NCBI GenBank assembly: GCA_007753915.1
Contig: CP036352.1
Span: forward strand, 2,170,001-2,234,000
Source of the DNA: Phycisphaerae bacterium RAS2
Lineage (GTDB): Bacteria > Planctomycetota > Phycisphaerae > UBA1845 > UTPLA1
Direction of reading: 5' to 3'
DNA length: 64,000 bases
Shown here piece by piece: positions 1-64,000 of the stretch (its first letter is position 1; every line of letters begins with the position of its first letter). The notes under the pieces are model-generated. The model did no database searches. It was not told the DNA's origin and worked only from the letters and a program-made list of their open reading frames with translations. Made by a program: the position numbers and the translations under genes.

Positions 1-29
1 CAGCCCGACGACCCCATTTTCAGTCAGGC

Positions 30-1556
30 ATGCTTTCGGAGCCACTGATTGCTGTGGGCGGTCACCATTTGCACGTGGACCCCAAGACGGGTCTTGGTCT
101 TTATGGCCCCTATTGTCCGACTGGACAGACACGCCCGCCTTTATCCACGATCATCGTTGGTATCGTTGGTCCACCTGGCATGGCGGCCGATGCAACAAAA
201 TGGCTCGAAGCGTGCCAAAACGTACTCTTAAACGATGGACGTGAGCCTCTTCAGCACCCCCACTTTCCAGGATTTAATGCCGACCACCCGTTCCAGTGTG
301 ACCTTGTCTTCGGCGACACATGGCGCCACCACTTAAAGAATGACGAGATTGCTGCCGCACTTTCCGAGACTAATTTCTACGAGAGAATTCGACGCATCGT
401 AGGAGCCTATGTTCAAGGAATCGAGGTCCTCGCTCAACGCGACCCAAAGCCAAACGTTGTGCTGTGTTGTGTTTCCCAGGACGTGATCGATCTTTGCGGA
501 GTGCGTCCTGCGGGTGCTGGCCAGTTCAAGAGAATTAAGGTGAGCAAATCGGAGCGCGAGGCAATGAAGGATGTCGAATCAGGTCAGGGATTTCTCTTCG
601 CCGGCATGGATCCGAGCCTTGGCATTGAAGACCAACAACTTGGTCACCAAAACCTCCGTCGCGGTCTCAAAGCGGAAGCCATGCAATACGGAATACCCAC
701 TCAACTTGTTTGGCCGCGGTCGCTCGACCTGGAGGACTGCGACCCGAAGCCAGGAGAGCGCCGCGTTCAAGACAGAGCGACACGTGCATGGAACTTGACG
801 ACGGCGCTTTATCATAAGGCAGGGGGTTCACCCTGGCGGCTTGCTCACATCGACCCAACCGTGTGCTTCATCGGAATATCCTTTTACAAAGAGGTCAGAG
901 AGCGCAATCCACGACTTCGTACCAGTATGGCCCAGGCGTTTACAGCCGCAGGAGATGGGTACGTGCTTCGAGGGAATTCTTTTGAGTGGGACGAGGTGAC
1001 GTACGGTCGGTCTCCGCATCTTGATGCGAGATCTGCGACAGCACTTCTTGCAGACGTGATTGAGCTATACAAAAAGCAAAACGAAGGGAGTCTCCCAAGC
1101 CGGATTGTTGTTCACAAGACTTCGCGCTTTTGGGAGGAGGAGCTAGAAGGGTTTCGAGATGCTTGCGGCATGATCCCCAAAAGTGATTTCGTCGCCTTCG
1201 GATGGCGGGGAATTCAGTTCTATCGCGCCGCTGGAGACTATCCGCCGCTTCGCGGCACGTACATTAAATTCACTGAAACGGATCTTGCATTATATACGGT
1301 GGGCTATATTCCATTTTTGGGAACATATCCTGGTGCGCGTGTTCCAAGACCGCTTGAGATTCTTGAGCATCACGGCGATAGCGGCTGGGATACCACTCTC
1401 CGAGAAATTCTCGCTTTGACGAAAATGAATTGGAACACGGCTGATTTTGCATGTAGTGAACCAATTACCGTCGCCTTTGCAAGGCGTGTCGGTCACATAC
1501 TTGCCGAATTGCCAGCACAATTACCGCTTCAAAACGAGTATCGGTACTACATGTGA
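30..1556 (+). CDS. Short prokaryotic Argonaute (MID-PIWI), probably catalytically inactive
   Basis: Short pAgo proteins bind guide and target nucleic acid and trigger a partner effector carrying an APAZ domain. The 508 residues fit a MID-PIWI protein without N or PAZ domains. The MID core lies near residues 200-230 (ending IPTQLVWP), and PIWI runs from about 275 to the end. Family hallmarks are HKTSRFWEE (362-370), MNWN (466-469) and an aromatic C-terminus (EYRYYM). The first catalytic Asp is missing: the usual GID segment reads CFIGISFYKE (279-288). This argues for guide-directed sensing without cleavage. The frame stays open to the window edge and no Shine-Dalgarno precedes the ATG, so the true start may lie upstream. 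No APAZ/TIR/SIR2 partner adjoins downstream; it would have to be upstream, outside the window. GC is lower than in the core genes. Confidence 0.85.
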   Translation: MLSEPLIAVGGHHLHVDPKTGLGLYGPYCPTGQTRPPLSTIIVGIVGPPGMAADATKWLEACQNVLLNDGREPLQHPHFPGFNADHPFQCDLVFGDTWRHHLKNDEIAAALSETNFYERIRRIVGAYVQGIEVLAQRDPKPNVVLCCVSQDVIDLCGVRPAGAGQFKRIKVSKSEREAMKDVESGQGFLFAGMDPSLGIEDQQLGHQNLRRGLKAEAMQYGIPTQLVWPRSLDLEDCDPKPGERRVQDRATRAWNLTTALYHKAGGSPWRLAHIDPTVCFIGISFYKEVRERNPRLRTSMAQAFTAAGDGYVLRGNSFEWDEVTYGRSPHLDARSATALLADVIELYKKQNEGSLPSRIVVHKTSRFWEEELEGFRDACGMIPKSDFVAFGWRGIQFYRAAGDYPPLRGTYIKFTETDLALYTVGYIPFLGTYPGARVPRPLEILEHHGDSGWDTTLREILALTKMNWNTADFACSEPITVAFARRVGHILAELPAQLPLQNEYRYYM

Positions 1557-1714
1557 AGAGACCGGACGAAGTCGGGAGCGACAAACAAGACCTAGAATCA
1601 CATCGTCGAAACTTGTACTTACGGGTTGCCGAAATCCCCTCAATGAGTTACATAAAGGACGTTATGATACGCCATCCGGGCCGGCAGGGGACTCCTACGA
1701 ACAACGCTGATTGA

Positions 1715-1735
1715 GTTCGAATCCCGTTTCCCACC
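1715..1735 (+). other. tRNA 3'-end-like fragment, probable attachment-site scar
   Basis: This stretch starts with a T-loop-like GTTCGAATCCCG and continues like the 3' strand of an acceptor stem (TTCCCACC). The bases 5' of the T-loop do not pair with the 3' arm, and no D arm or anticodon arm can be folded upstream. It is therefore not a tRNA gene. A tRNA 3' end fused to foreign DNA is what integration by a tyrosine recombinase leaves, and such a recombinase starts 22 bases downstream. No second copy was found in the window. Inference only. Confidence 0.4.
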
Positions 1736-1756
1736 GACCTCATCATCCAAGGGAGC

Positions 1757-2734
1757 ATGAGCGACGAGATCGCCCTCGCATCACGGAAGCAGCTTGGCCG
1801 CATCGGGCTTGAGTCGCTTCCGTCCATCATCGCCCAAGCCGGTGAGCGTGCCGGCCGCCGCTTCATAGAGTTCTTCACCGCGAACATCAGAAACCGTAAC
1901 ACGAGGCTAGCGTACGCCCGTGCCGTTGCCGAGTTCTTCAACTGGTGCGACGCCCGAGGACTCCGGCTCGAAACCACCGAGCCGATCATCATCGCCGCGT
2001 ACATCGAAGACCTTCAAAAGTCGCTCGCGGCGCCATCAGTCAAACAGAATCTCGCCGCCATCCGGATGCTCTTCGATTGGCTCGTCGTCGGCCAGGTCGT
2101 CCCGTTCAACCCGGCCGCATCCGTTCGCGGCCCCAGGCACGTCGTCAAACGCGGTAAGACGCCCGTCTTAACCGCTGACCAGGCCCGCAAGCTCCTCGAT
2201 TCGATTGACACCACCACCATCGTTGGCCTTCGGGACCGAGCACTCATCGGTGTGATGGTCTATTCGTTTTCCCGCGTCGGCGCCGTTGTCGCCATGCGGG
2301 TTGAGGACTACTTCCAGAGTGGCAAACGCTGGCAGGTGCGGCTCCACGAGAAAGGCGGAAAACGCCACGAGGTTCCCTGCCACCACAACGCGGAGGCGTA
2401 CCTCGACGCCTACATCGAAGCCGCTGGAATCGGCCAGGCCAAGAAAAGCCCCCTCTTCCGCAGTGTGGACCGCCATCGCCATGTCACGGAACGACCCCTT
2501 CACCGGCTGGACGTTCTCCGTATGATAAAGCGCCGGGCGAAGGCGGCTGGCTTGCCCCAAACTACGTGTTGTCATACGTTTAGGGCCACCGGAATCACCG
2601 CGTACCTCGAAAACGGAGGCACGATCGAGAACGCCCAGGCGATTGCGGCGCATGAATCGCCCAGGACGACGAAGCTGTACGATCGAACCAGCGACGAAAT
2701 CACATTGGATGAAGTCGAGCGGATTGCGATTTAG
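1757..2734 (+). CDS. Tyrosine recombinase / integrase (XerC-D-like)
   Basis: A 325-residue site-specific recombinase that cuts and rejoins DNA through a phosphotyrosine. A SAM-like core-binding domain (about residues 30-115) precedes the catalytic domain. Catalytic positions are visible: Arg173 (SRVGAV), Lys199 (HEKGG), His273 and Arg276 (HTFR), His299 (AAHES) and Tyr308 (KLYDR). All are intact, so the enzyme could be active. It follows the tRNA-like scar and precedes the restriction-modification genes in the same direction. It probably moved the left part of the island. It could equally be a chromosome-type XerC homologue picked up by a cassette; the neighbours favour a mobile-element integrase. 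Confidence 0.9.
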   Translation: MSDEIALASRKQLGRIGLESLPSIIAQAGERAGRRFIEFFTANIRNRNTRLAYARAVAEFFNWCDARGLRLETTEPIIIAAYIEDLQKSLAAPSVKQNLAAIRMLFDWLVVGQVVPFNPAASVRGPRHVVKRGKTPVLTADQARKLLDSIDTTTIVGLRDRALIGVMVYSFSRVGAVVAMRVEDYFQSGKRWQVRLHEKGGKRHEVPCHHNAEAYLDAYIEAAGIGQAKKSPLFRSVDRHRHVTERPLHRLDVLRMIKRRAKAAGLPQTTCCHTFRATGITAYLENGGTIENAQAIAAHESPRTTKLYDRTSDEITLDEVERIAI

Positions 2735-2772
2735 ACCGCACACTAACACATGGCTGAGGGCAGCGGACGCTG

Positions 2773-5700
2773 ATGACCAACCAATTCTTCGAAAGGCCGA
2801 TCCTCAACTCCCCCTACGCCTACCCCGCAAGGCACTGGGAACTTGACGCCTCCGGTCAGCCCACGAACCGAATCCTTGAGCAGCGACGACGAGCGGAATT
2901 CATCACGCCCATCCCGAAGCCAAAGAAGCGAACCAAGGGCGCCACGCAAGAAGAACTCATTTTCAATGAGGCTACGGAGGTCTCCAGCGACAAGCAACGC
3001 TACGAGACCATGTCGATGGTCAACGAAGTTCGCCAACGTGTCGATGCTTGGCGTAAGATTTCAAGCCCCGCCGATTGGCATGTTTCGCCCGAAACAGCCC
3101 GCCTACTCCAGCACTGGCGACATCATCAATTCAGCGACATTCGCCCGTTCTTCTGCCAAGTTGAAGCCGTAGAAACGGCGATCTGGATCAGCGAAGTCGC
3201 TCCGCAACTTAAAGAGGGTCGCCGTGTTCTTGACCATCTTGCCGCAGCGAACGAGCAATCCAATCCCGGTCTCCTCCGACTTGCATTGAAACTCGCAACC
3301 GGCGCAGGCAAAACAACTGTCATGGCGATGCTCATTGCTTGGCAGGCAATCAACGCGGTCCGTCGCCCCAACAGCAAAAGGTTTACGCGAGGCTTTCTTG
3401 TTGTCACTCCCGGCCTCACCATCAAAGACCGGCTTCGCGTTCTTCAACCAAACGACCCGGATAGCTATTTCAAGAATCGGGAACTTGTTCCCGGCGATAT
3501 GCTCGGCGATCTCGACCGCGCGAAGATCGTCATTACCAATTATCACGCCTTCAAGCTCCGCGAAACGCTGGAGCTTTCGGCCGGCGGCCGCGCACTCCTC
3601 GAAGGCCGAGTGCAACGTGAAGGCGACGAGATAAAAACCGTTGAGACCGAAGGCCAGATGCTCCAACGCGTTATGCCCGATCTCATGGGCATGAAGAGCA
3701 TCCTCGTATTGAACGACGAAGCTCACCACTGCTATCGCACCAAACCAGGCGAAGAAGAGGAAGGTGAGCTAACCGGAGACGAGGAAAAAGAAGCCAAGAA
3801 AAACCGCGAGGCCGCGCGGCTTTGGATCTCAGGGCTTGAGTCGGTCAGCAGCAAACTCGGTGTCCATCGCATCTTCGACCTTTCCGCCACGCCGTTTTTC
3901 CTCCGAGGTTCAGGCTATGCCGAGGGCACCCTCTTCCCTTGGACGATGAGCGACTTCTCGCTCATGGACGCCATCGAGTGCGGCATCGTCAAGCTTCCCC
4001 GCGTCCCCGTCGCAGACAACATCCCCGGCGGCGAAATGCCCAAATTCCGAGAACTTTGGAAGCACATCGGTAAGAAGATGCCGAAGAAGGGACGTGGCAA
4101 AGGCGGAGCACTCGACCCACTCGCGATCCCAGTCGAACTGCAAACCGCACTCGAAGCGCTCTACGGCCATTATGAGAAGACCTACAACCTTTGGGAAAAA
4201 GAGGGCATCGACGTTCCGCCGTGTTTCATCGTCGTTTGCCAGAACACAGCGATTTCAAAACTCATCTACGACTATATCTCCGGCTTCGTCCGCCAAGACG
4301 ACAACGGCACCGGCCAGCTTGTCGAAGGCCGACTCCGTCTCTTCCGCAACTTCGACGAGCACGGCAATCCGCTTGGCCGGCCGAAAACGCTCCTCATAGA
4401 TAGCGAGCAGCTCGAATCCGGCGAAGCCCTCGACGACAACTTCCGAAGCATGGCTTCCGATGAAATCGAACGATTCCGCCGCGAGATCGTCGAGCGAACT
4501 GGCGACCGAAAGCAAGCAGAGAATCTCACCGATCAGGACTTGCTTCGCGAAGTCATGAACACCGTCGGAAAGAAGGGGCGACTCGGCGACTCCATTCGCT
4601 GCGTCGTTTCGGTCGCGATGCTGACCGAAGGATGGGACGCAAGAACGGTCACACACGTCCTTGGCGTGCGAGCTTTCGGCACGCAGCTTCTTTGCGAACA
4701 GGTCATCGGCCGTGCGTTACGCCGACAGTCATACGATCTTAATGAAGACAATCTGTTTAACGTCGAATACGCCGATGTGCTTGGTATTCCATTTGACTTC
4801 ACTGCTAAGCCGGTCGTGTCGAAACCACAGCCCCCGCGCGACACGATCAATGTCCGAGCCGTCCGGCCGGATCGAGACGATTGCGAAATTCGCTTTCCAC
4901 GCGTCGAGGGCTACCGCGTCGAGCTTCCCGAAGAGCGGCTTATGGCCAAGTTTGACGCCGACTCCACACTTGAACTTACGCCCGAGCTTGTAGGCCCATC
5001 GGTCACGCGAAACGAAGGCATCATCGGCGAGGGCGTGGATCTCACGCTCGTTCATACGGGAGACCTTCGCCGCTCCACCCTACTCTTCCACCTGACGCAG
5101 CGCTTGCTCTACACGAAATGGCGTGACCCCGGCGAAGAGCCGAAGCTCCACCTCTTCGGCCAACTTAAGCGAATCACGCGGGAGTGGCTCGACAACCACC
5201 TTGTTTGCAAGGGCGGCACCTACCCTGCCCAACTCATGTATCTCTCGCTCGCTGATATGGCCTGCGAGCGCATCACACGCGGAATCGTCAGCAAACACGT
5301 TGGCGAGTGCCCGATCAAGGCGGTCCTTGACCCCTACAACCCGACGGGCTCGACAATGTTCGTGAACTTCAATACGTCGAAGAAAGAACGCTGGCAGACG
5401 GACGCCCGTCGATGCCATATTAACTGGGTGATTCTCGACAGCGACTGGGAAGCCGAATTCTGCCGCGTCGCCGAGGCCCATCCCAGGGTCCGGGCCTACG
5501 TGAAGAACCACAATCTCGGCCTCGAAGTGCCCTACAAGTATGCGTCAGAATCGCGGAAGTACCGGCCCGACTTTATCGTGCTTGTCGATGACGGCCGCGA
5601 GCCGAAGGCCGACGGCACGCCCGACTTGCTCCACCTCGTCGTCGAGATCAAGGGTTATCGCCGCGAGGACGCCAAGGAAAAAAAGGCGACGATGGAGACC

Positions 5701-5877
5701 TATTGGGTTCCCGGCGTGAACAACCTCCGCAGCTACGGCCGCTGGGCCTTCGCTGAATTCGCCGACGTGTACGAGATGCAGGCGGATTTCGAAGCGAAGG
5801 TCGAGGAACACTTCAACAGAATGATTGATAATGCCATCGCGGTTGGCTCAGCCCCGCAGGCTGTCGTAGGGGCATAA
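2773..5877 (+). CDS. Type III-like restriction helicase-nuclease, BPTD_3080 family
   Basis: A 1034-residue restriction subunit. The N-terminus (FFERPILNSPYAYPARHWEL) is the signature I associate with proteins annotated as BPTD_3080 family restriction endonucleases. An SF2 helicase core follows: Walker A ATGAGKTT (175-182), DEAH box (315-318), and motif VI-like QVIGRALRR. The C-terminus carries a PD-(D/E)xK nuclease site: Asp933 in YRPDF, then Glu958 and Lys960 in VEIKG. It likely translocates on and cuts DNA lacking its partner's methylation. The start codon lies 38 bases after the recombinase stop, and the methyltransferase begins 5 bases after this stop, so the two are surely co-expressed. 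Unlike classical type III loci, the restriction gene comes first. Confidence 0.88.
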   Translation: MTNQFFERPILNSPYAYPARHWELDASGQPTNRILEQRRRAEFITPIPKPKKRTKGATQEELIFNEATEVSSDKQRYETMSMVNEVRQRVDAWRKISSPADWHVSPETARLLQHWRHHQFSDIRPFFCQVEAVETAIWISEVAPQLKEGRRVLDHLAAANEQSNPGLLRLALKLATGAGKTTVMAMLIAWQAINAVRRPNSKRFTRGFLVVTPGLTIKDRLRVLQPNDPDSYFKNRELVPGDMLGDLDRAKIVITNYHAFKLRETLELSAGGRALLEGRVQREGDEIKTVETEGQMLQRVMPDLMGMKSILVLNDEAHHCYRTKPGEEEEGELTGDEEKEAKKNREAARLWISGLESVSSKLGVHRIFDLSATPFFLRGSGYAEGTLFPWTMSDFSLMDAIECGIVKLPRVPVADNIPGGEMPKFRELWKHIGKKMPKKGRGKGGALDPLAIPVELQTALEALYGHYEKTYNLWEKEGIDVPPCFIVVCQNTAISKLIYDYISGFVRQDDNGTGQLVEGRLRLFRNFDEHGNPLGRPKTLLIDSEQLESGEALDDNFRSMASDEIERFRREIVERTGDRKQAENLTDQDLLREVMNTVGKKGRLGDSIRCVVSVAMLTEGWDARTVTHVLGVRAFGTQLLCEQVIGRALRRQSYDLNEDNLFNVEYADVLGIPFDFTAKPVVSKPQPPRDTINVRAVRPDRDDCEIRFPRVEGYRVELPEERLMAKFDADSTLELTPELVGPSVTRNEGIIGEGVDLTLVHTGDLRRSTLLFHLTQRLLYTKWRDPGEEPKLHLFGQLKRITREWLDNHLVCKGGTYPAQLMYLSLADMACERITRGIVSKHVGECPIKAVLDPYNPTGSTMFVNFNTSKKERWQTDARRCHINWVILDSDWEAEFCRVAEAHPRVRAYVKNHNLGLEVPYKYASESRKYRPDFIVLVDDGREPKADGTPDLLHLVVEIKGYRREDAKEKKATMETYWVPGVNNLRSYGRWAFAEFADVYEMQADFEAKVEEHFNRMIDNAIAVGSAPQAVVGA

Positions 5878-5882
5878 GACAC

Positions 5883-8654
5883 ATGGCCAAGAAATCCAAC
5901 AGCAAATCAAAGACCGTCGCCACGCTCACCCACGACGAGGCCACACGGAAGAACATTCCCACGGCCGAGTTTCAATCGGTCATGGCCAAGGAGCACCAGA
6001 CGCCTATTCGCGTCGCTTACGACCGCCGCAACCGCGACCTCGACCCGCAGCTTGTCTGGCGCGGCAAGGATGAGCAGGACTGGTCGGACCTTGTCGTTCA
6101 CGCCCCGCCGCTTTTCATCCAGGAGAAGGTCCACCCCAAGGTGCTCATCGACGACTTGCTCCGCCGCACCAAGGCCGACGAGAAGGCGGCCGAGTCACAG
6201 TTGGATCTCTTCGCCGACTTCAACGGCCTGCCGGCGGGCGATGCCAAGACCGAGTTCTATCAGCATGAGGCCAACTGGGCCAATCGCATGATTCTCGGCG
6301 ACAGCCTTCAGGTTATGGCGTCGCTGGCCGAACGCGAGGGACTTCGCGGCCAGGTGCAGTGCATCTACATCGACCCACCATACGGTATTAAGTTCAACTC
6401 GAACTTCCAGTGGTCCACAACTACTCGCGATGTCAAAGACGGAAACGTTGACCACATCACGCGCGAACCAGAACAGGTCAAGGCCTTTCGCGATACATGG
6501 CGCGATGGCATTCATAGCTACCTCACCTACCTCCGCGACCGCCTAACGGTTGCCCGTGACTTGCTCGCAGATTCCGGCTCAATCTTTGTCCAAATAGGCG
6601 ATGAAAACGTCCATCGCGTGCGGGCAGTATTGGATGAGGTATTCGGGGAAGACAATCTTGTCGGCTTGATTCTCTTTAAGAAAACGGGCGGACTGACGAC
6701 AAATTATCTTGCTTCGATTGGCGACTACCTTCTTTGGTATGGAAAATCAAAGTCCGCGACCAAATTTCGACCGCTCTACTTGCAGAAAACACCTGGGAGT
6801 ACGGGAGCAACGCAATTCAAATACGAATTGCTCGACGATGGCTCAATCGTAGAAGTCGGTTTCGACCGAGTTAGCGAATTACCTCCCGAGAAGGCGGTTT
6901 CTCACGACAACATTACTTCTCAAGGAAACGTCCCATACGAATACATGCACCGGGGCAAGCTCTATGTGAAGGGTTACAAACCGTCGCCGAAAAATCTTGC
7001 GAGGGTAGATCGTGCAGGGCGATTCATAGTTCTTGGGCAGACTCCGCGCTACATCCGAAAGCTTTCGGATTTCGGAGTCTTTGCGATCAACGAGTTCTGG
7101 GACGACCTATCAATAAGTGGCTTTGCAGACCCCAAAGTTTACGTCGTGCAAACGGCGACGAGTGCAATTCAACGCTGTATATTGATGACTACCGATCCCG
7201 GCGACCTCGTCTTGGACCCGACGTGCGGATCAGGAACTACCGCTTTCGTCGCCGAGCAATGGGGCCGACGATGGATAACCATCGACACGTCTCGCGTAGC
7301 GCTCGCACTTGCTCGCGCCCGAATCATGGGTGCACGTTATTCATACTATTTGCTTGCCGACAGCCGTGACGGACAAATGAAAGAGGCCGAAGTCGCACGG
7401 AGCGAGCCTTCAAACACGCCGACGCGCGGGAACATCCGCCACGGATTCGTGTACGAGCGTGTGCCACACATCATGCTCAGCAGCATTGCAAACAACGCCG
7501 AAATCGACGTAATCTGGGAGAAGTTTCAGGTAAAGCTCGAACCGCTCCGCGAGCAGCTTAATGGTGCACTCAGCAAGAAGTGGGAAGAGTGGGAAATTCC
7601 CCGTGAGGCAGATCCAAAATGGTCGGACAAGGCGAAGAAATTGCACACCGAATGGTGGGAACAGCGAATCGACCGCCAGAATGAGTGCGACGCCTCAATC
7701 GCCGCCAAGGCCGACTTCGAGTACCTCTACGACAAGCCCTACGAGGACAAGAAGAAGGTCCGCGTCGCTGGGCCATTTACAGTCGAAAGTCTCTCCCCCC
7801 ACCGCGTGCTCGGCGTCGGCGCGGACGATGAACTACTCGACCCCGCTCACCAGCCAAGCCACATTGAGAACGAGACCGACTTCGCCCGCATGATTCTTGA
7901 GAATCTCAAGTCCGCTGGGGTGCAGCAGGCCCACAAGGAAGACAAGGTCAAGTTTACGTCGGTCGCCCCTTGGCCGGGACGTTACGTCTGCGCCGAGGGG
8001 CGCTACGTCGAAGGCGACACCGGCGGCGGTAAGGAGAAGCGGGCCGGCATCTTCGTCGGCCCCGAGTTCGGCACCGTCGCTCGACAAGACCTCGTCGCCG
8101 CCGCCCGCGAGGCCGGCGACGCTGATTTCGACGTGCTGATAGCCTGTGCGTTCAACTACGAGGCCCACGCATCCGAGTTCAGCAAGCTCGGTCGCATCCC
8201 CGTCCTCAAGGCCCGCATGAATGCCGAACTACACATGGCCGAGGACTTGAAGAACACCGGCAAGGGGAACCTCTTCGTCATCTTCGGCGAGCCGGACATC
8301 GACATCATCAACGTGAAAGACGGCAAGATTCAGGTGAAGATCAACGGCGTGGACGTGTTCCACCCCAGTAGCGGCGAGGTCCGCAGCGACAACGCCGACG
8401 GCATCGCCTGCTGGTTCATCGACACCGACTACAATGAGGAGAGTTTCTTCGTCCGCCACGCCTATTTTCTTGGCGCGAACGACCCATATAAGTCACTCAA
8501 GACAACGCTCAAGGCCGAAATCAACGAAGACGCCTGGTCAACGCTCCACAGCGACACCTCCCGCCCCTTCGACAAGCCCAAGAGCGGCCGAATCGCAGTG
8601 AAGGTAATCAATCACCTTGGGGATGAGGTCATGAAGGTGTTTAGGGTGGAGTAA
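5883..8654 (+). CDS. Site-specific adenine-N6 DNA methyltransferase (type III Mod-like)
   Basis: A 923-residue beta-group amino-methyltransferase that would mark host DNA against the upstream nuclease. The catalytic motif DPPY (164-167) precedes the AdoMet-binding motif DPTCGSG (445-451); this order defines the beta class. The stretch between them, roughly positions 6660-7150, should hold the target-recognition domain. It is more AT-rich than the flanks, a common sign of domain exchange. About 400 residues follow motif I, much longer than a plain Mod subunit. They may contact the helicase. The gene starts 5 bases after the restriction subunit. The function is well supported; the recognised sequence cannot be read from the DNA. 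Confidence 0.9.
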   Translation: MAKKSNSKSKTVATLTHDEATRKNIPTAEFQSVMAKEHQTPIRVAYDRRNRDLDPQLVWRGKDEQDWSDLVVHAPPLFIQEKVHPKVLIDDLLRRTKADEKAAESQLDLFADFNGLPAGDAKTEFYQHEANWANRMILGDSLQVMASLAEREGLRGQVQCIYIDPPYGIKFNSNFQWSTTTRDVKDGNVDHITREPEQVKAFRDTWRDGIHSYLTYLRDRLTVARDLLADSGSIFVQIGDENVHRVRAVLDEVFGEDNLVGLILFKKTGGLTTNYLASIGDYLLWYGKSKSATKFRPLYLQKTPGSTGATQFKYELLDDGSIVEVGFDRVSELPPEKAVSHDNITSQGNVPYEYMHRGKLYVKGYKPSPKNLARVDRAGRFIVLGQTPRYIRKLSDFGVFAINEFWDDLSISGFADPKVYVVQTATSAIQRCILMTTDPGDLVLDPTCGSGTTAFVAEQWGRRWITIDTSRVALALARARIMGARYSYYLLADSRDGQMKEAEVARSEPSNTPTRGNIRHGFVYERVPHIMLSSIANNAEIDVIWEKFQVKLEPLREQLNGALSKKWEEWEIPREADPKWSDKAKKLHTEWWEQRIDRQNECDASIAAKADFEYLYDKPYEDKKKVRVAGPFTVESLSPHRVLGVGADDELLDPAHQPSHIENETDFARMILENLKSAGVQQAHKEDKVKFTSVAPWPGRYVCAEGRYVEGDTGGGKEKRAGIFVGPEFGTVARQDLVAAAREAGDADFDVLIACAFNYEAHASEFSKLGRIPVLKARMNAELHMAEDLKNTGKGNLFVIFGEPDIDIINVKDGKIQVKINGVDVFHPSSGEVRSDNADGIACWFIDTDYNEESFFVRHAYFLGANDPYKSLKTTLKAEINEDAWSTLHSDTSRPFDKPKSGRIAVKVINHLGDEVMKVFRVE

Positions 8655-8727
8655 TGCGGCCTTTGGGCAAACACATTACGGGGATTTGAACCTGCGAGAC
8701 TGACTGGCAAGCCTAAGGGAGAGCCCA

Positions 8728-10227
8728 ATGGATTCGCCCATCACTGCCGCAATGCTCTACGATCTGGTTGCTTGTCCACATCGCGTGACAATGGATCTCT
8801 ACGGCAATCCATCCGAACGAGATCAGGTGAACCCTTTTGTCGAATTACTGTGGGAGAGGGGCTCACGCTATGAACGCGAGGTCATTGCGAAGCTGAAGGC
8901 GCCTTTCATCGACCTGCACGAAATCACTGGTGATGACAAGTCGCGCCTTACATTGGAGGCGATGAAGAAAGGCGAAGGTTTGATATATGGCGGGCGCATT
9001 CAGACTGAGATGCTGCTAGGCGAGCCTGATCTGCTTCGCAAGGAAGGTCACGCGTACATCGCGGGCGACATCAAGTCCGGCTCCGCTGAGGAAGGTCCGG
9101 AAGATGATTCAAAGCCAAAGATTCACTATGCAGTCCAACTCGGCCTTTACACCGATATCCTTGAACGCCAGGGTCTTTCGGCCGGTCGTCGCGCATTTGT
9201 GTGGGACATTCACGGCACAGAAGCGATTTACGATTTTTGTTCTTCGTACGGAAAGCGTAACCCGAGAACTCTCTGGGAGGACTACCAGGACGCACTTCAG
9301 GAAGCTACACAGATAGCACGCAACCGCCAAGCAACCCTTCCGGCATATGCCGGCGTCTGCAAGCTCTGTCACTGGTATTCAGCATGTGTGAAGCGACTAA
9401 GAGAAACGGACGACCTCACGATGATTCCGGAGCTGGGCCGTTCGAAGCGTGACGCAATGTACAGCGTCGTTCAGACTGTCTCGGCACTTGCCGCCGCAAA
9501 GACGAATATCATGATCAATGGCACCAAGACGGTCTTTCCCGGAATCGGCCCCGAGACCCTGCTCAAGTTCCAAGACCGCGCGAAGCTATTGTCCACAAAA
9601 AACGCGACGCCTTTCGCACGGGCGACAATCCAACTCCCACCAAATGGTTGTGAGCTTTTTTTTGATATCGAAGTGGACCCGATGCGCGACGTTTGCTACC
9701 TCCACGGTTTCGTCGAGCGCCGCAACGGTGATGTAGGAACGGAAAGATTCATATCCTATTTCGCGGAGAGCCCGACTGCTGAAGCCGAGAGGGACGCTTT
9801 CGCCAAGGCTGTAGCCTACATGACTGAATGCCGCCCGACAGCAATCTACTACTACTCCAAATACGAGCGCACAGCATACAGGAAGCTCCAAGCAAAGTAC
9901 CCTGATGTCTGTACTGCTGAGGCGATCGAGGCATTGTTCAATCCCTTGCATGCAGTGGATCTGTACAGTGACGTGGTAAAGAAGGCGACGGAATGGCCCA
10001 CGTGGGATTTTTCGATCAAGACCATTGCCAAATTCCTTGGCTTCTCCTGGCGTGACACCCATCCGTCAGGAGCGGCATCAATCGAGTGGTTCGACAAATG
10101 GGTGGCATCGGGCGACCCCGCGATAAGGCAGCGTATTCTTGATTACAATGAGGACGATTGCCGAGCGATGCGCGTACTACGCGATGCGCTTTGTAACCTA
10201 CCGATACGGCAAGGGGCCGCACAATGA
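8728..10227 (+). CDS. TM0106-type RecB-like nuclease with RNase H-like domain
   Basis: A 499-residue protein of the type annotated as TM0106 family RecB-like putative nuclease. The N-terminal half is a Cas4/RecB-like PD-(D/E)xK nuclease: Asp101 (GEPDLL), Asp114 and Lys116 (GDIKSG), then the QLGLY helix near 137-141. Cysteines around 210-221 (CKLCHWYSAC) together with Cys16 could bind an Fe-S cluster as in AddB/Cas4; this is inference. The C-terminal half has a DEDD-exonuclease-like RNase H fold (FFDIEVDP near 310, final YNEDDCRAM). The stop overlaps the next start as ATGA, so the SIR2 protein is translationally coupled. Phage-DNA processing in defence is likely but not proven. Confidence 0.82.
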   Translation: MDSPITAAMLYDLVACPHRVTMDLYGNPSERDQVNPFVELLWERGSRYEREVIAKLKAPFIDLHEITGDDKSRLTLEAMKKGEGLIYGGRIQTEMLLGEPDLLRKEGHAYIAGDIKSGSAEEGPEDDSKPKIHYAVQLGLYTDILERQGLSAGRRAFVWDIHGTEAIYDFCSSYGKRNPRTLWEDYQDALQEATQIARNRQATLPAYAGVCKLCHWYSACVKRLRETDDLTMIPELGRSKRDAMYSVVQTVSALAAAKTNIMINGTKTVFPGIGPETLLKFQDRAKLLSTKNATPFARATIQLPPNGCELFFDIEVDPMRDVCYLHGFVERRNGDVGTERFISYFAESPTAEAERDAFAKAVAYMTECRPTAIYYYSKYERTAYRKLQAKYPDVCTAEAIEALFNPLHAVDLYSDVVKKATEWPTWDFSIKTIAKFLGFSWRDTHPSGAASIEWFDKWVASGDPAIRQRILDYNEDDCRAMRVLRDALCNLPIRQGAAQ

Positions 10228-11450
10228 CAGACCAAGCACACGACGCACAGAAAGCGTTATCTGACTTGAGGGACCACCTTGCACGTCACGATAAGCCGAT
10301 CGCATTTTTCTTCGGAGCTGGCACGTCCTGTGCTGTCCTTGTGGAATCCTCCGAAGGCCAGAACAAGACTCAAGCACTGATTCCGGCCGTGGCTCAGCTT
10401 ACGAACTTGGCCAAGGAAGATGCCGTGAAACTCGGGGAAAAACACGCGAAAGCCTGGGGACTAATTGAGGCTCATTGCACCGAGAACAAACAACTAGCAA
10501 ACGTCGAAAACGTACTTTCGCGATTGCGAATGATGCTTAGCGCCGTCGGAAACGCGGATACGCTATCGGGGCTCAACAAGAGTGAGATCGGGGCTCTTGA
10601 AGAATCTGTGCGAAAAACCATCGCGCGTGTTGTTACTCCAGATCTAACGAAGATTCCAGGCGATTCCCCTCACAAGAAATTCGCCAAGTGGCTCATCAAA
10701 AGCTCCCGGCAAAAACCGATTGAAATATTCACAGTCAATTATGACGTGCTAATCGAGCATAGTCTCGAAGCGCTTCGAATACCGACATTCGACGGCTTTG
10801 TGGGCGGCTTTCGTCCCTTTTTTCATCCGGACAGCTTGCGCCGCCTAGAGGCCGCTCCTGGCGCGACCTGGATACGGCTCTGGAAGATGCATGGTTCCGT
10901 GACGTGGCGACGCATGGAGCAAGATGGACGATTCCGAGTCGTCCGCGGCGAACCAGATCCTGCCGGAGAAATGATCTATCCGTCATTTCAGAAATATGAT
11001 GAATCGCGGCAACAGCCGTACTCCGCCTTTACTGACCGCCTAAGCCGATTCCTTGAACAGGATGACGCGTTACTTATTGTCGCGGGCTTCAGCTTCGGCG
11101 ACGAACATATTAACAACCTCATTTTCGGCGCCTTGGAGAACAGGCCCCGGACGCACGTGTATGCCCTTCAATTTGATGAGACCCCTGAAGAATCGGATTT
11201 AGTTAAGCGCGCGTACCAGCGACCTAACATGATTGTTCTATGTCCGAGGACTGGAATCATTGGAGGCCGACGCGCGGCATGGACTCCGGTGGAAAGTCCG
11301 TCGTTTATGACCGATGTCTTTGAACTGATTAAGAAAGAGCCGGCCGAAGGCGCGGGGGCAACTCGGCAAGAGGAAGCAAAGTGCGGAGTCATGAAAATCG
11401 GAGACTTTGCGTCCTTCTGTGCCTTTCTTGAAGCGATGACGTCGGATTAG
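10224..11450 (+). CDS. SIR2-like NAD-hydrolysing effector
   Basis: A 408-residue protein with a SIR2 fold from near the N-terminus. Visible elements are the NAD loop GAGTS (31-35), VNYDVLIEHS (171-180), the catalytic His223 in KMHGSVTW, and GFSFGDEHIN (288-297). In phage defence such domains typically deplete NAD+ and stop growth of infected cells. The ATGA overlap with the nuclease gene and the 6-base gap to a HerA ATPase match the SIR2-HerA pairing known as the Nezha or Sir2-HerA system. The C-terminal 50 residues are less typical. SIR2 fold is near certain. The NADase role is by family analogy. Confidence 0.88.
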   Translation: MTDQAHDAQKALSDLRDHLARHDKPIAFFFGAGTSCAVLVESSEGQNKTQALIPAVAQLTNLAKEDAVKLGEKHAKAWGLIEAHCTENKQLANVENVLSRLRMMLSAVGNADTLSGLNKSEIGALEESVRKTIARVVTPDLTKIPGDSPHKKFAKWLIKSSRQKPIEIFTVNYDVLIEHSLEALRIPTFDGFVGGFRPFFHPDSLRRLEAAPGATWIRLWKMHGSVTWRRMEQDGRFRVVRGEPDPAGEMIYPSFQKYDESRQQPYSAFTDRLSRFLEQDDALLIVAGFSFGDEHINNLIFGALENRPRTHVYALQFDETPEESDLVKRAYQRPNMIVLCPRTGIIGGRRAAWTPVESPSFMTDVFELIKKEPAEGAGATRQEEAKCGVMKIGDFASFCAFLEAMTSD

Positions 11451-11456
11451 GTCGTT

Positions 11457-13319
11457 ATGCCCCTGACAGACCCAACATATATTGGCCAAGTGGCTTCCGT
11501 CACTGGTGCAATAGTCCGCGTACGTCTTCGTGAAGACATGCCCTCAACCCTAGTGATGATTGGCGGCGAATCCTATCGCGTCGGACAGATCGGCGGGTTC
11601 TTTCGCGTTCCCCTCGGCTACACCAACCTCTACGCCGTCTGTACGCAGATCGGGGCCGATGCGGCCCCTCCCAACAGCATTGAGCAACGGTTGGGCCCTG
11701 CACTTGAGAGCGAATCGCAGCTTCGCATGTCCGGGTATCGATGGATGACCGTGGTGTTATTTGGCGAGGGGCTTGGTACCGACTTCGAAAGGGGTGTCGG
11801 GCAGTACCCGACTGTCGGCGACGAAGTACATCTAGTTACCAACGACGACCTCAAAATTATTTACGGCTGGACCAAGGGCAAAAAGGGCACGATTTCAGTC
11901 GGTCGTATCGCGGCAACCTCCGGGATCTCCGCAGATGTTAGCGTGGCCGGGCTTGTCAGCCGGCATAGTGCAATCGTTGGCTCCACAGGTTCGGGCAAAT
12001 CTAATCTGGTTACGGTAATGATGGAAACAGTTTCCGATGGAAGCTTGCCGAATGCCCGCGCAATCGTTATTGATCCTCATGGCGAGTACGCGAGCGCTAT
12101 TGGTAGCAAGGCACGCGTGTTCCGTATTCGGCCGAACGAGGAGGCTGGGGAGAGGCCACTCTGGGTTCCATATTGGGCGCTTCCCTTTTCTGAGCTACAG
12201 CTACTCACGCTTGGCGGGCTCCAACCCAATCATGAGGCCGCGATTAGGGATCAGGTGCTAGATATGAAAGTTGCCGCGGCGCAGCGCCTTGCAACTCCGC
12301 CACCACCAGAGACCCTTACCGCGGACTCACCCGTACCATTCAGCATTAAGAAGCTATGGTATGAGTTGGACAAATTCGAGCGAATCACGTTTCCATCTTC
12401 GAATCCACAGACTGATGATACTGCGTATCCTCCTGACCAAGTTGGCGATCCAGCAGCGTTGCGGTCGGATCGTTATCCGGCGGCGAGTCCCTACAACCAA
12501 GCACCCTACAAGAATCAACGGAAGCGAAACATCGAACGCCACCTTGACCTCATGCGGAGTCGATTGAAGGACGGCAGGTTTTCTTTTCTGTTTTCTCCGG
12601 GCGGTGGTTATGAACCCAATCTGGATGGCGCAGTGCAAGCCGATTTGGATACGTTGGTTAGGGACTGGGTTGGACACGATAAGCCAATAACCATATTCGA
12701 CGTTTCGGGCCTGCCCTCCGAAGTGCTTCCCACCATCGTTGGCACCATGCTGCGGGTCGTTTACGACATGCTATTTTGGGCACAGGACCTCGCTATTGGC
12801 GGTCGCCAACAACCGCTGCTGGTCGTACTTGATGAGGCCCATCGCTTCGTTCCTGAAGGTTCTGACACCTCCGCCCACCGAACATTGTCCATGATTGCGA
12901 AGGAAGGCAGAAAATACGGCACTGGCCTCATGTTGGTGACACAACGGCCGTCCGAAATTGACAGCGCGGTTCTAAGTCAATGCGGCTCATTGATAGCTCT
13001 GCGGCTAACAAATTCGGCTGACCGCGCCAAAGTAGCAGCCGCTGTCCCCGATGACCTCGGCGGGCTTGTCGATCAGCTGCCTTCCCTTCGGACTGGTGAG
13101 GCAATCTTTCTTGGCGAGGCCATGCCAATCCCTTCGCGCGTACGTGTGCGAAAGGCGTTGCACAAGCCAGTTGGAGATGATCCGAAACTTCCGGATGTGT
13201 GGCAGACAACCCCTCGTCCTGACGCAGCCTCATATACTGAAGCACTTTCAAATTGGCGTGCTCAATCTACTTGCACAGACGATACAGATGACGAGACGGA
13301 GGACCAAAACAATGCCTGA
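11457..13319 (+). CDS. HerA-like hexameric DNA translocase ATPase
   Basis: A 620-residue HerA/FtsK-superfamily ATPase. An N-terminal beta-barrel (HAS-barrel-like, about 5-60) precedes Walker A GSTGSGKS (175-182) and Walker B LLVVLDEAHRF (454-464). The sensor segment VTQRPSEID and a C-terminal brace follow. HerA normally forms a hexameric ring that pumps duplex DNA and activates a partner nuclease. Here the coupled partners are the SIR2 protein and the RecB-like nuclease. The KTSC gene overlaps its 3' end by 8 bases, so at least four genes are tightly packed. The C-terminus is acidic (DDTDDETEDQ). Function within defence is inferred from gene order and known SIR2-HerA systems. Confidence 0.88.
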   Translation: MPLTDPTYIGQVASVTGAIVRVRLREDMPSTLVMIGGESYRVGQIGGFFRVPLGYTNLYAVCTQIGADAAPPNSIEQRLGPALESESQLRMSGYRWMTVVLFGEGLGTDFERGVGQYPTVGDEVHLVTNDDLKIIYGWTKGKKGTISVGRIAATSGISADVSVAGLVSRHSAIVGSTGSGKSNLVTVMMETVSDGSLPNARAIVIDPHGEYASAIGSKARVFRIRPNEEAGERPLWVPYWALPFSELQLLTLGGLQPNHEAAIRDQVLDMKVAAAQRLATPPPPETLTADSPVPFSIKKLWYELDKFERITFPSSNPQTDDTAYPPDQVGDPAALRSDRYPAASPYNQAPYKNQRKRNIERHLDLMRSRLKDGRFSFLFSPGGGYEPNLDGAVQADLDTLVRDWVGHDKPITIFDVSGLPSEVLPTIVGTMLRVVYDMLFWAQDLAIGGRQQPLLVVLDEAHRFVPEGSDTSAHRTLSMIAKEGRKYGTGLMLVTQRPSEIDSAVLSQCGSLIALRLTNSADRAKVAAAVPDDLGGLVDQLPSLRTGEAIFLGEAMPIPSRVRVRKALHKPVGDDPKLPDVWQTTPRPDAASYTEALSNWRAQSTCTDDTDDETEDQNNA

Positions 13320-13527
13320 AATGCATTTGGTTGACTCGACGAATATCGAAGCAATAGGCTTTGATCCTAGCTCCCAGGAACTTCATGTACGTTTTTTGAA
13401 GTCGGGAGAGACCTATGTTTACTATGCAGTTGAGGAGTGGGTGTTTCAGGAATTCCTGCAAGCCGACTCAAAGGGCACCTACCTCAACGCCAGCATAAAG
13501 GGCCGATATCAATTCGGAAAGCTATGA
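13312..13527 (+). CDS. KTSC-domain small protein
   Basis: A 71-residue protein made almost entirely of one KTSC domain: VDSTNIEAIGFD at the start, then YYAVEEWVFQEFLQADSKGTY and the final KGRYQF. KTSC is named after the C-terminus of some lysyl-tRNA synthetases; its biochemical role is not settled, and nucleic-acid binding has been guessed. The ATG at 13312 lies inside the end of the HerA gene (8-base overlap), which implies coupled translation; a second ATG at 13321 is possible. Packing with SIR2-HerA suggests an accessory subunit or regulator of that system, which is inference. Confidence 0.8.
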   Translation: MPEMHLVDSTNIEAIGFDPSSQELHVRFLKSGETYVYYAVEEWVFQEFLQADSKGTYLNASIKGRYQFGKL

Positions 13528-13603
13528 CTCTGAGTATAACCTCGGCGCGGATGCAAACTCCCAACAGCGCTTATAGCAAGTTTGACCGGACAACGGCTGT
13601 CAC

Positions 13604-15691
13604 ATGCTGAAACCTATGAACTTTCGCATCGCCGACACCTTCACAGACAGCCTCGCGCGGTTACGAAGCGACCAGCAGGCAGCCGCCAAGACGACGGCAT
13701 TCGATCTTCAGATGAACCCGGCGAACCCCGGCATGCAGTTCCACCGGCTCGACAAAGCCAAGGACAAGAACTTCTGGTCGATTCGCGTAAGCCGTGACAT
13801 CCGCATCATCGTCCACCGAACCGATGAAAGCCTTTTACTCTGCTACGTCGATCATCACGACCCGGCGTATCGCTGGGCCGAACGCCGCAAGATCGAGCGC
13901 CATCCGAAGACAGGGGCGATGCAGGTCGTCGAAATCCGAGAGCGTGTTCTCGAAATCGAAATCCCCAAGTACGTCGAAGTCGAAAGACCAGCTCCGCCGA
14001 AACCGCTCCTCTTCGCTGATTTCTCCGACGACGACCTCCTCGCCTACGGCGTGCCCCAGGAATGGCTCGCCGACGTGAAGGCGTCGAACGAGGATTCTCT
14101 TCTCGACCTTGCCGGCCACCTTCCTGCCGAGGCCGCTGAGGCACTACTCAATCTCGCGACGGGAACGGTGCCGCTGCGACCTGTCCCCGTCGCGGCCGGG
14201 GCAGACCCCTTCGAACACCCCGACGCCTTGCGACGCTTCCGCGTCATGGAAAACGTAGAAGAATTGCAACGGGCGATGGAGTACCCGTGGGAGAAGTGGA
14301 TTGTTTTCCTCCATCCCGCACAGCGGGAGACCGTTACTCGCTCGTACGGCGGCCCTGCCCGCGTCGCGGGATCGGCCGGCACGGGTAAGACCGTTGTCGC
14401 GTTGCATCGTGCGGCCCACCTCGCACGCTCGAACGCCTACGCCAAAGTCTTGCTTACCACGTTTTCAATTGCCCTCGCCCGGAATCTTCGCCGAAAAATC
14501 GCCTGCCTTATAGGCAATGAGCCGGCCGTCCATAACCGGATCAGCGTGCGAGCCATCGACGAAGTGGGCATTGAACAATTTGAGGTTGCATTCGGAACGC
14601 CAAAGCCGCTCACGCCCAAGATGCTGCGAACGCTTCTCAAGGCCGCTTCCGACGCCGCGATGCCGCATCAATACGGACTGGCGTTCCTCGAATCCGAATG
14701 GAACGAAGTCGTGGACGCATGGCAGCTTGGTTCGTGGGAAGCGTACCGCGATGTACCTAGGCTCGGCCGCAAAACGCGGCTCGGCGAGAAGCAGCGACAG
14801 ACGCTTTGGACGATCTTCGAGCATGTCCGCAAGGACATGAGTGAGCGCGGGCTTGTGACAATCCCGATGGTCTTTGCAGCAGCGACGCAACACATCGCCT
14901 CCGGTGGGAAGCCGCCCGCCGATTTTGTGGTCGTGGACGAGGCACAGGACATCAGCGTTCCGCAGCTTCGCTACCTCGCGGCCGTCGCAGGGAAGAAGGA
15001 AGACGGGCTTTTCTTCGCTGGAGACCTTGGACAACGGATCTTCCAGACGCCATTTTCGTGGGCGTCGCTGGGGGTCGATGTCCGAGGCCGCTCACAGACG
15101 CTTCGAATCAACTATCGCACATCGCACCAGATTCGACAGCAGGCCGACCGCTTGCTTCAAACTGAGTTGGCGGACGTGGATGGAAACTTGGAGTCAAGAA
15201 AAGGCACCGTGTCGGTGTTCAATGGGCCTCCACCATCGATTCAGGTTGTCGAATCGACAAAGCGCGAAACCGAGGTGATCGCAGCGTGGCTTAAGGAGCG
15301 AGTGGCAGCGGCGGTGAAGCCGCATGAAATCGGTATCTTCGTAAGATCGGAAGCAGAGTTGCCAAGGGCGAAGGCTGCCATTGCCGTGGCAGGGATGAAA
15401 TCGGCGGAGCTTGACGACCGCACAGACCCGCCACCAGACGTTGTCTCCATTTGTACGATGCATCTTGCTAAGGGTCTTGAGTTTCGGGCTGTCGTCGTCG
15501 CCGCCTGCGACGACGAAATTGTGCCACTACAGTCACGGATTCAGACCGTGTCGGACGACTCGGACCTCGAAGAAGTTTACAACACCGAGCGACACCTTTT
15601 GTACGTCGCGTGCACTCGGGCACGCGACAATCTTCTGATTACAGGCGTTGAGCCGGCGTCCGAGTTTCTTGACGACCTTCGCGAGTCGTGA
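13604..15691 (+). CDS. UvrD/Rep-type SF1 helicase with RelE/ParE-like N-terminal domain
   Basis: A 695-residue fusion. Residues 1-100 look like a RelE/ParE-fold toxin domain (FDLQMNPANPG, WSIRVSRDIRIIVH, LLCYVDHHD, AYRWAERR). The rest is a superfamily 1A helicase: Walker A AGSAGTGKT (about 256-264), DEAQD near 445, and the late motifs TMHLAKGLEF near 617 and YVACTRARD near 672. UvrD-type helicases unwind DNA 3'-5'. I recall other helicases with this N-terminus, so the fusion is real and not an artefact. The domain may recruit the helicase or act as a nuclease. The gene starts 76 bases after KTSC and is probably in the same transcript. A later ATG at 13616 could also be used. Confidence 0.83.
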   Translation: MLKPMNFRIADTFTDSLARLRSDQQAAAKTTAFDLQMNPANPGMQFHRLDKAKDKNFWSIRVSRDIRIIVHRTDESLLLCYVDHHDPAYRWAERRKIERHPKTGAMQVVEIRERVLEIEIPKYVEVERPAPPKPLLFADFSDDDLLAYGVPQEWLADVKASNEDSLLDLAGHLPAEAAEALLNLATGTVPLRPVPVAAGADPFEHPDALRRFRVMENVEELQRAMEYPWEKWIVFLHPAQRETVTRSYGGPARVAGSAGTGKTVVALHRAAHLARSNAYAKVLLTTFSIALARNLRRKIACLIGNEPAVHNRISVRAIDEVGIEQFEVAFGTPKPLTPKMLRTLLKAASDAAMPHQYGLAFLESEWNEVVDAWQLGSWEAYRDVPRLGRKTRLGEKQRQTLWTIFEHVRKDMSERGLVTIPMVFAAATQHIASGGKPPADFVVVDEAQDISVPQLRYLAAVAGKKEDGLFFAGDLGQRIFQTPFSWASLGVDVRGRSQTLRINYRTSHQIRQQADRLLQTELADVDGNLESRKGTVSVFNGPPPSIQVVESTKRETEVIAAWLKERVAAAVKPHEIGIFVRSEAELPRAKAAIAVAGMKSAELDDRTDPPPDVVSICTMHLAKGLEFRAVVVAACDDEIVPLQSRIQTVSDDSDLEEVYNTERHLLYVACTRARDNLLITGVEPASEFLDDLRES

Positions 15692-15703
15692 TTCCCTCAA
15701 CAA

Positions 15704-15749
15704 GTGAAGCGGCCGGGAGCGACATGTTATCACCCTCCAGCCGCTTCAC
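15704..15749. terminator. Terminator-like inverted repeat between convergent genes
   Basis: Perfect 10-base arms (GTGAAGCGGC and GCCGCTTCAC) are separated by 26 bases. The repeat starts 13 bases after the helicase stop and sits before the 3' end of the convergent small ORF. It lacks a long T-run, so it may terminate weakly in both directions or protect transcript ends. Confidence 0.45.
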
Positions 15750-15785
15750 GATTCAGGTTTTCGCTTCTCGCCGTCTCGCGGGCCA

Positions 15786-15950
15786 TTATGCCCGCGCCGA
15801 TTCATTCGGAGGAACAGCCTTATTCTTCTCCACCGGGCCGCTCTGGGCCACGGCCTGCTTCTCCGCCTTCGGGGGCGTCACCTTGGTCTCGTTGGGCTTC
15901 GGGGTATTCTCCCGAATCGTCTGATTGTGAGGGCTGCCGCCGTTCGACAT
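15786..15950 (-). CDS. Small hydrophilic protein (54 aa), unknown
   Basis: A 54-residue ORF (start MSNGGSPHNQTIRENTP, end PPNESARA), rich in Pro, Lys, Glu and Asn, and probably disordered. It is called because AAAGGAGAA stands about 5 bases before its ATG, a near-ideal Shine-Dalgarno. It overlaps the 3' part of the upstream membrane-protein frame in a different phase. Either the membrane protein ends in this region or the genes truly overlap. No function can be assigned. Confidence 0.5.
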   Translation of the reverse strand: MSNGGSPHNQTIRENTPKPNETKVTPPKAEKQAVAQSGPVEKNKAVPPNESARA

Positions 15951-16494
15951 GACACTTCTCCTTTCTGGAGCTATCGCTCGCCGCGAGCACTTGCGAGACG
16001 CGAGCGTAATACTTGCGAAGCGTGTCCCGCGACGTTGCGAAGAGCACCACTTCGACGATCACAAATCCGAAATCCACCCAGCCTGCTCCGCCGCACCATC
16101 GACATCCACCCGAAAGCCGGACGAGGTAGGCGAGCGCGACCGCGATGAACGTGTTCGCGTTGAACTGGTAATAGCGGTAGTGGAAATCGACGAGCAGGCC
16201 GTAAGCCGCAAGATTCGATTGGAGTTGCGAGAAGTCCCAAGATGGAGGCTTGATGCCCGTCCGGTGATGCAACGAGTCGAGCGCCAGCCATCGGAGCGAA
16301 CTCGCGAACATGCCAGCCGCCAGGGACGCGATCGTCACGTACAGGAACCCGCCGACCGTCGGCTGCCCCTCTGGCGAAGCCGCGAGCCAGGACGCAACCG
16401 CGGGAACCGGCCCGCTTAAGGCCACGACGGCGATGAAGCCGGGCAGTAAATATGCGATGACCAGCCCGAAGTTTCGGGCGGAAAGTTCTCCCAC
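15820..16494 (-). CDS. Predicted membrane protein, unknown
   Basis: About 224 residues from a GTG start at 16494; the open frame itself reaches back to 16593. It has hydrophobic segments at the N-terminus (FGLVIAYLLPGFIAVVAL), around VGGFLYVTIASLAAGMFASSL, in FNANTFIAVALAYLV and in FGFVIVEVVLFAT, so three or four membrane helices are likely. The C-terminal 45 residues are polar and overlap a small ORF with a better ribosome-binding site, so the real end is uncertain. A divergent XRE regulator gene starts just upstream. I do not recognise the family. Confidence 0.55.
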   Translation of the reverse strand: MGELSARNFGLVIAYLLPGFIAVVALSGPVPAVASWLAASPEGQPTVGGFLYVTIASLAAGMFASSLRWLALDSLHHRTGIKPPSWDFSQLQSNLAAYGLLVDFHYRYYQFNANTFIAVALAYLVRLSGGCRWCGGAGWVDFGFVIVEVVLFATSRDTLRKYYARVSQVLAASDSSRKEKCHVERRQPSQSDDSGEYPEAQRDQGDAPEGGEAGRGPERPGGEE

Positions 16495-16618
16495 AACGTG
16501 TCCAACCAATACCGAGCATGTAGAGACCTCGGGAATGCGGCTGTTGCAACCGCCTCTCCACCATATTGTTGTCTGAATCCAAACGGGTTTCAAGCAAAAT
16601 CCCGATCATACTGAGGCA

Positions 16619-16861
16619 ATGCCCACCAAGCCCCAACATGCCCATCGCTATCGAGCCGTTACCACCCTGATCCGGGCGCTTCGGGAGGAAGCAGGCCTAA
16701 CTCAGCGCGACCTTGGAAAACGCCTAAACCTTCCTCAATCTTGGGTTTATAAGTGTGAAACCGGGATCAGGCGTATGGACATTGCCGAGTTTTGCGATTG
16801 GTGCAAGGCCTGCGAAATAGAGCCAGTCATTGGGCTCCGGCGGTTTCTGCGGTACGACTGA
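16619..16861 (+). CDS. XRE-family helix-turn-helix regulator
   Basis: An 80-residue DNA-binding protein. The helix-turn-helix is clear (LIRALREEAGLTQRDLGKRL, then LPQSWVYKCETGIRRMDI). It contains only this domain plus a short tail (GLRRFLRYD), typical of small Cro/CI-like repressors on mobile DNA. It is divergent from the membrane protein and converges on the 246-residue hypothetical gene, overlapping it by about 35 bases. It may control the membrane protein through the roughly 125-base gap between them; no operator repeat stands out. Confidence 0.82.
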   Translation: MPTKPQHAHRYRAVTTLIRALREEAGLTQRDLGKRLNLPQSWVYKCETGIRRMDIAEFCDWCKACEIEPVIGLRRFLRYD

Positions 16862-17567
16862 TAGCTCCCAACGGTACCTTCGGGTGTCCGTAGCCCACCT
16901 CTGTGCCAAATCTTGAACCCGAATTGGATTCTTCGAACGGCCGCACCACCCGTCGCCGCAAGCGAAGCGCTGACACCGGCACCGGCTCGAAGCCGGCCGA
17001 ATCGCGAAGGCGGTTGACGGCCCGAAGCAGGTTCAAAAGCTGCCGCCGAACCGGCGCGTATGGCTCGAATCTGATGCGACGGAACTCCCCGATCAGCTTC
17101 TCGACCGATCGATGAGGGGCGATGTTCAGCATGTAGGCTTTAAGCTTCCGGTACTCGTCTGGATGGATTCGCACCGAGGGGTGCCAGCGCCGATCGACGC
17201 CCCGGTGATAACCGATGCTGTAGCCGTTAAAGCGGATGGAGTCGCGACGGACATCCTTGTGATTTGGCTCATCCTGAAAGAAGCGTTGCTCGCCGCGGGA
17301 TGCGATAAGCACAAAGAACCGACCATGCCGGATGTAATGGACGTTCGACAGGCCCGCGCGTTTCCGGCGCGCCCTTGCCCACTTCGACAGGCCCGCGTCA
17401 TATTGCTCCAGGAGCTTTTCGTCCACTCGTCGCGGATCCTTCCGCTCCGGGATGACACCCGTGACGTAGAACCAGTAGCCATGCCCGACATAACTCAGGG
17501 CGAGCTGCTGGACAAAGCCCTCCACAGAGGCTGCCTCACACCGATAAACCACACCAGGGCGTATCAC
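16827..17567 (-). CDS. Conserved-looking hypothetical protein (246 aa)
   Basis: A basic protein rich in Arg with several Tyr/Trp/His clusters (SYVGHGYWFYVTG, KWARARRKRAGL, YIRHGRFFVLIAS, RFNGYSIGYHRG). It resembles a hypothetical protein I have seen repeatedly in planctomycete mobile regions. No catalytic motif is certain. The annotated start is GTG at 17567; GTG at 17552 is an alternative. The next minus-strand gene upstream encodes the small GWW protein, and the two may form an operon. The Arg-rich composition suggests nucleic-acid binding, which is only a guess. Confidence 0.6.
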   Translation of the reverse strand: MIRPGVVYRCEAASVEGFVQQLALSYVGHGYWFYVTGVIPERKDPRRVDEKLLEQYDAGLSKWARARRKRAGLSNVHYIRHGRFFVLIASRGEQRFFQDEPNHKDVRRDSIRFNGYSIGYHRGVDRRWHPSVRIHPDEYRKLKAYMLNIAPHRSVEKLIGEFRRIRFEPYAPVRRQLLNLLRAVNRLRDSAGFEPVPVSALRLRRRVVRPFEESNSGSRFGTEVGYGHPKVPLGAISRTAETAGAQ

Positions 17568-17669
17568 ACGCTGATGAGCTACTCAAATCGTCGCGGACTC
17601 AAAGAGATAGGGATTGTTTGCTGGCACAATCCCCGAAAGCCGTTCTTAACCTTGTTGCGCCCCTGGTTC

Positions 17670-17882
17670 TCATGTGTCTTGAAATCGCAGCAGCGCCTTC
17701 AAATCCTCTTCCGTAGGCTCTCGGCCCAAACCCTCGCGATACCGCTCCACGATGCTCGCTCGCACGTGGTCCGGCATATCGCTCGGCTTCTCGAACCGGA
17801 TACCGATGACCTCAAGCTCATCCAAGTAATCGAGAGCCGGGTCGCCAAGCACCCCACCCTCGCACGATTGCCACCAACCCAC
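17670..17882 (-). CDS. Small acidic protein with N-terminal GWW (70 aa), unknown
   Basis: A GTG start at 17882 is chosen because GGAGGTG precedes it by about 6 bases; the frame also runs back to a TTG at 17897. The product starts MGWWQSCEGG and continues with an acidic segment (LGDPALDYLDELE) and a C-terminal helical part (EDLKALLRFQDT). Short proteins beginning with Gly-Trp-Trp are familiar to me from planctomycete genomes, where they remain uncharacterised. It lies about 100 bases upstream of the 246-residue protein on the same strand. Confidence 0.6.
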   Translation of the reverse strand: MGWWQSCEGGVLGDPALDYLDELEVIGIRFEKPSDMPDHVRASIVERYREGLGREPTEEDLKALLRFQDT

Positions 17883-17899
17883 ATAAATCACCTCCAATC

Positions 17900-19475
17900 A
17901 AAGAAAACCTCATGAGTCATTTCGGCCCAGGTCCTGCGCGTGGAACATCCACGCGGCAGCCCAGGCCGCTTAAACCACATCGCATTGCACTACCTCCTCG
18001 CTGCCGTCGCGCAGCCGGGCGCGCCGTCTGTATTCCAGATCGGCCCCCGCCCAATACATACGCGTAGCGCAGCAAAAACCTCCGGCGAATCCTGGATACA
18101 CCTCCAGTGTTCGCCGTCATTCCGCCATCAAAAGACGACTCACGTCCCCGTGAGACCTCTTTCGATCGCAGCATCGTCCTTCCCAGGAACCGGCCGGCGG
18201 GCAGGCGCAATTCGCCTGCCGCGCCGACCGCACGCTTCAAGATGAAAATGACCCGTCACCGCTTTCGTTGTCGTTTATCCCCGGCACCACCCGTAAGGAC
18301 ACCAACGGCGCACCACTGCCTTGCAGTGCCTCCGCTCCGCTCCCGCGGACTTCTACTTGCGGCACTCTCCCAGACTACGGCCTTTGAATCACCCGCCTGA
18401 CTTGGCGGACACCGGGCACCACCCCGGCAGCCACAGTCCTTCCCCGGTTATTGATAGTCGTTGCACAATCGGTCACGTCGGTAGGGCCGGTTCAGGCCCG
18501 GTCCGGCAGCGTATGTCCGAGGCTCCCGCCCCGGCATAGTTTCCATCCGCACAAGCGCGGACGATTTCGAGGTCCAGAATACAGAAGCTGACCCCTACCC
18601 TTCGCTGCGGGATATTCCCTGTTCGGCACCGTCTCCGATTGCACTGACCGGCAAGGGCTTGATGCCCCGTTCATCGTTGAGCTTTTCATGATCTGTCTTT
18701 GTTCGACAGAATCCCGAGTCTGAATCATGACCCGGTTCCGCGTGTCGCCACGCGGAAACTCCCGACGCCGGCAAACGTTGAACGAACCTGACGGGATTTG
18801 CACCCGAATTGCCTTTCGGCTTTGGTCCGGACCCCGCCTGGGGGATTACGCCGCGAGCGCGGCATCACCCCTTCGACCATCACGGCCCGCCTTGCGGCAG
18901 GTCTGTCCCGGTCGCCCGATTTCCAGTTGCACTATGGGATAGAACTACAGGATTGCTCCAACGAACTACTTCGCAGGGATTACTCTGTAGAGCCTCCCTC
19001 GAACCGGACGAGCCACTCTCGTGGCATCCGGCTCTACGGGTCGTGGGCCCTGACGGCTGGTGAGGCGCGTCCCCTTAGTCCCGATGGTGAGTCGGGATTT
19101 ACCGGGCGGCCCACGCCCATCTTAAAGCGTCAGATACGCGGTTTGCGTTCCTGACAGCCGCGGGATGGTGGTCCCGCTTGGGAACCACCATAGCGCGGTC
19201 TCGAGGTGCGAATCAAATGCCGTTCGGATGGCCCCCGTCGTGCCGGCCTATGCATGTCAGGCTGTTCGCCCGGCCACCTCGCAAAGATGGAGCGGGGCGG
19301 CGTCCGACCGCCAACCCAGGGGGGAGTTATGTTCGGCCGGAGCCTTTTCGGAATCCCGCCTTACAGTTTCCTAGCCCCGCCCCATCGTCAATCGCGCGAT
19401 GTCCATGTTCTCTGGCTCGCTCTGCCAGAGGGCGATCTCCCGCGGACCAAGAGTGCGGCCGACGCACGAAGCGCA
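17900..19475. other. Gene-poor, hairpin-rich region with a group II intron remnant
   Basis: No convincing protein gene lies here: the frames are short, overlap on both strands and look like random high-GC openings. The DNA is full of strong inverted repeats, for example CTCACG/CGTGAG near 18150, GCAGGCG/CGCCTGC near 18215, GCCGCG/CGCGGC near 18855 and GGTGGTCCC/GGGaACCACC near 19166-19188. One hairpin pair is recognisable as group II intron domains V and VI on the minus strand (18975-19033). The rest may be intron domain I-IV remnants or another structured RNA; I cannot fold it reliably by eye. Confidence 0.5.
18975..19033 (-). ncRNA. Group II intron domains V and VI (intron remnant or ORF-less intron)
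   Basis: Read on the minus strand, bases 19033-19000 form a 34-nt hairpin with the layout of intron domain V. The lower stem is GAGCCGGA with UCCGGUUC, a 2-nt CG bulge follows, and the upper stem GCCAC/GUGGC is capped by a GAGA (GNRA) tetraloop. The AGC triad is present. One U-U mismatch sits where U-A is usual. Immediately 3' a second hairpin (18997-18975) with GGGA/UCCC and CUCU/AGAG arms leaves unpaired adenines on its 3' side, as the branch-point domain VI should. No reverse transcriptase gene is present upstream, so mobility would need a protein in trans, or the intron is dead. Confidence 0.7.
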
Positions 19476-20078
19476 TTACGGTACGAGCTCGGGCCCCCCG
19501 TCCACGCGTCTGATGTAGAACGCAAGAAGTCCGTCCATATCAAAACTGGCGAAGTCGCGCTGCACATCCCAGGCGACGGCCATGATGGGAATCTGAAGTC
19601 CGGGATAGCGCGTGATCACGATTTTTTTGTTTCCGAACTGACTTGGCGGAGTCTGATCAAACAACGCCTGAAGGTCGTCGAGGAAGGCGGAGTCGCAATC
19701 CCCGCTGCAATCGTAGAGCACGACCACGTACCCGTGCTCCAGGTTATGCACCCACCGTTCCGGCCCGAGCGCATCTTCGTAGAATCCGGCTGGAACCGGC
19801 GCAACGCCCGCTGCGGAGTAATGCGGCCCCGACGCGGGAGGGTTCGTGCGATACGTAACGACCGTGCCGACGGGGACGTGGGTCGCGCCCTCATTGGGGA
19901 CACATCGGTCCCCGGAAGCGTCTGGCACACACGTGACGGTATCACAGGCACTCTGTGCCACGATCAAGAGGCCTATGGCACAAAGCGGCAAAGAGTTGAG
20001 CGACCGAACGAAACGCTCAGCCCTCGTCTTCCGGTTGTGGCGGATGACTTCTACTGATCCCATCCCTTCAAATAGCAT
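19476..20078 (-). CDS. DUF3105-like lipoprotein
   Basis: About 200 residues with a lipoprotein signal (LLIVAQSAC) after a basic N-terminus; an internal ATG (MGSVEV) may be the true start. The mature part carries a His-rich pattern typical of DUF3105: VPVGTVVTYRTNPPASGPHY, then ERWVHNLEHGYVVVLYDC and ITRYPGL. The paired HY/HNLEHG motifs suggest metal binding. It ends the minus-strand metal operon, 24 bases downstream of the putative selenoprotein. Function unknown; a periplasmic metal-handling role fits the neighbours. The N-terminal start is uncertain. Confidence 0.75.
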   Translation of the reverse strand: MLFEGMGSVEVIRHNRKTRAERFVRSLNSLPLCAIGLLIVAQSACDTVTCVPDASGDRCVPNEGATHVPVGTVVTYRTNPPASGPHYSAAGVAPVPAGFYEDALGPERWVHNLEHGYVVVLYDCSGDCDSAFLDDLQALFDQTPPSQFGNKKIVITRYPGLQIPIMAVAWDVQRDFASFDMDGLLAFYIRRVDGGPELVP

Positions 20079-20102
20079 TTTGCGTACCTCCCGCCGTGAA
20101 AA

Positions 20103-20849
20103 TTACTCTTTTCGCCTATCAGTCGGCGCTTGAGGCAGAGCGGAAAGCGACCGCTTGAGTCGCTCAATCTGCCCGACCGTGAGAATGGACTCAGTGCGCT
20201 TGGCGACCACATCGGCAAACTGCCTGAAACGTCCCGACCAGTCAGTTTTGCCCGGATCCTTCGGATCTTCCGAAGCAGTCCGGTTGACAAGCCTGTCCCA
20301 TTCCTCCTCAGCAACCTCGGTGAGCTTTTCGGCTTTCGCTTTCTCGATCCGCTCTTCTTGAACGAACTCCGCCACGCGGCGCAAGGCAAGGGTGCGAAAC
20401 TCAATAGCAGATAGCTCTCCGACTCGCTCGGCCGCACGCCACTCTTCTTTGTCGAGCGCCCGCTTGACTTCTTTACCGGTCAACCGAACGGGCTTTCGCG
20501 TACCGACAGCTAGCACTTTCAGTAGCCGTCCGGCAACCTCTTCCCGATCTGCCGCAGAAGAGACTGTAGCCCGAATCAGGCGGCCGCTTCGGTTTGCGAA
20601 TGCTTTTTCGACGCCATCAACCTTTTCTAGTTGCGCCATCACGGGCGCAAGTCGGTGGCCTCAGCCGAGGCCCCGGACCGCACCTCAGGTGAATCCCTCG
20701 ACCTTGAACACGAGTTGTCGCTGGCCATCGGTCGTATTGTCATCCTCGCTCTCCGCTACAGTACCCGCACCAAAGGTTTGGGGATGAGAGCAACTTGCAA
20801 GGACGGGCAAGAGCACGGACAAGCAGGAGATAAAGTCACACCGCCGCAT
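20103..20849 (-). CDS. HMA-like lipoprotein with two in-frame UGA codons: candidate selenoprotein
   Basis: Read through two TGA codons (20687-20685 and 20663-20661), one frame gives a coherent 248-residue protein. A lipoprotein signal (LLPVLASC) leads into FKVEGFT-U-GAVRGLG-U-GHRLAPV, then an HMA-type beta-alpha-beta unit (LEKVDGVEKAF, GRLIRATVSS) and a C-terminal helical domain (VGELSAIEFRTLALRRV). Both UGAs fall where metal-binding Cys is expected. I recall this family as heavy-metal-associated (seleno)proteins. Hairpins of bacterial SECIS type follow each UGA. The ATG at 20849 has GGAG six bases upstream. If selenocysteine is not inserted, only a 54-residue fragment, or a protein from GTG 20642, could be made. 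The selenium machinery genes are not in the window. Confidence 0.78.
20631..20650 (-). promoter_or_regulatory. Putative bacterial SECIS hairpin after the second UGA
   Basis: On the minus strand a perfect 7-bp stem (TTGCGCC with GGCGCAA) closes a 6-base loop CGUGAU. The stem begins 10 bases after the UGA at 20663-20661, so the loop starts 17 bases after it. That lies within the usual bacterial SECIS range, and a G stands in the first two loop positions. SelB binding is inferred. Confidence 0.6.
20657..20672 (-). promoter_or_regulatory. Putative SECIS-like hairpin after the first UGA
   Basis: A perfect 6-bp stem (GGCCTC with GAGGCC) with loop GGCU begins 12 bases after the first UGA (20687-20685). 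Its 3' side contains the second UGA. Spacing fits a bacterial SECIS, but the loop is small, so support is weaker than for the second hairpin. Confidence 0.45.
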
Positions 20850-20906
20850 CAGAAGCTCCGTCGAAATCAAATACAACTCCCGAAACGCCACGGCAGCGTC
20901 TCGCGC

Positions 20907-22121
20907 TCATTTCGTCGGCTCAACGAACGCGCCGCCATAGCCGGCCTTTTCCAGCGCGGCGAGGATCTCCTCACGCGGAACCGAACCGCGGGCTTCGATG
21001 CCCACGACCGCCTGTCCCCTGGGAAAGTCCACTTGCACGGCGAGGACGCCAGGCACACTTCGAATGGCCTTTTCGACATGGCCAGCACAACCTTCGCACG
21101 TCATACCCTCTACGCGGATCATCGCCCGCTGCATCTTGGCTGTGACCGCGCTCCCGTTGCCGGTTCCCATTAGCAATCCCACGTACTTGGGGAAGAAGAG
21201 AAAGGCGACCACCAGGACCGTCACAACCCACAGCATGACCTTATTCAAAGCCATCACGCCAAAGCGCCGCTTACCGCCTGGGGCACAACAGCCCTCAAAC
21301 TCTCTCGGCTGTCCGGCACAACAATCGTCCCCATCACCGCCATCCACTCGTGAGACTGGCCCGCCTGCGTGGCTCGGACGATACGTGAAGTAGAACGCTG
21401 CTCCCAGAAAAGCGAACGTGATCACGATGAAGGCCGGACGATACGCTTCGAGCGTCGAGGCAACGCCCGCGCCCGAGACGCCCACGGCCAGCAGCACTAG
21501 CGGCAGCCAGCAGCAACTGGAGGCCACGATGGCCGAGACCAACGTGCCGATCTTGGCGACCTTCTCGCTGGAACTTCCTGAGGACGGTGAAGGGCGAGGC
21601 AACCGAGCTTGTGGCTCAGTGATACCCAACTCCTGTGTGGCAGTTTTGATGCCCTTGGCCACGCTGCCCAGACAGCAGGCTCCCGACGGGTTCGTGATTT
21701 CGCAAGTGCAGCCGGGGTCCTCCATCTTGCGTCGGATATCCTCCAAGGCGTCGGAACGGCCCGTGGTGGCAAGCTCCTGCTTGATGCTCGCGACCGAATG
21801 CCCGAAACAGTAGCACAGCGGCCGGTCGCCGACGCGCTCCTTGACACCCACGGCTACCTTCAACTGGGACTTCGTAAAGGTGGTTCCGGTCTCCTCGGCG
21901 AAATACACCACGTCACATTCCGCTGATTCGCAGAATCGCCAGCCGGTATCCTGTGTGACCGGCTTGCAGCCTCCCTCGGACTCGGAACATGCGCATTGGG
22001 CGTCAGCCACCGCGTCGCGGTGCTCATCCTTAAGCAGCGAATGCAGGGTCAGCGCGCTGACCCGCTTGCCCTTCTTACCGCAGCGGGGACAAATCAGCCG
22101 TCTCTCGATGGTTGTTTGCAC
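20907..22121 (-). CDS. CopZ-like / MerT / MerP fusion, mercuric or heavy-metal transporter
   Basis: A 404-residue three-part protein. Residues 1-150 are Cys-rich with a zinc-ribbon start (ICPRCGKKGKRV) and later Cys motifs, resembling the N-terminal zinc-binding part of CopZ-type metallochaperones. Residues 190-320 form a MerT-like membrane unit with the vicinal pair SSCCWLPLVLL and three or four helices. Residues 335-404 are a MerP-type HMA domain with the canonical GMTCEGCAGHV. MerTP takes up Hg(II) for reduction. No merA reductase is seen here. It lies downstream of the DF protein and Cys-rich peptide, and 57 bases before the start of the selenoprotein candidate. Mercury specificity is inferred. 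Confidence 0.85.
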   Translation of the reverse strand: MQTTIERRLICPRCGKKGKRVSALTLHSLLKDEHRDAVADAQCACSESEGGCKPVTQDTGWRFCESAECDVVYFAEETGTTFTKSQLKVAVGVKERVGDRPLCYCFGHSVASIKQELATTGRSDALEDIRRKMEDPGCTCEITNPSGACCLGSVAKGIKTATQELGITEPQARLPRPSPSSGSSSEKVAKIGTLVSAIVASSCCWLPLVLLAVGVSGAGVASTLEAYRPAFIVITFAFLGAAFYFTYRPSHAGGPVSRVDGGDGDDCCAGQPREFEGCCAPGGKRRFGVMALNKVMLWVVTVLVVAFLFFPKYVGLLMGTGNGSAVTAKMQRAMIRVEGMTCEGCAGHVEKAIRSVPGVLAVQVDFPRGQAVVGIEARGSVPREEILAALEKAGYGGAFVEPTK

Positions 22122-22169
22122 GTAATCGAGACTCCTTGAAAGACACGAAATCCGCGCGTGACGGTCGTG

Positions 22170-22277
22170 TCAGCAGCCCGAGCAGGTCGGACAGCAGGCC
22201 ACCACGCAGCAGGTCAGCACGGCAAGAATCATCAATAGTGAGTGCAGGGTCGCGAGTGCTCGACTTGCACGCATCAT
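22170..22277 (-). CDS. 35-residue Cys-rich hydrophobic peptide
   Basis: The ATG at 22277 overlaps the stop of the DF-family gene (CCATGATG), so coupled translation is likely. The peptide has a basic start (MMRASRALATLH), a hydrophobic stretch (LLMILAVL) and six cysteines in the last 13 residues (TCCVVACCPTCSGC). It could be a membrane-anchored metal-binding peptide. Too short for a family match; support is the overlap, the operon position and the composition. Confidence 0.55.
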   Translation of the reverse strand: MMRASRALATLHSLLMILAVLTCCVVACCPTCSGC

Positions 22278-22609
22278 GGGCAGCACCCGAGTTTGGCGGC
22301 GGACTTTGAGCCGGGTTTCTGCATGCTCGCGGCACCGCAGCAAGACGGCGCGGGCTGCGCCGAGGACCCGTACATCCGGCAACTGAGGGCGTAGTCCGTC
22401 CGGCTTTGGGCGCCCGGCTCTACGTCAACGTCGTTCACCCGTACACTCGGCGAACCAAGAAACCGCAACCGATGGGCGTCTTCCGGCGAGCGCACCTCGA
22501 TCTCGTCGATTTGAGCCTGAACGCCGAGATCGCGCAGAACCTCTCGACAAAGAGCCACAGCAGGCCTGTGGTTTGGACATCCCTCAAAATAAAGAACTTC
22601 AATCCGCAT
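22274..22609 (-). CDS. DF-family thioredoxin-like protein (Cys form of a selenoprotein family)
   Basis: A 111-residue protein starting MRIEVLYFEGCPNH, a thioredoxin-like beta strand followed by an active-site Cys. It matches what is annotated as the DF family (seleno)protein, where this Cys is often selenocysteine; here it is Cys. The segment LGSPSVRVNDVDVEPGA is the expected cis-Pro region. The C-terminus is Cys-rich (PSCCGAASM, LGCCP). It is the first gene after the MerR-type promoter. Start at ATG 22609 is chosen since the family begins there, although the frame extends upstream. A redox or metal-transfer role in mercury handling is inferred. Confidence 0.75.
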   Translation of the reverse strand: MRIEVLYFEGCPNHRPAVALCREVLRDLGVQAQIDEIEVRSPEDAHRLRFLGSPSVRVNDVDVEPGAQSRTDYALSCRMYGSSAQPAPSCCGAASMQKPGSKSAAKLGCCP

Positions 22610-22717
22610 CGCGTACCGTCTGTCAAAGCTGAATGCTCCCTTACGAGCGCATGTCAATATGGGCTGCGACTCGCTGCCACGCCCACTTGGGCAGCCAGAC
22701 AGGAACCATTCATCCCG

Positions 22718-22751
22718 ATTGTAGACCTTGCACCTTGATTCAATGTCAAGG
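22718..22751 (-). promoter_or_regulatory. MerR-type promoter-operator with 20-bp spacer
   Basis: On the minus strand TTGACA (22749-22744) and TACAAT (22723-22718) are 20 bases apart, the over-long spacer that MerR activators correct. A dyad CCTTGA-N7-TCAAGG (22733-22751) covers the -35 element and the start of the spacer. It lies between the merR stop and the DF gene, so it should drive the metal operon when MerR binds its metal. Confidence 0.75.
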
Positions 22752-22763
22752 AGATTTCTTCCG

Positions 22764-23213
22764 TCATCCGCGCGCGGAGGAGGCGCGGCGTTTGCCGGAT
22801 ACTGCAGGCGACGCAACTCTAAGCGCGTCAAGGAGTTGGCAGCGTTTCGTGGACTTCGATCTGCGACACAAGGCAAGAGACTTGGTCAATACTGCATCGA
22901 CGTGTCGGAGGTCCTTCATCCGTTGGCGAACATCAGCCAGCCGTTGTTCGATAAGGCTTTGCACATCGGCACACGCTCCAACTTCGCCGTCATGAAAGCT
23001 CAGAAGCCTGTCGATGTCGTGAAGCGTAAAGCCCGTGGCCTGGGCGGCCCGGATGAACCGAAGCCGCTCTACACAATCTTTCCCGTAAAGGCGGTAGTTG
23101 CCCGCGCTTCGAGCGTCCGGAGATAAGAGGCCCCGCCGCTCGTAGAACCGAATCGTCGAGGTTCTGATGCCGGCGTCCGCCGCCAACTCGCCAATCGTTA
23201 ATTGATCAGGCAT
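22764..23213 (-). CDS. MerR-family metal-responsive regulator
   Basis: A 149-residue regulator from ATG 23213 (MPDQLTIGELA). The winged helix-turn-helix is clear (IGELAADAGIRTSTIRFYERRGLL, then NYRLYGKDCVERLRFI). A long dimerisation helix follows, with cysteines at ACADVQ, SLALCRR and KRCQLL that could bind metal. The pattern is closer to the Zn/Cd/Hg branch than to organic-ligand sensors. Its stop is 13 bases from the dyad of the MerR-type promoter, so regulator and operon point the same way. The exact metal cannot be read from the sequence. Confidence 0.88.
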   Translation of the reverse strand: MPDQLTIGELAADAGIRTSTIRFYERRGLLSPDARSAGNYRLYGKDCVERLRFIRAAQATGFTLHDIDRLLSFHDGEVGACADVQSLIEQRLADVRQRMKDLRHVDAVLTKSLALCRRSKSTKRCQLLDALRVASPAVSGKRRASSARG

Positions 23214-23309
23214 GACCAAGACGTACCGAACCCCTGCCGGCAATTCAAGTTTCGCCACCAGAGCGCTCGTCAATGTTCTATGCAGTTCGAGCGCCCCACG
23301 TCAGACCCC

Positions 23310-26300
23310 TCATGCTATCCCAATTGAGTTGCCGTTAGAGCATTCGTCTGATGTAGTGTCTCGGACCGCCCGGTGATGTTCAAGCACACGCGACACCGCC
23401 CAAGGGGCATCCTCCTGGAGCGCAAACCACCGCCGCTTATACCCTACGATCTCCTCCGACAGGCCGTAGCGGCGGAGTTCTTCGCGGTTCGCGGGCACGC
23501 CGTTGAGGACGAGTTCCACGACCTCGTCACCGGCAATCCGCGCCATCATCAGCCGCCAGCCATTGTCAAGCTCGATTATCGCCCCGCCGGCCAGCAGGTC
23601 AAGGATTTCGCTAGGTATCGCCTTGGCCAGTGGGGTGCCGATGCCGAGTCGCTGCTTGACGCCCGGCACATCTGACGGGCTCAGGTTCAAACCTACCAGG
23701 GCAGTGCCGTCCGCAAGAACGGCCCGAGCGATCTTCACGCTCTGGATTCCTGACGCGCCCATGACACGATCGTAGATGGGGAAGATGGCGCCGCTCAGAA
23801 TGTGAAACCGCTGGGCCTCCGTCGCCGGAGTCTTGCCGTATTCCGCATCCCACCAAGCGCTGGCGTCGTCGCGTTCCACCGGCTCGTACTTCTCGGCCAG
23901 CTCGCACCGCTCCAGGCCGCGACGCGGGCCTTTCACGCCCGTGAGCAGCACTTCGCCAGGTCGCGTGTCGTTGTGTGCCGACACGGCGTAGATTCGGCCG
24001 CTTCGCTTGTTTCGATAGAATCCCTCACCTGCGAAACTCCCGGCGGCTTCCGCGAACGTGTGGCGCAGCACGTCCACTTCGCCCTCCAATTCGTGCAGCG
24101 TCGTCCGAGCGCCGGAAGCCGTATCCACAAAGAGCGTTTGCGGCTCTGCCACACTTCGCAAGTCGCGGGCCTTTATCTCTTCCACGCCGAAGTCGAACGC
24201 TCCCGCTCGCTTCGCGGCCTCCACCGCCTCCACATAACGCTCATAGAAGAGTTCAAAGAATCGGTTCTGCTTCTCGACGTGGAGCACCATGATCCGGTTC
24301 AAGAATTGCTCGACGTTTCCGGAGTAGCTTTCCCGCACGGCCGTCTTTTCCTTGTTCAGCACACCCATTCGCTCCAGGTCCACCATGCCGATTCCAAAAG
24401 CCGCGTGCTCGTTTCGCTCGACCTGCCTGTAGAGCAGCGTGAGTGCGGCCTTGCCGTACTCGTCCGTCACGTCCTCCGGTCGAAACAGCTCGCCGGAGAG
24501 CGATTGCCGCTCACCCTTCGTCAACGCTCCGAGCGCCGCAAGCCGTTTCGACACGGCGTTGACCAGCCGCTTCTGTCCGGCCAGGTTAAGAAGCGCAAGC
24601 CGGATGATCGGCGCGCTCGTTTGATTCGAGCGATGGACTCGGCCAAACGCCTGCATTTGCTGGTCGGCGGACCACGAGAGCTGAAAAGCGTAGAACGCAC
24701 GCCGCTCCTGATTCTCTGCCGTCACATCCGCATGAACGCTGATGCCCGTTGCCCCTGCCCCGGAGAGAACGGCGAGCCGTTTTTGCCCATTCTGAAAGAG
24801 TCGGGTCTCGTACTCGTTCAGTTGCCGCCGATGAACGCCGTGCAGTTTTCGCCGGACGTATCGGCCATGCTCCCACCGATGCGTCCGACCGCTGATCTCG
24901 GAAACGTTTTCGACGCCGAAGTGAGCCACGAGCGCATCCATCGGGTTGTGCGGAAAGTCGAGGTCCGCCACCTTGTCCAGCAGTTCTTTTTGACGCCGAA
25001 GGTTCTCGCGGTTTATCTCGGGGTTCCCCGCCGCATCCGTGACGCGGACGCAAATCACGTTTCCGGTCACCGGATCGGTTTCCTCCCGGTACTGATAGAT
25101 CGGGAACTGCTTCTCGATGAGCTGGACGATCATCTCTCGTGGTGTCGCATCCAATTCGTTCAGCTCCAGGCCCTGTGCACGGGCGTCCCGCACCTTTCGG
25201 TCCGCTTGCGCTTCCCCTGTATTGAAGAGGCTCACGACGACGGAGCGGCCCGACGCGAGATCTTTTTCGATTTCCGGGATCACGTCCGGCAACGTGTAGG
25301 CCATCATGAGTTGAAGAAAGAACCGCTGCTGGGCGGAGTAGAACTGAGCGTAGCGGCCACCGTTTCGTTTTTGACAGGCGTTTTGTTCGCCGGCCTCGAA
25401 TGCGATGAGGAGTTCCGCCCAGAGGTCGGAAATCTCATCGTACTGCCGCTTTTCGGGTTCCGTGAGCCGGTGAAGGAGCGGTTCATACTCGACCGCACTT
25501 TCGGGAACGATGCTCCCGTCCACCCGCCGTGTCGGTCCGTAGCTGATCGTCCGCGACAGGTACGTCCCGACAGCCTTGAGGTCGCGGCAGAGCATCTCCA
25601 TCGCTGCCACTCCGCCCCGTTCCATCGCCACGAGGAAAGCCGGGAAATCTGCAAACGGTGCTCCCTCGCCCCAGAGGCCAAGCCGTTCGTACGGTGCCAT
25701 GTGCCGGGCTTCTGTCGCTCCGGTCGCACTGAAGTAGCGGACGCGGGCTCTGGGAAACATCCGCTGGAGCGCAATGCCCATGTTGCCTCGAAGCGTCCCC
25801 TCATCCAAAGTGGTCTTTCCCCCATGCGGGGATGTCGCCGCGTTTTTCATCAGATGAGCCTCGTCGAAGGCGATCGCGCCGACGAAGTCCGGTCCAAGCC
25901 AATCGGTGAGCTGCTTGAAGCGTTGCCGCTCCCCGTCGAAATCCGTCGCCAGCATTGTGTACGTCGTGAAGAGCACTCCGGAGTCGCCGAGGATGGGGGT
26001 TGTCGGTTTCGACTGTGCCTGGTGGATCAATCGAAGCGGAAGGCCGATAGCGCTTCGGTCACGCTCCGCGTCGGCGAAGAGTTGATGCGAGGCCGAAACG
26101 TGAATATGCTTCCGCCGGCCCCGTTCGAGTTGATCGTAGATGAAGGCATAGATTTCACGGCCCTTGCCAATCCCCGTGCCGTCGCCGTTCCAGTGACCTT
26201 TCCGGGCGCCATCTGGAAGAATCACCTCCGTCGCCTGCCCGGCGTAGATCACGTCTTCGAGCTGAATGTCCGAGACTCGACCCTCGACGATGAGGTCCCG

Positions 26301-27971
26301 AGGGAGATGGTGTCGATAGGTCACGTCGGGGGGCGCCACCGATGCCATCGCTGTCGATTCGACGACAGTTGCCGGATGCGGCTCACTGCCGCGAACGATC
26401 GCCTTTTGCACGCGATACGCGGCAAATACCGTCCCTTCTTCGATCTCGATTGATTGCCTGGCGACCGCGGTTTCGAGGTCGCCTACGCCATCCCCAGCCG
26501 GTCCAGCGTCGCGAGCAGCAGGTTTGCCGCCCAACGTCGCATCAATTCCGGTTCGGTCGGCATCGGCGGTCGTTCTCGTTCCAACTCCCGCGCCAGCATT
26601 TGCGTCAACATTTTCGGCTGCTCCGTCGTCAGCCGGTTCCACGTGTGCCACTGATCCGTTGTCACCGTCGTTTCTGATGTCGGCATGATGCCCCCGGCTC
26701 CATCCTCCAGAAGGCAGGTGATGAGTTCCACAACCGGATCGGCGACGGGTTCCAGCTCCCGATGGAACATCGCTCGCATCGTTGCCTTGGCTTCTTCCCT
26801 CACCGCGTTCGAGAATTCGCCCGCGGATGTCTTCCTGCGAGATCGCTTTGAGTCGTTCATACGCTTCCTCCAAAGAATGACCGCTTCCGGTGATGATCTC
26901 GGATTCACTCTCGGTCTTGCCGTCACGGTCAATGACAATAATCTGGTTGTCGAAGGTGGTTCCAAACTTGCCGTACGCTTTTCCATCAATGCCGACATTG
27001 GCCCGAACACGGTATCGCATTTCAATGTTCGACCACCACTCCCGAAACTTCGGCCGGTCCAGGGCCATGCCGCGCCCAACGACCGCAACGAGCCTTCCGC
27101 CGGGCTGAAGACGAAGAAGCGATTGTTCGACATGCCGGGCGCCAAATTCCGTGCTATGGGCGCGAACGCGCCCGCCCGTCGCCGAGAAGGGAGGGTTCAT
27201 CACGACTGCGTCGTAGAACTTTCCCGGCCAAAGGAGATTGTCGAGCCGCTCCGCGTCGAATGCTGTCGGAGCAAATCCTTGTAAGATGAGTAGTCTCAAG
27301 CGCCTTTCACTGATTTCATTGGTGTCCACTTCGGCGCCAGCAAGCCGCGCAAGGACAGCGATGTTTCCCGTGCCTGCACTTGGCTCAAGCACCGTCATCC
27401 CTTCGCACAATCCGCCGGCTTTCACTACAAGTAGGGCCTCGGCCGGCGGCGTGCTGAACTGCTGGAACTCGACTTGCGTCTCATCCCGACGTGTCTGTCG
27501 GGGCATTCGTGCTTGTAAGGCCTGTAGCGATTTGATGGACCCAGCAACATCGTCAAAGTCCAGGCCGAGTCGCTCGATGTACATATTCATCCCGGCTTCG
27601 GCTGCGTCATAAGCATCGCGGCCGTGCCCTGCGGCGTTTCCAAACACCTCGCGCGCCAGATTCTCGATGGCCGGGTTGTCGAACTTCTTACCGGGCTCCG
27701 TCTCAAGCAGCGCCGCAAATCGTTTGGCAAATTCAACGACACCTGCCCACTGATCGGCCTGACCTTCCCCCACCTGGGGAGACGGTCCTATCTCCGGTGA
27801 TGCCATCGCCGGCCCGGCAGCAACCGCCTCAGCCGTCGCCCCTGCTTCTACTTTTGGTTCGAACTCCAAGAGCAGTTGCCGGCCGAGGCGAGGCGCTGAA
27901 CTATCGGCTTGGTCCCGATGCCCAAACAACCTGCCATGCTTCGACTCGGACCCGCGTGAAAATCGGAACAC
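23310..27971 (-). CDS. Methyltransferase-like plus strawberry-notch-type helicase reading frame
   Basis: A 1553-codon open frame. Residues 165-390 form an adenine-methyltransferase-like domain (EPSAGTGN 196-203, NPPF 259-262). From about residue 540 onward it is a strawberry-notch-type SF2 ATPase: GDGTGIGKGRE (Walker A-like), FDEAHLMKN near 700, YFSATGATE, and the helicase C-terminal QAFGRVHRSNQ. These large proteins are typical of integrative elements. Residues about 385-530 have poor codon character, and a different frame looks coding there (26483-26860). The frame may therefore be two genes, or carry a frameshift. The GTG start follows GGAGGAAG closely. Confidence 0.75.
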   Translation of the reverse strand: MFRFSRGSESKHGRLFGHRDQADSSAPRLGRQLLLEFEPKVEAGATAEAVAAGPAMASPEIGPSPQVGEGQADQWAGVVEFAKRFAALLETEPGKKFDNPAIENLAREVFGNAAGHGRDAYDAAEAGMNMYIERLGLDFDDVAGSIKSLQALQARMPRQTRRDETQVEFQQFSTPPAEALLVVKAGGLCEGMTVLEPSAGTGNIAVLARLAGAEVDTNEISERRLRLLILQGFAPTAFDAERLDNLLWPGKFYDAVVMNPPFSATGGRVRAHSTEFGARHVEQSLLRLQPGGRLVAVVGRGMALDRPKFREWWSNIEMRYRVRANVGIDGKAYGKFGTTFDNQIIVIDRDGKTESESEIITGSGHSLEEAYERLKAISQEDIRGRILERGEGRSQGNDASDVPSGAGTRRRSGCGTHHLPSGGWSRGHHADIRNDGDNGSVAHVEPADDGAAENVDANAGAGVGTRTTADADRTGIDATLGGKPAARDAGPAGDGVGDLETAVARQSIEIEEGTVFAAYRVQKAIVRGSEPHPATVVESTAMASVAPPDVTYRHHLPRDLIVEGRVSDIQLEDVIYAGQATEVILPDGARKGHWNGDGTGIGKGREIYAFIYDQLERGRRKHIHVSASHQLFADAERDRSAIGLPLRLIHQAQSKPTTPILGDSGVLFTTYTMLATDFDGERQRFKQLTDWLGPDFVGAIAFDEAHLMKNAATSPHGGKTTLDEGTLRGNMGIALQRMFPRARVRYFSATGATEARHMAPYERLGLWGEGAPFADFPAFLVAMERGGVAAMEMLCRDLKAVGTYLSRTISYGPTRRVDGSIVPESAVEYEPLLHRLTEPEKRQYDEISDLWAELLIAFEAGEQNACQKRNGGRYAQFYSAQQRFFLQLMMAYTLPDVIPEIEKDLASGRSVVVSLFNTGEAQADRKVRDARAQGLELNELDATPREMIVQLIEKQFPIYQYREETDPVTGNVICVRVTDAAGNPEINRENLRRQKELLDKVADLDFPHNPMDALVAHFGVENVSEISGRTHRWEHGRYVRRKLHGVHRRQLNEYETRLFQNGQKRLAVLSGAGATGISVHADVTAENQERRAFYAFQLSWSADQQMQAFGRVHRSNQTSAPIIRLALLNLAGQKRLVNAVSKRLAALGALTKGERQSLSGELFRPEDVTDEYGKAALTLLYRQVERNEHAAFGIGMVDLERMGVLNKEKTAVRESYSGNVEQFLNRIMVLHVEKQNRFFELFYERYVEAVEAAKRAGAFDFGVEEIKARDLRSVAEPQTLFVDTASGARTTLHELEGEVDVLRHTFAEAAGSFAGEGFYRNKRSGRIYAVSAHNDTRPGEVLLTGVKGPRRGLERCELAEKYEPVERDDASAWWDAEYGKTPATEAQRFHILSGAIFPIYDRVMGASGIQSVKIARAVLADGTALVGLNLSPSDVPGVKQRLGIGTPLAKAIPSEILDLLAGGAIIELDNGWRLMMARIAGDEVVELVLNGVPANREELRRYGLSEEIVGYKRRWFALQEDAPWAVSRVLEHHRAVRDTTSDECSNGNSIGIA
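26483..26860 (-). CDS. Nested out-of-frame gene (125 aa), unknown
   Basis: ATG at 26860 stands 6 bases after GGAGG. The 125-residue product (MNDSKRSRRKTSAGEF at the start, LLLATLDRLGMA at the end) is protein-like and helical. Counting codons by eye, third positions are mostly G or C here (about 70 percent) against roughly half in the long frame over the same DNA. It lies between the methyltransferase and helicase domains. It may be an independent gene, or the end of the methyltransferase after a +1 shift near 26830. No function known. Confidence 0.6.
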   Translation of the reverse strand: MNDSKRSRRKTSAGEFSNAVREEAKATMRAMFHRELEPVADPVVELITCLLEDGAGGIMPTSETTVTTDQWHTWNRLTTEQPKMLTQMLARELERERPPMPTEPELMRRWAANLLLATLDRLGMA

Positions 27972-28319
27972 CTTCCTCCAACTAATACTTCACTCCGATA
28001 GCGTTATGGAGCGATCGACCCTGCGCGTGCCTCCTCCTGCCGACCGACGAGGTTGTCGGTCGATTCGCTCGCCCCGTCGGGACCACTCCGGTGCTCGCTC
28101 GAAAGGAATGGGTTTTTCGGCCGATCGCTCCGCTCTATCGGCCGGTCTGGTTTGGAACCCCCGCACGCCGCCGGTTCCAAACTTCCCCCACCCCCTTCTT
28201 TCCCCCTCCGGGAACGGCCTCGCGGAAAGTTGGAGGGAAAGTACCAAAATTCCTGCCAAGCGCCCTTGACTTCAGAAATCCGTCCGTTAGCATATATGCG
28301 AACGGATGGAGGTGTTCGC
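27972..28319. other. Divergent intergenic region of a mobile-element regulator
   Basis: About 350 bases without a convincing gene between the helicase (minus) and the XRE gene (plus). It holds the helicase ribosome-binding site near 27972-27985, C-rich and pyrimidine-rich DNA around 28160-28215, and the palindromic operator described separately. It probably contains divergent promoters, which I cannot place exactly. Confidence 0.5.
28283..28306. promoter_or_regulatory. 24-bp near-perfect palindrome, likely XRE operator
   Basis: Arms TCCGTT and AACGGA flank a central GCATATATGC, with only one mismatched base pair in 24. It ends 14 bases before the GTG start of the XRE gene and overlaps the region where its promoter or leader should be. 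Autorepression by the XRE protein, relieved by the ImmA-type protease, is the natural inference. Confidence 0.6.
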
Positions 28320-28688
28320 GTGCCCCCCAGAAACGAGCCGATCGGCGATGTGCTCAGGCGACAACGGATCGAAGTCGTCAAGAAGGGTCTCCGCGAGATG
28401 GCCAAGCTTTTGGGAATCACTCCGCCGCACCTGACCGACATCGAAAAAGGTCGCCGGGCACCGTCCGAAGAACTCCTCGTCAGGATCAGCGACCGCTACG
28501 ACATTCCGGAGGCCGAACTGCGCTCGGGTTGGAACAAAGCCGAGGCCATCGTCGGCCAAGTGGCAAACCAGGATTCGGTGACGGCCGAAAAGGTGCCGGA
28601 GTTGCTTCGAAAGGCCCGAAAGCTGTCGGCGAACCAATGGGATGACCTGATCGAGTACGCGAATCGTTTGTCCAAGAAGAAGCCTTGA
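28320..28688 (+). CDS. XRE-family repressor paired with ImmA-type protease
   Basis: A 122-residue regulator. GTG at 28320 is chosen because GGAGGTG precedes it by 6 bases; upstream extensions lack a site. The helix-turn-helix spans residues 10-60 (VLRRQRIEVVKKGLREMAKL, then ITPPHLTDIEKGRRAPSEEL). The C-terminal part (VPELLRKARKLSANQWDDL) is helical and may dimerise or be the protease target. The protease gene follows after 16 bases. Such pairs control induction of integrative elements or act as toxin-antitoxin-like modules. Confidence 0.85.
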   Translation: MPPRNEPIGDVLRRQRIEVVKKGLREMAKLLGITPPHLTDIEKGRRAPSEELLVRISDRYDIPEAELRSGWNKAEAIVGQVANQDSVTAEKVPELLRKARKLSANQWDDLIEYANRLSKKKP

Positions 28689-28704
28689 AGAATGGAGTGG
28701 CGTC

Positions 28705-29472
28705 ATGCCGGCCGAGCCATTTGGCACAATCTTCGAGCCCAAGCCAGGCTTGCTTCGGACCGACCAAGCAGCTTGGGATTGCGTCCAGAAGTGCCGCGAG
28801 GCTCTTCGGATCGGAACGGTCCCTGCCCCCATTCCTGTGGACCAGTGGATCGAGAATCCGCTCGGGATTCGTTTCGGCATTACGGATCTCTCGCATTTGG
28901 GTGAAGAAGTGCTTGGGGCTGCGTTCGTCCGCGACCGCGAGATTCTGATTTCCGACCGGATTACGCACGAAGGATGTTTTCGCTTCACGTGTGCCCACGA
29001 ACTGGCCCACATGCTTTTGCACCGCCGACATGCAGCGGTCTTTCATGAGACCTTGGAACTTCCAAGTCTTCAGGCCACCCGGCTGGAACGCCAGGCCGAC
29101 CGGTTCGCCGCCGCATTCTTGATGCCGATCGCATTGATGGAGCGTGAGCTAGTTGCGGTGTGCCAGGATGAGGAGCTTGATTCCGACTACTGCCTGACGG
29201 AATTGATGATGCCGACGGTTCGATCGGAGTGGCTCTGGCGAGCCATCTTTCTCCCTCAGATTATGCGACGTTTCGGAGTGTCCAAGACCGCCGCCATCAT
29301 TCGGTGTCGTGACCTTCGATTGATTGACCAGCCGGCCCGCGAATTCATGCCCATCCGATTTGAGAATGTCCTGCGAGAGCCCGCGAGAGCGCCAGAGCTT
29401 GCAAACATGCGAATCCGCGATGGGAGGCCGGTGGTTTGTCCGCCGCCTCCGCGTGACCAGTACCGGGGCTGA
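28705..29472 (+). CDS. ImmA/IrrE-type zinc metallopeptidase
   Basis: A 255-residue protein with the zinc site HELAHMLLHRR in FTCAHELAHML, followed by ERQADRFAAAFLMP. This is the standard ImmA/IrrE (Peptidase_M78) pattern. ImmA-type proteases cleave the XRE repressor encoded next door upon DNA damage and so release mobile-element genes. The C-terminal 100 residues are a winged-helix-like region (VSKTAAIIRCRDL). Start MPAEPFG at 28705 is 16 bases after the repressor stop. Substrate and trigger are inferred from the pair. Confidence 0.87.
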   Translation: MPAEPFGTIFEPKPGLLRTDQAAWDCVQKCREALRIGTVPAPIPVDQWIENPLGIRFGITDLSHLGEEVLGAAFVRDREILISDRITHEGCFRFTCAHELAHMLLHRRHAAVFHETLELPSLQATRLERQADRFAAAFLMPIALMERELVAVCQDEELDSDYCLTELMMPTVRSEWLWRAIFLPQIMRRFGVSKTAAIIRCRDLRLIDQPAREFMPIRFENVLREPARAPELANMRIRDGRPVVCPPPPRDQYRG

Positions 29473-29533
29473 TTTCTTATTTGGCTGGAGTGTTAGCCTA
29501 GTAGCGAACAATCGAACAACCTGACGCCACACA

Positions 29534-29761
29534 ATGGGGGCGACCCTGACCATGAACCGAAAACTCACCATCCCCGAGATCGAAACGGCCTTGGCAGCAA
29601 CGCCACCTATTCTGACCCCCCAGGAGGCTGCCGGCCTCCTGCGGCTCAAGATCTCGACTCTCTACCGTCATGTGTCGGAAGGACGCTACGGAGGCGCCGT
29701 CCGCCGCGGCAAGCCGCTTCGTTTCTGGCGAGACCGCCTTGTCCAGGAGTTCATGCAGTGA
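29534..29761 (+). CDS. Excisionase-like helix-turn-helix protein
   Basis: A 75-residue (or 69 from ATG 29552) DNA-binding protein with an excisionase/MerR-like helix-turn-helix: ILTPQEAAGLLRLKISTLYR, then the wing region AVRRGKPLRFWRDRLVQEFM. Excisionases bend DNA to steer integrase toward excision. Its stop overlaps the next start as GTGA, and the integrase follows that gene, which supports the role. Neither ATG has a strong ribosome-binding site. Confidence 0.8.
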   Translation: MGATLTMNRKLTIPEIETALAATPPILTPQEAAGLLRLKISTLYRHVSEGRYGGAVRRGKPLRFWRDRLVQEFMQ

Positions 29762-29994
29762 ATTCGACCGAGGCGGTGTATTCGGCCTGCCAGCTCTGCA
29801 CGGCCAAGTGGTTCGGGCCGTCGAAGGTCGATTCCTGTCCACGGTGCGGAGCGACACACGTTTTGCACACGCGTGCGATACTGCCCTGGAGCCGGCAGAC
29901 GACTAGACGCCCCGAAGCAAGGCCGAACGAAACGAACTCGCAGAATTCTCAACGTGGGAGGTCTACACTTCCAACGTCATCTTCAGGAGAGTGA
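29758..29994 (+). CDS. Small zinc-ribbon protein between excisionase and integrase
   Basis: A 78-residue ORF starting GTG inside the excisionase stop (GTGA) and ending one base before the integrase ATG. It has two CxxC pairs (CQLCTAKW at 11-18 and CPRCGATH at 28-35), a compact zinc ribbon, and a polar tail. Tight coupling on both sides suggests translation. It might assist recombination-complex assembly; that is a guess. Confidence 0.55.
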   Translation: MNSTEAVYSACQLCTAKWFGPSKVDSCPRCGATHVLHTRAILPWSRQTTRRPEARPNETNSQNSQRGRSTLPTSSSGE

Positions 29995-29995
29995 C

Positions 29996-31612
29996 ATGAA
30001 GCTCATCGATCGAGAACGAGTGGACGGAACGCAGGTGACCATCGGTCGCCGCATCCACTATGAGAACGGCAAGCAACGCATCGGACGGCGATTCGCTGCG
30101 GAGTATCGAAACGTCGAAGGCGAGCAGGTCTGCGAAACGCTACGCACGTCGAACAAGGCTCAGGCTCGCCGGCTTGCGTTGGAGATTCAGCAGCGAGTTG
30201 AAAACGGGACCGACCGCCAGCCGGAGCCGATGATCGACATCGAAACGATGGCCGATCGATACTTCGAGTCGGTGAAGAACAAGGACGTGGCTCCAAAGAC
30301 CATCGTCAAATACGAGGAGAATCTCTCCAAGCTCAAGAAGTATGCGAGTGAGGTCGGCATCACCCTCGCCCGTCGCTTCTCGGCGGATGACCTCTTCGCC
30401 TTCCGCAAATGGCTCATCGACCAGGACTACGCCCCGAAGACCATCGACGGCATCCTCGTCCTCACCAAGCAGGCGTTCAAATGGGCGTGGCGGCAGACCC
30501 TCACCCGAGACTACCGCTTGGCCGCGGTGTCGCTCCCCAAAGCGAAGGCCAGTCCACAGCCGTGCTTCACGACGGAGCAGGTCGAGTTGCTCCTCAAGAC
30601 CACAGTCGGCGAGGATCGGCTCGCGTTTTCGATGATGGCCTACGCCGGCCTCCGAATCGGCGAGGTTGAGCAGCTTCGCTGGGAGGACATCCGCCATCGA
30701 GACGGCAAGCCGACAATGTTCCACGTCCGCCGCGGCGGCTCACGCGGCACAACCAAGGACAAAGACGAGCGATTCGTCCCGGTTCACCCCCGAATCGCTG
30801 ATTACCTGGACGAGCCGAAGAAGTCCGGTCAGGTCTTCACGGCAATTCGAGCCCGAGACCTGTTAATGCGGCTCAAGGTGTTGTGCAAGACGTGCGGATT
30901 CGAGAACCCCGACTCGTTCAAACTCCATTCGTTCCGCCACCACTTCGCGAGCCTGTGTGCGAACCACCACGTCGCGTATCGAAAGGCCCTCGCATGGCTC
31001 GGCCACTCGTCGTCGGAGATGCTCGACTTGTATTACCACCTCCACGACGATGACAGTCAGCAGGCGATGCTCGCACTCGCCGGTATGAGCGCGGCGACGC
31101 ACGACACGGCGAAATCACCTGAAAACAACGGTAACTCGACTGCCCTCGCGGTCGCTCCTGAAAATCGTTTTGAGGGCAGTTTGAGGGCAGTCGGGCAGTC
31201 AACAATCGAGAAACTCTTGCAACTCAGGGAGTTTCAAGAGCTTGTAAACTGCCTGCAAATTGAATCGGAGAGGGAGGGATTCGAACCCCCGCAGCAGTTG
31301 CCCGCTGACCGCATTTCGAATGCGGCTCCTTCAGCCACTCGGACACCTCTCCAGGACGCCAAGCCTGTCAGCCCGGCGCGACAGGGAATCGTAAGAAACT
31401 CATCGCCGCGCGGCAAGCCGACCTTGCGCGCGGCGGGATGGACGCGTTTCCGCTATCATTTTCCAGTGGAGGGTCGTCAGAAGCCACTTGCGGCTTCGTC
31501 GCGTTGCCTTCGGGCATCGTGGCGGCCGTCGGTGGGGAAGACGTACCGCGAAGGGCAGCGGCCGGGATTTTCTCCCATCCGATCATGCCCTTTGTTTTTG
31601 CGCAGGCGGTGA
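29996..31612 (+). CDS. Tyrosine integrase of the island, frame runs through tRNA-Ser
   Basis: Start ATG 29996 follows AGGAGAG. Residues 80-170 are a SAM-like core-binding domain and 190-365 the catalytic domain. Catalytic residues are Arg220 (GLRIGE), a Lys near 254, His311 and Arg314 (HSFR), His337 (GHSS) and Tyr346/347. From about residue 424 the frame reads antisense across the tRNA-Ser gene (SEREGFEPPQQ) and on into chromosomal DNA, giving a 538-residue frame. The last 110 or so codons are therefore host sequence fused by integration, not part of the original enzyme. It likely inserts the island into the 3' end of tRNA-Ser. Confidence 0.9.
   Translation: MKLIDRERVDGTQVTIGRRIHYENGKQRIGRRFAAEYRNVEGEQVCETLRTSNKAQARRLALEIQQRVENGTDRQPEPMIDIETMADRYFESVKNKDVAPKTIVKYEENLSKLKKYASEVGITLARRFSADDLFAFRKWLIDQDYAPKTIDGILVLTKQAFKWAWRQTLTRDYRLAAVSLPKAKASPQPCFTTEQVELLLKTTVGEDRLAFSMMAYAGLRIGEVEQLRWEDIRHRDGKPTMFHVRRGGSRGTTKDKDERFVPVHPRIADYLDEPKKSGQVFTAIRARDLLMRLKVLCKTCGFENPDSFKLHSFRHHFASLCANHHVAYRKALAWLGHSSSEMLDLYYHLHDDDSQQAMLALAGMSAATHDTAKSPENNGNSTALAVAPENRFEGSLRAVGQSTIEKLLQLREFQELVNCLQIESEREGFEPPQQLPADRISNAAPSATRTPLQDAKPVSPARQGIVRNSSPRGKPTLRAAGWTRFRYHFPVEGRQKPLAASSRCLRASWRPSVGKTYREGQRPGFSPIRSCPLFLRRR
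31266..31289. other. Probable island attachment site (attR) in the tRNA-Ser 3' end
   Basis: The T arm and acceptor 3' strand of tRNA-Ser lie at the island side and next to the integrase gene, the classic site where integration rebuilds a tRNA. The exact crossover cannot be seen because the matching copy at the other island end was not found in this window. Confidence 0.45.
31266..31352 (-). tRNA. tRNA-Ser (CGA anticodon)
   Basis: Minus-strand cloverleaf: acceptor GGAGAGG paired with CCTCTCC, anticodon stem-loop CCGCA-TTCGAAA-TGCGG with anticodon CGA, a long variable arm (CAGCGGGCAACTGCTG) as in class II tRNAs, and T arm GGGGG-TTCGAAT-CCCTC. About 87 bases, no encoded CCA. The island borders its 3' end, and the integrase frame crosses it antisense. 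The gene looks complete and functional. Confidence 0.93.
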
Positions 31613-31679
31613 AATTCTGGTGCGTCGAGGACGCACCCTACGGCTACGCCTACGTCAACGTTGCCCCCCGCGGTCACAT
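31353..31679. other. Region downstream of the ABC transporter genes, no supported gene
   Basis: Apart from the read-through tail of the integrase frame I see no convincing gene. Short frames exist on both strands but have no ribosome-binding site or family signature. It should carry the tRNA-Ser promoter (minus strand) and the end of the ABC operon transcript. Confidence 0.5.
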
Positions 31680-32423
31680 TCATTCCATCGCGTGCGACAG
31701 GAACTCGCGTGTCTCGTCCCGCGCGGGAGATTCAAACACCTGCGCCGGCGGACCGCTCTCAATGACGCGCCCAGCATGCAGCATGTGCACCGTGGTCGCG
31801 CTGCGGCGCACGAATCCCATGTGGTGACTGACCACGATCATCGTCTGCCCGCTTGCAGCCAGATCGCCCATGACCGCGAGCACCTCGGCAGTCATGCGCG
31901 GGTCCAGGGCGCTGGTCGGTTCATCAAACAGGATCGCCTCGGGTTGATTCGCAAGAGTTCGGGCGATGGCCACGCGCTGCTGCTGCCCGCCGGACAGACT
32001 CGCCGGCCTCGCGTCGGCCTTGTCAGCCAGACCCACGCGAGCCAGGAGTTCTCGCGCGAGCACGACGGCCCTGTCGCGCGGCGAGCCTTGCGCATGCACC
32101 GGGCCGCACATGACGTTTTCTAATGCGCTCATGTGCGGGAACAAGTTGAATTGTTGAAAGACCATGCCGATGCGTCGGCGAAGTTTCAAATGAGTTGCTG
32201 CCTGATCGGCGCCGTTGGACATCGGCGACAATGTGATGTCCCCGACGCGGATCGTGCCCGCGTCGAATGACTCCAGCGCGTTGATGCAGCGGAGAAGCGT
32301 GCTTTTGCCGCTTCCGGAACCACCGATCAACGCGGCGACTTCACCCTTGCCAACCTTCAGCGATGCGCCGCGCAACACGTGCGTCGCGCCGAATCGCTTA
32401 TGAATGTCTGCCGCTTCGATCAT
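31680..32423 (-). CDS. Polar amino-acid ABC transporter, ATP-binding subunit (GlnQ-like)
   Basis: A 247-residue ATPase from ATG 32423 (MIEAADIHKRFGATH). Walker A GGSGSGKST, signature LSGGQQQRV, Walker B AILFDEPTSALDP and the H-loop SHHMGF are all intact. The 3' signature of the polar-amino-acid branch (HAGRVIESGPPAQVFESP) is present. It couples ATP hydrolysis to import through the permease fused to the binding protein just upstream. The permease stop and an alternative GTG start overlap, so coupling is likely. Substrate is unknown (Gln, His, Arg or similar). Confidence 0.92.
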   Translation of the reverse strand: MIEAADIHKRFGATHVLRGASLKVGKGEVAALIGGSGSGKSTLLRCINALESFDAGTIRVGDITLSPMSNGADQAATHLKLRRRIGMVFQQFNLFPHMSALENVMCGPVHAQGSPRDRAVVLARELLARVGLADKADARPASLSGGQQQRVAIARTLANQPEAILFDEPTSALDPRMTAEVLAVMGDLAASGQTMIVVSHHMGFVRRSATTVHMLHAGRVIESGPPAQVFESPARDETREFLSHAME

Positions 32424-32425
32424 CG

Positions 32426-33982
32426 TCACGCACCCATCGGCACGCCGTAGCCCGCGCCCGCCAGTTTCTTCTCTAATCGTCTCGCAACAATCGACAACGG
32501 ATAGCTCATAGCGAGGTAGAGGCCGGCCGTCAGCGCCGCCAGCTTCAGCACCTCGCCCGTGCTGTTGGCGAGCATGTTGTACTGCTTGGTCAGTTCCGTC
32601 ACGGCGATAACCGAGCAGACCGATGTGTCCTTGAACATGGCGATGAAGTCGTTGGTCACCGGCGGCACGACGATGCGTACGGCCTGCGGCACAATTACGC
32701 GGCGCAGGGCCGTGCCGCGCGTCATTCCCAGGGCCAGCGCCGCCTCCATCTGACCGCGCGGAATGGCCTGCAAGCCCGCGCGGTATATCTCGGCTTCATA
32801 CGCGGAGTAGTTCACGGCAAGGCCGATGATCGCCGCCGCCACGGGCGAGAAACTGAACGGCAACACCTGCGGCAGAATGAAAAAGATGACATACAGTTGC
32901 AGCATAACGGGCGTTCCGCGCAACACTTCGACATACATGGCGCACAGCCAGCGCAGAGCCGCCGGGCCGTACATGCGAATCAGCGCCACGATCAGCCCCA
33001 GCAGCATGGCTAGCGGCATCGAAACAAAGGTGAGCAGGACAGTCATGCCCGCGGCGCGAAGCAGAATGCCGCCATAGGTACGCACGACCCCGGGCCGAGT
33101 TTGTCCACCGCCATTGGTCGCACGCAAGCCCAAGGCTTCTTCATTCGGATCGGCAGCAAGCAGATTGGCCTGTGCCGCGGTCCAGACACCATAGCGGTCA
33201 TAAATTGACTTCAGCCGTCCATCGCGAAAAAGGTCCCCGATGATTCCGTCAAGTGCGCCGATCAGTCGCCGCTCTTCCGGCCGGGCATAGACAACGTAGT
33301 ACCCCCGTCCGACCGGCTCGCCGACAAAACGAAGCCCGCTGCCCTGCGGCTTGTCGCGATAGAACACAGCCATCGGAAGGTCGAGCAGCGTTGCGTCGTG
33401 GACCCCGTTGCGCACCTGCAGCATGGCATTCGTGTTGCCGTCATATTCAATGATGTCGGCTTCGGCCCCCCATTGCGCGTTCAAGAATTCCGACGCCGCA
33501 CAGCCGCCCAGCACGGCGATCTGACGCTTTGCACGGCCGGTCGTCGCCCGCAAGTCGTCCCAGGAGCCGATTCCGCCGACACGGCCCAGCAGTTGCAGCT
33601 GATAGATGTAGTAAGGTCGGCTGGCAGCCATGCGCTCGGCCCGCGCGGGCGTCCATTCGTAGCCATTGAGAATGATGTCGATTTTCCCGCTACGAAGGAA
33701 CTCCGGCAGCGTCAGCCAGTCGCATTGACGGAACTCGGCGCGAACTCCCAGCGTCGCTGCCAGCACGTCGGCCAACTCAACTTCGAATCCCACGAGTTTG
33801 GCTGGATCGTCGGGATCGGGATAGACATACGGCGCGTTGCCTTCCTGATCGCCCCCCCAAATCAACACACCTCGAGTGCGTACCTCATCCAGCAGGTCGG
33901 CGCGTGCCGGCGGGACGCCGCCGACGAGCAATGCGAATGTGGCGATGGCAATTTGATGATATCGGGTCGGCACGTGGTCCAT
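32426..33982 (-). CDS. Fused substrate-binding protein and permease, polar amino-acid ABC transporter
   Basis: A 518-residue fusion. A signal sequence (LLVGGVPPARA) leads to a periplasmic type II solute-binding domain (about 30-270): VRTRGVLIWGGDQEGNAPY, GFEVELADVLA, and YYVVYARPEERRL. A membrane permease follows (about 300-518) with the polar-amino-acid motif (EIYRAGLQAIPRGQMEAALALGM) that contacts the ATPase. Such fusions are known in several phyla. The upstream small membrane-protein stop directly abuts the ATG (TGAATG). The ligand cannot be read from sequence. Confidence 0.9.
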   Translation of the reverse strand: MDHVPTRYHQIAIATFALLVGGVPPARADLLDEVRTRGVLIWGGDQEGNAPYVYPDPDDPAKLVGFEVELADVLAATLGVRAEFRQCDWLTLPEFLRSGKIDIILNGYEWTPARAERMAASRPYYIYQLQLLGRVGGIGSWDDLRATTGRAKRQIAVLGGCAASEFLNAQWGAEADIIEYDGNTNAMLQVRNGVHDATLLDLPMAVFYRDKPQGSGLRFVGEPVGRGYYVVYARPEERRLIGALDGIIGDLFRDGRLKSIYDRYGVWTAAQANLLAADPNEEALGLRATNGGGQTRPGVVRTYGGILLRAAGMTVLLTFVSMPLAMLLGLIVALIRMYGPAALRWLCAMYVEVLRGTPVMLQLYVIFFILPQVLPFSFSPVAAAIIGLAVNYSAYEAEIYRAGLQAIPRGQMEAALALGMTRGTALRRVIVPQAVRIVVPPVTNDFIAMFKDTSVCSVIAVTELTKQYNMLANSTGEVLKLAALTAGLYLAMSYPLSIVARRLEKKLAGAGYGVPMGA

Positions 33983-34375
33983 TCAGGCGCCTTTCTGCGG
34001 CGCCCGCGCTCGACGAGCCATGACAAACGAACGAACACAAAGCACGACGTAAACACCGCAGACCAGCGCCGTCACCGACGCAGGCCACCGGTTTGCGCTG
34101 GGCGCTGCAGCGCCCGTGGCTGATTCCACCGCCGGATCGCTTTGAAGGACACCGGCCATGCCGACGATCATGCCGATCAGGCCGGCCAGCACGGCTCCGT
34201 GCATCGCGTGCATCCGGGCGCGCTCGTTCGCCGCGGCCCAGCCGCAGACAATCAGGACGCTTCCGATTCCTGCGATGGCCAGTGGGTTCCCCCGCGCAGG
34301 CACCGCTCCGAAATAGCCGGCGGCTCCGATCGCCACGAGGATGATCCCCACCAGCACCGTTAATCTCTGCATCAT
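33983..34375 (-). CDS. Small membrane protein (130 aa), unknown
   Basis: Four hydrophobic helices are visible (LTVLVGIILVAIGAAGYFG, LAIAGIGSVLIVCGWAAA, AVLAGLIGMIVGMAGVL, VTALVCGVYVVLCVRSFV) with a basic C-terminus (MARRARAPQKGA). It is first in a minus-strand run with the amino-acid transporter and its stop touches the next start. I do not recognise a specific family; it resembles small uncharacterised planctomycete membrane proteins. A role with the transporter is only suggested by position. Confidence 0.75.
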   Translation of the reverse strand: MMQRLTVLVGIILVAIGAAGYFGAVPARGNPLAIAGIGSVLIVCGWAAANERARMHAMHGAVLAGLIGMIVGMAGVLQSDPAVESATGAAAPSANRWPASVTALVCGVYVVLCVRSFVMARRARAPQKGA

Positions 34376-34552
34376 GGATCAAGTCTCCCAGGTCGCGCGG
34401 CATCCTGTCGCGCATGCAAGATCCGCAAAGCGCCGCGGCGGCCCTACATCGTACGCGCAGCGTGCCGGGCGACTAGTGCCGGCCTCGCACGATGACGGAA
34501 AATTCGCGCTGCGGGGGTCACCCGGTTACACTCCCGTCTTTGGGAGACTGAC

Positions 34553-36058
34553 ATGGCCGGACCGACACCCGCGGACGCCTCGCGCCTAACGGAGCTGATT
34601 TCATCTCGCCCGCCTTGTGTTTACATCCCGACCCATGAAGAGGCCTGGGCGTTGACGCTCGTACGCGAAGCAGTCTGCGGCGACGCGGAAGAATACCTGA
34701 CCTGGTCGATAATCGACGGCCTCCGTGACGGATTGGTGCGCGATCAACCAGCCATCCCCGAGACGGAGCATCCCGCCGGCGCGCTCTTCTATTTGTACAA
34801 GCGAATAGAGACGGTCCGCGCGGCGGTCATGCTGGACCTGGTCGCGCATTTGGAAGACGCGCGAACAGCCCGGCTGGCCCGGCAATTGGTGCAGCGATGC
34901 GCCGAGACCAAGCGAACGCTGATCCTGATCGATCATCGGGACGAGTTGCCGCCGGTGCTGGCGAGCGAAGCCGTTCGGTTCGAGTTGTCGCTTCCGGGTG
35001 ACGGCGAAATCGAGTCGCTGGTGACCGAGTCCCTGCGGAATCACCATCAACAGTCTCCGCTGCGCGTAGACATCCCGCGCAGTGCTTTTGACGCGATTCT
35101 TCGCAATCTTCGCGGGCTGACGCGCCGAGAGATCCTTCGCATCATCGAAGAGACCGTCGCGACCGACCGCGTCTTCAACGCGGACGATCTGGATACCGTT
35201 CTGACACGCAAACGCCAACTGGTTCGATCCGGCGGGCTGCTGGAGTTCATCACCGCCCCCGCTTCCATGGACGATGTCGCCGGGCTGACAAGGCTCAAGG
35301 CTTGGCTGAATGTTCGGCGAAAAGCCATGCAGCGCGAGGCCGAGGCCGTTGGCATTTCCGCCCCGCGGGGAATCCTTCTCCTTGGCGTGCAGGGATCGGG
35401 TAAGAGCTACTGTGCCAAGGCCGTCGCGACCGCGTGGCAGCGCCCGTTGCTGCGACTGGACCCCGGCGCGCTGTACGACCGTTACATTGGCGAATCGGAG
35501 CGTCGTCTGCGCGATGCCCTGGGGCAGGCCGAGCGCATGGCGCCGATCGTGCTCTGGATTGACGAGATCGAAAAGGGCTTCGCGTCAGCTGCCAGTCGCA
35601 ACATCGACGGCGGGTTGTCTCAACGCATGTTCGGTTCCTTGCTGACATGGATGCAGGAGCATCGCGCGCCGGTGTTCATCGTGGCAACCGCGAATGACAT
35701 TGAGGCGCTTCCACCGGAACTGCTTCGCAAGGGGCGATTTGACGAAATCTTCTTTGTCGATCTGCCGACGCCCGCGGTTCGAGAGCAGGTTTTTACGATT
35801 CATCTCCGCAAGCGCAGTCAGGACCCCTCCAAGATCGATGTGGCAGCGCTCGCAGCGGCGACGGATGGCTTCAGTGGCGCGGAAATCGAGCAGGCGATCA
35901 TCTCCGCCCTGCACGACGCCTTCGCAACAAAAGCAAAATTGACAACGGACCAATTGCTTGCAGCCGTTCAGGCCACCGTCCCGCTTTCCGTCACAATGGA
36001 TCGCAAAGTGGCGGCACTGCGCGCTTGGGCGGCAACGCGCTGCGTCCAGGCCGACTAG
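34553..36058 (+). CDS. Ycf46-like AAA ATPase
   Basis: A 501-residue AAA protein. The N-terminal half (about 1-225) is a degenerate or non-ATPase domain typical of Ycf46 relatives. The C-terminal AAA module has Walker A GVQGSGKS, Walker [13 protein letters not shown], sensor 1 FIVATANDI, Arg-finger region [16 protein letters not shown] and sensor 2 GFSGAEIEQ. Ycf46 proteins are linked to CO2-uptake control in cyanobacteria; elsewhere the role is unknown. It is monocistronic, and its stop overlaps the convergent membrane gene's stop within a CTAG palindrome. Confidence 0.85.
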
Positions 36059-38061
36059 TCTTGTGCGGGCGCTACCCGAAACAGCGTTCCATACGGCTGC
36101 TGACCTTCGGCGAACGAAAACTGATTCACAGCCTGAAGCACGCCCGCGTCGAGCATCTCTGCAAACTTCTGCGGCGACAGGCCCGGCCAGAAGCCGTAGC
36201 GCGAGTTCGCCAGCCGTGACCATTCCGCCCAGCCGACATAGACATGGGAATAATGATGGTCGATCAGCCAACGGCTGATTTCTCGAGGCGATTTTCCCGC
36301 GGCAGCCTCCGCAAAGGCAGAGCGATTGAAGATCACGGTGTAGTCCGCACACGGCGAAAGATAAAAACTTCTCGCCTCCGCCACCATCAGCACCCGTCCG
36401 CCGGCCTCGCACACATTGTTGATTGCCGGAACATGGGCCGTGCCCGGCCACTGACCTTCACGAAACCAGGCGAGCCGGTCTGCAGCCGGCAGCGACGCCA
36501 CCGCGAACAGCCCGTCGCGTTGACAAAAATTGAACGTGATCCACAGATTGCCCGCGGCGATGGCAAGTGCCGCAACCGCTGCCACGCGCGACTGCAGCGC
36601 CATGCGATCCACTGCGATTCCAATCGCCAGCGCGGCCACAGGAACCAGCGTGACGGCGAATCGGCCGTAGAGGTGCGACGCGAAGAGCCACCACGTAGCC
36701 GTTCCCACGATAACCAAGCCCATCGCAATCAGGCTTTGCTTTGGCGCGGCCGTGGCAGTTCGACGTCGCAGAGCTAGCACCAGCCATGCCCCGGCTCCGA
36801 GAACCATCACCGAGCCGAAAAGCTCGGCCCCGACGATCTCGCTCCCGAATCGCGACAGGCGGCCTCCCAGCGAACGCCATTCGGGGGCCGGGAGATGCCC
36901 CGCATGCCATCGAGCGGCAGCTTCGTCCGTCCAGACTCCGGCGCGTTCCGGGAAGATGCTTCGCGCCACCGGGAAAACCGGGTTGCCAGTATAGACAGCG
37001 TTCTTAATCAACCATGGCGAGAAGGCCGCGATCGCTCCCACTGCGAACGCGGCGATGCGCCTCCCTCGACCCGCCGTCCCGAACCAGGCCGCGAACCAAA
37101 GCGGCAGCGCCACGCAGGGGATCGCCGTGTACTTGCAGCCGCAGGCCAGGCCGGCGCAAACGCCGCTGATCAGCCACCATCGGCTCGCGCGATGACCGTC
37201 GCGCGACGCGCGGAACACCGAGGCGAGCGCCAGCGCGGTAAACAGGATGAGACTGTTCTCAACGTATGCGAGGCCGCTTAAATAGACGAGCATCGGGCAC
37301 GACCCGGCCATCATGGCCGCCACCCAGCCCGCCCGCGGCGAGAACTCACGCCCTGCGAGCCAAACCGCCGCGACAGCCAACGCTCCGATGAACGCATTCA
37401 GCATCTGCGCGACCATGCCGGCATCGGCGGCATCGCCGCGCAGCACCATGCACAGAAGGTAGAGCATTTCGGCGTTGAACGGAAAGTTGGAGTAGATGTT
37501 GTGCGGCAGGTAGACGATCCGCCCCGACTGCCAGAACTCCTTCGGGGCCGCGAGATGATACTCCAGCACGTCGTACCCGTTGCCTTCGGCGGGCCACAAG
37601 ATTCCCGGTGGCAGGCTCGCCGCAGCCAGCGCCAGGGCAGCCGGTATCGCGAGCACAAGCAACGTCCAGGCGGCTGCCGCGTCTGATTCGCCTGTGTCAG
37701 AGGCGATCCCTGTTCGAGAGAGACTCCGACGCAACTCCAGGCTGCTCGAAACGACCGAGAGGCCGACCAGCGCCAACCAGAGCGGCCGCACCAGCATGCC
37801 CGCCAGTCCAAGCCCCAGCACGGACAGGCTCGTCACGCCCAGGCCCAGCCCGCATCCAAGTATCCATCGCCATCGGGGTTCCAGTTCTCCAAGGCCAACA
37901 GCACGCAGCAAGGTCAGCCCCGGTCCGACGGCGCCAAAGCAGATGACCAGCGCGAGCGGACCATCACGCAATACGACGGGCACACATGCCGGGCCGATGG
38001 CCGCGACGGCGCACGCGGTCGCCGCAAACCCCGCGATGACGAGCCATCGCGCCGGCCGCAT
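36055..38061 (-). CDS. Multi-pass membrane protein, glycosyltransferase-39-like
   Basis: About 668 residues from ATG 38061 (MRPARWLVIAGF), which overlaps the rsgA stop as TGATG. Roughly 12 hydrophobic helices in the first 500 residues and a soluble C-terminal part (YSHVYVGWAEWSRL) match the GT-C/PMT-like fold of dolichyl- or undecaprenyl-phosphate-sugar glycosyltransferases. The first periplasmic loop has acidic and aromatic residues (YDVLEYHLAAPKEFW). Acceptor unknown. Coupling to rsgA is probably incidental to the sigma-factor operon order. Confidence 0.75.
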   Translation of the reverse strand: MRPARWLVIAGFAATACAVAAIGPACVPVVLRDGPLALVICFGAVGPGLTLLRAVGLGELEPRWRWILGCGLGLGVTSLSVLGLGLAGMLVRPLWLALVGLSVVSSSLELRRSLSRTGIASDTGESDAAAAWTLLVLAIPAALALAAASLPPGILWPAEGNGYDVLEYHLAAPKEFWQSGRIVYLPHNIYSNFPFNAEMLYLLCMVLRGDAADAGMVAQMLNAFIGALAVAAVWLAGREFSPRAGWVAAMMAGSCPMLVYLSGLAYVENSLILFTALALASVFRASRDGHRASRWWLISGVCAGLACGCKYTAIPCVALPLWFAAWFGTAGRGRRIAAFAVGAIAAFSPWLIKNAVYTGNPVFPVARSIFPERAGVWTDEAAARWHAGHLPAPEWRSLGGRLSRFGSEIVGAELFGSVMVLGAGAWLVLALRRRTATAAPKQSLIAMGLVIVGTATWWLFASHLYGRFAVTLVPVAALAIGIAVDRMALQSRVAAVAALAIAAGNLWITFNFCQRDGLFAVASLPAADRLAWFREGQWPGTAHVPAINNVCEAGGRVLMVAEARSFYLSPCADYTVIFNRSAFAEAAAGKSPREISRWLIDHHYSHVYVGWAEWSRLANSRYGFWPGLSPQKFAEMLDAGVLQAVNQFSFAEGQQPYGTLFRVAPAQD

Positions 38062-39212
38062 CAGTAGCGCTCCCGCTCGCTGCATTCGGTGAACATTTTG
38101 ACGTACGAATCGTGCCGCAATGGCGACACTTCACCCGCTTCGACCGCCGCGAGGATCGCGCAGCCATCCTCGACGGTGTGCGTGCAATTTTGAAAGCGAC
38201 ACCGGGCGACGCGATCGCGAATCTCGATGAAGTATGCCTCCAGGTCAACCGCTCTTACGTCCGCAAGGTCGAACTGCCGCATCCCTGGCGTGTCTACGAG
38301 GTACCCGCCGAAATCCCATTTCAAAAGCCGGGCGGTCGTCGTCGTGTGCCGGCCGCGGTCCAGATCGCTCAATGTTCCAACCTCCACGCCGAGGCCGGGT
38401 TGGAGGGCATTGATCAGGGAACTCTTGCCGACACCGCTTGGGCCGACGAACACCGAAACCTGCGCCGTGAGCAGCGAACGAAGCTCGTCGATGCCCTCGC
38501 CAAGAGCGACGCTGACCAGCAACGACTTGTAGCCCAGCGACCGATACAGGGCCACCGTTTCGGCAGCGGAGCCGTCCTGATCCAGCTCGCGCTTGTTCAT
38601 GCACAGGATCGGTCGAATCTCCCCCGCGTGAATCGCGACGAGGTAGCGGTCGATCAAGTGCGGCCGAAACTTCGGTTGCTCGGCGGCCATGGTGATGACC
38701 GCGTTATCGACATTCGCTACGACGACCTGTTGCCGGCGTTCGTATTGGCGAAGCAGCGTGGCGCGGCGCGGAGCGACGTGTTCGATCACGCCCTCCGGCA
38801 AGGCGCCCTCGGCGACGATCGACGATGTCTCGCCCGGCGAGAACCAGACTTCGTCCCCTGCGGCCAATGGCACACGATGGGAGATCAGCAACGTCCGCAG
38901 TTTCCGGCGCACGGTACACGCCCAGACCTTTCCGTCCGCAGCCACCTCTGACACCAGCCCGCGCATCGTCAGTACGATTCCCTTCTGCCACCCGGACTGG
39001 ACCGGATCATCCCGGACGATGATCGTGCGCTTTCGAGAAAGACTTCCCTTTGCCCGAACATTCTCGACGTTTTCGGCGTCGTGTACGGTCTCGTCCCCCG
39101 CCTTGACGCGCCGCGTCCAGGCGCGATCGCGCGCCGCCTTGCCGCGGTTCTTGCGAAAATCCACGCGCTGCTTGCGACCTCGCGGCGGTCGATCTTCTGA
39201 TTCGTCCGTCAT
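38061..39212 (-). CDS. rsgA: Ribosome small-subunit-dependent GTPase A (RsgA)
   Basis: A 383-residue circularly permuted GTPase that assists late maturation of the 30S subunit. The permuted order is clear: NKREL (G4) precedes GPSGVGKSSL (G1), followed by DTPGMRQF (G3). An OB-fold lies before the GTPase, and the C-terminus has the zinc site (CRFQNCTHTVEDGC). The N-terminal extension is basic (RGRKQRVDFRKNRGKAARD). The ATG overlaps the anti-sigma stop as ATGA, so the two are co-translated. Length is slightly above the family's usual 300-350. Confidence 0.93.
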   Translation of the reverse strand: MTDESEDRPPRGRKQRVDFRKNRGKAARDRAWTRRVKAGDETVHDAENVENVRAKGSLSRKRTIIVRDDPVQSGWQKGIVLTMRGLVSEVAADGKVWACTVRRKLRTLLISHRVPLAAGDEVWFSPGETSSIVAEGALPEGVIEHVAPRRATLLRQYERRQQVVVANVDNAVITMAAEQPKFRPHLIDRYLVAIHAGEIRPILCMNKRELDQDGSAAETVALYRSLGYKSLLVSVALGEGIDELRSLLTAQVSVFVGPSGVGKSSLINALQPGLGVEVGTLSDLDRGRHTTTTARLLKWDFGGYLVDTPGMRQFDLADVRAVDLEAYFIEIRDRVARCRFQNCTHTVEDGCAILAAVEAGEVSPLRHDSYVKMFTECSERERY

Positions 39213-40480
39213 GGCCGAGCCCCGGCGGGCTGCGTGGTAGAGCTTGCACCATCCGCCGGCATGCCCGCATTGGCCCCTGTCGGGAAGGCGATCACAACCC
39301 GCACTCGACGCGGTGCCCCGAACAAGTTCCCCTCCGCTGCCGGCTGTGAAGCGGCTTTTAGTTCGCGGCTTGGATTCTTGGACGCGGCGGTCGCAGCCGG
39401 GGGCATTCTCGAGTCTGCCTCGCGCACACTGCCGGACGCTTGAGGTGTTTGACTTCGCCGCGCCACCACGCGACCCGCAGCCACCGGTGCATCCGACACT
39501 TCGGCTGCGCGAAGCTCGTAGCGCGTGCCGGGGATGGGTTGCAGCACGGCGAGCAATTCCGGAACGTCGGATTCGTTCAGCGAAATCTCAATCCGGTCGC
39601 CACTTCCCGCGGCGCCCCCGACCGGCAGGCCGAGGAAGAGCCAGTCCAGCCCCGGAATCAGCAATGCCAGTTCGGAGATTTCCGTTTCGACAAACTCGGC
39701 CGACGGCGATGCCTCCACAAACTGATATAGACGGAACAGGATCTCGTCACGATCTTCCGCTCGCGCCATCGCGCGAATCGCAGGCGCTGCTTCCTCATCG
39801 TGCGAAGACCGCTCTATCGCAGCCTCGCCCAATCCCCGCTGATGGGCATAAGCATACGACAACGTTGAGTCGTCGCCACCCGCTTGTCCGCCGGCCCCTG
39901 GCGCAGATTTCGACATGGACCTCTGCCATGGTGCCATCGACTCAGCATTGGGTGTTGCGACCACGACCTGATCCGACGGCTGGGCACCGGAATCGAACCT
40001 CGCTCTAAGCTGGGCCATCTCATCCGATTCCTCACTCACGGACGGAGACACCATTTTGTGTGCGTCCGTCGCAACCGGTTGGCTGTCCCCCGCGTCCGCA
40101 ACGGTCAAGACCGGTCTCTCGCCCGCCGGCTCCGCGACCCGCACGCGCGAACGCAGGGCGATCGTCACGGCCAGCATCAAGACTGCCGCCGCGGCGAGCC
40201 CCGCCAACCACCCTTTTCCGGGAAACGAGCGAGGCGCCTCCTGTCTTGCCAGCAATGCTTCACGCTCAAACTGCGAAATCACGCGGTCGGCCAGTTCCGG
40301 CCCCGCAGTTACTCGCGGCAGATTTCCTATCGCGCGCGACACCCCGCGCAGCGATTCCAGCTCTGACCTCGCAGACGGATCGGACGCGAGCCAAGCGTCA
40401 ATCTCGGCGCGCTCCTGCGGCGTGATCTCGTCGTCGAGGTACGCGCTCAAACGCTCTCGTCGATCGTCGCTAAGGGCCAT
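39209..40480 (-). CDS. Anti-sigma factor-like single-pass membrane protein
   Basis: A 423-residue protein following the sigma factor after 10 bases. The N-terminus (DRRERLSAYLDDEITPQERA) has the anti-sigma fold pattern, but the zinc-binding HxxxCxxC is missing, so it is a zinc-less version. One membrane helix (GWLAGLAAAAVLMLAVTIAL) is followed by a long extracytoplasmic part. That part carries EISLNESDVPELLAVLQPI and ends with a low-complexity tail. It should hold the sigma factor at the membrane until a signal releases it. Signal unknown; no dedicated protease is adjacent. Confidence 0.8.
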   Translation of the reverse strand: MALSDDRRERLSAYLDDEITPQERAEIDAWLASDPSARSELESLRGVSRAIGNLPRVTAGPELADRVISQFEREALLARQEAPRSFPGKGWLAGLAAAAVLMLAVTIALRSRVRVAEPAGERPVLTVADAGDSQPVATDAHKMVSPSVSEESDEMAQLRARFDSGAQPSDQVVVATPNAESMAPWQRSMSKSAPGAGGQAGGDDSTLSYAYAHQRGLGEAAIERSSHDEEAAPAIRAMARAEDRDEILFRLYQFVEASPSAEFVETEISELALLIPGLDWLFLGLPVGGAAGSGDRIEISLNESDVPELLAVLQPIPGTRYELRAAEVSDAPVAAGRVVARRSQTPQASGSVREADSRMPPAATAASKNPSRELKAASQPAAEGNLFGAPRRVRVVIAFPTGANAGMPADGASSTTQPAGARP

Positions 40481-40490
40481 CGTTCAATCC

Positions 40491-41132
40491 TTACCCCGAC
40501 CTGCCTGCGAGCAGGTCGCGCAGCGCCGCCCGGCCTCGATGAAGGCGCGACTTCACCGTACCGCGCGGGATATCCAGTATCTCCGCGATCTCGTCGTAAT
40601 CCAACCCGTCCAGATCGCGCAACACCACAACCGCCCGGTGATCGGCTTCCAGCTTCTCCAGGGCTGCAGCAATTAACTCCTGCGACTCGTTCGCTGCCGC
40701 CGCGTCAATCGGCGCGCGATCAGTCGATGCGATGGATCGGCCGCGGCCGTCGCGGTCACGGTTTTCACGGTGGCCATCCCGCCCCCCATCGAGGGACGCG
40801 GTCCTTGCAATGGTCGGTCGACGCCGGGCCGTGAGCGCCAGGTTCACCGCGATCCGATAGACCCACGTATAAAACTGCGACTTGCCTTCGAATCGGTGTA
40901 TCTGTTGAAACGCTCGCACGAACGCCTCCTGCGCGAGGTCTTCGGCGTCCTCTCGTCGGCCGCACAACCGCCAGCAAACGTTCAGAATGCGATCCTGGTA
41001 CGCCCGCACCAGCACGCCGAATGCCGTCGCATCCCCCGATCGACACCGAACCAACACAGCGGCCTCGTCCGCGGGCGAAAAACCCGCCGTCGCCGACGAT
41101 GGATGCCTGTCAGGTTGTGATGCCAGCCTCAT
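40491..41132 (-). CDS. ECF sigma factor (RpoE-like)
   Basis: A 213-residue sigma-70-family factor. Region 2 is clear (FGVLVRAYQDRILNVCWRL, EDLAQEAFVRAFQQI, TWVYRIAVNLALTARRR) and region 4 as well (LEKLEADHRAVVVL, GLDYDEIAEIL, GTVKSRLHRGRAALRDLL). The linker between them is unusually long and rich in Arg and Asp (DGGRDGHRENRDRDGRGRS). It heads a minus-strand operon with an anti-sigma gene and rsgA. Divergent from moaA across about 180 bases that should hold its promoter. Confidence 0.92.
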   Translation of the reverse strand: MRLASQPDRHPSSATAGFSPADEAAVLVRCRSGDATAFGVLVRAYQDRILNVCWRLCGRREDAEDLAQEAFVRAFQQIHRFEGKSQFYTWVYRIAVNLALTARRRPTIARTASLDGGRDGHRENRDRDGRGRSIASTDRAPIDAAAANESQELIAAALEKLEADHRAVVVLRDLDGLDYDEIAEILDIPRGTVKSRLHRGRAALRDLLAGRSG

Positions 41133-41296
41133 AAGATTAGACGCTCTTGGGAATGGTCCGGTTCCGATTCACCGTCCACGAGGATGTGCCCCTCGATACA
41201 CACCCATCAAACGCTTATTCGCACAAGAGAGCAAGGGGTGGCAGGATTGCGATGGGGTTGCCATCGAATCGCCACTTCCATCCAGCATTGGCCGGT

Positions 41297-41302
41297 TATA
41301 AT
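41297..41302 (+). promoter_or_regulatory. -10 element of moaA, possibly leaderless
   Basis: TATAAT ends 9 bases before the moaA ATG. A start of transcription 6-8 bases after it would leave at most a few untranslated bases, and no Shine-Dalgarno is present. No clear -35 hexamer is seen. Confidence 0.4.
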
Positions 41303-41311
41303 CGAAGACGC

Positions 41312-42358
41312 ATGGCCATTTCCTTACCGCTTGTTGAAGAATGCGCGGATCCCCGGCCGGCGAGCACCGCGGCGATCACGGGGCCGCGCGACATTCGCTC
41401 GGTCCGCACACTCCGCATCAGCGTGACCGATCGCTGCAATTTCCGCTGCGTATATTGCATGCCGGAAGAGAAGCTCGACTGGGTTCCGCGCGATGAGTTG
41501 CTGACCTTCGAGGAGATTGCGGCTGTGGCCCGCGCAGCGTTACGCCATGGCATCACCGGGTTCAAGTTGACCGGCGGCGAACCGCTCGTGCGCCACGAAT
41601 TGCCGCGGCTCGTGCGGATGCTGCGAGCGCTCTCGGCTCATGCCGAGTTGTCGATGACAACGAACGGCTCGCTACTGAATCTCTATGCAGCGGAACTGAA
41701 GGAATCCGGATTGAATCGCCTAACCGTGAGTCTCGATACGCTGGACGCATCACGCTTCCGGGACATCACACGGGGTGCGGATATCGGCGCGGTCTGGGCA
41801 GGCATCGCGGCGGCGCAGGCGACCGGTTTTTCGCAGCCGAAGATCAACTGCGTTGCGATGCGCGGGATCAATGACGACGAATTCGCCGACTTTGCCTCGC
41901 TCACGCTCGACGTTCCTCGCACCGTGCGTTTCATCGAGTACATGCCGCTTGGCCGCACGCGACTGGGTGGTGAGTACGAAGCACGGTTCATCGCCGAAAC
42001 AGCCATTCGCCGATCGATCGAGGCGCGGTTCGGCCCCCTGGAGCCGGCCGCACACGATTCCGGCACAGGTCCTGCCAAGGTGTGGCGCATCCCTGGCGCG
42101 GCCGGTCGGATTGGTTTCATCAGCGCGATGAGTAAGCCGTTCTGTGAGACATGCAACCGCCTGCGGCTCACGGCCGAGGGTCAGTTGCGAAGCTGTTTGT
42201 TTGATGGGGGCGAGGTCGAGCTGCGACCGGTTCTGCGGGAACTTCGACCAGTCGAGGCGGCCGAACGGTTGCACCGGGCCTTCATCGACTGCGTGGCCTT
42301 CAAGCCGCAGGTCCATTCTTACCACGGCAATCGCCAGATGTCGCAGATCGGCGGGTGA
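41312..42358 (+). CDS. moaA: GTP 3',8-cyclase MoaA (molybdopterin biosynthesis)
   Basis: A 348-residue radical-SAM enzyme that rearranges GTP in the first step of molybdenum-cofactor synthesis. The SAM cluster motif is CNFRCVYC near residue 45. The second cluster for GTP binding is in CETCNRLRL, with its third Cys in LRSCLF. The essential C-terminal Gly-Gly is present (QIGG). ATG 41312 is chosen because the longer frame overlaps the promoter and reaches toward the sigma gene; family length then matches. No other moa gene is nearby. Confidence 0.93.
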   Translation: MAISLPLVEECADPRPASTAAITGPRDIRSVRTLRISVTDRCNFRCVYCMPEEKLDWVPRDELLTFEEIAAVARAALRHGITGFKLTGGEPLVRHELPRLVRMLRALSAHAELSMTTNGSLLNLYAAELKESGLNRLTVSLDTLDASRFRDITRGADIGAVWAGIAAAQATGFSQPKINCVAMRGINDDEFADFASLTLDVPRTVRFIEYMPLGRTRLGGEYEARFIAETAIRRSIEARFGPLEPAAHDSGTGPAKVWRIPGAAGRIGFISAMSKPFCETCNRLRLTAEGQLRSCLFDGGEVELRPVLRELRPVEAAERLHRAFIDCVAFKPQVHSYHGNRQMSQIGG

Positions 42359-42397
42359 CCGGTTCGCGCGGTGGTTACCGGCGTGGCCGCGCCGCCG

Positions 42398-44872
42398 CTA
42401 CGCCCCCAGGATCCAGTTCTTGATGTCCTGATAGGTCACGAGGATGAACAACGTGGCGATCAGGGCGATGCCGATGAGCTGGGTCGCGACTTGTGTCTTG
42501 ATGCTGACCGGCTCGCCGCGGATCTTCTCCAAAACGAGGAAGAGGAACAACCCGCCGTCGACGATCGGCATCGGAAGGAAGTTGATGACGGCGAGGTTCG
42601 CAGAGATGACTGCAAGGAACCAGAGCAGGCCGATGATGCCCGCGTCGGCCGCCTTGCTGCCGATCCGGATGATGCCGACCGGTCCGCTGACCTTTTCGAC
42701 GCCGACCTGCTGCGTGAAGACCATGTGCTGAATCGAGAGGACCGTTTGCAGCGTCGCCATGTACGCCTGGCGGAATCCTTCGGTCATCGCCAGAATCGGA
42801 TTCGATTCCGAGTACCGCTCAATCAACGGGTAGCACATGAACGAATCTTGGTACTGCACGCGCAGCAGCCACGGATCGGTGTTGAACTCGGTGACGGCAA
42901 ACGTGCCGGTTCGGCGCTCCGCCTGAATGGTGACGTATTCGACGGGCACCGACTTGCCCACGGATTTTTTCAACAACTCACGAACGGCTCGCCAGTCGGG
43001 CAGGCTCAGGGTGCGAAGGGTTCCTTCGGCGTCGGTGACGTTCACTTCCGTCTTCCCGTCGATCTTCGCGATCCGCGAGCCTTGCGGCATGTCCAATGCG
43101 GCGCAAATGTCGCCCGGCACATTGAACTTGACCGTCTTGTGCAGATCCGCGGCTCGGAACGTCAGCTCCACCGCGCGACCCGCCGCACCGCGAAACGCTT
43201 CGCTCAACTGATACCACTGCCGCACCGGCTTGCCGTCCACGGCTGTGATGACCGCACCGACGGGAATGCCCGCGGCATGCGCCGGCGTCTCCGTCGTACC
43301 GAACTTCGCAACGACATCCGCGACGACAAGCTGCGATTCGTCCATGGTCCGCAGCATGGCATCGATCGCGGGCGGCGGCGCCTTGCCGAGCAGCGCAAAG
43401 TTCGCTCGCGGCACCAGTGGCTTCAATGCATGCACGTCCACGTTCTCCAGCCACTTGCGCCACGCCGTGCCGTCCGCGAGCTTCGCCACCGCAGCGTTGA
43501 GCTTCGCCGCATCCGCCTCGGGCAGGTGCTTTTGAGCCAGCTCGCTCACCTGATTCACGCCCGTCGCGACGTTCTTCAGCGCGGCCGCAATCAAGGCCTC
43601 GCGATGTTCGACCAGCATCGCAATGGTTGCAGCGGAGAGCCCGTGATTGGCCACGCCCGGCCGCGAAACAGCCAGTTCCACGGGCTTGCCGGGATTCTCC
43701 TCAATGATCTTGCGCACGAGCGCGTAACTCGGATGCGACTCGCCGCCGATTCGTGCAATGACATCGCCAAACTGCGCACCGGCCGCCTCAAACGACTTCT
43801 TCTCATCCGCCATTCGGATGGAAAGCCGCGGCACCAGCCCCAGGAGCGAGCCGGTGACCTGGTCGCCCTCTTCGTACGCCATGGGTGACCACACGGCCTG
43901 CACTTTGACACGCGCTTCGGTCGTATCCAGCGCCGGTTCATGCCCAAGCACCGCTTCCGGTGTCAAAGAAGCGGCATCCTTTGGTCGCCTGACGACAAAC
44001 TCAACCGGCTTGCCTCGCGCCTCGATCAAGGCACGGCTGAAAACGCCGGGATCCTTGAACTCCTTGGGTTCGCCGCCGGGCAGAACAATCTGATAAAGTT
44101 CGTCAAACTGCCGCAGCCGGTCCGACGATTCGACGTCCGAGGGCGCGACGGCTGGAATCGCAACACGACGATTGCGCCCGTTGGAGATGCCGATCTGGCG
44201 AATCTTCTGGTCTTTCTTGAATTCCGGGAGTACCACGGGCTTGGGATCGAGCATCTTGCCGCCGCGCTCCACATCGAGCGTCAACTGTTCATCCACGTCT
44301 GAGAGCATGACGGCAAACTGGAACTCCTCAAAGGAGTGAATCTCTTTGCCGTTAATGGCTGCCACGCGGTCGCCCGATTGCAGCCCGGCCCGTGCAGCCG
44401 GCGAATTCGGGGCCACATCGCCGACGACCGGCGGCTGACGATCTCGCCCCGCCATGATCACAATGGCAAACGCCACCGCGGCGAAAAGCAGGTTCATGAT
44501 GACGCCGGCCGATACGATCACCATCCGCTGGCCGATGGACTTGTGCGTGAAGGAATCTGGATCGGCCTTCACCTTCAACTCGCCGGACTTGTCAACGACG
44601 AAGTCCTCCTGCCCGAGCATCTTGACGTATCCGCCCAACGGGAGAATGTTGAACGAATAGCGCGTCTCGCCGCGCGTGAATCCAAACAACTCCTTGCCGA
44701 AACCGATGGCGAATCGCTCGACGCGCACCTTGGCCCATTTGGCCGCGAGGAAATGGCCCAGCTCGTGAACGAAGATCACCAGCGAAAAGCCGGCGACCAG
44801 AAGCAGGATCGACCACAGATTTGCGCCAAGCTGGCGAAGATCCAGGGCCGCCAACACGTCACCGCCCAGCAT
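42398..44872 (-). CDS. rseP: Site-2 zinc metalloprotease RseP-like, with enlarged PDZ region
   Basis: An 824-residue intramembrane protease from ATG 44872, overlapping the dxr stop as TGATG; the frame also allows a start at 44890. The active-site helix HELGH lies at 36-40 and the second motif INFLPMPIVDGG near the C-terminus. Classical RseP is about 450 residues; here several PDZ-like repeats (GDRVAAINGKE, GAVITAVDGKP) and extra segments fill the middle. The dxr-rseP order is common in bacteria. It may release membrane-held anti-sigma factors, possibly the one in this window; that link is inference. Confidence 0.88.
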   Translation of the reverse strand: MLGGDVLAALDLRQLGANLWSILLLVAGFSLVIFVHELGHFLAAKWAKVRVERFAIGFGKELFGFTRGETRYSFNILPLGGYVKMLGQEDFVVDKSGELKVKADPDSFTHKSIGQRMVIVSAGVIMNLLFAAVAFAIVIMAGRDRQPPVVGDVAPNSPAARAGLQSGDRVAAINGKEIHSFEEFQFAVMLSDVDEQLTLDVERGGKMLDPKPVVLPEFKKDQKIRQIGISNGRNRRVAIPAVAPSDVESSDRLRQFDELYQIVLPGGEPKEFKDPGVFSRALIEARGKPVEFVVRRPKDAASLTPEAVLGHEPALDTTEARVKVQAVWSPMAYEEGDQVTGSLLGLVPRLSIRMADEKKSFEAAGAQFGDVIARIGGESHPSYALVRKIIEENPGKPVELAVSRPGVANHGLSAATIAMLVEHREALIAAALKNVATGVNQVSELAQKHLPEADAAKLNAAVAKLADGTAWRKWLENVDVHALKPLVPRANFALLGKAPPPAIDAMLRTMDESQLVVADVVAKFGTTETPAHAAGIPVGAVITAVDGKPVRQWYQLSEAFRGAAGRAVELTFRAADLHKTVKFNVPGDICAALDMPQGSRIAKIDGKTEVNVTDAEGTLRTLSLPDWRAVRELLKKSVGKSVPVEYVTIQAERRTGTFAVTEFNTDPWLLRVQYQDSFMCYPLIERYSESNPILAMTEGFRQAYMATLQTVLSIQHMVFTQQVGVEKVSGPVGIIRIGSKAADAGIIGLLWFLAVISANLAVINFLPMPIVDGGLFLFLVLEKIRGEPVSIKTQVATQLIGIALIATLFILVTYQDIKNWILGA

Positions 44873-46035
44873 CAGGATACCGCACTGCATTGAAGAACCT
44901 CTTGCCGCGCCCAGGCGTCTACGCGCATCAGCGTGTCGAGCGTGGGCTTGGCCTCATAAGGATGACGCAACAAAACTTCTTCCACAGTTGAAACGATGTC
45001 GAGGAATCCGATTTTCCCCTCGCGAAACGCCGCGACGGCGGCCTCGTTCGCCGCATTGAACGCTGCACCGGCCGTCCCGCCCTGTCGCGCGACCGCGTGC
45101 CCCAATCGCAGCGCCGGAAACCGCTGCGGGTCGGGCGGCTCAAAGGTCATGCGCTCCAGCCGGGAGAAATCCACGCGGGCCGCCCCGCCCGACAGTCGAC
45201 GCGGATACGTCATGGCATATTGAATCGGCGTCCGCATATCAGGGCTGCCCATCTGCGCGACGACCGACCCATCCCGAAAGGCGACCATTGAATGGATGAT
45301 CGACTCCGGATGGATTACGACTTCAATACGATCCGGATCGACATTAAACAGCCAGTGCGCCTCAATTACCTCCAGCGCCTTGTTCATCATGGTGGCCGAG
45401 TCGATGGTGATTTTCGGACCCATTTCCCAGGTCGGATGCCGCAGTGCATCGCGGAGTGTCGCTTCGCGCATTCGATCCTGCGACCACGTCCGAAACGGGC
45501 CGCCCGATGCCGTCAGAAAGATACGCTCGATTTCCTCGTGCTGCCCGGAGTGCAACGACTGGTAGATCGCCGAGTGCTCGCTGTCGACAGGCAACAGCTT
45601 CGAGCCGTTGCGCGCCGCCGTCGAGATCATCAGTTCGCCCGCGACAACCAGTGACTCCTTGTTGGCCAATCCGACCGTCAAGCCACGTTGCACCGCCGCC
45701 AGCGTCGCGGGCAGTCCGGCCACTCCCACGATCGCCGAAAGCACAAAATCGCAATCCGTCTCTTCTACAAGTCGCACCAACCCGGCCGCGCCGGTCAGAA
45801 CGCGCGTTTGAGATCCATTCGTGTGCAACTGACCTGAAAGTCGCCCTCCAGCCGACTCGTCACAGATCGCGACGGCCTTTGGCCGGAACTCATCAACCTG
45901 CCCGGCGAGGGCTTCCCACCGAGTGCCCGCAGCAAGCCCGACGATTTCGAATTCGTCGCCAAGGGACTGCGCAACGTTCAGCGCACTGCGACCGATTGAA
46001 CCGGTTGATCCGAGGATAATGACCTTCTTGGCCAT
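44872..46035 (-). CDS. dxr: 1-deoxy-D-xylulose 5-phosphate reductoisomerase
   Basis: A 387-residue enzyme of the MEP isoprenoid pathway, converting DXP to MEP with NADPH. The NADPH-binding GSTGSIGRSAL is at the N-terminus, the metal site segment PVDSEHSAI in the middle, and TASGGPF, NSATMMNK-like SATMMNKALEV and HPESIIHSMV follow. Length and order match the family. rseP is coupled at its 3' end. Start MAKKVIILG is at the expected place. Confidence 0.95.
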   Translation of the reverse strand: MAKKVIILGSTGSIGRSALNVAQSLGDEFEIVGLAAGTRWEALAGQVDEFRPKAVAICDESAGGRLSGQLHTNGSQTRVLTGAAGLVRLVEETDCDFVLSAIVGVAGLPATLAAVQRGLTVGLANKESLVVAGELMISTAARNGSKLLPVDSEHSAIYQSLHSGQHEEIERIFLTASGGPFRTWSQDRMREATLRDALRHPTWEMGPKITIDSATMMNKALEVIEAHWLFNVDPDRIEVVIHPESIIHSMVAFRDGSVVAQMGSPDMRTPIQYAMTYPRRLSGGAARVDFSRLERMTFEPPDPQRFPALRLGHAVARQGGTAGAAFNAANEAAVAAFREGKIGFLDIVSTVEEVLLRHPYEAKPTLDTLMRVDAWARQEVLQCSAVS

Positions 46036-46209
46036 GAATTGCGACCGCCCGCCCTCTTCCTTGCCCGACCCACAGGCGAGCGACGCTCCATCATAGGGTA
46101 CGTCCTATCGCACCGCAATTAAGCCGCAAAAGCCGAATCGCATGACGAATCGCCACAAAAGCGTCGGCTTCGCTTGCAGACGTTGCGTGCGCCACCGCAC
46201 AATTCGCAT

Positions 46210-47976
46210 ATGGTGAATCAGCCGCTCGATACGTTGAATGCATTGCGGACCGACTACTCACGCGCCGCGGCACGACGAAAGGCCGCCGCGCTCCGCGCAT
46301 TCATCGCGTCGCCGCCCTTGAATCCTGCACAAATCCGTACGCTGCATGATTCACTTCTGTTTATCGCCGCTTACCCGGACGATCCAACGGTGATGCGTCT
46401 CGCAGAGAAATGCCTGCGCGCGTTGTGCCGAACAATCACGCGGTCGACGGCATTGAGTCGGCGGTTGGCCAACTCGGGCATCCTCGGCACCGTCACAACG
46501 CACGAATTCTCGCGATTGATGGCGAAGTGGCTCACTGCGAAGTTTCCGAAGGACCTCGATATCGACTGGAGCGATGAAGCAGCCGTCGACCGGCTTGAAG
46601 CCCTTCTGCCGCATCTCGTCCGCCCGTGCGAGCGCGACGGGCTTTATGCCGAGCACCTTTCCACTCGTGAGTGGTTGGATCTTGCGCGAGGGAAAATGCC
46701 GGCGATGATGTATCTCGTCGGGCGATTTCGCAGGTTGCAATGTTCCGCTGCCATCGGGGAGACCCTTTTTGAGTCACTGAGTTTGGCGACTCGCTGGAAA
46801 CTGATTCGCTCGGACGCTTCGCGATCCTTCGCCCGTTTTCCGGCGCGGCGCGGGTTCCATCAGCGAGAGCCGATCCTCAAGAAGGTTGAACTTCGCACCC
46901 TGATGGAGCGCCGCCTGCCTGCTTCGGTCAAATCAAGTCGCGCGGCGACGGAGAAGCTTCTCGACGCCTGCCGTGTCACCCTCTGCACGCGCAACCGCGA
47001 AATCGACACGCTGACCTACGTGAATCCTCAAGAGGTGTACTTCCATCAACTTGAGCGCGGGATCGATGTCGCCGTATTCGGCATGAGCCCCTCTTGGCGG
47101 CTACCCATCGAAAGTTACTTCGGCTTCGTTGCTGCGCGAAATCGCGTGCCGATCGCCTACGGCGGCGGCTGGGTGCTGTTCGACCGCTGTGAGATCGGCG
47201 TCAACATCTTCGACGAATTTCGCGGCGGCGAATCGGCCTACACCTTCGCGCAGGTGCTTCGCGTTTATCGACAGATCTTTAAGCCGACGCGATTCTACGT
47301 CGATCCGTTTCAGTTCGGTGCCGACAACCCGGAAGCCATCCGATCCGGCGCGTTTTGGTTCTATCATCGACTCGGGTTTCGGCCGACGGAGGGCGTGTTG
47401 CAAAGTCTGGCCGCCGAAGAATCGCAGCGCATCGCCACCCAGCGAGGCTACCGCTCGCCGCCTGCCGTGTTGCGGCGATTTGCCAAGGGGAAACTGCTGC
47501 TCGATCTGAACCGGCCCGCGGAAGACGGCAAGATCTTCGGCGCGATTGCGAAACATGCGCCGCGCGGCGGCGCGCCGGTCGATCTCGATTTGACGGCATT
47601 GAGCTTGGCCACGACGCGATGGATCGGCACCCGACCCGAAGCCAGGCCTCGGGAATCGGGAATGGAATCCGAGTGGTTGATTCGACGATTATTCGGGAAG
47701 TGGCCCGCGGATGGAATGACCTATTCGGAGGTGATTCGATTCGAATGGCTATGTCTGCTTCTGGGGCCTATTGAGGTCGAAGTCAAACGCTGGCCCGCCA
47801 AGGTTCGCAGCGCCATCGCCGACGCATTTCGCGCCAAGGGCGGCACAAAGGAACGGCTTTACGCACGCCGCCTCGCCGCTATCCCGCAACTGCGCGAGGC
47901 GTGGCTTCGGTTGGCTACCACTGCGCCAAAGCCGTTGCAGACCACGGCGCAACGAACTCCATCGGGGCGCCGTTGA
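46210..47976 (+). CDS. Hypothetical protein with GNAT-like segment (588 aa)
   Basis: Start ATG 46210 (MVNQPLDTL) is preferred over a TTG at 46174. The N-terminal 250 residues are helical and Arg-rich. A central part contains VNPQEVYFHQLERGIDVAVF, VPIAYGGGWVLFDRCEIGVNIFDE, ESAYTFAQVLRVYRQIF, FYVDPFQFGADN and SGAFWFYHRLGFRP, which together resemble an acetyltransferase fold. No catalytic residue can be named. Divergent from dxr. I have seen similar uncharacterised proteins in other bacteria; the function is unknown. Confidence 0.65.
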   Translation: MVNQPLDTLNALRTDYSRAAARRKAAALRAFIASPPLNPAQIRTLHDSLLFIAAYPDDPTVMRLAEKCLRALCRTITRSTALSRRLANSGILGTVTTHEFSRLMAKWLTAKFPKDLDIDWSDEAAVDRLEALLPHLVRPCERDGLYAEHLSTREWLDLARGKMPAMMYLVGRFRRLQCSAAIGETLFESLSLATRWKLIRSDASRSFARFPARRGFHQREPILKKVELRTLMERRLPASVKSSRAATEKLLDACRVTLCTRNREIDTLTYVNPQEVYFHQLERGIDVAVFGMSPSWRLPIESYFGFVAARNRVPIAYGGGWVLFDRCEIGVNIFDEFRGGESAYTFAQVLRVYRQIFKPTRFYVDPFQFGADNPEAIRSGAFWFYHRLGFRPTEGVLQSLAAEESQRIATQRGYRSPPAVLRRFAKGKLLLDLNRPAEDGKIFGAIAKHAPRGGAPVDLDLTALSLATTRWIGTRPEARPRESGMESEWLIRRLFGKWPADGMTYSEVIRFEWLCLLLGPIEVEVKRWPAKVRSAIADAFRAKGGTKERLYARRLAAIPQLREAWLRLATTAPKPLQTTAQRTPSGRR

Positions 47977-48057
47977 CCTGGTAATTTCGACAATTCAATA
48001 AGTGTCCCACGCTCCCTGACGGTCGCGGCTCGGATGCATGTTGATCACGGGATGGAC

Positions 48058-48126
48058 CTAGATAAAAGCGAATATCAGGTCCAGGATGGCGAAGATCAAC
48101 TCGAGGATCAGATAGAAAACGTCCAT
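48058..48126 (-). CDS. 22-residue hydrophobic peptide
   Basis: ATG at 48126 follows AGGAG by 8 bases. The peptide is almost entirely hydrophobic with three acidic residues spaced along a helix (MDVFYLILELIFAIL, then DLIFAFI). It resembles small membrane peptides such as type I toxins or regulators of membrane complexes. It stands alone between the GNAT-like gene and pdxA. Support is the Shine-Dalgarno and the regular i/i+3/i+4 pattern; expression is unknown. Confidence 0.45.
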   Translation of the reverse strand: MDVFYLILELIFAILDLIFAFI

Positions 48127-48234
48127 GCGCCTTGCTCCTGTGCCGCGAGGGCCGGGCACCCGCGGCCCAGTCTATTTTAGCGGGCCGCGCGCCGGCGTAC
48201 CGGCATGTTGGTAGACCCGTGATCGAAGTCCACG

Positions 48235-49377
48235 TTAGAGCAACCCGTGGCCCCGCCGCTTTTTGCTAAGCTCGATTGCGAGCCGGATCGCGGACTTCAT
48301 CGAGCCGGGGTCCGCCTGATTCCTGCCTGCGATGTCAAACGCCGTGCCGTGGTCCACGCTGGTGCGAATGATGGGCAGCCCGAGGGTCAGGTTCACCGCC
48401 TCGTCGAAGGCCAGCAGCTTGATGGGAATGAGCGCCTGGTCGTGATACATGGCCACCACGCCGTCAAACTCGCCGTGCACCGCCCGGCGGAAAAGCGTGT
48501 CGGCCGGGAACGGCCCCTGCGCGTCAATGTTGTGACCGCGGGCCATCTCGATCGCCGGCTCGATGACTCGCGATTCCTCGTCGCCGAAGAGTCCGTTTTC
48601 CCCCGCGTGCGGATTCAGACCCGCCACGGCAATGCGCGGCCGGGCGATTCCGAACCAGTCCCGCAGCGCCGCATGCATCAGATCGATGGGCTGAAAGACC
48701 AGTCCAATCGTGAATTGGTGTCGCAACTCAAAAAGCGGCTCGTGAATGCTCGCGAGCGCGACGCGCAACGGCCCGCCCGCGAACATCATGGTGATGCGCC
48801 GCGTGTGAAACCGCGCCCCGAGCAGCTCGGTATGCCCCGGATACGGCACTCCGGCCATCTTCCAGGCCGTCTTGTGAATCGGCCCGGTCACAATCGCGTC
48901 GAGCAGGCCCTTCTGGCAATCCGTGACCGCCTCTTCGATGAAACGAAGGGAAGCCCGCCCCGCCTCCATTGACGGTCTTCGCAACGGTCGGGCATCGACG
49001 TTGCAATCGTCAAAATCGGCGACAAGAACGGATGTTTCTTCCGTGGCCCCGCCTAGGGGAGAAGAAAGCGATCCGTCATTCAATCCGTTCCAACCGCTCG
49101 ATGGGTGCCGCACGCTTTCAGCCACGCGCTGCGCATCGGCCGACAGTGCCCTGCGGGCATCCTCCAACGTGCCCTGAAGCCAGTAAGGACGCGTCTCCGC
49201 TAGGTCCGCCGCATAAGTCAGGTGCTCCGCGGTTCCATAAAGGACAAACCTGGCTCGCTCGCGCAGCGAATGATCGGCCAGTGCCTTGACGATGCACTCG
49301 GCGCCGATTCCCGCGGGGTCGCCCATGGTGATCCCGATGATCGGCAGCGGATGTTGCGGTGGCTTGTCGCCGTTCAT
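48235..49377 (-). CDS. pdxA: 4-hydroxythreonine-4-phosphate dehydrogenase PdxA
   Basis: A 380-residue NAD-dependent enzyme of pyridoxal phosphate synthesis. GITMGDPAGIGAE at the N-terminus, TGPIHKTAW, PGHTELL, LNPHAGENGLFGDEE and a C-terminal VDHGTAFDIAG are family signatures. It carries an insertion of about 45 residues (around 95-135, SSGWNGLNDGSLSSPLGG) absent in typical 330-residue PdxA, probably a surface loop. Start MNGDKPPQHPL is slightly upstream of the usual one. Confidence 0.92.
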   Translation of the reverse strand: MNGDKPPQHPLPIIGITMGDPAGIGAECIVKALADHSLRERARFVLYGTAEHLTYAADLAETRPYWLQGTLEDARRALSADAQRVAESVRHPSSGWNGLNDGSLSSPLGGATEETSVLVADFDDCNVDARPLRRPSMEAGRASLRFIEEAVTDCQKGLLDAIVTGPIHKTAWKMAGVPYPGHTELLGARFHTRRITMMFAGGPLRVALASIHEPLFELRHQFTIGLVFQPIDLMHAALRDWFGIARPRIAVAGLNPHAGENGLFGDEESRVIEPAIEMARGHNIDAQGPFPADTLFRRAVHGEFDGVVAMYHDQALIPIKLLAFDEAVNLTLGLPIIRTSVDHGTAFDIAGRNQADPGSMKSAIRLAIELSKKRRGHGLL

Positions 49378-49483
49378 GACGTGGAAAGTGTAGCCGCCGC
49401 GCGGAGGCGAGGCGAATCATCGCGTGCATACCGACTCGGGGTTCCGAAGAAAGCGTGGGACGCGCTCTGGGGCTTGCCGCGGG

Positions 49484-50092
49484 CTAGTTAGTGCCCCGCG
49501 GCATGATCGCCTTCATTTGATGAACCACCGTCCGCGCGACGATGTCAGTCTCAAGGTTGACGCTTGCACCGACCTGTTTCGTGCCGATGGTTGTGCGCTC
49601 AAGGGTTGTCGGGATCAGCGCAACGCTGAACTCGTCACCCTGCACGTCTGCGATGGTCAGCGAGATCCCGTCGATTGCAATCGAACCTTTGGGCACGATG
49701 CACGGCAACGTCGCGGCGTCGGCACGAATCCACCATTTCGACTCCGCGGGTGCCGATTCAACGCGCGACACAACGCCGATCGCATCGACGTGTCCCTGCA
49801 CGAAATGCCCGTCGACGCGGTCGCCGACGCGCAGCGATTTCTGGAGGTTGACTCGACCGCCGGCGCGAAGCTCGCCCAGCGTGGATCGGCGAAGCGTCTC
49901 GGAAACGACATCAAAGCACGCGGAGTCGCCTTCAATCCGTGTGACGGTCAGGCAGACCCCGTCAATGGCAATGCTCGAACCGGGCATCACATCCGCCCAG
50001 TATCCCGACGCGCGAACAGATAGCAGGACACCGCCCGACACGGTCGCAACCGAACAAACATCCCCGACGTAATCAATGATCCCGGAAAACAT
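49484..50092 (-). CDS. ribE: Riboflavin synthase alpha chain
   Basis: A 202-residue enzyme that dismutates two 6,7-dimethyl-8-ribityllumazines to riboflavin. It shows the two lumazine-binding repeats: MFSGIIDYVGDV...GSSIAIDGVCLTV and HFVQGHVDAIGVV...GSIAIDGISLTI. Length is typical. It stands alone, without ribBA or ribH beside it, and no FMN riboswitch is evident in the about 100 bases upstream. Confidence 0.94.
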   Translation of the reverse strand: MFSGIIDYVGDVCSVATVSGGVLLSVRASGYWADVMPGSSIAIDGVCLTVTRIEGDSACFDVVSETLRRSTLGELRAGGRVNLQKSLRVGDRVDGHFVQGHVDAIGVVSRVESAPAESKWWIRADAATLPCIVPKGSIAIDGISLTIADVQGDEFSVALIPTTLERTTIGTKQVGASVNLETDIVARTVVHQMKAIMPRGTN

Positions 50093-50204
50093 CTGCTGCC
50101 TCGGATTTTACGAGAGCGCGCCCATCATGCGGTTACCGCGGCAAGAATAACCCACTCGAATTCTAATGCATCCGGATGAATCAGCCTATCCAATCAAGCG
50201 AAAC

Positions 50205-50238
50205 AAAAAAGGCCCCCGGCGATAGGTCGCCGAGGGCC
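50205..50238 (-). terminator. Rho-independent terminator of the 181-aa lipoprotein gene
   Basis: On the minus strand arms GGCCCTCGGCGA and TCGCCGGGGGCC pair almost fully around a 4-base loop and are followed by six T. It lies 33 bases after the stop of the lipoprotein gene at 50271 and faces its direction. Confidence 0.85.
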
Positions 50239-50270
50239 TTGGTTAAGCTGCTTGCAGGAGTCAACGAACA

Positions 50271-50816
50271 TCAACCGCCGTTGTCATTGTCGTTGTCGTC
50301 ATCATTGTCATTGCCGTTGCCATTATCGTCATCATCATCATTGCCATTGCCGTTGCCGTTGCCATTGGAATTCCCGTTAGGATTTCCGCCGGTCGCGCCG
50401 GTGAATACCTGGTTGAAGATTCCCTCGATGTCGTCTCGCGTCGCCGTGTTCGGGTCAAATTGGCTGCTGGTGCCTTCAAAGGCGGCGGCCAATTCCGCCA
50501 AGCCCTGCAGAGACGAGGGATCCTGTTCGAGAAGGTTCAGAATCTCTTCCAGACATTGTGCTTGATTCGACTCGAGAAACGTTGCAACCGCCTGCGACTG
50601 CGCCGGGGTCATGACTTCGATCGTGGTGGGCGGATTCTGCGACGCGAGGAAATCACGCGCGGACGTGTTCAGCGCGAGAATCTCGTTCGCCGTCAGATAG
50701 CCGGCGTTGCAATCGCCGAGTTTCAGCAGCGCGTTGAAGGCGTCGCAACCGGCGACCACGCCGACCAGAAGGGAACACGAAACGACCGCACGAATCAGTT
50801 TGCTTCTCAAGGTCAT
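50271..50816 (-). CDS. Secreted lipoprotein with Asn/Gly/Asp repeat tail
   Basis: About 181 residues from ATG 50816 (MTLRSKLIRA). A lipoprotein signal ends at LLVGVVAGC. The middle is helical (LTANEILALNTSARDFL, LEEILNLLEQDPSSLQGL). The last 45 residues are almost only Asn, Gly and Asp (GNSNGNGNGNGND, then DDDDDNGN), encoded by an imperfect triplet-rich repeat. Such tails often bind Ca2+ or act as flexible linkers. A clear terminator follows. Function unknown. Confidence 0.7.
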   Translation of the reverse strand: MTLRSKLIRAVVSCSLLVGVVAGCDAFNALLKLGDCNAGYLTANEILALNTSARDFLASQNPPTTIEVMTPAQSQAVATFLESNQAQCLEEILNLLEQDPSSLQGLAELAAAFEGTSSQFDPNTATRDDIEGIFNQVFTGATGGNPNGNSNGNGNGNGNDDDDDNGNGNDNDDDNDNDNGG

Positions 50817-50895
50817 ATTGGGAGAACTCCTTTTTTGCAGGCCGCGCGAGGCCCGGGGCATGCGCGACTATTGTGATCTGTTGGGCCGTCCCAAG

Positions 50896-51174
50896 TCAAG
50901 GGATCGTGAAGCTCAACAGATAATTAACAAGCCGGTCGCCTTCCGGAGTCATGGGAGCGCCGATCGCGGCGCGAACCGCTTCTCGCTGCTCATCCACGGT
51001 AAGCCGTTCATCACGCTGAATCGCGCGAAGATCCTCAAAATCGAAATCGGGAAACGCGTTGGGCAACGCGGGTTGGATGCGCTCAAAACCGCACCCGAAG
51101 AACCCGGGCGCAAGAAGCAGGAAGGCGAAGGCCCCGCGCCAAGAACGAATTCGGCAGTTCCGTTGTGTTCGCAA
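50896..51174 (-). CDS. Small lipoprotein (92 aa), unknown
   Basis: A signal ending in LLLAPGFFGC suggests lipidation at Cys28. The short mature part (FDFEDLRAIQRDERLTVDEQ) is acidic and helical. It is the gene upstream of the 181-residue lipoprotein on the same strand, about 80 bases away, and may share its transcript. No family recognised. Confidence 0.6.
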   Translation of the reverse strand: MRTQRNCRIRSWRGAFAFLLLAPGFFGCGFERIQPALPNAFPDFDFEDLRAIQRDERLTVDEQREAVRAAIGAPMTPEGDRLVNYLLSFTIP

Positions 51175-51370
51175 GGTTGAAAGCTCGATTCGGCGAGGCT
51201 CTCTCGCATTCTAGCATCGTCGATCTGTCCATCCACGCTTGAACACGGCCTTCCAGCGGCCCAATTATTGCGCGTTTTTGGCAGTATCCGACTCCCCTAC
51301 GACGGTGCTTTCGACCCTATAATCGCAATGCCCGCGGCCTTTAGAGTCGGAAAAGTGCGCCAGTCCCAGG

Positions 51371-52501
51371 ATGCGCGCGAGGAAATCGTTCGGCGACGAC
51401 AGCCGTGCATGGAGGTACAGCTTGGTTTCTCGTCTTTCTATTACAAGGGTGTGCGCCGTTTTTGCCGCAGCATATTGCTCTCTCGGCGTGCCCTGTCTGG
51501 CGATGGCACAGTCCACCGCATCGACACAGCCTTCCGCCGCATCGACGGAACACGCCGTTGACGATGCCGCCGCGGCCCAACGGCGCATTCATGAGCACCT
51601 CTCCGAAGCCGAGCGAATCTTAACAATCGATACGGCGCCCGCGTTGTTTCGAGATCTGTGCGATGACTCTTCTTCTCGACCTGCCCTCGTCGCCGCGGCA
51701 CACAAGGCGCAGGAGCAACTTCAGCTTGCAGCCACGAGTATCAAATCGCTCGGGGCAACCGAATCACGTGACGCACTGGAGGTGCGGCACGATCAATTGG
51801 AGACGTTTGCGCACGTTTTTGCGTCCCTTGGCGGCCTGACGGAAGACTCGACTTCGCGCGGGCGAGTTGTAGCAGCCTGCGGCGACCTCGCGGCATTGTT
51901 CGATGCCGAAGACAAAGCGCTTGCCGAGTCCGCCAAGTTGTGGCAGGGAGCGGCTTATCGGCGCGCCGGACGATCAGATCGCGCGTTGCAGGTCTTGCGG
52001 CCGATCGTGAATCGGCCGGCCTCGCCGGTCATCGGATTCTGGGCGCGTCTCGAGCGTGCCCGTGCGCTGGGAGACATGGGGCGATTCGCCGCCGGCATCG
52101 CGTTGTGTCAGCGATTGGAATCGCTGGTCCCTGACTGGTTCAAGCAGGACCCCGAACAATCGGCCGCGGCGAAGCGAACGGTCCGGCAGGTTCGCGCTGC
52201 CCTGCTGAATCAATGGGCGAAGCAACTCGAAGCGGTTGGTCGGACAAGCGCCGCACACGCCGCAGCATCGAAGGCGCGAGAGTTGGCTGAGGAATTGGTT
52301 CGCGTGCCCGAGTCGAAGCGGCTGCTGAAACTCGAAGCGGCCATTGAAACGACACAGGCCGGCGAGGCCGATCACTCGATTGAATCCGTGGAAGACGAAC
52401 CCGCATCACCGGATGAAATCGAGGCGGGAGATCCGGCGGATTCCGAACAGTTTGATGATCCTGACGATGAAGCGCCACAGGACGATGACACCGGCGTTTG
52501 A
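51371..52501 (+). CDS. Secreted Ala-rich helical protein, TPR-like
   Basis: About 376 residues with a signal sequence (VCAVFAAAYCSLGVPCLAMA). The mature part is rich in Ala, Arg and Glu and forms many short helices (DRALQVLRPIVNR, FAAGIALCQRLESLV), similar to TPR proteins. The C-terminus is acidic (DEIEAGDPADSEQFDD). TATAAT at 51318 could be its -10 element. Start MRARKS is uncertain; a TTG nearer the signal sequence is possible. Function unknown. Confidence 0.65.
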   Translation: MRARKSFGDDSRAWRYSLVSRLSITRVCAVFAAAYCSLGVPCLAMAQSTASTQPSAASTEHAVDDAAAAQRRIHEHLSEAERILTIDTAPALFRDLCDDSSSRPALVAAAHKAQEQLQLAATSIKSLGATESRDALEVRHDQLETFAHVFASLGGLTEDSTSRGRVVAACGDLAALFDAEDKALAESAKLWQGAAYRRAGRSDRALQVLRPIVNRPASPVIGFWARLERARALGDMGRFAAGIALCQRLESLVPDWFKQDPEQSAAAKRTVRQVRAALLNQWAKQLEAVGRTSAAHAAASKARELAEELVRVPESKRLLKLEAAIETTQAGEADHSIESVEDEPASPDEIEAGDPADSEQFDDPDDEAPQDDDTGV

Positions 52502-52550
52502 TGCCGGGGCCTGACCCAGGAATTGGCGAAGCAGCCAACCCATTTCGCGC

Positions 52551-53573
52551 TCACGGCCCGGTCGCCCTGTCGACCGATGATGCGGGCTTGCGCTTGAGCA
52601 GTTGTTTCACGCGAAAGTCATCGATCACGGCGCCGTCGTGCGAGGCCGTCCAAACGCCGGCCAGCATGGCGCCGCCTTCCAGCAGCCGGTCTTCGATGAA
52701 CTTCCGCCCCGGTTCTTTTCGAAGGTCTCCGGACTTCTCCAGCTTATAAAGCGGCTCAACCAGGGCGTGGGATTCTCGTAAATAGACGGCAATCTCTTTC
52801 CAATAATCCGTTGCGGTGACGGCCCTCGCCGCTTTCGCCCTGGCCAGGAGCGAATCGGTCGTGATACTGTGCAGATCGATCACGCCGCCATCGATAAAGG
52901 AATGAAACTGCTTGCTCGTCGTGTAGCCGTTCGGGTTCGGCCCGACCCAGCCGTTGTGGTGATCGGATAGATGGAGCGGTTGGGCCCCGTCGCCGACGAA
53001 GTGGCTAAGCAGTCCCATGTGCAGCACGACGTTGTCTCGCGCGAAGCGCATCTCGTCGTCGCGAACGTATTCGGCGTGCTTCTCGTAGGTTTTCAGGGTC
53101 GTCCAGCTTGCGGCGATCTTCCATTGCAATTCCGCGATGGACCATGGAAGGAATCCGGGCGTTCCCTTGGTGTAGTCGTTGTCTCGTTCGGGTTTGGGAA
53201 ATCGGTCGGGGTGATTCGCCCGAACCGTCGCAAGCAAATCGGTGTATTGGCGGCGAAATCGGGGCAACTTTTCCAACGTCAATCCGTATGGCTCCAACGC
53301 TTCGATGTCGAGGTAGTGATCGGGCTTATTGATGTGGTCCAGGTCCGCGTTGTGCTGGCCCCGCCAGCGATCCGGTTCGGCCGAGAGGTACGCCAGCCTG
53401 GCGCGAACTTCGGGCGAGCGCAACCAGCCCGGCATGGATGGCGGTAGCTTCTCATGCGCGAGGACAGTAATGGTGGCATGACCGTGCTCGTCCCACGCGA
53501 AGGCGGGACGAATGAACCCATGCAATGATGCGACGAAAAGAGACGCTGCCAGAAATCGTCGAGCGTTCATCAT
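52551..53573 (-). CDS. S1/P1-nuclease or zinc phospholipase C-like exported enzyme
   Basis: A 340-residue exported protein. The signal ends at AFA and the mature chain begins with Trp (WDEHGHATI), as S1/P1 nucleases and zinc phospholipases do because the N-terminal Trp binds zinc. Further zinc ligands are in DLDHINKPDHY, HMGLLSHFVGDGAQPLH and LSDHHNG. These enzymes use three zinc ions to cleave nucleic acid or phospholipid. Which substrate applies is not decidable here; HFVGDxxQPLH favours the nuclease branch. Confidence 0.82.
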   Translation of the reverse strand: MMNARRFLAASLFVASLHGFIRPAFAWDEHGHATITVLAHEKLPPSMPGWLRSPEVRARLAYLSAEPDRWRGQHNADLDHINKPDHYLDIEALEPYGLTLEKLPRFRRQYTDLLATVRANHPDRFPKPERDNDYTKGTPGFLPWSIAELQWKIAASWTTLKTYEKHAEYVRDDEMRFARDNVVLHMGLLSHFVGDGAQPLHLSDHHNGWVGPNPNGYTTSKQFHSFIDGGVIDLHSITTDSLLARAKAARAVTATDYWKEIAVYLRESHALVEPLYKLEKSGDLRKEPGRKFIEDRLLEGGAMLAGVWTASHDGAVIDDFRVKQLLKRKPASSVDRATGP

Positions 53574-53634
53574 GGAACGGTCCTTTGTGAATGCGACCAG
53601 CGGGGCGTTTCAACCATTGTAATGGTTGCGCCGA

Positions 53635-54609
53635 TCACCGTGGGCGGGTGGGCCGAGCCAGCGCTTCAACATCTCGCGCGAACGCGCGGCAAGCCGCATC
53701 AATCGAAACAGGCCAGTCCTCCGCCCGCGTTGGTTGATGACGCGCCTCCCGGTACGCGAAGATGACAGATCGCCCCGCCGCGATCAGTGCCCCGCGACCC
53801 GATGAGTCGAAGTAAGGCGCGAAATCCGACGCCTGGCCGCCCTGTGCGCCGTAACCCGGGACAAGAAAAATCGACGCAGGCATTCGGGCGCGAAGCCGCG
53901 CCGCGTCAGCCTTGTCGCGCGTCGCCACGACCGCACCGATTGCCGAAAAACCTGTTTCGCCAACCAGCCCCGGCGACCGGCTCCATGCATCGACCTGTTC
54001 CGCCACCACTTCATGAACCTTGCGGCCATCGGCGAGTACGATGTCCTGAATCGCGGCGGCTGATGGATTGGAGGTCCGAACAAGTACAAAGACTCCGCTT
54101 CCATGGGCACGCGCCGAATCCATGAACGGTTTGACGCCATCAAGTCCAAAGTAGCCGTTAACCGTCACGGAATCCGAAAGCGCGTAGAGCGTTGACGTGT
54201 TTGGCCCCGCGCGAGGGACTCCCGCTTCGGTGATCCAATCACCGAGGCATGCGCGGGCGTACATCTCGGCGGTGTGCCCGACATCGCCGCGCTTGCAGTC
54301 CGCAATCGTGATCAGGCCGCATTCCGCGGCATAGCCGATCAACTCATCAAAAAGAGCGACCCCGGCTGCGTGGTATCGTTCGAAATACGCAATGTTAATC
54401 TTGACGGCTGGAACGATGGGGGCGATGACTTCGATGACTCGACGTGAGTACTCTCGAATTCTCCCGAGCACCGCCGGCACATCGCCCGAAGCCACTCCGC
54501 GCGTCAGCGGCTCGGGCATTGACTCCCAGACCGGGTCGAGCGCCACAACCGCCGGCGCGCGCCGGCGCTCAATCGCCGCGAGAAGCCGATCGGCAAACCC
54601 GTCAGGCAT
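53635..54609 (-). CDS. pyrF: Orotidine 5'-phosphate decarboxylase (type 2)
   Basis: A 324-residue enzyme making UMP. Start ATG 54609 (MPDGFADRLLAAI) is chosen over an upstream frame that would overlap the next gene's C-terminus. The active-site motif DCKRGDVGHTA and the N-terminal VVALDPVWE match the longer mycobacterial-type PyrF. VPGYGAQGGQ is the phosphate loop. It ends a minus-strand run after the BamE-like lipoprotein. Confidence 0.93.
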   Translation of the reverse strand: MPDGFADRLLAAIERRRAPAVVALDPVWESMPEPLTRGVASGDVPAVLGRIREYSRRVIEVIAPIVPAVKINIAYFERYHAAGVALFDELIGYAAECGLITIADCKRGDVGHTAEMYARACLGDWITEAGVPRAGPNTSTLYALSDSVTVNGYFGLDGVKPFMDSARAHGSGVFVLVRTSNPSAAAIQDIVLADGRKVHEVVAEQVDAWSRSPGLVGETGFSAIGAVVATRDKADAARLRARMPASIFLVPGYGAQGGQASDFAPYFDSSGRGALIAAGRSVIFAYREARHQPTRAEDWPVSIDAACRAFARDVEALARPTRPR

Positions 54610-54617
54610 GGCTTGAA

Positions 54618-54980
54618 TCAGTCTTTCTTGATCGTGGTCGTGCGCGTCGAATCGCCGGCCGGGCGACCCTGCGGCGTCTCGTCGATCCCCGGAGCCGCAC
54701 CCTCCCACTCGCCGGTCTTTGCGTCAATCCATTCCTTGCGCAGGACCCGCCCGTCGTTGTCGAAGTAAATCACGACAGACAGGTGTTTGTCTTCGCGCTC
54801 GTACTCCCATTGATCGCCGCGGTTGGCGTAGTCCTTGCCGAGCGTGAGCTCCACTTCGGTTTTGTCGGACGCGCCTTCGCGGATCGTGTCGTAGTTCTGG
54901 CGTGTCAGCTTGTCTGGCGCGCAGCCGAAGATCAGCGTTCCCGCGATCACGATTGCGAGCCCCATCATTGCCGGTTTCAT
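54618..54980 (-). CDS. BamE/SmpA-like small lipoprotein
   Basis: A 120-residue lipoprotein (signal to IAGTLIFGC). The mature domain TRQNYDTIREGASDKTEVEL, TLGKDYANRGDQWEYERE and VVIYFDNDGRVLRKEWID matches the SmpA/OmlA fold, which in other bacteria helps insert outer-membrane proteins. The tail (RTTTIKKD) is polar. pyrF follows 8 bases downstream. Role in this organism unknown. Confidence 0.78.
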   Translation of the reverse strand: MKPAMMGLAIVIAGTLIFGCAPDKLTRQNYDTIREGASDKTEVELTLGKDYANRGDQWEYEREDKHLSVVIYFDNDGRVLRKEWIDAKTGEWEGAAPGIDETPQGRPAGDSTRTTTIKKD

Positions 54981-55054
54981 GATCTATCTCCTTGGTGCCC
55001 CTCAATGGGTCATTACAATTTCGAATCCATAGCCACCGGGACACGGTCTCGTGC

Positions 55055-55633
55055 TTATTGGCCGCCGCCGGTCAGCGCATCGAGAATCTCCTCCCGGTGC
55101 ACAGCGAACTCAAACGTGTATTCGTCGAACAACCGCTCGCTGCCGGGTGACTGAAACGTCGCCACGAGCACATACTTCTGCTGCGGCGCGAGCGGCTGCC
55201 CCTCCCAGCTTAATTGGAACTCATACGTCGTTGTGACGCGCTCCCAGAATTGCTTCTGTTGATCGATGTTCGCCACCGGCTGGGACCAACTGCGGATGAG
55301 CGGCCCTTTGTGTGTGCCGATCGCCGGGCGATAGGCGAACAACTCGAACATGAACGTGCCGTAGGCCTTGACCGGGTCGCCGGCGCCGTCCAGCGTGCGC
55401 AAGGACACGCCGACACCGTCGGGCACGGCGTCGCTGTCGAAGCTGCGCGGCTTGGTGAATGGAAGTATTTTCAGGCTTCGCGGACTGTAGTACTGGATCA
55501 ACTCGTCGCCGGTCGGGCCATCGGCTGATTCGCCGATCTCTCCGCGGTGACACGCCGGCGACATCAGTCCCGCCAGCACCAGAAGCAATCCCAGCCGCCG
55601 CATCGATCCGTGTCGCGTGTGCATGAAGACCAT
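55055..55633 (-). CDS. Lipoprotein, unknown (about 192 aa)
   Basis: Start ATG 55633 (MVFMHTRHGSMRRL) or 55603 (MRRLGLLLV); lipobox in LAGLMSPAC. The mature chain contains FDSDAVPDGVGVSLRTLD, AYGTFMFELFAYRP and a C-terminal VLVATFQSPGSERLFDEYTF, a beta-sandwich-like pattern. Similar proteins occur as planctomycete hypotheticals. It lies between the BamE-like and TPR genes on the same strand. No function assigned. Confidence 0.7.
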   Translation of the reverse strand: MVFMHTRHGSMRRLGLLLVLAGLMSPACHRGEIGESADGPTGDELIQYYSPRSLKILPFTKPRSFDSDAVPDGVGVSLRTLDGAGDPVKAYGTFMFELFAYRPAIGTHKGPLIRSWSQPVANIDQQKQFWERVTTTYEFQLSWEGQPLAPQQKYVLVATFQSPGSERLFDEYTFEFAVHREEILDALTGGGQ

Positions 55634-55707
55634 CCCTGGTGACCGGCAACCGCCCGGTCCGCCGCGATTATACCGATCCCATCGCGCGTGCAAAGGCATG
55701 AATCGCC

Positions 55708-57495
55708 CTACGGCCCGGGCGCGCCGGCCTGGCTGCCGCCGCGTTGCTTCAATCGCTCCAGGGCCGCTACGGCTTTCTCAAACCCGGGCTTGAGCTCGAG
55801 CACACGGCGGTAGGCTGCTTCCGCCTCGCGCGGGCGGCCGATCATCTGGAATGTGTTGGCGAGATTGAAATGGGCCTGGTAGGCCTTGGGGTCGCACCGC
55901 AGTGCTCGCACGTAGCTCTGCACGGCCTCTTCATAGCGCTTCATATCAAAAAAACAGACACCGAGGTTGAAGTGAAGCGTGTACTGCCACGGAGCCAACT
56001 CGATGGCCTTTTGGTAGGCGGTCACGGATTCCTGATGCCGCTTCACCTTGTAATAGGCGCGGCCGAGGTTCTCGAGATATCGCCAGTTTCGAGGCTCGAG
56101 TTCCACGGCTCGCTCATAGTGCGGAACGGACTCGGCGAACCGATCTCGATTGAGGTATTCCGTCGCCAGCGCCGAGCGCGCTCGAGCGTTGTCCGGCCGT
56201 TGTTGAACAGTGACCGACCAGAGGTGCAGTGCGTCGTGGTAGTCGGCGTTGCGCGCATGCGTGCGCGATGCGAGGGCCGCAATCGCCAGCAGGCACGCGG
56301 CGACCGAAATCGGGCGCTGCGCGGTAAAAGGCAGGCGCGATAGGAGTAAGAACATTGCAAGCACCGCTGCGAGGATGATGGCGGCCAAGGGCAGGTACAT
56401 TCGATGTTCAAAGCAAAGATCATTAATGGGAACGAAGCTTGAGGTCGGGGCGAGGACGATGAAAAACGACGCGGGAAGCAGCGACCAGAGCTTTCTTCGG
56501 AAAACGCCCCAGGCAGTCATCAGGCCGCCGGCGGACACAATCAGGAGCGGGACCATGTATTCGACAGGTGAACTCGCCACGAGCCAGCCGTAATCCAGAA
56601 CGAGCGTTCGCGGCCAGATCGCCAGCATGAGGTAATGCAGCAGCACGCCGGGCTGGGATCGAAAATACCCAAGGGCGGAGACCTCGTTCAGGCCGAACCC
56701 AACGGACTCCGACCGCGGCCCGGTCGCCATGAGGGCTATCAAAAGGAACCAGCACGCCGCCAGCCCCAGATAAAGGCTCCATCGCTTCAACAATGCGACG
56801 CGATACGATCGCGCGAAGAGCAATGCATCAACCAGAAGCGTTGTAACGGGAGCCGTCGCCATGACTTCCTTCGTTCCCATTCCCATCGCGCAGGCCACCA
56901 CCGCGCAAACGGTCCAGCCCGAAAAGCGGCCAGCGTGCATCGAACGGATCGAGCAATAAAGCGTGACCAGATAGAACAGCCCCACGAGCGACTCGCTTCG
57001 CTGGATGATGTAGGTCACTGCCTGCGTCTGAAGCGGATGCACAACCCATAGACCAGCGGTCGCCAGCGCCAGCGTCCACGCGGAACCTGCGAATCGATCC
57101 CGCAACACCGGCGATTGCAAAGAACGGCGAACGACGCCGAACAGCGCCAGGGCGGCGAGCAGGTGAATGACGAGATTGACGGCGTGATAGCCGCGACCGT
57201 CGTACTCGAACAACGAGTAGGTCAAGGCGAACGAGGCGGCCGTGATCGGGCGTCCGGCAAGTGATGATTGCGGCGGGGCGCCGAAAGCCGTCCGCAGCGA
57301 TCGGATATAGCTGTTTTGCTGGATGGCGTGAAAGTCATCGTAGATGTACGCGCCCTGAAAACAATTGGAGTAAGCCAGCACACCGACGAGGCAAATGGCA
57401 AGCGGACCGCCGATGCGCCGCCAAGCGGGGAGGTCCGAGCGTGCTGCCGACGCGGCGAGAGACGTTTTCGTTGACGCGCTGCGGGACCGGGGCAT
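55708..57495 (-). CDS. Membrane protein with C-terminal TPR repeats (TMTC-like)
   Basis: About 595 residues from ATG 57495 (MPRSRSASTKTS), 4 bases after the purF stop. Ten or so hydrophobic helices (ICLVGVLAYSNCFQGAYIYD, HLLAALALFGVV and others) form a GT-C-like membrane half. The last 170 residues are tandem TPRs (RDRFAESVPHYERAVELEP, VKRHQESVTAYQKAIELAP, MKRYEEAVQSYVRALRCDP). This matches TMTC-type O-mannosyltransferase-like proteins. A sugar-transfer role is inferred. Confidence 0.8.
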   Translation of the reverse strand: MPRSRSASTKTSLAASAARSDLPAWRRIGGPLAICLVGVLAYSNCFQGAYIYDDFHAIQQNSYIRSLRTAFGAPPQSSLAGRPITAASFALTYSLFEYDGRGYHAVNLVIHLLAALALFGVVRRSLQSPVLRDRFAGSAWTLALATAGLWVVHPLQTQAVTYIIQRSESLVGLFYLVTLYCSIRSMHAGRFSGWTVCAVVACAMGMGTKEVMATAPVTTLLVDALLFARSYRVALLKRWSLYLGLAACWFLLIALMATGPRSESVGFGLNEVSALGYFRSQPGVLLHYLMLAIWPRTLVLDYGWLVASSPVEYMVPLLIVSAGGLMTAWGVFRRKLWSLLPASFFIVLAPTSSFVPINDLCFEHRMYLPLAAIILAAVLAMFLLLSRLPFTAQRPISVAACLLAIAALASRTHARNADYHDALHLWSVTVQQRPDNARARSALATEYLNRDRFAESVPHYERAVELEPRNWRYLENLGRAYYKVKRHQESVTAYQKAIELAPWQYTLHFNLGVCFFDMKRYEEAVQSYVRALRCDPKAYQAHFNLANTFQMIGRPREAEAAYRRVLELKPGFEKAVAALERLKQRGGSQAGAPGP

Positions 57496-57499
57496 CGCG

Positions 57500-58972
57500 T
57501 CACACCATGCTGGAGTGTTTCTCGAATCGAAGCTTGCCGGACGGCTGATCGACCGGCATTGGATAGCGGCCGCTGAAACAGGCCGTGCAATAATGGCCCG
57601 CCGCTTGTTTGGCGCAGGACAACATGCCGTCGAGAGACAAATACGCAAGCGAATCCACTTCGAGGTACTGGCGAATCTGCTCGATCTCGCGATCCGTCGC
57701 GATTAACTCGCGCTGATCGGGGAAATCGATGCCGTAGTAGCACGGATGGCGAATCGGCGGGCTGGCGACGCGCAGGTGAATCGCCTTTGCCCCGGCCCGG
57801 CGAAGCGCCCCCATCTTGCCGCGCGTCGTCGTGCCGCGAACCACCGAGTCTTCTACGACGACCAGCCGCTTTCCGCGGACCGCCTCTCGAATCACGTTGA
57901 GTTTCATCCGCACGGCCAGATCACGCATCGGCTGCGTCGGCATGATGAAGCTGCGGCCGGAGTAATGGCTGGTCGTGAATCCGCGGCCGCGAGCGATGCC
58001 GCTTTCGTCGCTGTAGCCGATGGCCGCGCAGCGGGCGCAGTTGGGCACGGGAATCACGAAATCGGCGTCGGCCGGAGCCTCGCGCGCCAGTTGCCGCCCG
58101 AGCGACACGCGATAAGCGTGAACATTCTGTCCGAAGATATCGCTGGACGGGTCGGCGAAATAGACGTGTTCAAAAATGCAGTGAGCGGGGCGAATCGTCC
58201 CGGTGTCGACAAAGAACCGGCTTGCGAGTCCGGCATCATTCAGTGTGACGATCTCTCCCGGAGCCACGTCGCGGACGTACTCGGCGTCGACCATGTCCAG
58301 CGCGCAGGTCTCGCTGGCAATCACAAACGCCCCGCTGGGAAGCCGGCCGATGCACATCGGGCGCACGCCGAAGGGGTCGCGCGCCGCCTCAATCCGATCC
58401 GCAAAGATGAAGAGCAGGCAATAAGCGCCGTTCAATTGCCGCAGCACGCTTGCCAGCGGGTCGTCTGCCCGCGCATGCGCCGGGTCGGCGAGCATATGCA
58501 GGATGACTTCGGTGTCGCTCGTGGTTTGGAAGATCGCGCCCTGGTCTTCGTACTGCCGGCGCAGGGCCGCCGCGTTAATGAGGTTGCCATTGTGAGCCAC
58601 CGCGACCTGACCCGATGCACACGTCACCAGCAGCGGCTGACAATTCGCATCGTTGCAGGAGCCGGTTGTTGAATAGCGTACATGCCCTACGGCGGCGTCG
58701 CCTCGCAGGCGCTCAATGGCGGCCTCGTCAAACACGCGTGTGACCAGGCCCTGGCCCGCATGGCGGTCGATGCGCCCCTCGCGCAGGGAGCAGATTCCAG
58801 CCGCTTCCTGACCGCGATGCTGTTGAGCGTAGATTCCGAGGTAGGTCAGGGCCGCTGCGTCGGGATGGCCCCAGACGGCGAACAATCCGCAATGATGCCG
58901 GACTTCCGGTGTCGTGGATTGTCGGGGTGTGGCCCGCGGATCGGAGAGAATCGGCAACGGCTGTCGCGACAC
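57500..58972 (-). CDS. purF: Amidophosphoribosyltransferase PurF
   Basis: A 490-residue enzyme for the first committed step of purine synthesis. The N-terminal glutaminase begins at Cys28 (HHCGLFAVWG) after a propeptide that is cleaved. Further glutaminase elements are QQHRGQEAAGI and VAHNGNLIN. The PRPP-binding motif is VVVEDSVVRGTT. Fe-S-type cysteines occur in NCARCAAIGY and ACFSGRYP. Length and order match the family. The membrane TPR gene follows after 4 bases, an unusual neighbour for purF. Confidence 0.95.
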   Translation of the reverse strand: MSRQPLPILSDPRATPRQSTTPEVRHHCGLFAVWGHPDAAALTYLGIYAQQHRGQEAAGICSLREGRIDRHAGQGLVTRVFDEAAIERLRGDAAVGHVRYSTTGSCNDANCQPLLVTCASGQVAVAHNGNLINAAALRRQYEDQGAIFQTTSDTEVILHMLADPAHARADDPLASVLRQLNGAYCLLFIFADRIEAARDPFGVRPMCIGRLPSGAFVIASETCALDMVDAEYVRDVAPGEIVTLNDAGLASRFFVDTGTIRPAHCIFEHVYFADPSSDIFGQNVHAYRVSLGRQLAREAPADADFVIPVPNCARCAAIGYSDESGIARGRGFTTSHYSGRSFIMPTQPMRDLAVRMKLNVIREAVRGKRLVVVEDSVVRGTTTRGKMGALRRAGAKAIHLRVASPPIRHPCYYGIDFPDQRELIATDREIEQIRQYLEVDSLAYLSLDGMLSCAKQAAGHYCTACFSGRYPMPVDQPSGKLRFEKHSSMV

Positions 58973-59088
58973 CGCTTGCTCCCATGCACGAGACCGGCGG
59001 CAAGCGCCGTCGGCCCGTGCATGGAAGGATAATCGAATGGCTGATCCCGGTCAAAAGGAAGCAGGCTTTTCAGCATCCGTTCGGCAGG

Positions 59089-59409
59089 TCAGGGCTTCTT
59101 CAAGCCAACCGGCGCCGTGCCGTTTTTCTTCTTCCAACCGTCCTCGTACCAGCCGTACCCGTCTTCGTAGTAGTACTCGTCCTCATAGTATCCGCCGCCG
59201 GAATAGCCATCGTCGTAATAGACTTCTTCGTCGCTCCAGAAGTCCCATCCGCCGAAGTCATACCCGCCGAAATCGAGAAACCCCAGCCCGACAGAGACAT
59301 CGGTATAATTTCCGCCGCGGTACCCCCGGCGGCAGCCCGAAGCCGGCCACACGACCGCCAGCAGCGCCAGCGACAGAACGAGCTTGGTGATCCACTTGCG
59401 AGCTTTCAT
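59089..59409 (-). CDS. Tyr/Gly/Asp-rich small lipoprotein
   Basis: A 106-residue protein with a lipoprotein signal (LLAVVWPASGC). The mature part is an unusual repeat of Tyr, Gly, Asp and Glu (FDFGGYDFGGW, YYDDGYSGGGYY, EDEYYYEDGYGWYEDG), ending in Lys (GWKKKNGTAP). It is probably an unstructured surface or envelope protein. Composition resembles small planctomycete lipoproteins. No function known. Confidence 0.7.
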   Translation of the reverse strand: MKARKWITKLVLSLALLAVVWPASGCRRGYRGGNYTDVSVGLGFLDFGGYDFGGWDFWSDEEVYYDDGYSGGGYYEDEYYYEDGYGWYEDGWKKKNGTAPVGLKKP

Positions 59410-59762
59410 GGTTGACTCCCTTCTCTCTTCCCAGGCCGCGCCGCGCGCAGATCACCCGGGTCGCCGTGGCCGGCGGATTGTTTTTCCTCCCAGCCTGCGG
59501 CCGGGAATGTTTCAGGTTTGGATGGCTGTTCGTTCGAGTATCTGCCCGGAGCAACCAGCCCCAACATCCCGCTCGAACGATGCATTAGACACGAGCCGAT
59601 TCGGGGCGTTAGTTTTGCCGGATACGGTCCGCAATATTCAGGAGCCTCGGCGTAATCCCATTTTGAGCGCCAACCGGTACAGGCCCTCGACGGTCCGCGT
59701 AGCGGTTATAATGAGCGACGCGACAAGCAGTTAGGAAGCGAACGCCTACGGAAGCCCAATTC
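59410..59762. other. Divergent intergenic region with a likely promoter
   Basis: About 350 bases with no supported gene. It should hold the promoter of the Tyr-rich lipoprotein on the minus strand and, on the plus strand, TATAAT at 59707-59712 about 50 bases before the FHA gene. No strong hairpin or repeat was noticed. Confidence 0.45.
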
Positions 59763-61154
59763 ATGTTCGGCCGCCTTGCAAATGATCGAATACGAAGTGC
59801 GACGCTAGCCCTTGATGAAGGCCGGCTGGACGACGCGGTTCGATTGCTGTCCGGCCATAAGGGACGTCCGCCTGCCGAAGCCGATTCGTTGCTCGCTCGC
59901 CTCGCGGAAGCCTTGATGACGCGTGGCCAGGAACATCTCCTTTCGCGTCGATTCACGGAGGCCTTGGCGGATTTCGATCATGCGGCGTCGTGCGGCGCCG
60001 ATGAAGCGCGCGTTGAGCCGTGGCGGGCGCGAGCCCGATCGGCCATGAAGGAGGCGGATGCGGCCGATCATCAGGCGCGAGTCGCCGCATCCGAAGCGAT
60101 TGCCGCCGAACTGTTGCCGAAGGCGCTGGAAGCATTTCTCGCCGGCCGCCTCGCGCAGGCGCGGTCACTCCTTCAACAAGTCGCCGGGGCCGGTCACATG
60201 AATGCAGAACGTTCATCGCTCGAATCCGCAATGAAACTGGCGCAACAGGCAAGTCAGGCTTTGCATGGCGACCGCTTCGCCGAAGCACGCGTGCTGGTCG
60301 GCCGGATCACACAGCTGGGCCTTGCAGCGGACTGGCTCGTGGACTGTCAGGCGCGGCTTGATTCATTGCAGGAATGCAGACAATCGCTCTTGAGCGGCCC
60401 GCTTGGCTTGATCTCCGACGGACGGATGCCGCCGGGAATCACCATGACGCCCGAAGACGCGCCGCCTCGCCCTGCCAATGCGACGATGGCCGCCCCAGGC
60501 GCTGCGCCCCCCATGTATCGCACCGCGCAAGAAGGATGGATCGAGACACCGGGCAATTGTCTGCCGCGCCGTCTCGTGCTGCGCATCGACGGCGTCGGCG
60601 CGTTCCTTCTGCTGCGCGGCGACCGAGTAACGATCGGCCGCGCCGGACCAGGCGCCTCGGCGGACCTTGAATTGTTCGCCGACCTGTCGGAACGCCAGGC
60701 GCAAATAATTCGCGCCGGCGAGGATCATTTTATTGCAGGCGTTAACGGCGTGGAGCTGGCCGGGCGAAAGGTCGAACACGCCTTGCTGCAACACGACGAT
60801 CGCATTCGACTGGGATCGCGCGTGAAGTTGCGCTATTTGCGGCCCAGTTCCAAGAGCATCACAAGCCTGATCGATCTTGGCGAAGGCATTCGCACGACCT
60901 GCGAGTCACGCCGGGTGGTGCTCTGGGGCGGGCCGTTGATCATGGCGCCGTCGCACGACGCGCACGTCATGTTGCCCGGCGGCACGGGCGGCGTGGTTCT
61001 GCTGGAGCGGGATGGGCAGATCCTTGCGAAGCCCATGTCCGGCCGCGAGACCCCGCGAACGGTTGCCCTCGGATCACCGTTTGTCATCGGAGACCTTCGG
61101 TTGAGCATCGCCGCGCTGGATCGCTCGGCGTCGCCGGGACGAGTGGTGGGTTGA
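59763..61154 (+). CDS. TPR-plus-FHA-like protein next to a Ser/Thr kinase
   Basis: A 463-residue protein. The N-terminal 200 residues are helical and TPR-like (LDEGRLDDAVRLLSG, FTEALADFDHAASC). After a Pro/Ala linker, two beta-rich stretches resemble FHA domains (RGDRVTIGRAGPGASADLEL, SERQAQIIRAGEDHFIAGVN, and LPGGTGGVVLLERDGQILA). FHA domains bind phosphothreonine. The kinase gene begins 45 bases downstream, which suggests a kinase-reader pair. FHA assignment is by pattern only. Confidence 0.7.
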   Translation: MFGRLANDRIRSATLALDEGRLDDAVRLLSGHKGRPPAEADSLLARLAEALMTRGQEHLLSRRFTEALADFDHAASCGADEARVEPWRARARSAMKEADAADHQARVAASEAIAAELLPKALEAFLAGRLAQARSLLQQVAGAGHMNAERSSLESAMKLAQQASQALHGDRFAEARVLVGRITQLGLAADWLVDCQARLDSLQECRQSLLSGPLGLISDGRMPPGITMTPEDAPPRPANATMAAPGAAPPMYRTAQEGWIETPGNCLPRRLVLRIDGVGAFLLLRGDRVTIGRAGPGASADLELFADLSERQAQIIRAGEDHFIAGVNGVELAGRKVEHALLQHDDRIRLGSRVKLRYLRPSSKSITSLIDLGEGIRTTCESRRVVLWGGPLIMAPSHDAHVMLPGGTGGVVLLERDGQILAKPMSGRETPRTVALGSPFVIGDLRLSIAALDRSASPGRVVG

Positions 61155-61199
61155 GACACGAGCGCAGCGCCGCGCGCCGCTCGTGAAGGATCGCACGTC

Positions 61200-64000
61200 A
61201 TGGCCTTTGCATTCAGTCAAGGTGATCGACCGTTGCCGGGATACACGATCCTGCGCGGTGTCGGCCGCGGCGGCTTCGGCGAGGTTTACTACGCCACAAG
61301 CGACGGCGGCAAGGAAGTCGCGTTGAAATACCTGCGCGAGAATCCGGCCGTGGAGCTGCGCGGCGTCCAGCACTGCCTGAATCTCAAAAGCCCTTACCTC
61401 GTCGGGATTCACGACATTCGACAGAATACCGACGGCGATTACTTCGTCGTAATGGAGTTCGTCAACGGCCCGTCGCTGCGCGACTTGCTGAACGATGCGC
61501 CCAATGGTCTCGGCCCGCAGAAGGCCGCTTACCTGACGCGCGAAATCGGCAAGGGTCTGGCCTATCTGCACGATCGCGGCATTGTCCATCGCGATCTAAA
61601 GCCCGGCAACATTTTCTACGAGGACGGGTACGTCAAGATCGGCGACTACGGCCTGGCGAAGATGATGGCTGCCAGCCAGCACTCCGGGCAGACGGTTTCG
61701 GTGGGCACCGTGCATTACATGGCGCCCGAGGTCGGCAGCGGAAACTACGATCGCACGATTGACGTCTATGCGATGGGCGTCATGTTGTACGAGATGCTTC
61801 TGGGCCGCGTGCCCTTCGCCGGGGCCACGATGGGCGAAGTCCTCATGAAGCACCTCACCGCGCAGCCCGCGGTCGATGAGCTGCCTGCCCCGTTTCCCGA
61901 TGTCATTCGCAAGGCACTGGCCAAAGACCCGAAGGACCGTTACCAGACTGTCGGAGAGTTGATCGCCGACCTGTTTAGTGTCTCCTCGCTCGATGAATCC
62001 GTCGCCGCGTTCGAGCCGGGCAGTCTTTCGCAGGCCGCTCGCCGCGTCGCGCAAGACATCAACGCCACGATGTCCGCATCACCCCGGCCCGGCGGCGTCG
62101 CAGTCGTCGGCGCGGGCAGCAGCAACGTCGGTGGCCCCTTGCCTCCGCCGATCATTCCCCGCACCGGACGCACGTCCGATCGCTTTGGCGAGTCGCCGAA
62201 GGATGGCGGCGGCCGCCTGCCGCGCCTCGCGGAGCGGTTGACGGGCCGGCTCATCGGCAACGCCGCGCGAAAGTACGTCGACCCCACGGCGCCGCGCGGC
62301 AGCCCGGCGGAAAAACTGGTCGTTGCCCTCTTGATCGCGTGCGGCCTGTCGATCGGCATCAGCTTTGTCGCGCCCGAGCGAGGCGGTTCGCAGGTCGCCG
62401 CTTCGACCGTCATCTTCACGGAGATGCTCGCCGTCGTTCAGGGCGTCTGGCTGGGCACCTGGCTCGGATACGGCCGGCTCAACGCACAAGGGGCGTTCAT
62501 CCCCCGCGTGCTGATGGCGGCGTTCGCATGGATCGCCATGATGGGGAACAGCGCGCTGTGGAGCGGGCTGGACAGTTGGGCACGGGCAATGGTCCCGGTC
62601 ATGTTGTTCTGTGACTGGGACGGTCGACTTTACGTCGGCCGGCGCGGCATCGTCTCGCTCGGTTCAGCGTTTTATGCGGGCGTCTGTGGACTGATCTGCG
62701 GCGCGATTTTCACGAATCACGACGCAGCGACGATCGGCGGCATCGCCGCAGCGGCATCGCTCACGCTGCAAGCGGTCGCAGGCATGTTCCCGATGGCTCC
62801 GGGCGAAGTTGTGCCCGCATCGATTGAAGGTTCGAACTCTTACTCCCAGGAGGGACTGGAAGCTGAACCGAAGAGTCCGGCCGCTCGCACCAACGACTCG
62901 CTGCGCCCCTTTGTCGCCGTGGAGATGGGAGTCGGCGACAGCGGCGGTGACGCAGATCGCGGCGAGCGTCGTGCGAAATGGGGTTTCGGGTCGGCGGATC
63001 CAAAGCTCGCGGCGTTGTCGCATGAATCGGATCAAAAGGATCATCGCGAATCGCAGATTCCGCGCAGCAGCGGAGTCCGCGCCCTGTGGCTTCTCTGTGC
63101 GGGTGTCCTGCAATGCACGGCGATTCTCTGTTTCGCCGCGCAGGCCTTCATGCCCGAGATGAGAGGCGATGACCAGGCGATTTCCGTCCTCTGCGGCATC
63201 GTCGCGGAAAACGGATTCCTCTACGCTTTGACGCGCTCCATTCGGAAATACCGTATCGGCCTGTGGCGCGGGGTCATCCGGCCCGGCATCTTTTTCCTCG
63301 GCACAGCCACCGCTTCGTCGGCCGGAGCGGCCATGGGATTGCTCAAGCTCGACGGCGAATCGCAATTCATTGCTCTGGGCTTTTTGCTCTTTGGCGCTAT
63401 GATCTCGCTCTTTGTCTGGTTTATCCCGTCGCCGCCGCCGTTGACCGCCGCGCCGCCCCAGACGCGCGACGAGGCGTTCCGCCGGAATCAGCTTGCGAGC
63501 AGGCTCAAGTTCGCCGGCGTCGCCGGGCTGGTCCTGACCGGCGCCCTCCTGACGATCTTCGGAATCACCCTTAGCGGCAACGACATGGAAGACATCGCCC
63601 CGCCGACCTGCATCCCACTCGGAATAGGCTCGGTCGGCATGATTGTCGCGGGTTTCTGGAAGGGCCGCGCCCGGCGCGAGCCGGTGGAAAAGGTGGAACT
63701 GCCCATCAAGCGGGTCTTTGATGTCGATTCATCCGTGACGCTTTCTTCCATCATGGAGCGTCACATGGCACTCCTCGGATACCAACTCGAGAACCGATCC
63801 GAGTTGCTCTGGTGCTTTACGCGCGGCCAGTGGATGTCGCACCTCTGGCAATCCGACATTCAGAAATGGAAGTCGCGTGTCAACATCGCCGCTTACCGGC
63901 TCGATAACGGCGACCATCGCGTCACCTGCCGGCTCGATCTCGAAGCCGATTTCAATCAACCCAGCCAGAAAATGCTCTCACTTCTCAAAGACGAGCTTGT
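61200..64000 (+). CDS. Membrane Ser/Thr protein kinase, truncated by window end
   Basis: The frame opens at ATG 61200 and has no stop before the edge (over 933 codons). Residues 15-265 are a Hanks-type kinase: glycine loop GRGGFGEVYY, Lys43 in VALKYL, catalytic HRDLKPGN near 130, and DYG (instead of DFG) near 148, then GTVHYMAPE. Several membrane helices follow from about residue 370 (LVVALLIACGLSIGISFV onward) with long soluble loops. It lies behind the TPR-FHA gene and likely phosphorylates that or other proteins. C-terminus unknown. Confidence 0.9.
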   Translation, partial: MAFAFSQGDRPLPGYTILRGVGRGGFGEVYYATSDGGKEVALKYLRENPAVELRGVQHCLNLKSPYLVGIHDIRQNTDGDYFVVMEFVNGPSLRDLLNDAPNGLGPQKAAYLTREIGKGLAYLHDRGIVHRDLKPGNIFYEDGYVKIGDYGLAKMMAASQHSGQTVSVGTVHYMAPEVGSGNYDRTIDVYAMGVMLYEMLLGRVPFAGATMGEVLMKHLTAQPAVDELPAPFPDVIRKALAKDPKDRYQTVGELIADLFSVSSLDESVAAFEPGSLSQAARRVAQDINATMSASPRPGGVAVVGAGSSNVGGPLPPPIIPRTGRTSDRFGESPKDGGGRLPRLAERLTGRLIGNAARKYVDPTAPRGSPAEKLVVALLIACGLSIGISFVAPERGGSQVAASTVIFTEMLAVVQGVWLGTWLGYGRLNAQGAFIPRVLMAAFAWIAMMGNSALWSGLDSWARAMVPVMLFCDWDGRLYVGRRGIVSLGSAFYAGVCGLICGAIFTNHDAATIGGIAAAASLTLQAVAGMFPMAPGEVVPASIEGSNSYSQEGLEAEPKSPAARTNDSLRPFVAVEMGVGDSGGDADRGERRAKWGFGSADPKLAALSHESDQKDHRESQIPRSSGVRALWLLCAGVLQCTAILCFAAQAFMPEMRGDDQAISVLCGIVAENGFLYALTRSIRKYRIGLWRGVIRPGIFFLGTATASSAGAAMGLLKLDGESQFIALGFLLFGAMISLFVWFIPSPPPLTAAPPQTRDEAFRRNQLASRLKFAGVAGLVLTGALLTIFGITLSGNDMEDIAPPTCIPLGIGSVGMIVAGFWKGRARREPVEKVELPIKRVFDVDSSVTLSSIMERHMALLGYQLENRSELLWCFTRGQWMSHLWQSDIQKWKSRVNIAAYRLDNGDHRVTCRLDLEADFNQPSQKMLSLLKDEL

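Follow-up and report, generated by a model that had tools for sequence, protein, structure and literature searches.

Two in-frame UGA codons in a mercury-type operon of Phycisphaerae bacterium RAS2 point to a metal-binding selenoprotein family

Introduction

Is a bacterial reading frame that is broken twice by TGA a ruined gene, or does it encode a protein with two selenocysteine (Sec) residues? The question is raised by a locus in the 4.32-Mb single-contig genome of Phycisphaerae bacterium RAS2 (Planctomycetota). We analysed a 64,000-nucleotide stretch of this genome, termed the window (contig CP036352.1, positions 2,170,001 to 2,234,000); coordinates below are window positions. A first-pass annotation, made from the sequence without database searches, had proposed a selenoprotein candidate with two UGA codons here, in a mercury-type operon.

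In all probability the interrupted gene yields a metal-binding protein of full length, with two Sec residues. Judged from sequence, its double-Sec design, recurring in distant bacteria, looks like a missed protein family. Our best reading is a new family of two-Sec, soft-metal-binding proteins with tandem overlapping SECIS elements.

The interrupted gene

The gene (20849..20103, minus strand; no strand was named in the first-pass annotation) was delimited by reading its frame, which is interrupted solely by two TGA codons and terminates at TAA (20103-20105). Read through, it gives 248 residues, with U55 at UGA1 (20685..20687, minus strand) and U63 at UGA2 (20661..20663, minus strand). The two in-frame TGA codons reported earlier are indeed present, at a distance of eight codons (24 nt). 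The start codon, ATG at 20849, is preceded by GGAG. The sequence reads at its N-terminus as a signal peptide (20790..20849, minus strand) with the lipobox VLASC and Cys20, bearing out the lipoprotein signal proposed ahead of the TGA codons; in the protein alignment most Planctomycetota sequences likewise show a lipobox-type Cys. Further on come VFKVEGFT-U-GAVRGLG-U-GHRLAPVMAQLEKVDGV and then a helical region. Standard start rules yield only the fragment that the first-pass annotation foresaw, an ORF after UGA2 that opens at GTG 20642, within the loop of hairpin 2 (see below); inspection of the sequence upstream of this GTG showed no ribosome-binding site.

The product had been described as coherent on either side of the TGA codons. 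In agreement, pN/pS is below 1 both before UGA1 and after the motif in 13 of 13 member pairs, hand-picked among close relatives; the stretch before UGA1 is just 12-16 codons in some pairs, and pN/pS there (up to 0.92) is rough. In all 13 pairs the 20 motif codons also have lower pS than the post-motif region (0.49 versus 0.83 between the window gene and its relative L032; the smallest gap, between L032 and L057, is 0.73 versus 0.77).

Relatives

Relatives, found at 21-41% identity, come from Planctomycetota, Myxococcota and one Chloroflexi MAG. The window protein used as query detected none in genome contigs, viral contigs or plasmids, and none in 100 other related genomes. In 392 genomes of the phylum it gave matches in nine (its own included): the gene itself and five others, at 27-30% identity, have exactly two TGA codons inside each, and three weak matches have none. 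A DNA pattern with TGA, TGC or TGT allowed at both sites found 28 stretches in genome contigs. Reading the flanking protein translation separated these into 22 members and six chance matches, the latter dropped before counting. Among the named hosts are Anaeromyxobacter oryzae, A. oryzisoli, A. soli, A. terrae, strain PSR-1 and Planctomycetota MAGs. The codons are TGA/TGA in 20 of the 22 members, TGA/TGT in one (L038, a Myxococcales MAG) and TGC/TGA in one (L041, the Chloroflexi MAG); L042 is a duplicate of L040 within one genome. Across 23 aligned members, codon 55 is TGA in 22 and TGC in one, and codon 63 is TGA in 22 and TGT in one. Away from the Sec positions the pattern tolerated little variation, and a Cys/Cys form whose loop differs would escape it.

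A hidden Markov model (HMM) was prepared from the 22 members, with Cys in place of Sec and stops read through; because it has Cys at the Sec columns, Cys forms should have scored better. Its genome counts are lower bounds, as scoring was confined to the best few candidates in each genome (7 of 176, for instance). In Myxococcota it gave at least 20 matches in at least 17 of 195 genomes, 11 of the 17 already known from the pattern search. Nineteen matches have two TGA codons; one is partial (model positions 89-203) and does not reach the motif region. The genomes of L038 and L044, Myxococcota by their loci, are absent from these matches, being either outside the 195 or missed. In the phylum of the window organism at least 10 of 392 genomes matched: six full-length matches with two TGA codons each (the window gene included), L065 and three weak ones. 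L065 is homologous in its C-terminal region, and its metal-loop region has neither a Sec nor a Cys motif.

There are 30 distinct motif sequences (window included), of which 28 are U/U, one U/C and one C/U; no Cys/Cys form was found among them. Homologues thus show the in-frame UGA either kept or swapped with Cys, the pattern by which we tested for a selenoprotein, and Sec or Cys stands at both sites throughout the set. Because the same double TGA recurs in independent genomes, sequencing error, a doubt raised in the first-pass annotation, is very unlikely. As far as sequence comparison can tell, divergent relatives with TGA at both same codons are the strongest evidence against chance.

Invariant in a 22-row alignment are both Sec/Cys columns, V58, G60, L61, G62, G64, A68, P69, V70 and E150; G62 is Ala in four later Myxococcota sequences (L085, L086, L089 and L090). 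Two genomes with the main form have a second, diverged copy as well, L089 and L090, in which GLAUG stands for GLGUG. In the tree, which is deep and resolved only in part, the window gene groups with L057 and L032. L055, which contains N, and the duplicate L042 were omitted from protein alignment A2; L055 and L057 were omitted from A6.

Selenocysteine machinery

The window genome encodes selA (508.6 bits) with selB beside it (297.8 bits), a tRNA-Sec (71 bits; gathering score 47) and selD (372 bits), itself interrupted by an in-frame TGA. The check suggested by the first-pass annotation thus comes out in favour of a bacterial selenoprotein: selA, selB, selC and selD are all encoded and all over cut-off.

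Among 21 genomes with members from the DNA pattern search, 17 have selA over cut-off. The four others, hosts of L045, L038, L047 and L057, are all MAGs; selB passes its cut-off in the L045 host, and neither selA nor selB does so in the hosts of L038, L047 and L057, with a 174-bit partial selB match for L038. Since selA is over cut-off in 239 of 392 genomes of the phylum, its co-occurrence there with the two-Sec gene is uninformative.

Hairpins behind the UGA codons

A perfect hairpin had been claimed to follow each TGA at 10-12 bases, and this proved accurate. SECIS-like hairpin 1 (GGCCUC GGCU GAGGCC; 20657..20672, minus strand) has a 6-bp stem that starts 12 nt past UGA1 and an apical loop, GGCU, 18 nt past UGA1. 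It overlaps UGA2, whose bases supply the end of the loop and two positions of the stem. SECIS-like hairpin 2 (UUGCGCC CGUGAU GGCGCAA; 20631..20650, minus strand) has a 7-bp stem starting 10 nt past UGA2 and a loop, CGUGAU, 17 nt past UGA2. Each UGA of the window gene is therefore followed by a hairpin of SECIS type. The hairpins were assessed by resampling, pair counting and a hairpin finder.

In 1000 codon resamplings that kept the protein, folding window S1 stood at -16.7 against a mean of -6.0 kcal/mol (p 0.004), and S2 at -11.1 against -4.7 kcal/mol (p 0.016). Dinucleotide shuffling of the window gene gave weaker results, z -2.75 for hairpin 1 and z -0.95 for hairpin 2; the codon-aware control matters because hairpin 2 is unremarkable under the plain shuffle. 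Codon resampling gave p <0.05 in 13 of 23 members for hairpin 1 and in 16 of 23 for hairpin 2. The corresponding Fisher p values, 7e-12 and 1e-14, combine related, non-independent members and so are not probabilities of independent events.

For UGA2, a simple hairpin finder placed the best loop at a distance of 17 nt in 29 of the 30 sequences; for UGA1 it did so at 18 nt in 22, and in the other eight the best hairpin lay elsewhere or was missing. Counting pairs across members, hairpin 2 has three that changed on both sides (such as GC to AU in L057), with 5 of 500 shuffles as high, and hairpin 1 has none; the percentage of cells paired was no higher than in shuffles (66/500). Hairpin 2 is mismatched in L032. 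The two members with one Cys codon give divided testimony: in L041 (Cys then UGA) hairpin 1 is weak (p 0.36), which fits a role at UGA1, whereas in L038 (UGA then Cys) it is weak against expectation (E -4.5, p 0.82), although UGA1 is kept.

A further counter-indication is that in RNAalifold consensus folding UGA1 preferably pairs with CCUC in the stem of hairpin 1, which would be a competing or switching structure. As UGAGG, common to both codons, can pair with the same CCUC, a ribosome at UGA1 may free the first SECIS. Separately, we considered and rejected an origin of the Sec pair by a 24-nt tandem duplication; the units match at 10-17 of 24 bases, which is suggestive only, since composition and shared residues favour identity.

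Predicted fold

A model of the whole protein, built with 22 sequences, reached pLDDT 85.7. Residues 41-124 (20478..20729, minus strand) form a heavy-metal-associated (HMA)-like, that is ferredoxin-like, domain that holds the UX7U loop, as judged from the model and from structure and profile comparison. The beta-alpha-beta-beta-alpha-beta order of the HMA fold is present in the predicted model. Over about these residues HMA domains match at full or near-full length: ATP7B with Z 9.0 (72 residues, rmsd 2.3), PacS 8.5, CopZ 8.3 and MerP (1osd) 7.7 (71 residues, rmsd 2.5); Z values of 8-9 are barely above the structure tool's background (7-8) for models with no clear match. The best Foldseek E was 0.015, and the single HMA domains 1fvq, 6a71, 1osd and 2xmw matched with probability 1.00 and E about 0.03-0.07. 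By hhalign, the match to six HMA domains, which came from the window, L032, L035 and L045, reached 95% (E 2.2e-8).

The HMA-like character noticed in the first-pass annotation thus stands on the model and the profile comparison, and not on Pfam: a scan of the window protein gave no PF00403 match, only a weak Resolvase match (E 0.015), and L032 scored 22.6 against PF00403, below the gathering score of 24.8. PHROGs likewise gave no match for the window protein.

The usual HMA metal loop is CxxC. The window protein has no such motif, and UX7U takes its place. That the TGA codons occupy the positions of metal-binding cysteines is upheld by hhalign, which sets the two Sec on the two CxxC Cys with an insert between them, and only in part by phmmer, which against CopZ puts just U63, the second Sec, on the first CxxC Cys (E 0.88).

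The rest of the protein, residues 125-236 (20142..20477, minus strand), is a helical domain in the model, with no confident structural match. Folded alone (pLDDT 86.6) it gave a best Foldseek E of 1.5 and a best Z of 7.8, which has little meaning for a helical bundle.

Operon and neighbouring genes

The two-Sec gene lies in a row of genes on the minus strand. At its head is a gene for a MerR-family regulator (22764..23213, minus strand) whose best solved relative is the mercuric-operon regulator 5crl (E 5.6e-26); three Cys align with Cys of 5crl, and the score of 119 bits is under the equivalog cut-off of 150.85. A promoter/operator-like site (22718..22749, minus strand) consists of TTGACA, a 20-nt spacer with ACATTG-N10-CAAGGT, and TACAAT; we take the spacer of 20 nt to be MerR-promoter-like. 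A consensus promoter scan, which allowed only spacers of 16-18, called no promoter at 22718..22749. There follow a Cys form (TDYALSCRMYG) of the DF-family (seleno)protein NF049942 (22274..22609, minus strand; 112.3 bits, cut-off 70), a 34-residue Cys-rich ORF, MRASRALATLHSLLMILAVLTCCVVACCPTCSGC (22170-22274, minus strand), that overlaps the DF stop codon and has no NCBIfam match, and a gene whose family profile matches mark it as a CopZ-N-terminal / MerT / HMA fusion (20907..22121, minus strand). The two-Sec gene begins 57 bp after the fusion gene, and a DUF3105 gene (19476..20078, minus strand) lies 24 bp downstream of it.

A MerR-type regulator, MerT and HMA parts, our test for a mer operon, are thus all present, and to that extent the description as a mercury-type operon is justified. 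For mercury itself the locus is only suggestive, because the window genome has no MerA over cut-off (best 319.2 versus 454.45). The protein behind that best match was set aside as MerA, since it falls below the cut-off and reads as dihydrolipoamide-dehydrogenase-like.

Neighbours at other loci, each 8 kb or shorter, were judged by eye from the output of a rough ORF finder, and a motif scan of neighbours covered 13 of 23 loci, all from outside Anaeromyxobacter. In L034 (6606-7613, plus strand) and L023 (1111-2103, plus strand) one frame with three TGA codons fuses a Sec-form DF to the two-Sec domain. HMA-thioredoxin lipoproteins with two in-frame TGA codons occur near three members: with UxxU in L032 (2632-3354, minus strand), about 20 bp upstream of the family gene, and with UxxxU in L045 (1535-2269, plus strand) and L035 (near 1703, minus strand), within a few kb of it. 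L035 also has a CopZ-MerT-HMA set resembling that of the window, and L038 has MerT and HMA genes. The Anaeromyxobacter proteins have no signal peptide by the chosen start, and no metal genes adjoining their genes were seen by eye in the rough ORF lists. With no MerA over cut-off in the window genome and no metal genes seen beside the Anaeromyxobacter gene, both the identity of the metal and its hand-over to a transporter are putative.

Comparison with known families

The two-Sec protein has every feature by which a bacterial selenoprotein can be recognised computationally. What is known is that HMA-type metal-binding selenoproteins exist; what is new is the UX7U variant. The closest known type is the UxxU metal-binding (seleno)protein NF041115, which is also HMA-type with two Sec, in a UxxU motif according to a review table (PMC13188914). 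The window protein differs from it in the UX7U spacing, an extra helical domain and its lipoprotein nature, and scores far from the cut-off of 95 (15.6 bits; L032 17.4, L057 14.6). MerP and the HMA family PF00403 share the predicted fold, unlike the window protein in having CxxC. Because the cut-off and motif tests failed, we file the protein under neither PF00403 nor NF041115. For the eight members tested, no model of NCBIfam release 20.0 or Pfam reaches its cut-off.

The DF family NF049942 (the hypothetical protein DF in deep-Sep, PMC12013277) is an operon neighbour and, in L034 and L023, a fusion partner, but the two-Sec protein misses its model and is a different domain. The MerT/CopZ fusion-like selenoprotein NF045683 and the SAO (Sec-assisted organometallic) clusters likewise place Sec in metal-transport operons, whereas the CopZ-MerT-HMA fusion of the window contains Cys and no Sec, with a score of 64.8 (cut-off 375); the matches of the window neighbours scanned include no SAO model. 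TsoB (NF045694) has two Sec, in UxxxxU, but is a rhodanese/DsbD fusion, another domain (PMC13188914, review table).

The UX7U HMA-like family is absent from the 119 families and subfamilies in Table 1 of that 2026 review, several of which carry no motif there, so that an overlap may escape comparison by motif (PMC13188914). A table of the Global Ocean Sampling survey names a selenoprotein 'Mercuric transport protein MerP', with no motif; this protein, compared by name alone, may belong to the two-Sec family (PMC2398784). A 2006 list of 11 selenoproteins of Anaeromyxobacter dehalogenans, as far as the available part of the source extends, names none of this kind, and that strain may lack the gene (PMC1794560). 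For the GLGUG motif no related report was found in the open-access literature searched.

The family adds to the catalogue of selenoproteins, and methods that rely on Cys homologues would miss it, since no Cys/Cys form was found. Because the gene occurs in named Anaeromyxobacter strains, its product can be sought by proteomics. Two questions become testable: why selection keeps a pair of selenols rather than of thiols in a metal-binding loop, and by what means a single ribosome reads two UGA codons spaced by 24 nt, the second of them lying inside the recoding hairpin of the first.

Proposed function and alternatives

We hold it highly likely that the gene encodes a 248-residue selenoprotein in which both UGA codons, each with its own hairpin, specify Sec, and which acts as an HMA-like lipoprotein capturing a soft metal for a transporter. 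Computation shows the conserved read-through, the Sec machinery, the hairpins, the predicted fold and the gene order, with metal-type neighbours in the window and at several Planctomycetota loci; the presence of selenium in the protein, the binding of a metal, its identity and its passage to MerT are inferred. SelB with Sec-tRNA would decode both UGA codons, each directed by its own downstream hairpin, that of UGA1 containing UGA2. In the predicted domain the CxxC loop would be replaced by the longer U-[GA]-x-V-x-G-L-[GA]-U-G-x3-A-P-V, and two selenols on this loop could therefore clamp a soft metal ion. The gene is probably co-transcribed with those for the CopZ-MerT-HMA transporter and the DF-family protein under the MerR-type switch. 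Outside the inner membrane the lipoprotein would most likely capture a soft thiophilic metal, Hg(II) or one like it; the bound metal may be mercury. In the window organism the captured metal would be handed to the MerT-type transporter, and the DF and thioredoxin-type partners may serve to maintain the selenols in reduced form. We give even chances to a further proposal, that the family is an almost obligate diselenol metal binder in which selection keeps the Sec pair, with tandem overlapping SECIS elements and UGA2 within the first.

The same two residues might instead form a diselenide/diselenol couple for peroxide or disulfide reduction, with metal handling secondary. Many known selenoproteins are oxidoreductases (PMC13188914), and the selenoprotein candidates beside the L032, L035 and L045 genes are HMA-thioredoxin fusions. 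Yet the Sec domain is predicted to fold like HMA rather than thioredoxin, U-x7-U is not a CxxC-like redox motif, and genes of MerR and MerT type belong to the window operon, so that we regard a redox role as improbable. Near-absence of Cys replacement would also suit a protein that stores or carries selenium rather than binding a toxic metal. Selenoprotein P of animals is such a store and carrier. Against this stand the small number of Sec, just two, their fixed places in a loop that hardly varies, the metal-operon context, and the lack of any selenium-metabolism family among the window neighbours scanned; a selenium carrier is very unlikely.

It is harder still to credit that the real gene is the ORF from GTG 20642, with decayed sequence upstream and TGA codons that are ordinary stops or errors. 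Such an ORF exists, and three member-bearing MAGs lack both selA and selB over cut-off, but the recurrence of TGA at both sites in 28 of 30 distinct sequences and the constraint upstream of UGA1 in every pair tested speak against decay, and the supposed start sits in a hairpin loop with no visible ribosome-binding site. Next to no weight goes to TGA being read as another amino acid or through general suppression, for which no support was found: TGA is a stop elsewhere in the window (as in the DF gene, 22276-22274), Cys replaces TGA once at each position, and the Sec machinery is encoded. The metal-capturing two-Sec lipoprotein accordingly remains our preferred reading.

Surrounding region

Upstream of the operon lies a gene for a large Strawberry-notch-type helicase (23310-27971, minus strand), with a tRNA-Ser gene nearby (31265-31353, minus strand). 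These two genes, together with the absence of a two-Sec relative from the 100 related genomes, suggest that the operon region is an acquired island. Just past the DUF3105 gene is a group II intron RNA match (18934-19036, minus strand); at gathering scores Rfam reports only tRNA and group II intron in the window. Farther off (10224-13319 with 2773-10227, both plus strand), a SIR2-like gene followed by a HerA-type ATPase gene adjoins genes for a ResIII helicase, a DNA methylase and nucleases, and this region looks like a defence island.
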